Program-made: the position numbers and the translations under genes | Source of the DNA: Bolinopsis microptera | Taxonomy: Eukaryota > Ctenophora > Tentaculata > Lobata > Bolinopsidae | Direction: 5' to 3' | Assembly (NCBI RefSeq): GCF_026151205.1 | Contig: NC_087079.1 | Span: forward strand, 14,634,445-14,694,444 | DNA length: 60,000 nucleotides | In this document: positions 1 through 60,000 of the stretch, piece after piece | How the letters are laid out: each line of letters begins with the position of its first letter | Position numbering within the stretch: the stretch's first letter is position 1 | The notes under the pieces: generated by a model | Told to the model about the DNA's origin: nothing | What the model saw: only the letters and a program-made list of their open reading frames with translations | Database searches by the model: none

Positions 1-720
1 AAAACGAAATCTGCACCTATGCCCTGATTCTTGTATAAACATGATGTTTGTTTAAATATTGTATATTTTTGTATTGATTGTGGTATTTTGTGGGTCAGAT
101 TCAGCAATACCCAATGGGTACTTGCTGAATCACTGTTTTATACACTCTGTAGCCAGTCCCGGTGTTCCGTCCCTTGCCCTGCAAGCCCTGTTTCTTGATT
201 ATACAGCATTTATTTATCGTGTATTACATTGTAGTATGTAATAAACATTTGTAGTAGTGTAGGATTGTTTGAATTTCTTTTTGCTAGGTTTTATAATTTT
301 TATTTGTATAATTTGTGATTGTTTCTCCCGGTTTTCTTCCCTTGCGTAGCAAGCCCTGTCTCTTGTAAAAACAACCTCGAAAGATTTGTAGATACACAGA
401 GTCTCTACACCTTTACCCTCTGGTCCCTAGGGTCAGCTGATCCCGGGCCAGAGGAAAACTACCGACTGCCAAGGTTTGACGCCTAGGCAGTCGAGACCTC
501 TTATTGAGACCCTTTATAATAATAATTTAAACTTATAGATTATAGTGGCACAACAACTTAAAATGCAAGGTGTGCCACGAAAACAAGTCAGGATACAAGA
601 AAACCTGAAAAGCAATCCACATTCAGGTTCCAAACCATAGAAAATTGTAAAGACTTGATACACTAAATTACAAAGTTAAGGGTATGCACTTAACAGTAGA
701 AACATTGAAAAAGTAATAAA
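1..720. other. no gene seen; possible repeat-derived DNA
   Basis: No convincing coding region is visible. The phrase aagccctgt followed by ttcttg or ctcttg occurs at about 185 and 350, which suggests an internal duplication or a repeat family. A short stretch at 430-505 is richer in GC than its surroundings. Confidence 0.3.
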
Positions 721-1032
721 TTAATTAATATCATAAGCAGTTTTAAAAAGAAAGGTTTTCAGATACACTTTAAAAGATTCCAGTGACATGCAATTCTTAA
801 TTTCAAGAGGCAGCTCATTCCATAATTTAGGGCCAACTTTCTGAAACGATCTTTCTCCATACTGTGTATTATATACTCTAAGTTCAGTCAAATGGATAAG
901 ATGATTATAATTGGCATATTTAAACATATTACTTAAATAATCTGGTCCCATACCATTAAGACATTTATAGACAAGAAGCAATAACTTATATTGAATTCTG
1001 TAACTAATAGGCAGCCAATGAAGGTCTTTCAA
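721..1032 (-). pseudogene. LINE reverse-transcriptase C-terminal fragment
   Basis: The 103-residue reading frame shows the signature of the region after the RT domain in CR1/Jockey-like non-LTR retrotransposons: LHWLPISYRIQYK near the start, a YKCLNG..PDYL stretch, then GPKLWNELP and FKVYLKTFLF. It ends at a stop and lacks the RT catalytic core and endonuclease, so it is a relic rather than a gene. Immediately upstream on the same strand (about 1033-1065) a short LIDFEKAYDSV-like motif in another frame resembles an RT active-site region, which suggests two retroelement pieces lie side by side. It shares no visible relationship with the beta-galactosidase gene that follows on the other strand. 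Confidence 0.75.
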
Positions 1033-1367
1033 ACACTATCATAAGCCTTTTCAAAATCTATTAAGAGACAGAAGACCGTGTATTTTTTCTGAATATGACT
1101 ACATCGCATCATTATCCAGTCTGTTTAGATAGCCAGCAGTGTTGTGCTTTTTAGTGAACATTTCTTGATACTCATCTCTTAGGCCCTTCTTCTTGAAGTG
1201 TTCTTCTAATCTGCTAAGTGCAATTATTTGAATGACAATACAATAATACATTCACAGGCTTTTATAAAACTGACACAAATATTTATCGATAAATTGCTGT
1301 GTAAAATTTGAATTTATTTATTAAATTTACTTGCTTATTTAATTCTAGAAAATTATCTTTCAGGTGA

Positions 1368-4300
1368 ATGTTTTCTACACGGATACCCGCAAAAGCTGGT
1401 TGTTTACTACTTATCGGATTTCTTGGAATCTGTGTAATTTTACTGACAAAAACGTTCAGTTATCAAGGATTCTCTGTTGATTATAAGAAAAATGTGTTTA
1501 CAAAAGATGGAAAGACGTTTGACTTTGTGTCAGGGAGCCTGCACTACTTTCGTGTACCACATCAATTATGGCATGACAGACTTCTTAAATTGAGAGCAAG
1601 TGGCATCAATGTTGTAAGTACATACATACCATGGAATTTTCACGAACCTCATCCTAGTCAGTACAATTTTGTAGGTGATGCAGATTTATTCAAATTCATT
1701 GAGATAGCGCAAAGCTTAGGTTTGTTTGTCAACATTCGCCCAGGACCATACATATGTTCTGAATGGGACCTAGGAGGAATCCCTTACTTTGTTCTTGGCA
1801 GCAAGAAGGATGGTGTACAGATGCGGACTATGGATTCTAGATATCTCAGCCATGTGGAATGCTATTTTAATGAACTCCTGCCAAGGCTCAAGCCCTATTT
1901 GTATGAAAACGGTGGGCCAATCATCCTTGTCCAAGTTGAAAATGAGTATGGAAGTTACAAAGCTTGTGATTTTGACTACATGACCTATATCACCAAGTTG
2001 ATGAGGAAACACCTAGGTGAAACTGCTATACTTTATACTGCTGATGGATGGGACATGCACCATCTTATATGTGGCCCAATTCATCATAGTGATGTCCTGA
2101 CAACAATAAACTTTGGGCCTAACTCTGATCACGAGTCAGCCTTTCATAGAATGAGAAGTTTTCAAGGCAATGGACCACTGGTAAACAGCGAATTCTACCC
2201 TGGGTGGCTTGACCATTGGGGTGAACCTCATCAATGTAAATCTTCTAACTTGGTTAGGACTGAATTCACCAAAATGCTAAAAAGTGCAATGGGAAACGTC
2301 TTTGTTAATTTTTACATGTTTTTTGGGGGAACAAACTTTGCCTTTTACAATGGAGCAAACATGGCCTTTGAGCCAAAATATCAACCTGATCCTACTAGTT
2401 ACGACTATGATGCACCCATGACTGAAAGTGGAGATACAACTCAAAAATATTATGCCATCAGGAATGCTATAAAGGAAAGTCGACCCCATCTTATCGATGA
2501 ACATCTCTTATCAAAGGTTGTCAATAGTACCAAACAGGGATATGGGAGAGTAAAATTCCACGAAATCTTAAAATATCCTGGTATAAAATCTTTAGCAACA
2601 AAGCAACTAAACAATGTGCCATTGTTTACTTTTGAAGAATTGCAGCAGGATTACGGATTTGTATTGTATGAAAAGACCTACAGCAACTTCTATCATAATG
2701 CAGAGTTAGAAATTCCAGAACCAAGGGACATGGTGTATGTTTTTGCGGATGACAAATATATCGGAAAAATTTACAGGTTTGTGATTTAATTTTATTAATA
2801 CAGGGTGGCCCATAAGTGACTACCCACACGCAACCTCTTAATAACTCACGTAATTCGTCTCCAAATTGCACCAAAATATCAGAGATTATAGATATGGGTC
2901 AAACTTAGATTTCCTGAAAGTTTCGTAAGCCACGCCCAATTACAGTGGGCGTGGCGTGACACTCCCTCTTTTTCACTATTGTCTTCATAAAATGAGAACG
3001 CTTTAAGCTAAGAACTCAAAATTTTTTGCACACATTTGGCTTGATAATTGATAACTTTTCCAAAAGTTTCAAGTTCATTGGTTAAAATATGGCTGAGTTA
3101 TGACCATTTTAAAATCCATCGGATATGTGATCCGAGCACTCAGTCAGTGATATTTGCACTCAATTAGTGATCTCGTCACCCAATCTGATCAAGAGTAAGG
3201 CGTTAGCGTGTATTAATGAGGTTCATTAGGCTTTGATTGGATACCGATGATGACTTTGCTAGAAAGGGAAACACAAATTTTTAGGATAAAAACCAGATCG
3301 TGACTTTTCAGGAAAAGCCGTTCTCTCCACCACTTCATCCGGTCTAGTAGAGCCCCAGTGAATTGCATTCTAGGAGTTGACATATCCGTTTATATGGCCT
3401 TGTCGCTGTACCAGATTTCGTCCTCAAAGTAGGGATCCACATTCTGCTTGGACAGGAATGTGTTGGCGAAATCTATCCTCGATTGGAAATCACGGTCCAA
3501 AAGTTTGTGTTTCTTTGTGATTCGGTAGGCCCGGTTCGATGATTCAATGGATGGTTCATTCCTTTTTATTGATTGTAAGGAACCTGTGACTAGCAGGGCT
3601 AACAAGCCCTGAAATGGTGACACCACCATAAATTCGTGTGGTAGCGTTTTAGGTGCAGTCAGCTGTATAGGCCGGCCCATAAGCAGGCTGCAACCAATCA
3701 AGCGGTGCATGTGAGCCAAACAGGCCATTAACCAAGTGACGAGATCACTGACTGAGTGCTCGGATCACGTATCCGATGAGTTTTGAAATGGTCATAACTT
3801 AGCCATATTTTAACCAATGAACTTGAAACTTTGGGAAAGGTTTTCAATTATCAAGCCAAATGTGTGCAAAAAATTTTGAGTTCTTAGCTTAAAGCGTTCT
3901 CATTTTATGAAGACAATAGTGAAAAAGAGGGAGTGTCACGCCACGCCCACTGTAATTGGGCGTGGCTTACGAAACTTTCAGGAAATCTAAGTTTGACCCA
4001 TATCTATAATCTCTGAAATTTTGGTGCAATTTGGAGACGAATTACGTGAGTTATTAAGAGGTTGCGTGTGGGTAGTCACTTATGGGCCACCCTGTATAAA
4101 TATGTTTACTTGATTTCTGACAAGTAACCACTGTTTTTGTTTTATGAAATTTAATTCAGCGTTTTTGAATGTTCTTATGCAGAAGTTTCTATCCCATGCT
4201 TCACTTCTGATAGAGAATGCTTTAAAAAATGTAATCAGAAATCTAATTTAAGTCTGAAATATGAATTAAGTCAAATTTCAGGAGTGAAAACAAAAATTTA

Positions 4301-4977
4301 ACTTTGCCATCATTTACAAAACTCGGCTTGTTGGTTGAAAACATGGGACGTATAAATTATGGTCCCTTTCTCCATGATTACAAAGGTATTGTTGGCGCAA
4401 TTAAACTGGGACAAGACGATGTTTCGAAAGGTGCTGATTGGAACATTTGGAGCTTACCATTGAACAACACCGAACTCGCTCAATTTGAAACAATAAAAAT
4501 ACAGCCAGGTAATTTGCATCAATTATTTAGTTTTTAAATTACTTCGTTCTTTCAAGAACACTAATGTTGGGGATGTTAAGTAGAATATATGATAAACAGG
4601 ACAGATTCTATTGACGTAAGTAATAAGTAAAGCTACCATTGACACTACTATACCTTATAGTAACGAAATATTCCTTATCATAACAAATATTTGCAGGACC
4701 TGGCAGCATACTGCGTGGAGAGTTCACAATACATGGAAAACCAGCTGACACATGGGTAAAAATGTCTAAATTTGGTAAAGGAGTCATATTCATCAATGGC
4801 AGGAATCTCGGCAGGTATTGGCCGATTAAGGGACCTCAGAAAAATCTTTACGTTCCGTCTGTCTTCCTGAACACCGGAATCAATGAAATGGTTTTACTTG
4901 AACTTGTACAGATGCCATCAGAGAAGGACCTGTACGTTGAGTTGGTCGGGTATCCTGATGTTGGGTCTTGTAATTAA
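1368..4977 (+). CDS. beta-galactosidase, GH35 family (GLB1-like)
   Basis: Three exons, 1368-2776, 4282-4508 and 4697-4977, join in phase (2, then 1) to about 638 residues, the usual length for animal GLB1/GLB1L proteins. A hydrophobic segment at residues 10-28 is a signal peptide or signal anchor. The (beta/alpha)8 catalytic domain follows, with FVSGSLHYFRVP, WNFHEPHPSQYNF, RPGPYICSEWD and GGTNFAF. The acid/base glutamate is Glu193 in VENEYG and the nucleophile is Glu275 in NSEFYPGW; their spacing matches the human enzyme. The last two exons encode the C-terminal beta-domains, ending FINGRNLGRYWP...GPQKNLYVP, a typical family ending. The enzyme removes terminal beta-galactose from glycans, in the lysosome or secreted. 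A cag acceptor lies just before the start codon, so a 5' UTR intron is likely. Which GLB1 paralogue it is cannot be told from sequence alone. Confidence 0.93.
2801..4094. mobile_element. Tc1/mariner-type foldback element in GLB1-like intron 1
   Basis: The element starts CAGGGTGGCCCATAAGTGAC and ends with its reverse complement, and is flanked by TA on both sides (2799-2800 and 4095-4096), the target duplication of the Tc1/mariner group. The inverted repeats are long, about 350 bp each, nearly matching from 2801 to about 3150 and from about 3740 to 4094. The centre encodes a minus-strand 112-residue frame (3390-3728) ending DFANTFL...EDEIWYSDKA, which resembles a stretch of mariner-type transposase around its second catalytic aspartate. 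It is too short to be active, so mobility would need an enzyme from elsewhere. Confidence 0.85.
3390..3728 (-). pseudogene. transposase remnant inside the mariner-type element
   Basis: An open frame of 112 residues lies between the two inverted repeats of the element at 2801-4094. The C-terminal RIDFANTFLSKQN..P.F..EIWYSDKA resembles the segment leading to the second catalytic Asp of mariner/IS630-type transposases. The first and third catalytic residues and the DNA-binding domain are not visible. The N-terminal part is not recognised. It is a decayed relic. Confidence 0.5.
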
Positions 4978-5890
4978 TTTTGAAATGTTTTTTACCGGAC
5001 TTAGCTCATCTTTATTTTATATTATTTTGAACTACTGTGCTAGATAATGATATGGATGAGTTGCCAAGATAATATTAGGCTTGTTTAATGCAGCCACATT
5101 GTATAATATCGGATTTATTGACCTTTAAAGGCAATACATATTATCATGAATAATTCCCTGTGTTAGAAAATCTAATAGAAATGGCTTATGAGTTGTGAAT
5201 GTGGTCGATTAAAATTGATCGATCTATGAAAGCTTGGCTGATTGAAAGTCAAATCCTCTGACTCTAGTCTCTCATCTCAGCATGTCTAGAAAACTAATTA
5301 TTATAAACCCGCGATATGGACTCCGCTCTCTTGTTAATTGAGGACGCCATATCATTTTAAACCACAAATTCTAGGGAATAAGACACATTAATTCAGAATG
5401 GTGAATTATACGTAATGCATGCCTTTCAAGTTTCAAGCATGTTTGAATTCTTATTCAAGATCAGAAGCTTTTAGAATTCTTCAGTTAATTTATTTTCAGT
5501 TTTTATAATTAAGTTCGACACTGTTCAAAAAAAACCTTACATCTAGTTAAACTTACATTGTTATCCATCTAGTTAAATGAGGTTAAGTCTTTATGTCAAT
5601 ATCCAATATTAACAGATTTTTATTTCACATTCATGTCCGATTGAAATGGACAGATGGACGTTGGCCTCTGGCCCATCCAGTTCTAAAATTTGTGACCGTT
5701 ATCTTTTTTATATCAAGACAGTGTGGAATTTCAGTTTTCAAACATAATTTTACGAATTGAGTTGATTGTATATTAAGATAAATCCACTACATGCTGCTTA
5801 TTTTTAGAGGAGTTACTGTTGTATTTTTGGTTCAGTTAATACTTTTCCATTTCATTAAGGCATCCAGTTGGATTGTATTTTTGTTTTGGT
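4978..5890. other. intergenic region between GLB1-like gene and alpha-spectrin
   Basis: This AT-rich stretch holds the 3' UTR of the beta-galactosidase gene and presumably the promoter of alpha-spectrin. I see no clear TATA box, no perfect AATAAA close to the stop, and no repeat. Confidence 0.4.
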
Positions 5891-5938
5891 TCTAGAATGA
5901 TTACGGCTTGGTTCCAGCGAATCTCCTTCAAAATGCTT
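5890..5938 (+). promoter_or_regulatory. candidate 5' UTR exon of alpha-spectrin with upstream ATG
   Basis: A strong donor, ATGCTT|gtaagt, sits at 5938/5939, and the first coding exon is preceded by an acceptor (ttatag at 6000-6005). Joining them places a short upstream ORF (ATG CTT GAT GGC TGA, four codons) that overlaps the spectrin ATG in another frame. The 5' end of this exon is not visible. The splice is inferred from consensus sites only. Confidence 0.45.
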
Positions 5939-6006
5939 GTAAGTTGTACTTTATCTCGAGTGTGATGATTTAAATATTACTCGTACGCTAACATTACTGT
6001 TATAGG

Positions 6007-8104
6007 ATGGCTGAAGACAGTGAAGGTCTTCAACCTGACGCGTTAAATGCCATCAGAGATGATGTGCTAGGCAAATGGGGTGACTTGCAGGTAATACATC
6101 ATTTCTAATAGTTTCATCAAATTATATTATATATATCCTCAAAACAGCACTTACTCTACTCTTTTTAAATATTTCATTCGCCACACTGCACCTGTTTTGT
6201 TGACCTAATCGTCAACAAAACAGTTCTAACCCCGTTCTATCCTAGGATGCAGTATCTGGAAAACAGTTCTAACCCCGTTCTATCCTAGGATGCAGTATCT
6301 GGCAACAGTTCTAACCCCGTTCTATCCTAGGATGCAGTATCTGGTAAACAGTTCTAACCCCGTTCTATCCTAGGATGCAGTATCTGGCAACAGTTCTAAC
6401 CCCGTTCTATCCTAGGATGCAGTATCTGGAAAACAGTTCTAACCCCGTTCTATCCTAGGATGCAGTATCTGGCAAACAGTTCCAACCCCGTTCTATCCTA
6501 GGATGCAGTATCTGGCAATAGTTCTAACCCCGTTCTATCCTAGGATGCAGTATCTGGTAAACAGTTCTAACCCCGTTCTATCCTAGGATGCAGTATCTGG
6601 TAAACAGTTCTAACCCGTTCTATCCTAGGATGCAGTATCTGGAAAACAGTTCTAACCCCGTTCTATCCTAGGATGCAGTATCTGGTAAACAGTTCTAACC
6701 CCGTTCTATCCTAGGATGCAGTATCTGGTAAACAGTTCTAACCCCGTTCTATCCTAGGATGCAGTATCTGGTAAACAGTTCTAACCCCGTTCTATCCTAG
6801 GATGCAGTATCTGGCAAGAAGAAGGATCTTCTGGGACAGCTGCATTTCCACAAGCTTGTAAAGGATATCAACGAGATAGTGATATGGATAACTGAGATGC
6901 TTCAGATAGCAAACGATGAGTGCTATAAAGATACCAGCAATTTGAAGGGGAAGAAGAAACAGCATAACACTCTTATTGACCAAATAGACATGAAGAAGGT
7001 AATTTTATACTATAATTTATTTTAAACTATACCAGCTACATGTTTTGAAGACAGTAACACAACTATTTTAGAAGAGACAATATTATTTCTTTGTACATAT
7101 CCACGCTTAAATAAAGAATTTTGTCGCATAAAATACACCTGGTTAAGATAACTGAACAAATAACCAAATGCCAGGATATCGTAAAGAAGCTTTTGAACGA
7201 AGATACTGAAGAAGGGGTAAAATATTCGTGTGCCTATTTCGTAACCATCATTAAAATTCCTCATCTTGATTTATGTTCGGCAGCTTAAGCTGGTTGTGCT
7301 ATCAATCATTAAATCCAAAAGCTTTACATGTGTCATTAAATTGGTGTTTTTGGGATATTTCGCTGATTACGCATAGAATTCCGAAATCGATTTTGGTATC
7401 AAAGCGACTATTGATTTAAATAAAATCCTAACTATCAAGCCAAATTCCTTCTTCTCCCATAGTAATACATAAAAACACCTCCCTCATCATAACCCGACAC
7501 CAATATTAATATTGACCCCACTAAACCCCACCTTTTAACCCCACTTGACTCCACTTTCTCCCCAGGGTACAGTAAACACGTGTTGTAACACTGGAGATGA
7601 GTATGTGAGCGACCAGAACAAGAACTTTGAGGTTATCGAGGGAAAGGTAGACGAGCTCAAGAAACTGTGGGACGAGCTGAATAGTGCCATGGAGAAAAGG
7701 GGCCGTCTTATTGAGGTAGGTTAACCGTTAAGGGAGATTTTCTCCTAAATTTACTTTAATTTAACTGAAATTTTGATCCTGTGAGGGGTGCAGGTGGTGA
7801 GTTATTGTTGTTCATATTAATTATCATATTATTGATTATCAATATTGTTTTTGTTCAAATATTCCCTATTAGGGATAGAATTCTCTTTAAAATAATACTG
7901 TGATCCACTGTTCCATCCAATAAACCCGTGTTATGCAGGAAGCTCTGAAGTATGTGACATTCATGAGGGACGTGAAGGAGATCGGAAGATGGGTGGATGA
8001 GAACGAGAAGTATTGTGAAGCTACCGAACTGGGGGATGATCTGGAGCAAAACGAGGCGCTGTGTGAAGAGTTTGAGACTTTCATGGTGTCTCTCACCGAT
8101 ACTG
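6007..8104 (+). CDS. alpha-spectrin N-terminal exons 1-5
   Basis: Exon 1 encodes MAEDSEGLQPDALNAIRDD and ends GKWGDLQ; with exon 2 (DAVSGKKKDLLGQLHFHKLVKDI) it forms the lone helix and first full repeat. In alpha-spectrins the lone N-terminal helix pairs with the C-terminal partial repeat of beta-spectrin to make tetramers. Exon 3 is only 42 nt (DIVKKLLNEDTEEG). Exon 4 contains VDELKKLWDELNSAMEKRG, a typical helix A with its conserved Trp. The start is the first ATG after an acceptor, and no upstream in-frame exon was seen. Confidence 0.9.
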
Positions 8105-11100
8105 GTAACGTCCTTTTAATAAGCGTTTCTTTATTTCTTATGCTTGAGAACATTTTAGATTCTGCAGAGCTGTTTTCTTACTTTCTTTAAATTTGAATTC
8201 AGCACAACGTAATTAAATGCAGATTGTGACCGTGTGTAATATAACAAATAAATAGCAGTATTAAGTTCCCATTAACATCGTTAACTATTTTATTTAACAA
8301 ACTTTTTACAGGGAGAAGATTACAGTTTATTAATGAGTATAGTGTGCAGCTGGTTGAATCCAACCACTCTGATATACAGGATATAAAACTACAAACTGAT
8401 ACTATCAATGAGAGGTACTAAGATCTTACTTCTAAATTTATTATTAGATCTCCTCGGGTTTTGAATAAATCCCCTCTGAACTATTTAAACTACTTTTATT
8501 GATTTCAAAGATTTTTGAACCTAACAAGAAATGCGGCCGCTTTTCTTTTGTGGATGGCCGCTCAATTTCCCGATCCGTGATGGCGTATTTATCATATTCC
8601 ATACAACCTGGGGACGGCCCAGTCTTTACTGTTTATATAAACATGCAAATATGGCGAAGTGACATGCCGACTGCCGAGCGCCGCCCAGTTAATATAATTC
8701 TATATTGAATTTGAAAATCGTGTAACTTTCTATGTAACCATATTTTTATTGTTTATGCAACCTGACACGGATCTGTGCAAGATAGTACTTGAACTTCTAA
8801 CTCAAAATAATAATAATATGCTATCAATTAGTGCCTAGTGGGATACGTATATATATGATGAAATTAATAATGTACTTGGTTGGTTCAGCGCTGCGCGCCA
8901 ACAATTATATAATTCAGATTATCACGCATTTAAATAACTTTGCGCAGGTAGGAACGTGGGCGGGCACGTACGCACGCACGCACGCTCGCTCGCTACCATA
9001 TACTAAAAAAACCTCGTTCGCTAACCCTTGTCCTTGACTCTTTTGTGCCTTCGGCACTTTGAGTCATGGATCGGGAAAAAATGGGCAAATTATTTGTTTC
9101 ATTCTTACAAATTATGATCGATACAGGTTTGAGAGACTCCGTACGATGTGTACAGAAAGAGAAATCAGCCTACAAGTAGCTCAAAAGATGCACAAATACA
9201 ACTTTAATGTCAACGAGTCTATCAGGTATTCAAAATAAATTTAACTACCCTTTATGAAAGTCCAATAATGATGTCATGTCAAATCTCTTTAACGCGAGCA
9301 CTGTCTTTTATATTAGCACTTTTATATTAGCACGAATGCTTATTGCACGAATGTATTGATAGATATTTGGGCGAGCTTTGCTACTTTTATAAAAATGAAG
9401 GTAGTTCAACTAGAAGTGCACGGCTATTATTCCAGATGGATCCAAGCAAAAGAAGTGCTGCTAACAAGCGAGGAGTACGGAGAAGACATGACGACAGTAA
9501 ACACCCTGCTCAACACTCATCTGGATATAGTCCGGGAACTGGAGACCTTGTCGGAGAAGGTGGACAAGTTGGAGCAAGACGCAGAGACTCTTAGTCAGAC
9601 TCATCCTGAGAGGGCGGATGAGGTGAGGATCCGGGAAGTAGGGCGTGTCAGAGAATATTTTGGAGATATTTTAACGATGCTTCAGTTGTGAGATCGCTAA
9701 CTTTTATTGGTTCTCATTGTTAAAATTCAATGTTTAATATGATCCATGAACACGTTAACCTACAGTTCATCACCGGTATACCCACAGGTAAACTGCAAGT
9801 ACGGCGAACTTAAAGAGTTATGGGAGAAGATAAAAGAAAGCAGTGGGCTCCGGACACAAAAGCTGGAAGAAAGTTTCAAATACCATAAATTCCTAGTCCA
9901 CTACCGGGATCTGGGGATGGAGATGGACAGACTGAACACACTGTTCGATCAGAAGAAGGAGCCGCGAGATGTGGCCGAGTCTGTGGTTTTTCTTGATGAA
10001 CATGACCAATACATGGTGAGCTCTTAATTTTGGGAATTGAGAAAACCTTCTGGCTTTACCTCCACCCTTCAGTTTTAATAACAAAAACAATCTTATTGGC
10101 ATTTATTGTCAATTAATCTTCGAAACAATATCTTGAAAACTAGTAATTTTGCCCTGTCCTAAAGATGTGCACTTATACTTACTATTCGCTGACATGTAAT
10201 GGAAGTGAAAGGGACTGGTTATTGTAATGAGTTAACTGATATTGCAATTTGCAGCTAACCTGTAGCTACAGTAAACTGACCTAGCCTTCATTGTAACAGG
10301 TCCAGATGCAGTGTTGGCACGAGAGTTTCTCTAATCTACAAGAAAATGGAGCTGATATTGCTGGAGTTCATATCGAAGAGAGTCAAGTTAAAGAAAAGGT
10401 TTGCATTTTTTAAATTCTCGTCAAGAACTAACTAATCAAAATTAGAAATCTAATGCTAATGACGTCAATTATAATCAGGATAGCTTGTCAGCTGAAAATA
10501 TGTTTATTTCAAACTACTGATACTTAGGACTTATAGGGCCCTAGGGGTCTAGGGGTCTATGAATTATTTGGAATTTGTCGAATATTTAATGGTTTTAAAC
10601 ACTGAACTACCCAGGTTGAGGAGTTGGAAGGACTATGGGTTGTGGTTAACAAGACCTGGACTAACCTTCACAGCCAACTAATCGCTCATAAGCAGTACCA
10701 GAGCTGGTCTAGGGACTACGAGGTCAGCTCTTATCTTATATTTTAGTTAGCTGATGTCAAGATTTTAACAAAATTATTATTGTGTCATTTGGTTTTTCTT
10801 TTCTGAGCACAAACGCCGGAGCTTAGTCTTTGTTGCCCTCTTATTATTTTCATTGATATTTCTTTTTTGTCCTTATAACTAAATTTTATTTTATTTATTT
10901 TTAAAAATTGTATTTTATATTTGACAATAGAAAACGTTGAGCAGGTGGTGACAGCATGGCTGAGTTCCAAGGAGAACATAGTGAGTGAAAGTTACATCGG
11001 GCACTCTCTAGACGAGGTAGAGAGTCAGCTGAAGAAGTTGGAGGACTTTAATCAGTCCCTAAAGGCCCAGGAAACTAAGATAGGTCAGTTAGTGTTGTGG

Positions 11101-14100
11101 TTATTAATTATTATATTGTGATTATTGGTTAGTTGTTTAATAACGATCTAGTTTTTCTAAAGAATGGTTATTTTTAGAATTTGAACACAATTGGAAATAG
11201 AACAGCATAGAGTTTTAACAATTCAAAAATGTCATTTCTTTACAGTTTTTTTGAAGCGTTATTATATTATAAAAGTATAAAGTATTATACTTAATATTTT
11301 AAATTAAAAAAAGTCCAGTACAAAATGAGAGTGGACTATAAAATATGCTGGAGATCTATATATACATGCTTCTTAATTCGTAACAAGTTCACAAGTCTAA
11401 TCTAATCTGATCAATTCTAAATTGTTCACTGTTCATTATCGATTGGTAGGTCTAAGCAGAATAAATTCACAGTTCCTGCTCTCTTCAAGTCTCAGGATTC
11501 AAATTACTGCTCTCTCGCTATTCCTTCATTTCCTAATTCCTTCAGCTGTATTAATGATTCATGTACAGATCATCATCCTGGATGACTGAATCACGTGGAG
11601 GTAAAGCAGGTCTAGCACTACAGGGACAATCAGGACACATGCACTTTCTACCACTCAGCTGTACGGTGCCACCACAAGGTTCAGGAGAGTAACTCAGCTT
11701 CAAGTTGGAGACGTTCCTTGATTTTATCTTGAACCAAATAACTAGTGATAGTATCAGTACTATAACCAAGAGTGTGAGTATCAGGCTCGTTACTGACAGA
11801 ATATCTATGCTGCTTGACTTTTGACACATTGTTTTGTCCTTGGATGGTGACGTTTCTTCTGGACATCTAACGCAATCTGCCCCGTTTCCAATGTGAAAAT
11901 CTGGGCATTGGATACAAGCATAACCTTCCCAAGAATGTCCACTTGGGCAGGAATGACACTTTGTAGATTTTGATGACGAAACTGTGAAGAGTGGGCACAT
12001 CGTGCAGGAGTCAGAGTAGTCTTTGCTGTAGTGGTTTTCAGGACATTCTTCACACGTGTTCGAATAGGCATTCCAAAAGGTACCTGCTCGACATCCACAA
12101 ACACCAACTTCAGACTTTTCTTTGTCACAATCTACACAATGCTCGCCATCCCAAGATAATCCTAGTGCACAGAGGCATCCTTCGGAGAGATAAAAGGAGG
12201 TTGCATCTGGTGGACATTGTGTACAAATACCTTTAAGTTTGTGTTTATAGAAGTTGGCTGGACAGGGACTGCAAGTCCCTTTTGTGTCAGAGGTCCAAAA
12301 CCAGCCATGACCTTTTTGGCAGCTGCACCCTTTTCCATGATCAAGTGGAAAGGAGTCTCCTTGGCAAGGAACACATCTATCGGAATCCATACCTCCTTCT
12401 CTGCTTACAGTTCCCTTCTCACATTTCTCACATTTATCAAGTCCTGCAGTCATATACGTACCTCCAATACAGGTGCAGTGAAATGACCCCACCGAGGAAG
12501 AAGAATTTACTGGGCAGGGGAGGCACACCATGTTAACGTTTGGAGCTGGACTGTAAGTCGAAGATGGGCATTTTTCACACATGTTATCCTGTCGAACTTT
12601 ATATCCAGCTGGACACTCAGAAATCATTGGCGAAGAACACGACAGCCATACATCTTCGCTATGGTTATCCTCCGATGTAACCATGTCAAACGAGCATGAA
12701 GGCAATATATCTGTATACGTACTGGTTGAACACACCAAGTTATCAACCTTTATGGGAAGGTTATTTTGAAAATTAGCTTCGAGACCATGACTCCAGTTAA
12801 CTAATGTTCCATACCCCATTAATAGGCATATCCAGTTTGCGGTGAAGTCATTAAATCCGTCATCGCAAACTGTTCCTCCTTGGTACATCAGTAGTCCGTG
12901 TCCACTTTGTGTAAACGTCTCGGTGAACTTATCAAGAAGGTAGAAAGAGTTTAGGTCTCCTCTTTGTATTCTTCTTTTGCAGCTCAACCAGACATCTTGA
13001 TAATGACTACAATCGTGGTATGTAAGATAACTACACAGTGGTACCACTCTACCGGAACACTGTACTTCGTCCAGTTTTATCGGGCAGTTCTTCTGCCAGG
13101 TGTATTTCTCTCCATGATTCCAATGGGCAAAACGTGACTTGTATCCCATCATGCGACAAATCCACATCGCTGTCACAACATTGAAGGCACCGTTACAAAC
13201 AGTACCCCCATTGAACATGAGAACACCGTTTCCACTCGTAGTGACTTGTTGGTTAGCATCCAGCAGATAGAAACGGCCAGCCCAAACTCCTGTAAGATGA
13301 TTTATTTAGTGCAGTGATATAATATGGTGATAGCATTATTACTGATAACGATGCCTATGTCCCGGGAGAATCAGTAGAGGTTTTCAAATGAACGTAGGTG
13401 TAAGTAATTTCAATTCTAACGTTATTATAATAAAAACCCACGTTACCTTGCAAAGAGAGCATTACGAAGACTGCAAACAAAATCATCGCTTCAAAATTGA
13501 ACTCACAAAATATGTTTTATGAATCACCGACTCGGTGCGATTGCTCCACTCAAAACTCGAAAATTCAATTTTCGAGTTTAGCCAGAATATTCGATCATGA
13601 TTTCGGAGAGTCTTATTTAATTTTATGCCATCCGCGACACATATAAATAAGATTTAGAAATTAGAGTAGTTAATACAATCATAGCATTTTATCGGAGAGT
13701 AAGCATACAACTCCATACATAAATAGCTAATAATATGGACAAAAGGCTTATTTAAACCCAAAAAAATCTATAAATCCGATGGGGTCAATTTTACAGCTCA
13801 ATTTTTCCAAAATATCTACACAGCTTAGCAGGAGTATCATATTTCATGACCTCAGATTGCGATTTGTTTGTAGCAATTCCACGATCTTAAGAGGGGGGTT
13901 CACCCTGATTTTTTTGTAAAACTTGGTTTCGAGACCAACAAACTAGGACCAGTGACCAAATTTTTGAGGGGGTCCCGGACCCCAACCGCCAAACGGTGCC
14001 CGCGGGGCAGCCACGCCCATATTTGGTCGAAATCAGGCCCAATTTAGCCAAATACCCTGAACATGACCAAAACCCAGATTTTAGGTGCTTTACTTGTAGC

Positions 14101-17100
14101 TAGTGGTCCCCTGAACTCGTATATGAACTTTCATCAAGATTGGACAAAAAATGACTGAGTTATGAGCTAAAAACTATATGCCCATATTTGGGCATACGCA
14201 CTAAATTTGATCGATTTTGGCCCATAAATTGGTCAAATATCAATATTTTTGAATGAAACTAACTTTATATGAAAGGTCAGCCTAAACTACACATTCTCTA
14301 TGATTATCAGCTCAATATCTACCTAACTGTGGATTCTGTGTTCAAATAATCACAAGAAATGAACAAAATCGCCCATATCTCAGTTCGCGATATTTGCAAA
14401 ACTGACTTCGCTCAAAACAATAGAACTCAATAGGGTTTCAATATTTTTTCATGAAATTTTCAGAATCAACGTAGAATTGTCTCATGACCTTAAGTTTTGG
14501 GACAGAATTTTGAGTTAGGCCTTTAAAAAAATTTGGCGGCCAAATTCTAAATTTAGCAGTGCAAATTTTGGAATTTGGCCGCCAAATTTTTTTATCTACA
14601 GTCATTTGTTGTCCAATCTTGATTAAAATTCATATACGAGTTCAGGGGACCACTAGCTACAAGTAGAGCACCTAAAATCTGGGTTTTGGGCATGTTCAGG
14701 GTATTTGGCTAAATTGGGCCTGATTTGGACCAAATATGGGCGTGGCTGCCCCGCGGGCACCGTTTGGCGGTTGGGGTCCGGGACCCCCTCAAAAGTTCGG
14801 TCACCGGTCCTAGTTTGTTGGTCAACTGCTATCTCGAAACCAAGTTTCACAAAAAATTCAGGGTGAACCCCCCCTTAATATTATGAGGTTTGGAAAGTGG
14901 TACCCTAACCCGTTCAACTTTTTTTTACAAAAATTCAACTTTGAAATTTTAATCAATGGAAGGAAGCTACCTATTTGATGGCTGAAACCCAAACAAGACC
15001 AATGAAAACCAATTCCAATCTCACGACTTATCTCTTGCGATTGGCCCAGGAAACTAAGATAGGTCAGTTAGTGTTGTGGTAACTTACTTTGGTTACTTTG
15101 GTGTGCTTCATAGAGTCCTATATCGGCCATCGGGTCATCAGAGTTGCTGACCACCCGGACAGCGAGATCGCTGCCTTTATTCCACTCCAGTCTAGTAACG
15201 AGTTTTCATTTCGGCAGCTGTATCCTGCCACTAGAGGCTCATCCGGGAATGATTTCACAAACGTTGTAAGCATTTCTTTAAATTGCAGGGGATCTTCGAT
15301 AGTATGCATGTTTGGTGGGATTAAGTTCCACAATCGAGGTCCTATTACTGCAACTGCAAACGAATTGTCGAATGTCGTAGAGCGCTTGGTTGCGCTGACT
15401 GCTAGATTTATTCAGAGTGGGAATAACTGCCTTTTGGCCATGTCGGAGTGTTGCGGAGAACTGGATGTTGACATCATTTGCGCACTTGCCGTGCAGCTCT
15501 TTCCACATGTCGATGATGGTATATCGTTTAGATACTGTATGCCATCTATTCTCGTTGTGGACGTACGCTGAACCCCTTCCAGTTGTTGGACGTCTCCACT
15601 CTTGGAAATATTCCATAAGGGGCAACAGAACTCGAGATGGCTTCTGATGAGTGATTTGTAAAGGGTCAGCATGGTGACTTTGTTCCTCGTTTTAAACAAT
15701 TAAACGCACTCAGAACCCAAGCAGCAACTTTACGAGCACGTTCGGCTATAAGGGTAACGTGGGGACTCCAGGATAAGTCAGCTGAAACCATCACCCCTAA
15801 ATCTTTTACCATTTTGGAAGGGTACTCATTTCCTCTCTGAGCTAGCTAGTGTATATCAGTTTCTTGTTGGTGTTTTGTCTGTGTTTGTTTGTCCATAGTA
15901 GGAATTTACTGTAACTTTGGAGACTGGGCGCAGTAATGTCCCAGAGGGTTTGTAACATCATGGATGCTGACTAAGCTTACCTGATCCTCTCCAACTTGTA
16001 TTAGTACACTACTTCATTCACACCAGTCATTTCACTACATTAAACTGATTGAGGTTATGCCCTTTGTACATGCTGAAGCGATATGCTATGATGAGTGGAA
16101 TATGAGTTAGGATCAGTTTGGTCCGTTTCATGGCAATAACATTTATTGATTTTGTATTAACCCTTCGGGGCTTGCGTGACCCTTATCATAGAACTGGTTT
16201 TCAGGACTGGCAGTCTGACCTATTGCCTTGCCAGCATAGGTGTACTTATATAGTTTTGCATGGTTCAGTTGCATAGTAGTGTCCGAATTGCACTGATTCT
16301 AGCCCGAGTAGTGTTCGAAAGGGCGCCCTGTTTTGACATACCTCCTGAGCCGGTACTCATTTCCTCTCTGAGCTAGCTAGTGTATATCAGTTTCTTGTTG
16401 GTGTTTTGTCTGTGTTTGTTTGTCCGTAGTAGGAATTTACTGTAACTTTGGAGACTGGGCGCAGTAATGTCCCAGAGGGTTTGTAACATCATGGATGCTG
16501 ACTAAGCTTACCTGATCCTCTCCAACTTGTATTAGTACACTACTTCATTCACACCAGTCATTTCACTACATTAAACTGATTGAGGTTATGCCCTTTGTAC
16601 ATGCTGAAGCGATATGCTATGATGAGTGGAATATGAGTTAGGATCAGTTTGGTCCGTTTCATGGCAATAACATTTATTGATTTTGGAAGGGTATAACATG
16701 TTGTCGTCTGAGACTTGGTATACTTGGGTTAGAATGGCAAATGGGTGGTCTAGCAAGGTGTTGTGAGGACAATGTTTGTGGACAAGTAGCTCAAATGTAT
16801 CCTCGTGAAGTGCCATGTTGTTGCATTTTGCCCACTTAACGGCACCGGACACAGTTGAGATCATGCTGTAATATCTCAGCATCTGCTAGACTATATATGA
16901 GCCGTAGAATTCGGGTATTATCTGCAAAGAACCTGATGATTGATCCGGTGACGCACAACTTCATGTCGTTGATAAAAAGTATGAAAAGCAACGGACCCAA
17001 AACAGTTCCTTGAGGCACTCTGCTAAGGATTATAGCAGCAAGTGATGACACTCCATTCAGTACTACACACTGCTTGCGGTTAGTCAAGAAGGATTCGATC

Positions 17101-20100
17101 CATTTTATCAGCTTTTCGTGGAACCCCATCTGATTCATTTTCAGAAGAAGCCACCGGTGATCCACTTTATCAAAAGCTTTCGCGAAGTCCAGGTAAATAG
17201 CTAGTGTTGTGGTTATTCATTATTATATTGTGATTATTGGTTAGTTGTTTAGTAACGATCTAGTTTTGCTAACGAATGGTTACTTTTAGAATTCGAACAC
17301 AATTGAAAATAAAACAGCATATAGAGTTTTAAAATTTCCAAACTGTTATTGCTTTACAGTTTTTTTTAAAACCGTTATTACATTATAAAGTATTATACTT
17401 AATATTTTAAATCGAAGAAAAGTCCAGTACAAAATGAGGGGGGACTATAAAATGTGCTTGAGATCTATATATTATGGGCAATTCCACGTAGTGTAATTCA
17501 CACTTTGCACAAAATTTAGCTTTTAATTGCATGCTAATTGTAGGCTAACATTAGCATCATGATAATATAAAGTCAGAATGAAGTTTAAACGTTTGTGATG
17601 ATGTGGCAACAAAAGTTTAATGTCTATCTCTTATACTTTTTATGTGAGCAGCATTTTAAAAAGTAGACGTTATTCACAGGCAGAATTTGGTGTTTTAGAA
17701 ATCTTGCCTTAAAATTGCAATTCGTGCCCCAGTGTAATAGCAGAAGTTACAATAAGGCTTGATCACAATAAAGTACACATTTTTTCAACTTCCTATGTCC
17801 TTCCTAACATAAATTTCTGGAATGTGTGTAGTACAGGGACAATATAGGAAGTAAACGTTATTCACATTTGGACGTAGTGTAACTCACACTCTGCCCAGTT
17901 GCTCTGTTTGTGCGTTGTATTGATGTTTGCTTGTTCTTGATTTGGTTGCTGCTATTGTAAAATGGTGAAATAGACTGACTATTACTGATTTTAAATTAAA
18001 TTGACTACTAATCGGTCCAATTAGATACTGGTAATGGTGTAGATTACACCCTACTGCCATACCACAGTGGTCGGGGCGCCCATGCGAGGTAGACATAAGA
18101 TGTAGGCATGATTAAGGGGTATGATATACCACAAAACATGCATTCTAGGGGTATCTTGCCCCAAAATAACGTTTAAAAAGGTTTTTAGAGTGATTAAATG
18201 GATATTTGACCTCAATTATTAATTTTACCTCATTTTTTGTCAAAAATTGCATTTTTTGGCAATTTTTTGCCATTTTTTAGGACAAACTACAAAAATAAGT
18301 TGCAAATTAACTTTGGTAAGCATCTATAAGTTGATCTATCTGTAAGTATAGGACATTTAGAGTAATCCTAGAAAAATGTACAGTGTAATATTGTGGCAAG
18401 ATTTTTTTATGAGCTCTCAAAGGTTCATGATTAGACAGAAATTTATAACTTTTTGAATCCATTTTTAGACCATTTTATCACTTATATCAATTCTAAACTA
18501 CTTCTTTGTGTTTTTAATGTGAAGAGGTCATCAAGAGCTTTAATTTGATACCTCTATACATGGTTTTTGATAAAAATTATAATTTTTTGGGGCAAAAACA
18601 CTGCTCTTTTGAGCAAAATTTAGTTACGTGACAAGAAAATAAGGTAATTTTAGCCCCAAATTGCTGATATTTTCTGAAAATAAGCCTTTAAATTACTTAA
18701 ATAAGTGTTCCCAGACCTAACAATGACTATAAAACACTTTCAAATCAATTTTGATGTCCTTATCCATTTAAAAATCATTATTTTTGCGATTTAAGGTCTA
18801 AAAGTGGCACATTTTGCCCTGGCGGAACCCTAATTTCGATTAAATTACCAACACTTTCAGGCAGTTGTTGAAAATAGGTCCCTGGAATTGCCCTGGAAGT
18901 ATGTATGTATGTATGTATGTATGTATGTATTTTGACACGGGGCAGCGCTAGACCCCATGTAGTGCCCTCAACCTACTTTTAGATTTGAAGGTCATAAAGG
19001 CGACAACAATGCCAAGAGGACAGCGCAAGCCGGTGAGCTGTACACTGGGCACGCGCGCGTAATAATAAAGCTCAAACAGGTAATAGACCCCGCGAGCATA
19101 TAGAATCAGGATTTTACAGGATGTGGGCAGCCGGCCCTGTGAAGGTGATGGATGCGTGCAAATCTGAGGGCTTGAAGCGAGTGTATTGTGGAGCTAGCGT
19201 ACTCTGATAAGTGAAGTAGCCCGAACCAGGTAGCTCACCTGCTCCGCATCGCGGGGGGCCGCTCCAGTTTACAGATGTACATGCGGAGATATGTCGACGC
19301 TCGTGAGTGAATGGGGAATAGCTGATTTGTGCGAAGGTAATGTGTGGGTTATGATGGTGCTGTTACTTTATAAGTTCTAAGCTTGTAGAATGTGTTGCGG
19401 GAATGTAGTATGGGCAGTGACAGATTCAAGGTTGATGGAGATAATTAAAACAACGAATATAACTGCAATTGTAAAAAGTAATAGCAAATATTTGTAAGTG
19501 AATCTCGATTGTTTGTGAATCCTCTTTATCGACACTAGGCAGAGTATGATGCTGAGGCGAAGTTCGGGACTGATCTGGTATCATCTTCCTTGAGTTTACT
19601 AATCAGATCAACCTGGAGTGATGGAACGTTTCAATTATGTGGATTTGTCGTAATCTCGTGGATTAGTCGTAAGCTCGCGCGCGCGCAGGCTCGCGCGCGC
19701 ACTAAATTTTCTGTTTAAAAAATGACGACTATTAGGTTGCTACGTCCTTGAGTTGTATGGCGTTCGCGCGTTACGTTTAATGCGGGAAATTTGAAGGACG
19801 GATTTAACCGGTTTGAGTAACTGGATTTGATTGAAGATGTGTTTGGTGGAGCAAGGCGGTAGGTTCGTTTTTTTAGGGGTGATTAGTGGGAGTGTTCTAA
19901 CCTGGTGGTGGTGGAGGAACTGCTAATACCGGATGAAGGGGTACCCTGGAGGCAGTGATTGGATCTCTACTGGTTTGGAGAGTGGGAGTCCTTTATTTAG
20001 GTTGTCTGATGAATATCTGTGTCAAGTCGTCAATCTGGAATAACTCGAGTTTTAGTAATTTATAAAGTGGGCTGTAACATTGCGTTCCAGCCCTGAGAGG

Positions 20101-23100
20101 GAAAATAAACTAGTAAGAAGATGTAATTATTGGAAAATTGATGCAGATTACATTTATTGACTGATCAGAACAAGGAATAATGTTATGTGGAGTCCAACTT
20201 GTAGTTATTCATCTCATGTGATGGTTTAGCGAAGATTTCTGGATCGGAGTAGTATGATGCAGATATCAGATTTCGTAGTGCTGATCCATTGTGTCGATGT
20301 ACTGCTGCTTAAACTGGTTTCCACGTATGTATGTCACAAGGGTAGCCGGGGTACTCGAATCCTAATTAGATCTCTAGCTTTGTGTTCGCCGTAGAGTGGA
20401 GAGTGGATATCCATGTGTAGGGTTGAAATTCCAAGGTTGCTAAAATGATGATGGTGTTAGAGAAAGACGCAAGGTGTAACATGCGTTACACCGTGGTAAG
20501 AAAGGCATTATGGTAGCAGAGAATGCATTATGACAGGAGAATGAGCGAAAGTAATGCAAATGAAAAAAAGGACCGAATTGACGAGGTGATTGAGTGAGTG
20601 AGATGCTGCATTGCTACTGGCTGACTCGCCAGCAACAATGCAAGTCCAAGAAGAAAGAAGGAGAGACACCGTCCGTTATCTGGGTGAGCCACCACCGACA
20701 GTGCTCCCACTTATGTGGGGCTGAGGGTGTTGGCTCCAAGAACCAGCCGTGAGCGAACAGCGCCTGTCCCCCTCTATGGTTAACTTGAGAGTAACAGGAC
20801 TATGCCATTCTCCAGGCCAATCCGTTCAGTAACCAGCTGACCCAGCACCACCTCTGATGGAAGATGTGGTTCGGATTGGACTTCGCTAGGATTTGTCAGT
20901 TTTTCTGTAGACACTAATGCTCCCTCGAGGAAAGACATGAGCCCCGGCGAAACTGACCAAAAACGTGGCAGGGATTCTCACCCTACAGCCCTGGAAGTAT
21001 TGAAAGTACAATTTATTTCACAACAAAGCATTTAAACCACTTGTTTTATTAATTTTCCGCTGTGTAAATTACACTACCAAGCTGTGAATTACGCTACCTG
21101 TGAATCACACTACCCCTACTTTTTGCACTTCCAGTGTGACAAAACGAATGAAATTTTCTGACCTTTATAGATGACTAAAGTTGCCGTTAGAGAGAGAGTT
21201 ACGAATCAAACAGACTTATAGTGTAGCCACAGTAAAACATTTTTCACTATTTGGTAGCGTTATTCACACGCGAAGAGGAAAAATTTGATCATAAGACACT
21301 CAAAAAGTAAAGAAATTTGGCCCTCAAAATTAGGCTGGCCTTCTATCTGAAGCCCACTAGGTTGATATACAGGATAAAATATTGAATTCTACGATTGATA
21401 AAGCTCCCTAAAATCTTTCGGAAAATAACTGGATATTCACACTAAAGATACACTAAATTTAAGCCAACTTTGACGCGCTACAGTTTTTAAACTAGGCTAG
21501 ATATCAACAAACGGTTTTTTGCCCCTGAAAATATGGTCAAATATCTTAAAGATTTTCTATCTCTCCCAAACCACCTCCAAACTTTATTATTTTGTTACTG
21601 GTTACCGTTATCGTGGAATTGCCCATATATACATGCTTCTCTAATCTAATCTGATAAATTCTAAATTGTTCATATTGTTCATTATCGATTGGTCGGTTTA
21701 AGCAGAATAAATTCACAGTTCCTGCTCTCTTCAAGTCTCAGGATTCACATTACTGCTCTCTCGCTGCTCATTCATTTCCTAATTCCTTCAGCTGTATTAA
21801 TGATTCGTGTACAGATCATCATCCTGGATAACTGAATCACGTGGAGGTGAAGCACTACAGGGACAATCAGGACACATGCACTTTCTACCACTCATCTGTA
21901 TGGTACCACCACAAGGTTCAGGGGAGTAGCTCAGCTTCAAGTTCCTTAATGTTATCTTGAACCAAATAACTAGTGATAGTATCAGTACTATAACCAAGAG
22001 TGAGAGTATCAGACTCGTTACTGACAGAATATCTATGGTACTTGACTTTATGCACATTGTTTTGTCTTTAGAGGGTGATGTTCCTTCTTCACATTTAGTG
22101 CAGGATGCAGAGTAGATTGCGCTGGAGTGGTTCTCAGGACATTCTTCGCACTTGTTTGAATAAACATTCCAAAAGGTACCTGCTCGACATCCACAGACCT
22201 TATCTCCAGTTAGGTCTGTGACACAGTCCACACAATTTCCCCATCCCAAGATAATCCAACTGCACAGGTGCAGCCTTCGGAAAGGGGGAGAGAGGTTGCT
22301 TCAACTGGGCACTGTCTGCATGTGCCTAGTGTCTTGAAGCTGTTGACTGGACAAGGGCTACATGTTCCTTCTTCAGCAGAAGTCCACAACCAGCCATAAC
22401 CCTTATTGCAGCTACATGCCTTTCCGTCATCAATTGAAATCATTCCTTCTGGACACAGAACACATTGTCCAGATGACGTGCTTCCCTCTTTACTGGCTGT
22501 CCCTGTAGGGCATGCCTGGCAACTGCTGTAATCTGCGCTCAGATATGAACCCCCTACACACGTGCAATATGGGGATGCAGCAGGAGAGCTTGATCCTTCA
22601 GGACAGTGCAAGCAGGTGAAATTGGTGTTTGGTGTCGGAGAGTAGGTTGTAGGAGGACACTCTTGACACAACTTGTTCTTCAGCTTCACTTTGTAACCTG
22701 CAGGACATTCTGCTATGACAACTGAGTTGCACCATATCCAGATGTCCTCGTCATGGCTGTCATCAGCGGTTCCTATTCTACTCTGACATTTGGGTAATAT
22801 GTCGGAATACGAGGTATTAGAGCATACTAAATTGTTCAACTTTATCGGTAGGTCGTCTTGGAAAGAAAATTGGCGGTCATTAACCCAATCTGCGGCATTC
22901 TCGTACCCCATAAACCGGCATATCCAGTCAGCGGTGGTGTCATCAAATCCGTCATAAGAAACTGTTCCTTCTTGGTACATCAGTAGTCCGTGTCCGCTTT
23001 GTGTAAACATCTCAGTGTTGTCAAGAAGGTAGAACGAGTTTAGGTCTCCTTTTTGTATCTTTATTTTGCAGCTCAACCAGACATCTTCAATATGATAACA

Positions 23101-26100
23101 GTTGTGGGATGTATCATACTCACAATATGGTACCACACTACCGGAACACTGTATATCATCTAGTTTTATAGGGTATTTGTCATGCCAGGTGTATTTCCTT
23201 CCATTAGTCCAAAAGTCGAGTGACGCGTATCCCATCATGCGACAAATCCAATCCGCTGTTTCATCATTGAAGGCATCTTCACAAACAGTACCCCCACTGT
23301 ACATGAGAAGACCTTTTCCACTCGTAGTGACTTGTTGGTTAGCATCCAGCAGATAGAAACCACCAGCCCAAACACCTGTAAGATGATTTATATAACTTGC
23401 AGTGATATAATAATTATGGTGATAGCATTATTACTGATAACGATACCTAAGTACTGGGAATCGGGATAAATGATAATCAGTAGAGTTTTTCAAATGAATG
23501 TAGGTGTACATAATTTATTTAATAATAAAAAAAACCCAATTCTACCTCAAATTCCCATTTTGAGGTTGTATTGGGTTTTTTGGGGTTGGACACCCCTCTA
23601 AGGCACGTTACCTTGCAAAGAGAGCATTACGAAGACTGCAAACAAAATCATCGCTTCAAAATTGAACTCACAAAATATTATGTTTTATGAATCACCGACT
23701 TGGTGCGATTGCTCCACTCAAAACTCGAGAATTCAATTTTCGAGTTTAGCCAGAATATTCGATCAGTCCTTATCAGGATAGGAGGATTATATTTCATGTT
23801 ATGCCTGGAGAGAGATTATTTAAAACATATGATAGGACGCAATGAAACTACCGGACCACGAATCACGATGTATGGGGACCACCCCATGGCAACATTAAAA
23901 TATGTCGACTCTGTTACATCGTTTCCTGTTAATGTAAAACTCCGTTACAAAATAAACTGGGATCTGGCAATACTACACCTTAGTTCGATAAGAAAAGTGA
24001 TACGATATATTATATATATATAAGTGATACGAAATCTTATGTCATCCTCGACACATATGATGAATAAGATTTATAAATTAGAGTAGTTAATGCTTTGATA
24101 TAATCATAGCATTTCATCGGAGAGTAAGCACTAAGCATGCAACTCCTTACATAAATAGCAAATATGCACGAAAGGCTTATTTAAACCCAACAAAACTCTA
24201 TAAATCCGATAGGGTCAATTTTACAGCTCAATTTTTTCAAAATATCCACACAGCTTAGCAGGAGTATCATATTTCATGACCTCAGATTACGATTTGTTTG
24301 TAGCAATTCCACGATCTTAATATTAGGATTGAAATAAGTTTGAAAAGTGGTACCCTAACCCGTTCAACTTTTTTTACAAAAATTCAACTTTGAAATTTTA
24401 ATCAATGGAGGGAAGCTACCTATTTGATGGCTGAAACCCAAACAAGACCAATTCCAATCTCACGACTTATCTCTTGCGATTGGCTTTTTTTGGGTTGCAA
24501 GATCCGCATGATCACTTTATACAACAAACCCTTGTGTTTCACACTGTATTCCTTCAGGAGCCCTGGAGAGTAACGGTAAGGAGATGATAGAAGCAGAGCA
24601 CTTTGCTAGTCAGGAGATTGCAGATAGGATCAGTGACACTTCAGCACGTGTTCAGAGAATGCAGGAGAAAAAGAAGGTTTCAATAATTGCTCTGATTTTG
24701 AGATTTGATTGCTAATATTGAACATTATTTTTACTTGTTACGCGAGTGTATTAGCAGTAAATTGATTAAATCAGTGAAGTGTATTAATAACTTACTTATT
24801 AAATAACAAATTAATAACTTACTAAGAAACAGAAGGTCTATCCTCACAGTTTCTCACTACCAGGAGCGACAGAACACACTGAAGGACGCAGTACAATTTA
24901 ACCACTTCCTGCTGGAGTCTGATGAGCTGAGTGGGTGGGTGGAGGAGAAGCAGAACATCTGCCTGGAGCAGGACTACCTGGACTTTACTAACCTGCAGGG
25001 TGAGGGAGACTGGTGTATGCTGTGACTGCTGTGTTAAGGGGGCCGGGGGGGTATTCATCAAAATTCTCTCGAAATTGATTTTATAGTCGTTTCTGATAGA
25101 GGGGGTGATAGCTATCAGCTGCTTTTAGTCCCATGGAAAAATATTGTTCCTAGCCGAAATTATCGGTGGTCAAAAGTCAGCGCTCATGTGTAATTGTATT
25201 GCGCGAGCGATTTTCAATCGCGTGTCCTGAAAATCGAGTCTAAAAATCTATCTTCTCCTACATTTTTTGAGCAATCACTCTGAAACATTCAGGATATGTT
25301 CAAGGGATCATTTAGAAGAGAAGTATCGAGCCGAATTTTAAGATAGGCCTCACAAATTTTTTAATTTGATTTTGTAAATCTTGGACCACATTTTATGACG
25401 ATTTTTCCAGGTCCAAGATTTTCAAAATCGAAACAACTATAAAATCAATTTCGAGATAATTTTGATGAAGACCCCCCCCCCCCCCCGGCCCCCTTAAGTT
25501 AGCTTTTCAATAGTGCTATAGTGGTTTCAGGTTGATGTAATGGTTATAAAATCTGCATCTGGTATAATAATTAGATGTTTAGATGGCTGATTTATTCTCC
25601 AGAAGATAGAATAGAGTCATGCTTAAGTCTGTTGCTGCACAAAACTAAAGCATCGTTTAAAAAATGTCACCATATTCAGGGAAGCTGCAGAAACACGAGG
25701 TATTTGAAAACGAGCTGCACGCTAACCACGACAGAGTGGAGTACCTGGACGGTATTGGGTCTAAGATGATAGAGAACCAACACTATGCTTCTAATGATAT
25801 AAAGTGAGTGAAACGTCTTTTACGAGCTGACCTCATTTCTGACAAGTTTTTTTTTCACAAATTAAATTATATATCGATTTTATCTACATACTAGTAAGGG
25901 GAAAATTGGTCGATTTAAGGGTTCCGTTGGATTTGAATGTTCACAAGGATTTCTTAACGGAATATGGTAGTTAGGACCCCTACGAACATAATTAGACTTG
26001 TTGCCAATTTTGTATCTCAACAGAAACACCACTTTTACCACTTTTTACCACCTTTGTACCACCTTTCTGGTTTGCCAAATATCTTTAGTTGTGAACGTCG

Positions 26101-29100
26101 TAGAAGGCTGCAAATTAACCTAGAATGTTTATCTTATCAAGGAGTAAAACTTTTGTATGAAAAATTTTGACATTTGACAATCAGCTAATTGGATAATTAC
26201 CAATTAGTTAATCACCAAAAAAAGTGAAAATTTTTTATTGGCTCAAAATGATTGAAATCGTTTGAAACACGGAGAAATGTAGTTTTTAGAAAAACTTCAA
26301 AAATTGTTCACTTAAAAATTTTTTTCGAGACTTGGAAAAAAGTTTGAAAATTTTAAAATATTTTTTTCCGCCAAAAGTGATCGAATTGCATGAAACGTGG
26401 ATAAAAATGCTTTGCAGAAAAACTTCGAAGATTTTTAGATTGGGGAATACTAAAATCATCAATATTTGAAGTTGGAGTTCAGTAAATCTCGACATATTTG
26501 ATATTTTAGTAATTAGGAATAGCTTAGCGGAAAGGGCTGAACCTGAAAAAGGTTAACCACACAATATTAGAGTTTCATAACTAATTACAATACAGCTTTA
26601 TCAAATTCCACATAAAGAAACAGCACAAAAGGACCATTTAAGATCGAACCGATTTTACCTGCTGTACTATCATTTTATTGATTTCAATGATCAAAACCTC
26701 TGTACCGTCAATCTTGCCAATCTATACCGGGTATCTGAATGTACCGGACCTCTTATTTACCTCTATAATTAGACCCAGTTATGCAAGAAATGCGATTTCT
26801 CACAGGGATTTCTTTTAACTGTGCACTTTTTGTCACTCTCGCAAGAGGCCCGGTATTATAGGGGGGTATAGGAAGAGAGTGTAAATATACCTTTCATCAT
26901 CCACTGTGGCTTTTTTGTATTGTGAATGCGCATGCCGCTTCGTTTGCTATGCCAGATACCTCAAATAACCCCCCTATCTCATTGCCAGGGTCGGGATAGA
27001 GCTGGAGATAGCATCGAGAGGTTGCTAGAAATAGCTAGATTTAGAGTAAACTGGTGGTAGCTGGGTGGTGCTAGCATGGATGTAGCAGAACGTAGCTACA
27101 CGGGGTTTCATTGGAGTTGGTTATTTTAATGGCCAAAGAGTGCCGGAACTAAAGTTACTTAAGATTGCAGTTGAGGGGCAGTGTAAACCACGGTGTAGTC
27201 AGGGACACAGAGCTACAGTGCAGGAGTACTGCAAAAGAACAGTGCAAGTGATACAGTCTGCAACAGTAAAACGCCGACGAAGCTAGACTTAGAGTGAACT
27301 GATGGAAGCTGGGTGGTGCTAAAATGGAGGTAGCAGAACGTACTACATGATGAAAACAGGAAAACTAAGGCTGGTTGAGACCTAAAAAGATGTGAATCTG
27401 TCCTGATAGATCCAGTGAAGAGCGAGTTGCGAAGAGTTTGATCACTAACCTAAAGCTCTAAAGAAGAAGAGGGCTAAAGAGACTCACTTTGATCAATAAA
27501 TCCGGTACGGCAAGGTCTGTAGCCTTGATAAGAAGATACCATGAAGTAATTCATGCGGTAAAGTCGATTTATATAAAGGGTTTCGTTGGATCTAAAAAGG
27601 GTGGGTCAGTCTCTCTGTTTTCATCAGATTCTGATGAAAGGCTGTTAAGCTCAGGACGGTGATCTTAATAGGTCGGATAGCTGTACCTGGTTGCTTTCAA
27701 CCCACCCTTGTCGCTTGAAAATAAGTTCTCACTCCACCTCTTCCAAAAATGCAGTTACCAGAGCAGGACACTCTTCTTCCTCCTCTTCTTTCAACCCAAA
27801 CACAATCAGGTTCCAGCTCCTCTCCTCCTCTGCAGTCACAATCTTATCTCCTTCTTCGGCGTTTTACTGTTGCAGACTGTATCACTTGCACTGTTCTTTT
27901 GCAGTACTCCTGCACTGTAGCTCTGTGTCCCTGACTACACCGTGGTTTACACTGCCCCTCAACTGCAATCTTAAGTAACTTTAGTTCCGGCACTCTTTGG
28001 CCATTAAAATAACCAACTCCAATGAAACCCCGTGTAGCTACGTTCTGCTACATCCATGCTAGCACCACCCAGCTACCACCAGTTTACTCTAAATCTAGCT
28101 ATTTCTAGCAACCTCTCGATGCTATCTCCAGCTCTATCCCGACCCTGGCAATGAGATAGGGGGGTTATTTGAGGTATCTGGCATAGCAAACGAAGCGGCA
28201 TGCGCATTCACAATACAAAAAAGCCACAGTGGATGATGAAAGGTATATTTACACTCTCTTCCTATACCCCCCTATAATACCGGGCCTCTTGCGAGAGTGA
28301 CAAAAAGTGCACAGTTAAAAGAAATCCCTGTGAGAAATCGCATTTCTTGCATAACTGGGTCTAATTATAGAGGTAAATAAGAGGTCCGGTACATTCAGAT
28401 ACCCGGTATAGATTGGCAAGATTGACGGTACAGAGGTTTTGATCATTGAAATCAATAAAATGATAGTACAGCAGGTAAAATCGGTTCGATCTTAAATGGT
28501 CCTTTTGTGCTGTTTCTTTATGTGGAATTTGATAAAGCTGTATTGTAATTAGTTATGAAACTCTAATATTGTGTGGTTAACCTTTTTCAGGTTCAGCCCT
28601 TTCCGCTAAGCTATTCCTAATTACTAAAATATCAAATATGTCGAGATTTACTGAACTCCAACTTCAAATATTGATGATTTTAGTATTCCCCAATCTAAAA
28701 ATCTTCGAAGTTTTTCTGCAAAGCATTTTTATCCACGTTTCATGCAATTCGATCACTTTTGGCGGAAAAAAATATTTTAAAATTTTCAAACTTTTTTCCA
28801 AGTCTCGAAAAAAATTTTTAAGTGAACAATTTTTGAAGTTTTTCTAAAAACTACATTTCTCCGTGTTTCAAACGATTTCAATCATTTTGAGCCAATAAAA
28901 AATTTTCACTTTTTTTGGTGATTAACTAATTGGTAATTATCCAATTAGCTGATTGTCAAATGTCAAAATTTTTCATACAAAAGTTTTACTCCTTGATAAG
29001 ATAAACATTCTAGGTTAATTTGCAGCCTTCTACGACGTTCACAACTAAAGATATTTGGCAAACCAGAAAGGTGGTACAAAGGTGGTAAAAAGTGGTAAAA

Positions 29101-32100
29101 GTGGTGTTTCTGTTGAGATACAAAATTGGCAACAAGTCTAATTATGTTCGTAGGGGTCCTAACTACCATATTCCGTTGAGAAATCCTTGTGAACATTCAA
29201 ATCCAACGGAATGCCACTTTTCCCCTTACTACAGCTGATGGTGAATGGGACAAGTTTCAAGTCATCAATTAATATAAGAAGTTTTGTAAATTAATTTCCA
29301 CTTTATCATTTATAATCTATTATTATTCTATTATTACAATAATTAACCAGCCCCCACTATTTCCAGGTCTATCCAAGACAAGATCTCCGACTCGTGGAGT
29401 TCATTACTGGAAACTTGCCAGCAGAAGAAACAGAAGTTAGAGGAGGCTTATAACGAAATGTTGTACAACAGAGGGGTGACTGACTTGGAGAACTGGCTAG
29501 CTGAGATAGAGGTGGGAGTGTGGTGTGGTGTGGTGTGGTGTGGTGTGGTGTGGTGTGGAATGTGGTGTGGTGTGGTGTGGTGTGGTGTGGTGTGGTGTGG
29601 TGGGGTGGGGTGTGGTGTGGTGTGTAAATGTGTAATATACTGTATTTTATGTGTAATGTACCGTATAACGGCACGTATTGACTATTGCGGGCATATACAA
29701 GGTGTCTGTTGGTATGTAGTAATCAACATAGTGTGCAGAAATGTGGTTCAAGTCCAGGACCCAAATGATAGCGTAGACTGTAGAATATGTACTTTTATAA
29801 TTGTATTATCTAGATTGGGTATCATTTATGAAAGTGCTCTTGTGTGTCAGGCCAATAAGTTACATTCTGCTATTCTATTGTTGTTTGAAAGATAATTTGT
29901 TATTATATGCAAGCCAACTAAGGTCTTGATTAAAAACAATCAATAAATGAATAAATTCTTCATTATTGCATATAAGGGGGGGGGGGGGGGGGGGGGTCAA
30001 CCTCATTTTACCTCATTCGGCCAGCCAAAAAAGGCTATAATTGCTTATAGGCGACCCATTTCTGAAAGCAAACAAGAACATGAGCTGACAATGTTGTATT
30101 TTAAACCAGGAAACTAGGGCCGGGAGCACACACTTCTATTATTAATCCCTTGATCCCTATCTAAAAATAGAATCCTGTAATATTTCAACCCTCTCAGGTG
30201 GAGTTGAGTAACGAGGATTATGGAACTGACCTGGCTACAGTAAAGAGTCTCAGCAAGTCGCACAGCATACTGGAGAACGTTATGGGTACTCAGCGTGTCA
30301 AGCTTAATGCTTTAGGTACGTGGCTTTTATATCTTACTTTTAGTATTTTAGTTACAAATGTAGGCCTAGGTACGTGGCTTTTTTATATTACTTTTTAGTC
30401 TTGTAGCTGTATTGATCTGGCTTGAAGGCTGATAATTGGTCAACTACCAACTTCTAGGATCAGGTATTTGTTGACTGAGACAGGTTGTCATAACTATAAA
30501 GCTATATATACAGGACCGAGTGTAATCATAATAGCAGAAATAACGAAAATAGTTATTTATTATTAATAATATTAACGGATATGATAGACCGCTACGTGGC
30601 ATAGTGTTTGTGCACAATACACCAGTGTAAACAAATCTCCTAATCCTATTTGTATTATGTATTACTGTATTATTACTTTTTCCCTACACTAGAACCGTAG
30701 CTAGGTTAGTTAGCCCCAGGCGTGTAATTAGGTTATCTTGGGTCCTAGTATATAGTCTGGTGGAGAATATTCTGATGAATCTAACTCTCGTTGAGATGGT
30801 TCAGTCGCGAGTAAATAAAATTAAAATGAAATCTAATTTTATTCAAATTATTGAATAGATCACATTACACGTGTAGTGATCACATTACATGGTGGAATAG
30901 TGGACCATGAAATCTATCCCGCAGGCTTCCAAGCAGCAAGTCACATTGAAGAGTCTCACTTTGACGCTGACAAGATAAAAGAAAGACAGACCGTACTGGA
31001 GGACAAGTTTCAGGCCCTGGAGGAACCGATGAGGCTGAGGAAGGAGAAGTTGTCCGATGCTCTGTTACTTCAGCAGTTCTTTAGGGATATTGATGACGAG
31101 GTGAGAATCCCACTGTTACCCTGGTGGTTTTAGATATAATAGTTATCGGACATCGGTAGCCATTGTTCTTAATGTTAGTGTTATAAAATTACTGTTATTA
31201 CTGAAAATCAAAATATCAAGCATTGGCTTAAATTCTTTTGATCTAAAATGAGATTTTATATGATTAAAATTCTTACAGCTCGGCTAATGAATCTTAAAGG
31301 ATATTATTTTTGCGGCCCCTGGATCATTGGTCATGCTACTTAGTTAGTATTATTACACTCACTATTTTCATTAGATGACATGGGTGAAGGAGAAGGAACC
31401 AGGAGTGAAGACAACTGCAACAGGGTCAGATCTGTACAGTGCTCGGAACCTTGTACACACTCACAAACAGCTTATGTCTGAGGTATGTTCACATACGTAA
31501 TCAGTACCTACAACATGTTACCTTCAAACTGAGTGCAGTTAAAACATTGGGGTGGTGGTTCTCAGTTTTCTGTATTTCTTCAGATGTTGGTTAAAGTTAA
31601 ATCTGCTGTAAACCGACTGCTGAAGTATCAGTGGCGATCCACCGCCAAAAATAAACTAAAATAGAAAAAACTAGAATTTCAATGATTACCAAAACTACAC
31701 AGTTCTACACATTTGTGTAAGTTACTCTTTGCTATAATCATAACTAGATATACACTTGAGAGGAGTGGAATCAAAGATGGTATAAATAATAATAATACAC
31801 ACTGACCATCTGACACCATTATGTATAATTTCAGGTAAACATTCACGGGGGTAAGATACAAGACGTGAACGAGCGGGGGGAGAGGATGATAGAAAACAAG
31901 CACTTTGCTCTGCTGGACATCCAGGACAAGATAGAGCTGCTGAGAAAGAAGTGGCAGAACCTGCATGCTCTTGCAGCTGCGAGAAAAGCAGATCTGGAGG
32001 ATGCTATACAGATCCACCAGTTCTTTACTAATGCTGCTGATATAGAGGTGGGTGCCGGGTGGTCATGTAGTCACTGTTGTTTTTCAACGGCGATTGAAAA

Positions 32101-35100
32101 ATTCCATCCCTAATTTCAAACTTTGTTGACATAGCGGAATTTTGGCATGAGGCCGAGAGCTGAGGTGACGAGGTCTTAATCTGCAAATTTCTAAGCCACA
32201 ATATCACAAGATCTCTTATTATTATTATAATCACAGCTCTAGAGCTATGGAGTTGAGGGTGAAGATCTTTTGTCCAGGTTATAATTGTGATGATACAGCA
32301 CAATACACTTGAACAATAAACAAAGCTCTGGAACCAATCTAAATCAATTTTGTGGTCAGTCATTTCATACAATCTACCAATGTCATTCTTGCCGAGTTCA
32401 AGTGTTGTGTTTGGTTGGCTGATTCGTTCTAATCGTATCTAATGAGATGTTGATCGAGAGGTGTTAATTTCTATTATATCGTTTGTCACAGCGTGTCATG
32501 GATTAGTTCGGGTCCACGAGGTATTAATACTGAATAATTCAAGAGACAGCGGTTACGAATAAAGCAAGGGTCTGACGTTTAGTCATTCAATTTTGTTGAT
32601 GGGCGTCAGGCGTCCCAACTTGTTTAATTATATTCAGCTGTACATCTGTCTATGGTCCGTAAAATTATAGACCAGCTGTATGCAGTCCCCTTACTCTAGC
32701 TTATTATGATTATGTTATATCCCTCTGGGATTCTCCTGAGAGAGGAAAACTATCCTTAATTACAGAGTCATACTACAGTGGGATATGAGGTCCTTGTTAG
32801 GATCTAAATTTAGTAGCTCTATACGTTTTTATGATACAATAATTTACCTTGGCTGCTGAGTGCTGAGGGCGAGCACGAAACGAAGCCAAGGTATTATTTC
32901 ATTATTATTTTTTCCGTTTCTGATTTGAAGATGTGTTATGTGATACGTGCGCATGATACAATATAGTGTGTAATATATAGTGCGCCACTGGTTACTTACT
33001 TTAGGTAGGATCAGCAGGGATCGCTTCTCGACAACAGTATCAAGTACGCCCTCCAATCACTCCTGGCTTAGATCTTTTTGTAGAGTCCATTCCAGAAGAG
33101 AGTTATTTGTGATGGCGGTATACCCTTTTGTGGGCGGGGTCCGGGTATCCGGGAAGCCTTTCAAGAATTTAGCAAGAGAGGATTTGAAAGTTTCCAAGAC
33201 TTGGATTGTGTTAACTTCCTACTTAGGGAGCAGGTTCCACTGTTATTTGTTTTGAAACTTCCCGCCAGCCAGTCTGAGGTGACTCGCAGTCTGTCCTCAT
33301 AATACTCTGGCAACCCTGGCTTGCGTGAAATTATCGGTTACCAGTGTCCACGACTTTTCGGGAAATAATTCCCGGAAAATATTATAATTATTTAACTACT
33401 ATCGAAAGTGGAACTCTCCATCGAAATTCTCAGTCTCACTTTAATATTCTAGAGAATCTCGTCACCTCAGTTTTGTATCAGTTTCACCGACCGTTTTCAC
33501 ATTTCTTTACTTTTGTTCTATTTCAAAAAGCTCAAAACTTCATGGCAAGCAAAAGTATCTCACTTCATGACTTCAGTTTGAATTGCTCATGTCTTTGTCG
33601 AATGTTAGATTGTTTTCGTTGCACTTTGTCTTTGATCTTAGCGTTGTACATCACCGAACTTTCACAGTGTGCACACGCACCCTTAGGAGCTTATTCGTTG
33701 ATTAGTGGATTAAAAACATGATGTATTTTAGTGGTATATTGATAGTTCATTAACAATAAAGCAATAACAGTACTAGTACTACACAACAATAATCTGTCTT
33801 TATAATTAAACATTCTCTCACTGCCTTGAACCAAAAGACTACATTGCTAAAGCATATTGTGCACGGTGGCTTACTGGGCGTGCCGCATGGCCTTCTCACC
33901 CACTTAGCATTTCTAAACAATTAATTATTATAAGGTATCCACCCTTGACCTCATGATATTACCCCTGATCATATCCCCGACTATAACACACCCGGCTGGC
34001 CCCCGTTACACATTACACACCCATTTATGGTTTACTTCAACACATTGCAATTGCTTGTTATAGTTCCTCACCGCCACCAGAACGTTGTCATGCAATTTAA
34101 GTTTGGTTTTATAAATAAATGCACGTTACCAGTCACGTGACGGTATGTGTGCGAACTGCGAATCCACGCGAGGTACTGGCCCGTTTGTTATTAAAATTAA
34201 TCTAAATGGTTTAATTGGAAATTTGCCAGTTTGAATCCTTTGTGTCTGAATCTAGAATTGTTGCTTGTGTATAAGCTGACTCAATTAATTTACTGCAGTG
34301 CCTATACTTCATTACAGTTAACAGTACCAATTGTTTTCATTTGTTTACAAATATTTTCCACTTTCATCTGCACCAGTTCGTCATACATATTATCTAAATT
34401 TGATTTTGTTACAATTGACAGAAGCTTTGTAAGCCGAAAATAAAAGTCTCGTTATCAATAAGGAGGACACTATAATTAATGGAAGAGTTAAATGGTACCA
34501 GCACGGAAATAAAACCAAATCATGGCTCGTCAAAGAAACCAACCTACAAACTAGACGTAACATTTGAAACCATCATGTTGTACCTCCCCTACAACTGCAC
34601 CCTTGGATGCCTGGTACTCCTTCTCTACAGCTTCATCATCTCCTTCTACTTTAAACAGTTCAAACAGTTCGTGCCCTGCATGTACCTCTTGCTCGCACTC
34701 TTCGACTGTCTGACAGTGGTTTTCATGATAGCATCCGACATCATGGTCTCCACATTTGTCGGGGATCCAGCCAGCCATTTCTTGGATTATAAGTGGTATT
34801 TTGTTGTGATAGTGATGCTGGAAAGATGGGCTTTAAGGATGTCGATATTTATCAACATGCTGCTCTCAGTTGCTAGGACTCTTAAAACTGTGAGACCCTT
34901 TTATGAGATCAAGATGAAATTGGCACTGTTATCAATAATTTTGTATGCATTGTACTGGATCATTTTCGGATCGCTAGACGTTTTCGCGCTGACAGAAGAT
35001 ATTCCAAATTACAGACCGATAGAGGATGAAGAAAGGTTCGGGAAGTTCTTGCAGGATGGAAACATTGGAAAAGAAATAATACGTCTTGCAGACAGTAACA

Positions 35101-38100
35101 ATTCAGCCATCCTAAACTACTTTTTCGTTCACATCATACCTTTATTTTACCCATAACCATCTGCTCGGTCAGTGCTGTCACCATGATACACTTCCTCCGA
35201 AAGGAACCTCCCAACCAACAATCAGCTCAGGTTCAGCGCTACGTCTCCGTCACCATCCTCCTCATCACAATCTCCTTCGTCATCCTAACCAGTGTGTCTT
35301 CAGTGTACGACCTTGTCCTCAAGATCCTCTCCCAGATAAAGAAAGATCGAGGAGAGCCCCCGGTGAAGGGTGTTGGAGCTGACAGACATGTGTTTGGGAG
35401 CATAATCCCGCTTGTAAGCGCGCTGTGTAGCCCGGTTATTTTGATTAGTAGGAGTAAGGAGCTGAAAGGGAAGGTTGTTGCTCTGTTGAGGAAGTTAGGA
35501 TGTGTTAAGAGAGGAAGAAGGGCGAGAAATAGGGAGACTGTTAGTTCGACTAGTTAGAAATAGAGAGACTGTTAGTTCGACTAGTTAGAACTTTAGAAAT
35601 AGGGAGACTGTTAGTTCGACTAGTTAGAAATAGAGAGACTGTTAGTTCGACTAGTTAGAACTTTAGAAATAGGGAGACTGTTAGTTCGACTAGTTAGAAA
35701 TAGAGAGACTGTTAGTTCGACTAGTTAGAAATAGGGAGACTGTTAGTTCGACTAGTTAGGGCTGATCGTGTGGATATAAATTTGCCACGTGACCTCTTTA
35801 GATCGAGTTTGACATGCTTTTGTGTTTTGTAAACAAACACTGAAAGTTACATTATAGAGGAACATTAAATGATGATTTTGACTTTTGAGGATATTTAACT
35901 TATATATCTTTATTTAACTTTATTTAACTATATATAACTATATAACTTAACTTATATTACTTGACTTGTAAAATGTAACTTACTGAGACTGAGGGTGCAG
36001 CAAGTGCACAGGAGTAGGATCATATATTATTAAACCTTTAAAGAAACGGATATTATATACATATTATTACATATTATTAAATGAGCTGTTTATGAGTTTA
36101 TGGTATATATGACCTCTAAGACTAATAAGATTCGGACTTTCTGTTTAAATGTTTGCTTATATTTCATATTAATGTGAAGAGTATGAACAGTCTGTGAAAG
36201 CTATCTAACAAATCTCGTAAATGCGCAAATTTCGGGAATTTTACGTTTTAAAATCTTATTGTTTGATTTTTTACACATTCCAAAGCCCAATATACATTCC
36301 AAAGCCCAATATAGCATATCAAAACTCCCAAAATTTCATCATAAATCCTAACCTCATCATTCGTTTCTCTTCATAGTAATTACCTACTAAATATTAATCT
36401 CATGACAATTTCAGTCGTGGTGCAAAGAGATGTCCCCAATCTTCAACAATGAGGACTACGGTAAAGACGAGGATACGAGTAAGGGAATGTTGAGGAGAAC
36501 CCAGGCTCTCACTATCGAACTTCAGGGGCGAGCCACAAAGGTATTTGTGTTGTCACTCCGCATACATTTTATCTTTAATGTTATTTAGTTTAAGCTTTTA
36601 TGGATCCTAGAATTGATAGAAATGGTTACCTTAAAATGATAGAAATGATTACTTTTTCTTTCTTTTTAAAAACTGGAAAAGGAGAAATCTGAAACTCCCA
36701 GTTAAGGTTGTATGCAGGTTTAATTTTTAAGATTTTTCATGCGTATTCCTCAGGTAAAAGACTTGATAGATGAAGGTAACCGATGTAAGCAGAGGAACAT
36801 CATTCTTGGAAACGGAAAGAAGAAACCAAAAGTTCAGGCTCTGTACGATTACGCTGAGAAAAGCAACCGTGAGGTCAGAGCGATTTATAAATCATTAATT
36901 GTTTCTTTTTATCTCTTTAAAGATGATTCACGAATTTGTAAAAATCGCATCTTCACTTACAATAATGCTTAAAAATAATCTCAAATAATTTATCATTTTA
37001 AAGTTTGGACTCCAACTTTGTTAAAAATGTTTAAAATGTTTAAAATGTCCCAGATAAGTGTTAAGAAAGGCACAGTGATGATACTGCTACAATCTAAAGA
37101 CAAGGATTGGTGGAAGGTAGATCACAACGGTAGGATTGGATTTGTTCCGGCTGTCTACCTGAAAACCCTCCCTCCGGATGACGAGGTAAAATCAGATTTC
37201 AGCCGGAAATTCCCGGATTTTAATGTCGCACGGCTTTTTTAGTAGATAATCATGATATTATCATGTCTGATGTGGTGATCTTTTGTTTTAACTGCATGTT
37301 TTCTGAGCGAATGTTCCTTGCCCTATTGATTTGAATGTAATCTTATGTGACTGTAGTATAATTCTCAGCAGAGATATATTGAAAATAGTCTATTAGAATT
37401 GGACGCTCAGGTAAGAAAACTGGCAAGCCCACCGCAACTTATAATCGTGCTACATGTTACCCAAAAAAATGTTGCCGGCTATCAAAATTAGGTGCTTATA
37501 ATGTAGATGGTGCTATTTAATCTGCGTTCATTATAATAGTTCGGTAGAATTCTATCTTTGTTTTTTTTTCTTACAAAAACACTTCTCTGCTAACATTTGT
37601 GACTGTAAATACTTTATTTAGCTGCTGCTTATTTAACTTTTAAGCTCCTTACTCTTATCTCAGCCGCGCATTTCTTATTGTGATATTATGTTATAACATA
37701 ATATAAATACATCTTCTCATAATATGATAAATTGTTGCCGAACATTTTTGTGTAAATAAAACGTACGCTGCTAGTTGCTACCTTCATCAAAAACAATAGA
37801 CCGAGTTTATTATACTGGATTATATAATCTATAACAATTAATCAAGTATAATTATAAAATATTCAAAAATTATTTTAAGATGCGATAGTCCTGGCTACTG
37901 AAGTAGTAGCTTCTGCTCCTTTTACGTTACCTAGCAACCTGCAATAAACATGGTATTTCGTAACTAAGCACAAACCCTCCTTCCAGAACATACCTGGTCT
38001 AAACAGATAATTGTATAAAGGTATTAACCAATTAACCAATTAACATCCTGTCCGGTTGTAGATCCCTGCATCAGTAGCGGTCCCTGAGAAGTTGGGGGAG

Positions 38101-41100
38101 ATTAAGAGGAAGTACGATGAGGTGTGTACTGCGGCGGAGGACAGGAAGAAGAAACTGGTGGAAACAGTGGAGTATCACGTGCTCATGGGAGAGGTATTTA
38201 GAGTATTTACAGTATTCACACTTGTTTGAAGAATAATTATGTTCAGCTTGTGATACTATCATAATTATAGCTGAATAGCTCGGTTTTAGTGCTAAAGTTA
38301 TGTCGAGGTGATCCAAATCAACCGTCCGTAAACTCTCATACCTTCATTGGTCCTCCTTAGTTCAGTTCCTTTACATTCCACTACTAAATTCCGTAAATCC
38401 AACCCCCACAGGTTGGAGAAGTAGAAGGGTGGGTTACAGAACAAGAGAGAGACGTTACCCAGACCAGCATAGCAGAGGAGCTACCTTTCCTTCTACACCA
38501 GCTCAACAAACATAATGACTTTGAGCGGGAACTTACCGGGACTGAGCCTTTGTTAGCGGCGGTTAATGAGAAAGCAGCTACTTTGATAGAGAATGGTCAT
38601 AGCAAAGAGGTGAGGGTTTGGAAGATGTTTAGATTTATTAGAATTATTACTGTATTATAATGTTATGATAATCCTCGATTTCTAGAGACAGAAAAGGGTC
38701 TTTGAAGAATTGTATTTATCTGACCTTACTATTCTTTTTGTTATAGGTTTATGATATAGGTTTTAGTTATAGGTTTGTTGGTGGACTAACCAGTCTCTCT
38801 CCCTCTAGGCGGATATACAAAGCAGTGTAGATAACCTAGATAGACGATACGATAACCTGGTCAGACTGGCCGCCAGAAAGAAGAACCAACTGGAAGACAA
38901 GAAGAATTTGCTGACTTTCTTCAAGAATATCGACGAGTGTATTGATTGGATAGAGGAGAAGAAGAAGCCTCTTCTAGCTGGTATTTTATTATAGTTGGTT
39001 ATTAATGCTAAACAGTTTTTGTAAAGCGGGACTGTTAGTGTAAAGTTTAGTTTTATCAACATGATTTATAGATTTTGTTGGATACCGGCTAATAACTGTA
39101 CTTAGTTTTATACAAATTCCAGGGTTATATATAATTAATTTCAACTTCAGCCGAGACGAACGGAGACCTGGAGCTAGTGAAGACAATGCAGCGGAACCAC
39201 ATGGGTGTGGTGCGGGAATTACAGGCTATCCACGGGAATGTGGACTCTCTGCACGAACTGGGAGACTCGCTAATTACAGATCAACCTGGAAATGAGAATG
39301 GAGTCCGGGAGAAGTTGAAGGATCTTGATGAGCAGTGGAGCGAGGTTTTTTATTTATTTCAGCAAGGATTTCAGAATTTTACTTTTTTTTTGTTTTAAAT
39401 ATTTGGTTGCCCTAAGATTAATGATTTGCAGTCCTGTTAAACCACCACTTCAACTCTAGATAAAACTCCGAAGATTATAAAATATCCCAAATATTCTGAA
39501 TATTTTACAACATTCCACTAGGTGGAGGAAGCGAACGAAGTGCACTCAGACTGGCTGAAGAAATGTGTAGAGTTAGCTGAATTTAAGAAGACGTTCGCTG
39601 ATCTGGAAGATAGTCTGGATGTGGTAAAGGGAGAAATAGAGGCCTCGTGTGATGATCAGGGGGAAGATGTTGGCAGTGTTGAGGCTCTAATTGCTTCTCA
39701 CAGGGTTAGTTTCTTAAACTAGAAACATATCTGAATAATAGTGGGTACTGGGGAAGGCTCTCAAAGAAACAAAACATCGATGAATTCTTATTTCTTTCAA
39801 TCTGGATTCTGGAATAATCTGAAATGAAAGATCTGCTTAACCTGGAAATTGATTGTTCTCCACTGATATTATATTGATATTATATTGATTAAAATAAAAT
39901 TCAGTATAATATAGCAGTAATAATATGATGATATTGATGTGTAATAACAGGAGTACTATGAGGGTATAGAGGAGGAAAAAGAAGACATAGGGAGGTTCAA
40001 AGAACAAGGCAGACATCTGGTCAAAGTGGAGATCTGCGAACAAGAGGACGTAAGTTCTGGTTACATTAATAACACATTTTAAAGATGAAATTATTTAGCA
40101 AAAGAGTTAAATCGTGCAGCTTTTTGATGGAATGTTAGATGAATTCCTCTAGATCTGTGTGGTCGATTGTTTATCTCTGATTCTTTACTAACAATATTGC
40201 AGGTGGACGAGGATGTAGGTTTCCTAGAGGAGAAGTTAGAGCATGTAGAGATGATATGGAAGAAGAGAGAAGACGATCTGCAGAACGCGCTCGAGATAAA
40301 AGCGTGCGATCTTGACGAGAATTTCATTGAGGTTAGTGTAGCTAATAGTGACTTATTTTAATAAGTAGGATGTTGTTGCAAAAAAGAAATTGTACAAATC
40401 TGCGTCGCGTTATTGGTGGTGTCAGATGTTTCACAATAATCCCACTAGAATATCACACAAATAGACCAGTCCACCATCCTATTACCAACTAATAGTAATG
40501 GTGTTCAATCCAGGTGCGGATGGAGAATATGGCCGCCAACATGGACGAGATGACTGTTGCGGACTGTAAGAAGTTAGATCAGCTGCTAGGGGTGGAGGAG
40601 GAGAGGATCTCCAGAGTTCAGGTATTTTAGTTAGTTCAGGTATTTTAGTTAGTTCAGGTATTTTAGTTTGTTTAACACGTTTTTGAAGTTGTTATTGTTA
40701 TTTCTACACGTCTTTTAGTTAGCGTTTTAAATCTGTATTGACAAAAGAATGGAATGATAGACTTGTACTTGTTCAATGTCGGATATTTTAACACTTAAAA
40801 TTGCCTTTTTTTGATGAACGCATTGTCAACTATAAGATAGAGTAGAAGTTTCAAGAAAATTATGGTATGGACTAAAATACCGGATATCATAATATTATGC
40901 CATTTTTAATTATATTTAACACCAACAAATCTCCAGGCAGTGAAAGAGCGGATATCCTCTTCTCAAGCAGATCTACTACAAACTGATGGAATGAGCAGCA
41001 AGTTCGCCGGTCTGAAGAAACTACAGGAGGAGAAGAAGAAGGATCTACAAGATAAGATATCAGTTGACAACTTCCTGAGTGATTCAGATGAGGTTATACT

Positions 41101-44100
41101 GTGGATAAACGAAAGGTTGGAACAGTGTAATGTTAAACCAACCGAGCTGGGAAACTTACAGGTAATGTTAAACCAACCGAGCTGGGAAACTAACCTGGTA
41201 AAGTGTTAACAAGTACAGTTGACCAGTTTTATAAGTTTTATGATGATCTTAAATACGTAGCGTTCAGTTGGGAACATTGAAATATATATACAGGGGGGGG
41301 GGGGGGACAAAAGTCAGTATACAGTATACTAGATACATACACTAGATAAATATGTTTGGCTTATAATATAACACAACCATCTTTAATGTCTGAGACTTCC
41401 AACTTTGCAGAAGGTATATTATACTACTCAGTACTCAGTGAAGGATTGTTGTAGTTGTGTACTATAATGTGGTTGTGGTTACTGGTTGTGTACTATGATG
41501 TTATAGGAACCCTCTCAGGCTGAGATTCAGGACCACCAGACGTTTGAGACAGAGATAGGAGCATCTCAGGAGAGAGTGCAGGCTGTGGTGGGGGAGGGGA
41601 ACAGACTGTTGCAGGAGGAGAGGTGTGGAACTAGAGACGAACTGGTTAGTGCCGTCTAAATTGTTAATTACTTGGTTGTTAATGTCTTTGATATTGGTGT
41701 GATTTTTGGGTATCATAATAAATTTGATGTGAGGAATTGGAATTTCCAATTTAGATATTTTGGCAGCCCTCCTTCAGGATCCTGAAGTGTCTTTTTGTTT
41801 CATGATTGAATGTCATTTTGAGCACAGTTTTGTAACAGGTGATGGTTAAAGTGAACGAGATTGGTGACAAGTGGGACGAGCTTGCAATGCAAACTGAGAG
41901 GAAGTTATGTGTGCTGAAAGACGTGCGGACTCTACATCAGTTCAACTGTATCTGTCAAGACATGGTATGTGAAACTTATCCTAATTCCTGATATTCAAAT
42001 ATTTGAAACATTCCTGAAGTTCACATATTTAAGTACGTACTCACCAAATTATAGGCTATCAGATGTCAACAGATAGAACCGGAAGGAAGGAATGCACATG
42101 TTCCATTATTTTTGGATGGCTCGATATTTACATAGAATGTGGCGTTACTTGTAATATGACTACAGTTTATATGTGTAAACTGAGGCTCATTCAAACAAAG
42201 TTTAAAATTTTATTTGTGTATATATTTTATATATGTTATTGATCACTGACAGTCATAACATGACTAACATTAGTAACATTTGATGTATATATTATATTGT
42301 AAGATTGCGCATAAAGATATAGAACAGTGCAATATACAGTTGCGCTGCTCTCTAATATAATAGAGATAGCCAAATCGATGAACAGTGAAAATCGGAACGC
42401 CTAACATTAGTAATATAATATTTGATCTATTTATTGTAAGAGGTCATCATTTAACACTGTGTACTAACTGTAAGCGTGTATTAGTACTGCTCCTGAGTCC
42501 TGCACAGAGTCAACAGATCATTAATCTGAGCTACAATCTACACTTAAATCACTTTCAGGCTATGTGGCTGAGCATGATTGAGACTCAACTCAACATTGAG
42601 ATCAACCTTAAAGACATGGCAAACTTGCAGAACTTGATCAAGAAAAACCAGGTATTTTTAGATCACAACCTTTCAAGATTCTCAGTTTCATTTTAAATGC
42701 AGCTCAGCGTGGTACAAATATTCCCAAACATTTGTGATTCAACTTATCATTGTCGCTACTTTCAGTTAGAACTATTCTAAAACTAAACATTTAATCAGAT
42801 GTTAGGACATGATATACAGTCACATGAGCGACATGCTCTTGATATAAACGTGATGGCAGAGGAGATGTTGTCTAATGAACATTATGATAGTGAACATATT
42901 GGTCACAAACAGGTATGAACGGTATGACGTTATGAAAACATGGTCGTACACCACTTTGTAAAACAAAATTGCTTCCTTTTCCGAAATACAGACCTTCGGG
43001 ACCTCAAACAAAGCCTAAATAATAAAGATTGAAGAATGTTGTAATATTTATAAACTTCAGAGTTTTAGTAGATAAAGTGTGTGAGTAGCGTGTGATGTGT
43101 GATATTAAACATTTGCTGTGAGTATGATCTGATTGAACTTGCATGCAAACTATATGCACATTTCTAATGACTGATCGAACTTGTTTTCGCCTAAATATAG
43201 CATTTTGTGAAATCAATTACATGCTTACTTACTTAACTGTGCCTGGCCGCTCAAAATATATTCCTAGACTCCTTGGTGCAGTAAATGTTTTCCAGTCCTA
43301 AGGAAACGACTTTTGGTTAACAATTTCGTTGTCAGTGGCTGATTAATAGGCAATTAGCTACTTAAATAGTTGGATCAAAATTAAGGGAGAATTGTCCGAA
43401 CCAATCGGCGAAGAGATTAACAATACAAACAATTCAGGCGACACATAATTGTTTTGGCGCGCAAATTTGATAGTTTAATGGATCATGTATGGAAGGCGCA
43501 GTGACATTTTATCTGTATGTTTTATTTGACGTGATATGAATACGCGCGCGTGTGCGCGTTTAATTTGATTCGGCCAATTTTGAGCCGAATTGGCTTCGTC
43601 CCAAATTTACAGCCTGTCTGAATCTTGCCTCTTGGGAATAGTGAAATATATTCTAGTCAAATAGTCAGTGGATCACGTTGTGTCACAAATTCGATGACTA
43701 GAGTGTAATGTCAAATGATACCCTTTTATTTCGCAGAACCAAATCAACTCACGTTACGAAGATGTCAAAGTTTTACAAGATCGGAGACATGAACATCTAC
43801 AATATTGCCAACAGGTATTAACTCAAAATTATCTAATAACTAATATGCGAATGATCGAGATTTTCACTATCACGGGAGAACCCGCTCAGTAGAATAATGT
43901 GACAACATGTTCTACAACAACATCTCTCAGATAAACACAGTTATAAGAGAGATAAATGAGAGAGAGGTTTGGGTGGATGACAGATTGCGGTTCCTGCACT
44001 TGGCCACAGCACCTCGTGATCTTGTCGCTACTGATACTCTCAAGAAGAAACTAGCTAGATTGGAGGCTGAGGTCAGTAGGTCTTTTTTTATTCCTATTGT

Positions 44101-47100
44101 CGATATTATATCTGATTGCTTTTATTCGTTTGCTATTTATATTGAGATTTTCGTATCATTTTATTGCTGGTAAATTTATAAAACGTCACCCATTTATTTT
44201 ATTTCAATCATCAAATTTAAAATATTTCAGATAATAATGTACGAAGATTCCATTCAACAAACTAGTATAATGTGCGAGAAGTGTAGGCACGGTAATGATG
44301 ATATTACCTTGGTTAAAGAGATGGCCACGCTTATGGATAGTCTTCTTGCAAAGTAAGTCATTTGTGTGGAGGCGTGTAAGGTGTAGAGCATGATTTACTA
44401 CACCTTTACTACACCTTTACTTTAATCTGAACTTGAGAGATATGTTGGGTGTTGGCTAGTATACAACTCAAAGTGAGACGAGGCTATGCATACTTAACTC
44501 ATTATAGAAATCAATACTACTGGCAGATGAAATCCGAGTAAGATACGATAACCTTCAAGTTTTATAAATTAACAAAATGTCCTCTATGATGCAACTATTT
44601 TAAAGGTGGGAGGGGCTAAAGCGGGACTGTGAAGAGAAACACGACAAAGTTGACCAAACCAGAGCTTTCTTCTCCTGGCTCCTAGACGTTGGCGAGGAGA
44701 AGGCCTGGGTCAATGAGAAGATTAAATCTCTGAACCTGGACGGTACCAGGGACAATCTGCCTGCTGTTAACAGACTCCTCAAGAAGTGAGTATTTAGTTC
44801 TGGGGCGCAAGTTTTTAATTATCTGGGGTTTTTTTTTCGACTAATAAAAGTCATTTAATTAATAATATATAGTCACTAAAACATTGTGAATGGTGAACAT
44901 TGTATTTAACTTGTGAGTTTCTAACAGTGTTCCCAATGTACAGGTATGATCTGTTAGAGCGAGAGTTAGAGACACACAACCAACACATTGACACTGTCAT
45001 AATGGCAGCTGGCAATGCTATCAATGAGTCCAGAACTACACACTCTATCGAGGTAAACGAACTTAAACTTTGAAATCTCAAACCTTCGAAATTATTATTT
45101 ATTCGAGGTTTCATTATTTATATTTATCATCTTCCTCTCAACAATTTCGAGCACAGTTTGTATCCTTGCCCGCTACTAACCCTATTACCTGCAGGTACAG
45201 TTTGTATCCTTGTCCGCTACTAACCCTATTAGTAGCGGACAGTTTGTATCCTTGTCCGCTACTAACCCTATTACCTGCAGGTACAGTTTGTATCCTTGTC
45301 CGCTACTAACCCTATTACCTGCAGGTACAGTTTGTATCCTTGTCCGCTACTAACCCTATTACCTGCAGGTACAGTTTGTATCCTTGTCCGCTACTAACCC
45401 TATTACCTGCAGGTACAGTTTGTATCCTTGCCCGCTACTAACCCTATTACCTGCAGGTACAGTTTGTATCCTTGTCCGCTACTAACCCTATTAGTAGCGG
45501 ACAGTTTGTATCCTTGTCCGCTACTAACCCTATTACCTGCAGGTACAGTTTGTATCCTTGTCCGCTACTAACCCTATTACCTGCAGGTACAGTTTGTATC
45601 CTTGTCCGCTACTAACCCTATTACCTGCAGGTACAGTTTGTATCCTTGTCCGCTACTAACCCTATTACCTGCAGGTACAGTTTGTATCCTTGTCCGCTAC
45701 TAACCCTATTACCTGCAGGTACAGTTTGTATCCTTGCCCGCTACTAACCCTATTACCTGCAGGTACAGTTTGTATCCTTGTCCGCTACTAACCCTATTAG
45801 TAGCGGACAGTTTGTATCCTTGTCCGCTACTAACCCTATTACCTGCAGGTACAGTTTGTATCCTTGTCCGCTACTAACCCTATTACCTGCAGGTACAGTT
45901 TGTATCCTTGTCCGCTACTAACCCTATTACCTGCAGGTACAGTTTGTATCCTTGTCCGCTACTAACCCTATTACCTGCAGGTACAGTTTGTATCCTTGTC
46001 CGCTACTAACCCTATTACCTGCAGGTACAGTTTGTATCCTTGTCCGCTACTAACCCTATTACCTGCAGGTACAGTTTGTATCCTTGCCCGCTACTAACCA
46101 TATTACCTGCAGATACAGTTTGTATCCTTGCCCGCTACTAACCCTATTACCTGCAGGTACAGTTTGTATCCTTGTCCGCTACTAACCCTATTACCTGCAG
46201 GTACAGTTTGTATCCTTGCCCGCTACTAACCCTATTACCTGCAGGTACAGTTTGTATCCTTGCCCGCTACTAACCCTATTACCTGCAGGTACAGTTTGTA
46301 TCCTTGCCCGCTACTAACCCTATTACCTGCAGGTACAGTTTGTATCCTTGTCCGCTACTAACCCTATTACCTGCAGGTAGACGAACACATGCAGGAACTG
46401 AAAGATAGTGTCGGAGTGTTATACAACATTTGTGCTGCTCACAAGGCCTGCCTTACTGACGAGGCTGCCCATCTTAACTTTAACTGGAAGGTAATGCCCA
46501 TCTTAACTTTAACTGGAAGGTAATGCCCATCTTAACTTTAACTGGAAGGTATGATCCTCTAACCAATTCTTTGGTTTGCATGCAATATATTTCCACTTGA
46601 AAGCACAGAGGGTCGCAACTGTGTAATATACAATGGGAGCGCTATAATTTCAAATGCGAATCAGCTAATCATAATTTTCCAGGCTGAGGCGATAGAAGTG
46701 TTTATAACACAGAAAGAACGACATGTTCTAACCGAGGATGTAGGGTCTGACTTGACCTCGTGTGAAGTGCTCATATCACGACACAACAACTACACAACTT
46801 CTCTCAACTCCTTCAAAGACAATATAGACTCCCTCACCTCCCTCAAGGACCGGCTAATTGCATCACAACATGCTCAAACTAAAGCACTGAAACAGCGTCA
46901 TGCTGACGTGTTGAAGCGGTGGAATGCCCTCTTTGCAGAGAGTGAGGCTCGGAGAAAGCGACTGAACACTGCTCTGGCTCACTTCAAGGAGATTGAAGGG
47001 ATATTCCAGGTAACTCCTCACAGATTGTAAGGTAGAATCCAGAACACGTGACAACACACGTGACAAATGACACAGTGTGTTCGGGCCCTAAAGTTAGAAT

Positions 47101-50100
47101 CCAGTTGTAAACTTACAAATTCCAAATACACTTTCTCAACCACTTCCTAACCCTTTAACTCCGCAGACGTTTGCTGAGAAAGCAAGCCAGTTCAATGGTT
47201 GGTATGAGAACGCAGAGGAGGATCTAACAGACCTGATTTACACAAGCAACATGGACGAGTGTAAGAAGTTAAGAGTGGAACACACTGCCTTCGTTGAAGC
47301 ACTATCTCACGAGAAGCGGGAGGAGTTTAGAAACCTCACTGAGATCGACCGTACTATTAGGTTGGAGTTTATTTTTAGAAATTGGCTCTACTAATCTACT
47401 AATCTACTATCATTATGTAATATTTACCCCTTATTAATTGTTTTCAATACCTGTATAAATTTAAACAGCTATAATAAATTCGGGTGACTTAATATCGATC
47501 TTAGAGTCAAACGTAGATCTATAGTTTTTGTCCTTTTGGTTGTCCTTCGAGTTAGAAGATCAATAACCAGACAACGAATGAGTTTTAAAAAGTCTTGTGA
47601 ACATTAGGCTGTATCAAAAAACACAAACATGATCCAATAATTGATGCACCTTCAAAAAAGTTGCATTAGGTCATTGTGAGTTTGGAAAAAAAAATTTAGA
47701 GTTCAACTCCAACCTTATACGGTGGTATTTTTCGTTTCCATGGTAACCACTCTGTCGCGGTCGCGTTTACTGAATTAAATTCATATCTGGAGAACCATAC
47801 CACTTAGAGAACTGTGTTATAGCTTAAAAGAACCGGAATAGCCAAGTTTATATTCAACTTATCAATCAACTATATGCCTAGAACCTTTATTTTTTGACTT
47901 AAAGGCAAAAAGGTGGTTTTGACTGCGTTGCTATGGTGATTGCGTTGAATTTTTGTATTTTATTCCATTATTTTATACATAAAAGGAAGCAATAAACAAT
48001 GTTGTAACAAAAAGGCAATATAATATAATAAATAGATATACTTTAGTCAAACACAAACAAAAAATGAGAATAATTACAATACAATGTTGTAATTTAATTT
48101 ACTTATTGTGGCTTTTGTACACCTCTCTGTACTAGTGGCAGCAGCTTTCTGCTGCCTACGCATGTGCTGAACCACCTGGAGAAGAGCTTGTCGCTGTGTC
48201 TCGTCCTTAGTGACACTCCCGGTGTTGAACTCAGTGAGAACACCAAGAGCCCGTTCAGCACAGTCGTTGACAACAGTAGTGGCTAGAACCATTGCCTTGA
48301 GTGTCCTAAAGTTAGTGTTTGTCTCCCAACTGCTGACTGGTTCACAGAGAAAAGTTGGCTCCACTCCGTATAGTTCAAAGAATGTGAATGAATCAGGACC
48401 CACAAACTCCTTCAGTTTCCGTTTGTTAAACCGGTCAGTGAGGGGCTGTTGCTGCTGCTTCATCCTGGGCTGAGACCTGTGACGAAGAGTTTGCTGGGCC
48501 ATCCCACGTTTCTCTGTATCACTCAGATGACTCGAGAAAAACGCGAGAGGCACCAGTCTTTCGCTCAAATACCACAGGTGCCCAGCTGACATCTTCTTCT
48601 TACTGGCTTCAACCAGCTCTTTGAACGTGCTAGTAACATTACTAGCCAGTGCTGTTTCGAACAGTGTCATAAGAGCTAGGTCCTGTGCTGGAGCATCAGC
48701 AGCACTTGTGCAGCACAGCCAGTACTGCACGTAAAAAAGTGCGAGGTACAGTGTACACCCCCAGTTCTTCCATCAAGTCGAGGCAGTATTCTTCGAATAT
48801 ATCGGTTAACTGTTTTCGAAATAGGGTTATCTTCATAGTATAAATCATGCCTGCCATCCACCTGGCATGGTGGGTGGCACCAGGTGCCCTGAACTTAATT
48901 CCGTCAGGTAGTGTTCCCCCAAGCAGAAGCAGGGCTAATTCTGCGAGTTCACGATAATCGTGCCGCAGAGTGCAGCACGAATCTTCGTCCTTCAAAAAAT
49001 CCGCAAGGAATGATATGGTGGAAGCCTGCAGTCCCTTCAAGAACCTCCCAGAAATGTTCGGCAGGGAATAGTCGCAGGTATTGATGCATTCCCATACACT
49101 GCAGAAAGCCTTGTAGCAGCTCTCATCTGGAGATGTGGTGTCACCATACACCACTGAGCAGGCAGCACCTCCCCAGATCTCTGAAACATGATGCCGACAG
49201 GCAAATTGTAGCAGAGATCTGTTGAGGTGCTCCTCCAGCCGAACGGCCACACCCTTGTGTATTCCTGAATTTACGCTTGTCGTGTCGAAAACAAGACCAT
49301 TTATTAAGGACGTGTTAATCCCTCTGTCCTTTAGCATGCTGATGACCTCTTGTAGCACTGCATCAGATGATCCCTGTGAATGTGAATGTTAATGTGAATG
49401 TGAATGTGAATGTGAATGTGAATGTGAATGTGAATGTGAATGTGAATGTGAATGTGAATGTGAATGTGAATGTGAATGTGAATGTGAATGTGAACGTGAA
49501 TGTGAATGTAAATGCGAATGTAAACGTGAATGTGACTGTGAATTCATACATTTGCTATCTTGGGAACACCAAGAAGTATCTCAGTTGTAGCTCCTACCAA
49601 AAGCACTGCAACTCTCTCTTCAGGCACTCCCTGTCTTCGATCATCTTTGGATCTGTCGAAGCCTCTAACTTTGCCTCATGGGCTGGACTGACGGCCCAGA
49701 ATGTTTTCTTCAAAAAATCCTGGAAATCTGATCTTTTCTTCACATAACTTTCAGTGCCTTTCTTTCGCTGCTTCATCAAAATAGTCCACCTTGAATTCAT
49801 CTCTAAAACCATTTCGCGGATACGGTAGGGAGTCTTGGACATGATGTTTGTTTTCAGCCACCAGTCTGTAACTAAACGAGCCACATCATCAGCCACAGAC
49901 GTCTTGGTCACCACTCCGTGATTGTTTGTCTGGGCAACCAGATGCTGGAAAAAAGACCGTTACAAACTATGCGATTTATATTTAAAATGTCCACAAAAAA
50001 GATTTCTAAAATTGAAATTTAAAATTCATCGAATAAATATGTTAAGACCCACCATGCTTCTAAACTTTATGAACACCTCTTCATTTGTGGGGGGCTTCGA

Positions 50101-53100
50101 GCAGACAAACGGACCTGGTACAGGCTCTATAGGCAAGCTACAAAGAAAGAGACTTTCCAAACGTTTGGGGAACGGTATCATTTTGCTACATAAGATAAAA
50201 TTGAGTTAATATATTAAATTATCCGTGAAAAATTATTAAAACGGTACATTTAATTTACGTTCTCTACAAACCACCAAGGCAATGTCAGCAAAATAATGCT
50301 TTTTATTGCATGGGAAAACTGTAGCCACAGCCAAAGTTATCCTACTTTGAATTAAACAGGATGACAGCTCGTATACGCAAACAAAATATCACACGCAACA
50401 ACAAAACTGTACAACCAAAGCAACAAGCTTTTCTAGTGCTGCTCCAATCGTTGTCTTGACAACAGACTCATGCTGTATAGTTTGCCTTCCTTTTTCGCTT
50501 TATACAGACCTGGCATGTGTTAACTCGCTAGATATGCCAGTGAAAGATTGTGGGTAATAGTCGAAGTCTTTTTGTAAGTCATAACAACCATAAAATCACC
50601 ATGACAACCGCGCAATCACCATAGCAACGCAGTCAAAACCACCTTTTTGCCTTTAACTCAAAAAATAAAGGTTCTAGGCATATAGTTGATTGATAAGTTG
50701 AATATAAACTTGGCTATTCCGGTTCTTTTAAGCTATAACACAGTTCTCTAAGTGGTATGGTTCTCCAGATATGAATTTAATTCTGTAAACGCGACCGCGA
50801 CAGAATGGTTACCATGGAAACGAAAAATACCACCGTATAAGGTTGGAGTTGAACTCTAAATTTTTTTTTCCAAACTCACATCGACCTAATGCAACTTTTT
50901 TGAAGGTGCATCAATTATTGGACCATGTTTGTGTTTTTTGATACAGCCTAGTGAACATACTAGTCCCTAAGTTAGACTTATGCACTTAAGCGTATCATTT
51001 TGACTCATGTCATTTTTAACACCATCCTCCACCATTCACTCTGATTTCTCCGGCAACCTTCCCCAGGGTTGCCACACCCCAGAGGTAGGCAGAGCATCTC
51101 AATGCTATCCTCTCGTGGCCCGTGGGCTATCTTGGCCCAGCCTCTCTTTTTAAAAAAAAATTTTAAAGAACAAAAGTTAGACTTAAAACTTTGTCCTGCA
51201 GATCTCACCACGTGACAGTTAACCCGTACACTTGGTTCACCATGGACTCGTTGGAGGACAGTTGGCAGTCTCTCCTTCGAGCTGTTAAAGAACGGGACCT
51301 CATGATCGAGAAGGAGACACTTCGTCAGGAGCAAAGGGAGGAGTTGAGGAAGGCATACGCTGCTCAAGGTAACCTGGTAACCTGGTAACCTGATGACTTG
51401 CCATTACTTTGACTCTTATGGAGGTCGTACCTCAGTGACTGTCACTGTACCAACATCTTTTTCAGCAAACAAGTTCGCAGAGTGGCTGGAGACCACAAAA
51501 CTGAAGTTAACGAACAACCGGTACAGACTAGAGGACCAGCGAGACCTGATCGAGAGTAAACACGAGGAAATCAAAAAGAAGAGAGCAGTTCTCCGTGAAA
51601 TCGAGGTTTTAAATAATATCTGATGCTTTTTTAATCATAAAGTTTTCAGACAATAATTTTACGTAAGTTTAAAAGTGCAGGTAATTTTAAATTAAATAAC
51701 AGTTTGAAACCGGACAATATTGACACACATTAAACACGAATGTCCCCTCAGGACTTGTCAGCGCATCTGGAGAAAGGGATGATATTCGACAACAAGTACA
51801 CCACCCACAGAACGGTCACCCTAGCACAACAGTGGGACCAGCTGAATGAGTTCACCCGGAGAATGCACCACACGGTTACGGGTCAGATAGAGGCGCAGAA
51901 CAGGACTGGGGTGGACGAGGACGAGCTCAAGGAGTTCACTCTCATGTTCAAACACTTCGACAAAGACAGGTTTGTGATATAACTAATTATAATTATTAAT
52001 TGTTAACTAATTATTACTAATTTCACTTAGTTGTCTGCGGTGTTTAGGCAGATTATTTTGGATTGTTATCTGGTCATATTTACCAAATGATCATTTTGAA
52101 AAGATTTCATATTTCATCCAGAGTCCTCTGTCCTGTTAGCCAAAAATATTGAGAGAAAAGCACATAATATTAATTATACATGAACTTCTTGCTTGTTACT
52201 GGAAACTGGACTAATTGAAACGTATCCTCAGATCAGGCCGACTGGACCACAATGAATTTAAAGCTTGTCTTCGAGCTCTAGGATTCGATCTGCCGGTTCC
52301 GCAAGAGGATCAGCCGGATACAGTGTTTGAGGCTATACTGGACTGTGTTGACTTCGACAGAGACGGTTTTGTGCGCCTGGAAGAATACATGCAGGTTAGA
52401 AGTGACCACAAGTTATTTATTATTGACGTTGAAAGTACTGCCCGGAGACAGTCAGTCTATCAGTCGGATGATCGATCCCACAAGATCTTAAATTTGTTCT
52501 GCAGATCGTACGTGCTGAAAACCATACGCAGCCAGAATAAATTATAAAACTCTAATATTGTGCTGTATCTAACAAATATCAGCAAAACATTTCCCAAGAT
52601 CTCACCAACCTCCTGCCTAGTTCATGATTTCGAGAACAACGGAGAATGTGGCAAGTACGGACGAGTTAACAGAAGCGTTCAAGTCTCTGACGGAGGAAGG
52701 TAACAAGCCGTACATCACTGCTTCCGAGCTCTACGCCGCAATGCCTCCTGATCAGGTGAGTTATTTTGAAGGATATGTCAGCTCTTAGCGCCCTTAAGTA
52801 GGATTATAATAAAACAATGAGTTAGGGAAATAAATCGGTCTTCCGGTTAGATTAGGGCGGATAAGGTCTCCCTCGTTCAGGTTCAATATGAAAGATATTC
52901 ACACATAATAATCAACATTCCAAGTCCCTCGTTATGATTTCATTTGTACAAACCATATTATCACTTACAACGAATATAATTAATTAATGAACCCACTAAT
53001 AGAATGAATGTTTCAGGCTAAGTACTGTATAGATCGGATGGAGAAGTATCCAGATGTTCCTGGAGCTCTGGATTACACCAACTTTACTAAGATCATCTTC

Positions 53101-53139
53101 CAGTCTAACTTGAACAGTTCCATTGCATCTGTGGACTAG
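6007..53139 (+). CDS. alpha-spectrin, complete, about 51 coding exons
   Basis: Joined exons give about 2430 codons. Exons 1-20: 6007-6090, 6801-6998, 7175-7216, 7566-7715, 7939-8104, 8312-8414, 9127-9225, 9436-9622, 9788-10015, 10300-10398, 10615-10722, 10931-11083, 24558-24676, 24864-24999, 25680-25803, 29367-29511, 30198-30315, 30925-31100, 31375-31482, 31835-32047. Exons 21-40: 36415-36540, 36754-36873, 37054-37185, 37369-37410, 38062-38193, 38412-38609, 38809-38980, 39151-39344, 39522-39704, 39951-40049, 40203-40331, 40514-40621, 40937-41161, 41507-41644, 41839-41964, 42559-42651, 42799-42912, 43737-43814, 43931-44071, 44231-44352. Exons 41-51: 44606-44785, 44944-45052, 46377-46490, 46683-47009, 47167-47360, 51202-51368, 51466-51605, 51752-51969, 52232-52394, 52621-52755, 53017-53139. 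Triple-helical spectrin repeats, a mid-chain SH3 and C-terminal EF-hands identify it. It pairs with beta-spectrin in the submembrane actin skeleton. All junctions keep frame except exon 11/12, which is one base out. Nested genes lie in introns 12 and 20. Confidence 0.96.
6217..6813 (+). repeat. 3' splice-site minisatellite at the intron 1/exon 2 boundary
   Basis: Fourteen head-to-tail copies of a 41-43 bp unit run up to and across the true acceptor at 6800/6801. Each unit carries a branch-point-like ttctaac, a pyrimidine-rich stretch, the acceptor tatcctag and the first 13 bases of exon 2. Spacers differ between copies (ggtaaaca, ggcaaca, ggaaaaca). In copies with ctggtaaac a donor-like CTG|GTAAAC follows the exon start, so those units look like a 13-nt exon with its own two splice sites. 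Splicing at an upstream copy would add an in-frame TAA. Confidence 0.95.
8559..9085. mobile_element. possible MITE in spectrin intron 6
   Basis: Inverted copies of tttcccgatccgtga and tcatggatcgggaaa bound a stretch that is more GC-rich than the intron around it. The right end includes a perfect stem, gactc...gtgccttcggcac...gagtc (9036-9065). No target duplication could be confirmed, so the limits are approximate. Confidence 0.35.
11551..13486 (-). CDS. SRCR and cysteine-rich type I membrane protein, copy A
   Basis: Two coding exons on the minus strand: 13486-13447 (signal peptide MILFAVFVMLSLQ) and 13289-11551, joined in phase 1, about 592 residues. Two SRCR-like domains follow the signal: GTVCNGAFN..TAMWICRMMGY...DVWLSC and GTVCDDGFNDFTANWICLLMGY...DVWLSC. 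Then come five or six ephrin-receptor/GCC2-GCC3-type modules with repeating CPxG.....C..C patterns. A single membrane helix (ILSVTSLILTLLVIVLILSL) precedes a tail of about 60 residues containing a CMCPDCPC cluster and ending DDDLYMNH. This is a surface receptor of unknown ligand; SRCR domains commonly bind microbial or protein ligands. It lies antisense in spectrin intron 12. Confidence 0.88.
13554..13578. promoter_or_regulatory. perfect palindrome upstream of SRCR gene A
   Basis: A 25-bp palindrome with 12-bp arms around one central base (AACTCGAAAATT / AATTTTCGAGTT) lies about 70 bp upstream of the start codon. It is kept in copy B with a single change although nearby DNA differs, which fits a binding site. 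No factor can be named. Confidence 0.4.
13891..14874. mobile_element. TTAA-targeted foldback MITE in unit A
   Basis: The element is flanked by TTAA at 13887-13890 and 14875-14878, and its ends are inverted copies of about 230 bp or more starting gaggggggttcaccctga. The matching point in unit B (24317-24320) has a single TTAA and no insert, which proves insertion after the duplication. TTAA duplication is typical of piggyBac-like elements. No transposase is encoded. Confidence 0.92.
15081..17201 (-). mobile_element. 5'-truncated CR1/Jockey-like LINE
   Basis: Read on the minus strand it starts with IYLDFAKAFDKVDHRW, then WIESFLTNRKQCVVLNG, RVPQGTVLGPLLFILFINDM and RFFADNTRI (the RT active-site FADD has become FADN), LHEDTFELLVHK, DLGVMVSADLSW and LYKSLIRSHLEFCCPLWN. 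These are ordered RT and thumb motifs of a non-LTR retrotransposon; the N-terminal part is missing. A 12-bp target duplication, tagtgttgtggt, flanks it (15069-15080, 17202-17213), and the 3' end has a repeated accaaagta tail. An 864-bp insertion interrupts it at 15821-16684. It is absent from unit A. Confidence 0.88.
15821..16684. mobile_element. short element with 333-bp direct terminal repeats, nested in the LINE
   Basis: Two nearly identical direct repeats, 15821-16153 and 16352-16684, flank about 198 bp without coding capacity. ggaag is duplicated on both sides (15816-15820, 16685-16689), and joining across it restores the LINE reading. This architecture matches a terminal-repeat retrotransposon in miniature. 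The repeats do not show the usual TG...CA ends, so an unusual LTR type or another mechanism remains possible. The repeats differ by very few bases, so the insertion is young. Confidence 0.65.
17477..21627. mobile_element. non-autonomous DNA element with GGGCAATTCCACG ends
   Basis: The ends are inverted 13-mers, gggcaattccacg and cgtggaattgccc. Unit A has an uninterrupted gatctatatatatacatgc at the corresponding place (about 11350), so this is an insertion with a TA-rich target. Near both ends are several copies of a motif close to gtagtgtaattcacac (for example 17491, 17875, 21060, 21100), a layout typical of subterminal transposase-binding repeats. No transposase frame is seen. A 2.1 kb retroelement is nested inside at about 18902-20987. 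Confidence 0.75.
18902..20987 (-). mobile_element. nested retroelement-like insertion with microsatellite tail
   Basis: The direct repeat gccctggaagtat, 13 bp, flanks the stretch (near 18889-18901 and 20987-20999). On the minus strand it ends in (TACA)n, visible on the plus strand as (GTAT)n at 18899-18930. The long target duplication plus simple tail is what LINE-machinery insertions leave. It is more GC-rich than the host element and has no long reading frame, so it is probably a non-autonomous relative. Confidence 0.55.
21797..23651 (-). pseudogene. SRCR and cysteine-rich membrane protein, copy B (frameshifted)
   Basis: Same exon layout as copy A: 23651-23612 for the signal peptide and 23375-21797. 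Two SRCR-like domains and the first cysteine-rich modules are intact. One base is missing near 22243 relative to copy A, at the GLSWDGE...CVDC junction, so the frame stops at 22210. The remainder, including the membrane helix and CMCPDCPC tail, continues in another frame. Copy B also lacks about 45 residues, one cysteine module, present in A. As read, it would make a secreted two-SRCR protein of about 400 residues; it may be a pseudogene or a decoy form. Similarity in all other parts is high, which argues for recent duplication. Confidence 0.82.
23528..23600. repeat. small foldback insertion in SRCR copy B intron
   Basis: aaacccaattctacctcaaa and the near-inverse tgaggttgtattgggttt form a hairpin that is absent from the equivalent intron of copy A. 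It could be a tiny MITE. No target duplication was confirmed. Confidence 0.4.
23722..23746. promoter_or_regulatory. palindrome upstream of SRCR copy B
   Basis: Counterpart of the palindrome at 13554-13578, with one mismatch in the left arm (aactcgagaattc), at the same distance from the start codon. Confidence 0.35.
25038..25493. mobile_element. TTAA-flanked MITE with G-rich ends, spectrin intron 14
   Basis: TTAA occurs at 25034-25037 and 25494-25497. The ends are inverted copies starting gggggccggggggg, with longer inverted homology (tattcatcaaaatt, aaatcgattttatagtcg) further in. It begins about 35 bp after the donor of exon 14. The right end contains a C16 run. No coding capacity. Confidence 0.85.
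25892..29231. mobile_element. giant foldback element, 1.4 kb arms, spectrin intron 15
   Basis: The left arm (25892 to about 27283) and right arm (about 27853 to 29231) are inverted copies, so alike that both encode the same 69-residue chance frame (26286-26495 minus, 28638-28847 plus). The outer ends are TAGTAAGGGGAAAA and its complement, probably with a TA target. About 570 bp separates the arms and contains a diverged partial copy of arm sequence (27284-27345 against 27030-27100). No transposase is seen. It fills nearly the whole intron, and a hairpin this size would be expected in the nascent transcript. Confidence 0.88.
29517..29625 (+). repeat. (GTGTG)n microsatellite after exon 16 donor
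   Basis: Repeats of gtggtgtggtgt start six bases after the exon 16 donor (29511/29512), interrupted by a few variants. Confidence 0.9.
30316..30924. other. spectrin intron 17 with duplicated donor
   Basis: The exon 17 end and donor (ttaggtacgtggctttt, donor at 30316) recur at 30370 as ctaggtacgtggctttt. The rest is AT-rich with no gene. Confidence 0.7.
32840..33370. repeat. dispersed repeat, copy 1 (spectrin intron 20)
   Basis: Blocks shared with 57890-58235 include gatacgtgcgcatgatacaa, ccgccagccagtctgaggt and ataattcccggaa. The copy begins with an inverted-repeat-rich piece, accttggct...agccaaggt. Copy 1 has an extra segment of about 150 bp in the middle. Type unknown; probably a non-autonomous transposon. 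Confidence 0.65.
33371..34478. other. region upstream of the nested receptor gene
   Basis: AT-rich DNA with no recognisable exon or repeat. It must contain the promoter of the seven-helix receptor if that gene is expressed on its own. Confidence 0.35.
34479..35557 (+). pseudogene. seven-transmembrane receptor (rhodopsin-like), single frameshift
   Basis: An intronless frame lies inside spectrin intron 20. Helix 1 is LPYNCTLGCLVLLLYSFIISFYF, helix 2 VPCMYLLLALFDCLTVVFMI, helix 3 ends LLSVARTLKTVRPFYEI (DRY-like position changed to ART), helix 4 LALLSIILYALYWIIFGSL. The first frame stops at 35156 in helix 5 (FFVHIIPLF). A second frame one base out continues ILPITICSVSAVT and runs through helix 6 (VSVTILLITISFVILTSV), helix 7 (IIPLVSALCSPVILISRSKEL) and a short basic tail to 35557. 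One missing base near 35142 would explain the break. This may be a recent pseudogene or a sequence error. The ligand is unknown. The codon usage and absence of other damage argue that the loss, if real, is recent. Confidence 0.75.
35525..35757 (+). repeat. minisatellite over the receptor stop codon
   Basis: Seven copies of gagactgttagttcgactagttag with short linkers (aaataga/g, sometimes aacttt). The first copy is the last codons and stop of the receptor frame; the others follow in the 3' UTR, each carrying in-frame TAG triplets. Confidence 0.92.
35760..36414. other. rest of spectrin intron 20
   Basis: AT-rich with short repeats (taacttatatatc, and a direct repeat acattccaaagcccaatat at about 36276-36313). 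No gene seen. Confidence 0.5.
36754..37410 (+). CDS. alpha-spectrin SH3 domain exons 22-24
   Basis: Exon 22 ends with KVQALYDYAEKSNRE and exon 23 continues with ISVKKGTVMILLQSKDKDWWKV and GRIGFVPAVYLKTL. ALYDY, DWWKV and the PAVY motif are the hallmark SH3 residues that bind proline-rich ligands, and the domain sits mid-chain as in all alpha-spectrins. Exon 24 is a 42-nt exon (QRYIENSLLELDAQ) restoring helix C after the domain. This is the best single identification of the chain as alpha rather than beta. Confidence 0.96.
40616..40668 (+). repeat. triplicated donor of spectrin exon 32
   Basis: Three 18-bp copies of gttcaggtattttagtta place cag|gtattt donors at 40622, 40640 and 40658. Use of the later ones would add GTA TTT TAG, an in-frame stop. 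Confidence 0.9.
41127..41193 (+). repeat. duplicated exon 33 end and donor
   Basis: gtaatgttaaaccaaccgag occurs twice, 35 bp apart. The first copy is coding (CNVKPTELGN), with gtaatg inside the exon at 41127; the second starts at the true donor (41162). Confidence 0.9.
41293..41306 (+). repeat. poly-G tract in intron 33
   Basis: A run of about 13 G bases follows atatatacag. Confidence 0.85.
45137..46379 (+). repeat. splice-acceptor/donor minisatellite filling intron 42
   Basis: About 28 copies of a 44-bp unit, gtacagtttgtatccttg(t/c)ccg + ctactaaccctattacctgcag. Every unit holds CTACTAAC, the ideal branch-point motif, about 15 nt before an acctgcag acceptor. The next unit begins gtacag, so each junction reads CAG|GTACAG, both acceptor and donor. 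The last acceptor (46376) is the real start of exon 43 (GTAGACGAA). Three copies (near 45229, 45491, 45797) replace acctgcaggta with agtagcgga, which pairs with the neighbouring tccgctac. The copies at those sites lose the acceptor, giving a higher-order pattern. Confidence 0.95.
46467..46552 (+). repeat. triplicated exon 43 end and donor
   Basis: Three copies of a 29-bp unit (gcccatcttaactttaactg + gaaggtaat) put donors at 46491, 46520 and 46549. The first lies at the end of coding sequence (HLNFNWK). The later donors would shift the frame or add a stop. Confidence 0.92.
48074..50185 (-). pseudogene. decayed transposase of the hAT-like element
   Basis: Pieces on the minus strand: a likely N-terminal piece at 50185-50051 (starting MIPFPKRLESL), an exon at 49914-about 49594 (KTPYRIREMVLEMNSRW...), an intron consisting largely of a TTCACA array (about 49593-49372), then 49371-48740 (VFDTTSVNSG, QFACRHHVSEI, GATHHARWM) and 48738-48074 (YWLCCTSAAD, VVNDCAERALGVL). 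FDTT, CRHH and the final ERA-type segment resemble the RNase H fold and C-terminal region of hAT-like enzymes; assignment is by pattern, not by search. A one-base shift at the T6 run near 48740 breaks the frame. Confidence 0.7.
49373..49545 (+). repeat. (TGTGAA)n hexanucleotide array in the transposase intron
   Basis: About 28 tandem hexamers tgtgaa with a few variants at the right end, between the acceptor and donor of a predicted transposase intron. Confidence 0.93.
51202..53139 (+). CDS. alpha-spectrin C-terminal repeats and EF-hand exons 46-51
   Basis: Exon 46 carries VNPYTWFTMDSLEDSW, a signature of the end of the alpha-spectrin rod. Exons 48-51 encode the calmodulin-like domain. The first EF loop, DKDRSGRLDHNE, is split by intron 48, and the second, DFDRDGFVRLEE, lies in exon 49. 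Both keep Asp at 1, 3 and 5 (Ser at 5 in the first), Gly at 6 and Glu at 12, so calcium binding is likely intact. Exons 50-51 encode the two degenerate EF-hands (FMISRTTENVASTDEL; AKYCIDRMEKYPDVPGALDY). The chain stops at 53137-53139. Confidence 0.95.
51366..51392 (+). repeat. triplicated donor of spectrin exon 46
   Basis: ggtaacct repeated three times gives donors at 51369, 51377 and 51385. The first keeps the frame with exon 47. Confidence 0.85.
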
Positions 53140-53746
53140 GCAAATCATGTTCAAGTTTATGTAAACATATTTAAGAGTATTTATCATTAATTCATGTTGA
53201 TTATTTATGTAGTTTATATTTATAATTATGATATGCAATTATTACAATCTTTGTTTTTGAAAGCTTCATTCGTATGTTTTTTGCTGTTTCGCACGGAAGA
53301 TCACAATCGACAACCACCATTAAGCCATTATAATCTTGCTTGATGCAAGTATCTAGTGATATTTCACGTTACTTTAATTAGTGATTTTTAATTTTGACTC
53401 TAGATTTTCAGCTGATTACAATATATGTTATGGCACAGTGTAAAAATGTAATATGCTTATTTATTTCATTAATATGCTTCAAAGTTATCGTCAACATTAG
53501 TCCAGCTATAAGCACAGTTCTTCAAAGGAATTACGAAAATGCACTTCGAAAGCTCATAACCTCAAATAATTTAATCAAGCTAATATTTTCGATAACAAAA
53601 AAAAATTACGTTCTATGATTATTTAATAAACTTACGACCTTAAAACCTTTCAAAAGATGTTGCCCACTACCTCAAAAAAACAATACAATCACTTCAAAAG
53701 CTTTAATTCCTAAATCGTACTACCCAATAATCTAATCTGTCACCTA
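53140..53746. other. alpha-spectrin 3' UTR
   Basis: AT-rich sequence following the spectrin stop. A perfect AATAAA is at 53625-53630, a plausible poly(A) signal about 490 bp after the stop. No other feature seen. Confidence 0.5.
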
Positions 53747-53922
53747 AGGGGTCGTTCACATATTACATAATCACTTTTTGGCCCATTTTACATCCCCCGG
53801 CCCCACCCTCCGTAAACAGTTTTACACAATATAGCTATTGTGTTAAAATCACACTAGCGTAATCATTTAGAAACCCTCTCCCTCCCTCTCAGTGATTACG
53901 TACTAATATGTGAACGACCCCT
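53747..53922. mobile_element. MITE, GGGGTCGTTCACATATTAC family, copy 1
   Basis: Left end aggggtcgttcacatattac and right end the inverted gtactaatatgtgaacgacccc, with TA next to both. It ends about 7 bp after the stop codon of the minus-strand gene 53929-55308, so it forms part of that gene's 3' UTR. Further copies of the family lie at 56689-57265. Confidence 0.85.
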
Positions 53923-53928
53923 AACCAT

Positions 53929-55308
53929 CTAAACGGGTCTGACACACAACTCCACACTAGCATTCCTACCGGTCCTCCTATACCTGCACCCCTTCAAACT
54001 CTTCCCGTACACCAGACCACAAGGCAGCTTCTTAAAACAGCTGTCCGAACTCCTGTGCAGATAGTTCTGGAGTTTACCCTTAAACTCGGTCCGGATAACA
54101 GCTGAGTTGTGGGAGCTGGCGCTGGAGGACCGGGCCATAAAGTCAGCTCGTTGGGAATATGCTAGCGGTGAGCCCTGTGCTTCCCTGGAGGGTAAGGAGG
54201 CGGTTTCTAGGTTTGGGGTTCGGATTTGGGATTGTCGGTTCCAGGTGACCCTACAGTTTCGTACACATGGTAACAGCTTTCCGTATAGTTCGTGGTCACG
54301 TTGTAACTCTGGGCTCTTATTGGTGGGTGATATATCACGTGGGTTGTGGTTTGTGTAGTATTCTTTGCTCGGATTCCACAGCAACACGACCTCTTGATTA
54401 CTGCCCGGTATCCCAGGTGTTGGCTCCTGGTTCTCGGAGTCCACCTTTTTCTCTTTCAGCCGGGGGAGCTGCTCGATGTTTCCAGACCAGGCCAGGCTGC
54501 TCTTGTCCAGCAGAGTGGGAGCCTGGGTGGTCATTATGGTCTTATCTCCTGACTGCTGGGGCTGTGGGGGACGTTGAGTCAGCTCTTTGCTCAGAGAGAG
54601 TCTGTAAGAGTGTTGGAGCGGAGGGATCTTACCTGGTTTCTCGTGTACTGGCCTGAAATAGAACATGTTTAATAATGATAACAACTCGGCCATTTAAGCA
54701 ACTTGAATTTTAGCTTAAACCCAACATGAACCAATATATTGTTTGTGCTCCATGTTCATATCACTGATAACAGAAATAACTAAATTGTAAATGTAACTGA
54801 GAATAGTAACCTGATCTTGTGGGAGATGTATCTGTTCATGTAACTAGTCGGGTAACACCGGCTCTCACTCTCCGTCTCCTCAATAGTCTCATCTCTAAAG
54901 AAGAACCCACCACTGCTTGTCGAAGAGATTGGTTTCTTCCTTCGTATTCGTTTCTTCCTACTGGGAGGTAACTCCGGGGACTCCTTCTCTTCTTCTTCTT
55001 TCACCCAGGGAGAGAGGTCCGGTTCTGTTGTAATATCCGGGAGTGTGTATTTTAGACCCTCGCTGAGATGATGTTATTTCAGTTCTCAGTTTTTACTTAG
55101 AAACAAAACATCATTCGTGACATTAATTTTATTAAGGCCAAATCTCACCATTTAAATAAACGAGAATTTTAATTGCAAATCGAATTCATACACAAACTGA
55201 AGAGTAGACTTTCTTCTCTAACCTCAAATCCAATAACAATCTAGTGATGTTCCCTGATATTTTCAGGCTCTCACTTTCTTCACAACATGATGTATCTGGT
55301 GCCATCAT
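53929..55308 (-). CDS. unrecognised basic, serine-rich protein, three exons
   Basis: Exons on the minus strand: 55308-55223 (MMAPDTSCCEESESLKISGN), 55062-54811 and 54652-53929, joined in phase with GT-AG sites to about 353 residues. No signal peptide or membrane helix is seen. Residues about 30-45 read LSEGLKYTLPDITTEPDL, followed by an acidic run (KEEEEKE) and a basic patch (RKKRIRRKK) that could be a nuclear signal. The middle is rich in Ser, Pro and Gln and looks disordered. The C-terminus is basic with several cysteines (FKGKLQNYLHRSSDSCF...GLVYGKSLKGCRYRR). I do not recognise the family. The three in-phase exons support a real gene. It is convergent with alpha-spectrin. Confidence 0.65.
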
Positions 55309-56688
55309 ATAAGCCCTGTGCGATGAAAATGTAATTAAGCTAAAACTTTTAATCGCAATTCATTAATAATACTAGTCGTTTTTCTGTACAAAAGCACAAG
55401 ACCTCGACGACATGAAACAAATGTATCGTAAAACTCAAAGAGCAAACGTAGCCAACATCAAATTGCGACTGTGACTGCGAGAACTTCCATTATTACCAGC
55501 GTGTTAAACAGTAAACTATAAAGACAAAATGACGACAAGGGCCGCCATGACGTAAACTGTACAGCACAGCTACGGTCAAATCAGCTTTGGCGGTTTAACA
55601 GAGCTAGCTATAATCAACAAATTATTGAATAGCCTTCGTGGATCTCGCTCAGGACTCTGAGGCGTCCTAATTATATTCAAGCCTAAGTTTAACTTTAAGA
55701 ATAAAAGCAGTCATCATCACAAAATAGGTGGCATGATCACGAGGAGTTTGGGGATATTAACATCATGATTAGGAATTGAGACGAGAAACCGTCCACCACA
55801 TAGCAAAAGCATTAATATTTAAAATTAATGTAGAAATTAATTAATATTTAATGTAGAAATTAATTAAATCAAAATGTTAAATGCTAAGTGTCATATTTAT
55901 AAAATAGACGTTTAACTTAACTGTTATAACCGACCGGCGGCTGAGCGGACACAACATACAGATCAAATCAATATGCGACTATATGATTAACCACAGACAT
56001 GGAGCTGCAGATGAGAGGACTAACTGCTCGTCGAGCTGCATTGTGGTCAAACTCAATCATATTGATCACTAGCTTGACCCACTGAGATTTTAACAAAAAT
56101 CTCAGTGGGTCAACAAAACTTGGAGTTGGACCAGGGGAGGTTTTCAATAGACATTATACTAATACTATTACTAAAAGTAGGTGGTACTACTACTGGTCCG
56201 GTATAATGTAACAGCTATATTAACCGGATAAGAATACGACTCCCATGATCGCTGAGCTGTACAGTCTCTGGAATCACGCGCTCATTCACAGGTATTTTAA
56301 CTTGTACTTGTACTGCTGTTGTGGAGGAGCTTTAAAACTAAAAGGAATGGGAATGTAGCCACAATATCTTCAGCCTAAGCCAATAAGTTTTCAATTTCGA
56401 TCGTACATTAAACGTGAGCCTTTTAAAAACCGGCAGGCTTAACTGTTTAAACTGTGTATTATGTATAATGTATAAACTTGATACTTATACTGGTTTATTT
56501 ATAGTATGCGATATGATGTGGCGACTTTAAGTTTAACTCCTATACTATATACAGATATGATATAGATTAAATAGATCACATAGTTAACTTTATTTCAGCT
56601 TAAGATCAATAATTAAACCTAGTATGCTATCCGCAATCCGGATCTCACAGTCTTTAAAACAAGCCCGTTCTCTCTAAACTTGTATTAA
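55309..56688. other. no gene seen; perfect hairpin at 56074-56112
   Basis: Presumed upstream region of the minus-strand gene. It is AT-rich with several ttaattaa-like stretches around 55810-55870. A perfect 17-bp stem (ttgacccactgagattt and its complement) with a short loop lies at 56074-56112. No exon was recognised. Confidence 0.45.
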
Positions 56689-57265
56689 GGAGTCGTTCAC
56701 ATATTACGTAATTTCAGCTGAGGAGGGGGGGGGGGGGTTCCCAAATCCCAACTGATTACGCTAGTGTAATTTTTACAAAATAGGGGTCGTTCACATATTA
56801 CGTAATCAGCCGAGGGGGGAGGGGGGGTTTCCAAATGCTTACGGTTGATTACGGGGGGGGGGGGGGGGGGGGGGGTGTTTTGGTCGTTGATTACGTAATC
56901 AAAATTTTCTTTTTTACCCTCTAGAATAATAACAATTTGACAATATTTTAATTCAAATTCCACGCAATTTCACACTGATATAGTAGTAAAATTTAGGAAT
57001 CGATCGGGTATCCGGCTGCTAAAGTAAGTAGTTGGGAAGGTGCTTGGCCGGATATCATAACAATGATTTCGGCTCATAATGATCAGGGTAGCATGAAACG
57101 TAGAGAAAAGTGTTTTCCAGGGAAAAAATTCAAAAACGGGGGGGGGGGGGGGGGGGGGGTCAGGCCATGATTATGTAATTTTGCTGTCAGGAGGGGGGTT
57201 GAGTTTTGATTACGGTTGATTAAAATTGCTAAAATATTAATTACGTAATATGTGAACGACCCCTA
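56689..57265. mobile_element. nested MITEs of the GGGGTCGTTCACATATTAC family
   Basis: Ends ggagtcgttcacatattacg (56691) and ggggtcgttcacatattacg (56784) face a single inverted end, acgtaatatgtgaacgaccc (about 57243-57262). At least two copies are therefore nested or fused. The interior holds three long G runs (about 56727-56737, 56855-56876, 57138-57159). Confidence 0.75.
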
Positions 57266-57889
57266 AGTGTAAACAATTTAGTCCACAGGCTCATTGGCTC
57301 AATCTTAAACAAATGACAAAGCCGCTCATCGACAAGCTCTAAGTTTAACAAAGCCTAGGCTATAACAAGAAGTAGTAGAAGTATAAGAAGTATTATATCA
57401 AAACCTGTTAGTCATACCTCAATTGCAATTGTAAACAAAACCTGCCCTCATACAAAGCCGATCCACTATTATACTCTATAATATAATAGAACATATTATA
57501 TTTTAAACAAAACTATAGCTGTGCTTGTTATGACAACAATCAAAATGCCCATAGAAAACCCGGTGATGCAGAGTCTACAAGTCTAAGAGTTAAAAGAGAC
57601 AAGCCGCACACTTGAAGATAGTTCCACCACCAGCAGGCCAGCTGCAGCCCACTCACGATACTGCTGAGATCAGTTAATCATATTACGGTTTATACTTCCT
57701 AACTTCCAGGCATCTATTATACTCCACTTTTGATCTAGACTGAATCCATAGATCTGTGCGGCTTTTCGTTTAAAGTTTACCTGGTTATTTCAGCCCTCTT
57801 CGCCGAATATTCTATCGAAGATTTGGCGAACAATTAGAAAGAAGGCGGTGCCCGCGGTAAGTGTGGTTTGTATTCATGAATTGGTAGTG
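57266..57889. other. no gene seen
   Basis: AT-rich intergenic DNA; no repeat or coding signal recognised. Confidence 0.4.
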
Positions 57890-58235
57890 TTATTAATTAT
57901 AATATTTTCCGGTTCCGAATTGGAAGGGGTGTAATCCGATACGTGCGCATGATACAATATAGTGTCTAATATATAGAACGCCAGTGTTATTTGTTTTACA
58001 ACTTGCCGCCAGCCAGTCTGAGGTCTATGCTGATAATACCTTGGCTTCCCTTGCGGGATATATCGGCAAATTATCAGCTCTCAGTGTCCGAGACTTTTAG
58101 TGGATATAATTCCCGGAAGGTATTATAATACATAATACCTCCGGTTCTTCGGGCCGCAAATTCCCTCCAGCAAGCTGTCGGGAATTATCAAGCGGAGCCC
58201 GAAGAGCCGAAGGCATTATTATATTATATCAGCTG
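57890..58235. repeat. dispersed repeat, copy 2
   Basis: Shares ordered blocks with 32840-33370 (gatacgtgcgcatgatacaa, cttgccgccagccagtctga, ataattcccggaa). The right part holds inverted pieces around aataccttggcttccc and cggttcttcgggc / gcccgaagagccg. Confidence 0.65.
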
Positions 58236-58384
58236 TAACATTGATGATCCGTTAATGGTCAGCTGTATCGAAGTTATTGCATATTGATATAGTGGTGGTA
58301 ATAGTAGTGGCCAGGAGGGGCATGACGTATACATGGTACACGTGACGTATAGTTATACATGACGTATACATGTTATAGAGATAT

Positions 58385-58560
58385 TAACACTATACACTAT
58401 ACACTATGTATAGACATAGTAATACTATACACTATGTATAACTATAGACATAGTAACACTATACACTATACACTATGTATAGACATAGTAATACTATACA
58501 CTATGTATAACTATAGACATAGTAACACTATACACTATACACTATGTATAGACATAGTAA
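58385..58560 (+). repeat. tandem repeat of ctatacactatgtat units
   Basis: Two and a half copies of a roughly 70-bp unit built from catagtaacactatacacta and ctatgtataactatagaca sub-units. Confidence 0.85.
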
Positions 58561-60000
58561 CTTCGTATTCGGTCCAGTGAAACGTTGGTTGAAATGTCGG
58601 TTGAATAAAAGTCGGTTGGAAAAAAGTTCCAAGATTGAACTAAACCATGTTTGGTGAATGCATGTTGTGGATTCTTTCCTCTGCTAGTATAGCTGTAATA
58701 ATTAAAAGTAACTCTTCACGTAGCTTAAAGAAAAATACATGAAAAGTATTGATCAATTGTCTTTTCAAGTTGAAATTCAACTGACTTTGCAACCAACCTT
58801 TCAATTTCATGTAAATCGACTCATGAAAACATTTACACCGATACGTAACAATATAATGATAAAATAACTAAAACAAACGACTACGAGTAGTGTTATAGCC
58901 GTATGCATGGTAAGGTGGATTAAGAAACCCAAAACATTGTCAAATAATTAGAAAAAAGCCAAACGGTTTTTCATCTAATTACAAAGAAAAATGCTCACGT
59001 TTAGTTAGTTTAAAACTCTTTTACAGATAGAACGCGAGAAAAAGAGCAATCAACCTATTGCATCGTTTATAAAGTGCCGAAAATTCAAGCATCAGCTCCC
59101 GCAAACAAAATCAACAAACAGAACAAAATGTTGTCAATGCTTAATTACATATTGTATTGGAGATCTCCTTGGGCCGCAATACCACACTAATAAAAACTGC
59201 CACATTAATGAAAGACACCTTGTCTCGCTCGAAGCATTCCCAAAACTGATTTTAAAACTTGTACTATACGTGGGTGAGTATCCGATCTGATCAAAATAAC
59301 AAATTCAGCGAACTAAACTAATTGACCACAATTACAAAACTAATTGACCGCAAATATTATGATAGCCAAAACAAATGCTCTAACAATGACTCAACACGAT
59401 CAACTGACAATTGTCCGGCTGTGGTCTGTGCTGAACCATTTAACTGAATCCAACGGTCATCATTCAGATACAAACTTACAAACTGTTTCAAAACTAATCG
59501 CACCAGCCGCCGCAACTCTAACTAAATGGTGCCTCTACACTCTAGCCCTCAGACTACAATCGACTAATTTACTCTAGCCAAAACAAGTTCAATTCATTCT
59601 AAGAACAACCATGACATAACACACGATCCACTAAAAGGAATAAATTTACAAGCGGTGAAAGTGAAAGTGGCCCACACAGCACAAACAAACACAGTGCTCC
59701 TGAAATTACGGCCGGGGAGTCCGGACAACAAAGTTATCATGCAGTATGACGAACTGGGACCCATTATTAGTTAAATTCCTGTCATTTGATACTACACTTA
59801 TACCACTCTATCTTGCTTCAAGGTCATTACGGTATGTCATAGGTTAGAGCATGGACCATGGTGTTGTTTTGCACCCATGGTGAACTTAACAAGGGGGCAT
59901 CTAATGTAATTGGAAGAACTAAGAATAGGTTAAAGAGGTTTTAAGGGTACGCTAAAACGGGGTGATTAGATCAACTTGAAAGTTGAAGCATGCCCGGCTG
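58561..60000. other. no supported gene
   Basis: AT-rich sequence with a GC-poor run to the window end. A 77-residue frame (59344-59577) has no recognisable domain and no splice context. A second copy of an aattgaccacaaa/aattgaccgcaaa phrase at 59320-59355 is the only repeat noticed. Confidence 0.35.

Follow-up and report, generated by a model that had tools for sequence, protein, structure and literature searches.

An intron of the alpha-spectrin gene of the ctenophore Bolinopsis microptera carries 28 tandem units built from its own 3′ splice junction. The units were found in a window of 60,000 bp (contig NC_087079.1 of assembly GCF_026151205.1, positions 14,634,445 to 14,694,444 of the forward strand; GC content 39.0%), to which the coordinates below refer unless a sampled locus is named. 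Each array unit repeats the 3′ end of the intron (CTACTAAC...ACCTGCAG) together with the first bases of the next exon, and the array belongs to an already described class, the mirages of amphioxus. We consider it very probable that the array is a mirage by origin, that it is tolerated, and that the acceptor used is the one adjacent to the exon. What is surprising is the size of the array and the frequency of such boundary arrays in the B. microptera genome.

The host gene and the array-bearing intron

The initial annotation had assigned the host gene to alpha-spectrin, and this identity was confirmed, as the joined exons match PDB spectrin alpha and Pfam analysis of the predicted gene returned an SH3 domain and a Ca-insensitive EF hand. 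The gene spans approximately 6.0–53.1 kb of the window; once unsuitable predictions had been removed by hand, its model comprised 50 coding exons. Its N-terminus (query residues 8–84) matches residues 26–102 of PDB spectrin alpha 8iah_8, and the exons joined over the array-bearing intron (query residues 1–137) align to residues 1857–1994 of the same entry; for a longer joined piece near the array, the match to PDB spectrin alpha had an E-value of 1.9e-80. Judged from the aligned range, the 137 query residues and the PDB range 1857–1994 show a net difference of one residue, which is too small for a 44-nt pseudo-exon.

The intron itself (45053..46376, + strand; 1,324 bp, phase 0) has the donor GAG|GTAAAC, as read from the sequence and the gene model. 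It follows a predicted exon ending in SRTTHSIE (44944..45052, +), whose joined protein matches PDB spectrin alpha, and precedes an exon encoding VDEHMQELKD...FNWK (46377..46490, +; gene model and protein match), the first codon of which, GTA, is the GTA that closes the array. The initial annotation numbered this intron 42, whereas in the gene model it separates coding exon 41 from coding exon 42, the model being approximate: the joined predicted spectrin coding sequence loses frame after ~520 residues, so that exon count and numbering are approximate as well.

The exons were predicted with a gene finder written for this analysis, which was trained in two rounds; exons had to reach a set minimum length, and introns shorter than 40 were disallowed. 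The final model still put pseudo-exons inside the array; these were taken out by hand, as were the other predicted exons that were not spectrin-like (before 6005, at 12173–12759, 34536–35539 and 48182–48907, and at 18861 and 27672). Exons in a TCC-rich stretch of one sampled locus (L021) were also removed, and this removal took out introns of 47, 55, 66 and 74 nt with them.

Other reading frames were seen in and around the gene. The two predicted exons at 34536–35539 contain several hydrophobic stretches and perhaps belong to a receptor-like gene nested within an intron of spectrin; the first of the two had no Pfam match. On the minus strand at 48074–49388, in a large intron, open frames of 232 and 230 codons perhaps represent an old transposase, and the stretch 48696–49388 (minus strand) had no Pfam match. 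Upstream of spectrin, an exon of a glycosyl hydrolase of family 35 (beta-galactosidase) is located at 1461–2774.

Structure of the array

TRF delimited the minisatellite array to 45153..46379 (+), with 28.0 copies of period 44, and the array takes up most of the intron. The initial annotation had described about 28 copies of a 44-bp unit at 45137–46379; the copy number and the period stand, whereas the start is at 45153 and the individual units are 42–44 bp long. When the array was split at ACAGTTTGTATCC, the units were found in the order BCAAAABCAAAAABCAAAAAADBABBBE, comprising 16 A, 7 B, 3 C, 1 D and 1 E, in which E, the final unit, is the same as type A until the exon, into which it runs. 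Each full unit carries a branch-site-like sequence, an acceptor and the first exon bases. The element CTACTAAC is present in all 28 units, and the junction ACCTGCAG|GT, i.e. AG|GT, in the 24 units of types A, B and E; ACAG comes directly after the GT in the 23 internal AG|GT units, whereas in the last one the GT is part of the exon.

The remaining units have lost the dual site. In unit D (46071..46114, +) the junction reads CAG|AT. In the three C units, each of 42 bp (45197..45238, 45459..45500 and 45765..45806, all +), unit splitting and an inverted-arm search revealed an inverted copy of TGTCCGCTACTAA in place of the acceptor, the inverted arms being 13 bp long and perfect with a loop of 5 nt. 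Folding of the hairpin, in a piece that contains 12 of the 13 pairs, gave −18 kcal/mol with a z-score of −6.95, and none of 200 shuffles was as good. The statement that every junction reads as acceptor and donor at once thus holds for 24 of the 28 units and fails for D and the three C units, the latter being the three acceptor-less copies that had been recognized from the start. The blocks BCA4, BCA5 and BCA6 follow one another directly and form a higher-order repeat, which, as seen in one assembly, suggests turnover of copy number.

Comparison of the units with the adjoining exon revealed what the unit copies. Full units end in ...CAG|GT followed by A, and the exon begins GTAGAC, with GTA (Val) as its first codon. 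The final unit reads ...ACCTGCAG|GTAGACGAACAC, the unit boundary coinciding with the start of the exon. The repeat unit therefore crosses the acceptor and spans the exon–intron boundary, as a mirage does, with an exon share of only 2–3 nt, and the dual AG|GT look of the junctions is due to the fact that the exon starts with a GTA codon. A genome search with a 22-nt core of the unit, allowing up to three mismatches, gave at least 27 matches, of which 25 were in the array and two were single degenerate ones elsewhere; the reversed core, used as a control in the same search, gave none.

The reading frame singles out the last acceptor. When the 25 ACCTGCAG acceptors were read into the exon, the frame was open from the last one only, and all 24 upstream acceptors led to a stop 15–52 codons past the upstream exon; functional mRNA therefore requires that the final splice be made to the last acceptor. 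The earlier suggestion that every copy splices correctly cannot be maintained, as each of the 24 upstream acceptors gives a premature stop if it is the final site. The exon-proximal copy also gave the best fit to the conserved protein in all four cases compared with solved proteins, namely both spectrin arrays at 3′ splice sites and two sampled dynein loci (L029 and L030).

Boundary arrays in the spectrin gene and in other genes

A sister array of 14 units of 42–43 bp was found by TRF, unit splitting and protein match at another alpha-spectrin 3′ splice site (6218..6814, +). Its units read CCTAG|GATGCAGTATCTGG and include ~14 nt of exon (DAVSG), and the array ends in that exon. The acceptor of this array is without AG|GT, and the protein read from its last acceptor gives a gapless match to PDB spectrin alpha. 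TRF and the gene model placed further arrays of the same gene at 5′ splice sites, all on the + strand: 3.2 copies of an 18-bp unit with the junction TTCAG|GTATTT (40615..40672), two exon-tail copies of ~35 bp (41122..41191), and three copies of a 29-bp unit made up of the exon tail and GTAATG (46466..46551), which sit at the 3′ end of the exon directly after the 28-copy array.

Each of the two long arrays has a palindrome of its own over the acceptor. Palindromes of at least 10 bp straddled the acceptor in three of 187 cases, two of which are the two long arrays (TACCTGCAGGTA and ATCCTAGGAT, the latter a 10-bp palindrome over the acceptor of the sister array; hypergeometric probability 1.7e-4, post hoc), and none was seen by eye in the other two 3′ arrays. 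The acceptor palindromes are only a lead on how such arrays start. Pairing of neighbouring palindromic junctions in the RNA as a means of hiding the inner sites was considered and rejected, since the last copy has an identical palindrome.

We then counted boundary arrays across three sources. With doubtful rows dropped, 11 were found among 264 predicted introns: five in spectrin (49 predicted introns), four in dynein genes (138) and two in a fixed-position sample (77). Four are at 3′ and seven at 5′ splice sites, so that both boundaries are represented, as in mirages. The fixed-position sample consisted of 18 stretches of 10 kb on nine contigs. The dynein sample covered a subset of the multi-exon loci for dynein heavy chains, picked by Pfam with repeats ignored, with 10 kb taken at each of ten places. 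The rows dropped as unreliable were at window position 35525 (the end of a nested ORF) and, in the sampled loci, L002 (a repetitive gene), L003 at 3901, L004 at 6699, L012 at 9644, L021 at 3044–4973 (TCC-rich), L026 at 3365, L028 at 2568 (weak) and L030 at 3562 (a single copy).

The best case outside spectrin, a dynein array (L030, 5795–6561), contains ~12 near-identical copies of ~62–65 bp in the intron after the copied exon, each combining the exon tail ...MTLPDFGLIIE with the donor GAG|GTTAGT and the first part of the intron, with some copies varying. The protein read via the first donor gave a gapless alignment to 8glv_Fm (an AAA+ chain), and axonemal dynein heavy chains were among the next matches. 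At a dynein 3′ splice site (L029, 1883–1984), a 51-bp unit is present twice and the last copy fits the homology (VENGMK to VENSMK); the upstream acceptor also leaves the frame open and was the one picked by the gene finder. The two arrays of the fixed-position sample are in a glyoxalase-family gene (L003) and a tubulin-like gene (L004). As a separate observation, a predicted dynein intron of L026 contains a reading frame that encodes an RNase H domain (PF00075), with the same 26-bp minisatellite (AACCCAAAGTCTCTAATCTCTACAAT, in rotation) on either side of it, at 3365–3821 and 5002–7234; this may be a retroelement that either carries tandem repeats or lies between them. In addition, a genome search with PF10613 (glutamate-receptor ligand-binding domain) returned 32 matches, many of them in long single ORFs, with small clusters on two contigs. 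The best PDB match of one glutamate-receptor domain (L020) was ML032222a, where ML denotes Mnemiopsis leidyi, and that of another (L019) was to delta-1 receptor chains.

The frequency of local copies at junctions was compared with that in exons and introns using 20-nt segments centred on the junction, a copy being scored when at least 17 of 20 positions matched within 400 nt. In spectrin and dynein, copies were obtained for 9 of 371 junctions, 5 of 3265 exon-interior segments and 833 of 8276 intron-interior segments. Junctions were thus above exon interiors (Fisher p = 1.4e-6) and below intron interiors (p = 2.9e-8), with both p values being rough because the segments step by 10 nt and overlap. 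This test needs ~10 matching exon bases and misses the 28-copy array and the array at 41122, and its nine positives include two doubtful rows (L026, and L030 at 3562). Copies are thus not concentrated at junctions, which merely tolerate them better than exons do: tandem duplication is common in introns, nearly absent in exon bodies (spectrin, dynein) and partly tolerated over junctions. The same contrast failed in the fixed-position sample (junctions 10/154, exons 225/2869, introns 291/5435), in which the models run through repeats and are considered unreliable.

Origin of the array and alternative explanations

The mirage reading implies a simple course of events. A tandem duplication of a segment straddling the 3′ end of the intron and the start of the exon would have come first. 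Growth may then have proceeded by slippage or unequal exchange and by duplication of the higher-order blocks BCA4, BCA5 and BCA6, and the hairpin unit C was probably made once, by a template switch, and copied thereafter. Exon definition is expected to favour the exon-adjacent splice site, and the spliceosome would normally take the copy next to the exon, i.e. the last acceptor of a 3′ array or the first donor of a 5′ array. The extra copies would then merely fill the intron and serve no function themselves. Among the possibilities raised in the initial annotation, a by-product of slippage that selection tolerates is the best-supported alternative, boundary-straddling arrays recurring in spectrin and in other genes. 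The likelihoods that we give to this origin and to the explanations below can overlap, as a mirage origin is compatible with the use of inner sites.

That the inner CAG|GTACAG sites serve first as acceptor and then as donor, in stepwise removal of the intron or in re-splicing of mistakes, is unlikely. Acceptor and donor are juxtaposed at AG/GT in 24 of the 28 units, 23 of them internal, as in a ratchet point, and the donor half is weak: CAG|GTACAG ranks at the 23rd percentile among predicted donors, which is within the range of real ones, and only ~5% of the 2858 GTs in the gene region reach such a score. The acceptor half is good, at the 79th percentile. AG|GT is present in three of the four arrays at 3′ splice sites (p = 0.096 versus 59/187), and human UBC provides a precedent for spliced tandem dual-specific sites (PMC10809524). 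Against recursive use, however, GT at the start of an exon is common, making up the first two bases of 59 among the 187 predicted exons and of 17 among the 49 in spectrin (with the array exon counted), and 33 of these 59 starts equal or exceed CAG|GTACAG in donor score; moreover, the sister array persists without AG|GT. A step of 44 nt is shorter than all of the predicted introns kept (n = 187), of which the shortest are 62 and then 97 nt, the shortest in an earlier round-one model of the window and the fixed-position sample having been 73. Finally, one fly study describes recursive splicing as apparently confined to very long introns, in which almost every segment exceeds 1 kb (PMC6110457), whereas the present intron is 1.3 kb long with sites spaced by 44 bp. 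On these grounds, and because the GT is that of the first codon of the exon, the recursive ratchet put forward in the initial annotation finds no support as the cause of the array.

An unlikely extension of dual-site use is that the array corrects itself, wrong inner acceptors regenerating donors that would be re-spliced in multiples of 44 nt until the exon-adjacent acceptor is reached; the intron could in this way tolerate dozens of identical acceptors. If so, AG|GT would help boundary repeats to spread, compared with repeats that lack it, and introns of ctenophores would have grown repeatedly by this route.

A regulatory role, in which splicing factors are titrated by decoy acceptors and branch sites of the inner units or in which poison inclusions tune spectrin via nonsense-mediated decay, is very unlikely. 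The premature stops from all 24 upstream acceptors would suit it, as would the yeast-like CTACTAAC, which is in every unit and was found in the last 70 nt of none of the 186 other predicted introns. However, a mutational process of a general kind is indicated by the arrays of unrelated sequence that occur at 5′ splice sites and in genes for dynein, and the array looks recently homogenized, with 16 identical A units. An assembly artefact, with an inflated copy number or a misplaced array, is more improbable still. Arrays of this type are hard to assemble, and the amphioxus authors thought the draft version of one to be misassembled (PMC3087553), but the ordered variants and the unequal blocks (BCA4, BCA5 and BCA6) appear unlike simple doubling, and the array abuts the exon exactly. 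The origin from a mobile or dispersed satellite that landed at the acceptor by chance is scarcely credible and was rejected on the genome search with the 22-nt core: although the genome is rich in minisatellites (period at least 10; 105 merged arrays covering 16,668 of 180,000 sampled bases in L001–L018), the core motif was in no other array among the at least 27 matches, and the exon's own first bases are inside the unit.

With mirage origin as the preferred reading, 28 junction copies beside the one that is needed amount to a natural test of exon definition versus AG scanning and of how faithfully a 3′ splice site is chosen. The occurrence of boundary arrays in a ctenophore, when the published mirages located were from lancelets, suggests independent origins, and in distant animals boundary minisatellites could make introns longer and perhaps give rise to additional ones.

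Comparison with known systems

Minisatellites at splice junctions have a human example in the gene 6-16/G1P3 (IFI6), in which the repeat provides several donors. Intron gain has been ascribed to tandem duplication with AGGT or across an intron–exon boundary, in the Rogers model and in potato RdRp (PMC4974935). As in those cases, a boundary-crossing duplication supplies splice signals, but here an existing intron was lengthened, with no sign of a new one. The ratchet points of Drosophila likewise have an acceptor and a donor juxtaposed around AG/GT; they differ in that fly segments are nearly all >1 kb in one study (PMC6110457), whereas the spectrin sites are 44 bp apart in a 1.3-kb intron with the GT derived from the exon.

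The initial annotation knew of no description of such an array, and two precedents are in print. Human UBC contains a tandem array of dual-specific AGGT sites that are stochastically used (PMC10809524), and, as with VCX3A, each AG|GT of its tandem units could act as both donor and acceptor. UBC units are coding and are spliced in variable numbers, whereas the spectrin units are intronic, contain stops and provide candidate sites only.

The closest likeness is to amphioxus. The name mirages comes from amphioxus Adh3, for tandem repeats spanning exon–intron boundaries; the globin mirages are reported at 3′ and 5′ boundaries, many with AG/GT, and are unstable in length with splicing apparently undisturbed (PMC3087553). 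Further mirage genes of amphioxus are Adh, TnC and PGBD5, as named in a second report (PMC3902484). Judged by titles and abstracts, none of the literature matches listed concerned mirages in ctenophores. The amphioxus cases (BflGb6, BflGb9, Adh3, troponin C and PGBD5) resemble the spectrin array in their minisatellite-like boundary copies and in the common presence of AG/GT. The B. microptera arrays differ from them in belonging to another phylum, in having up to 28 copies, higher-order blocks and a hairpin variant, and in being known from sequence alone.
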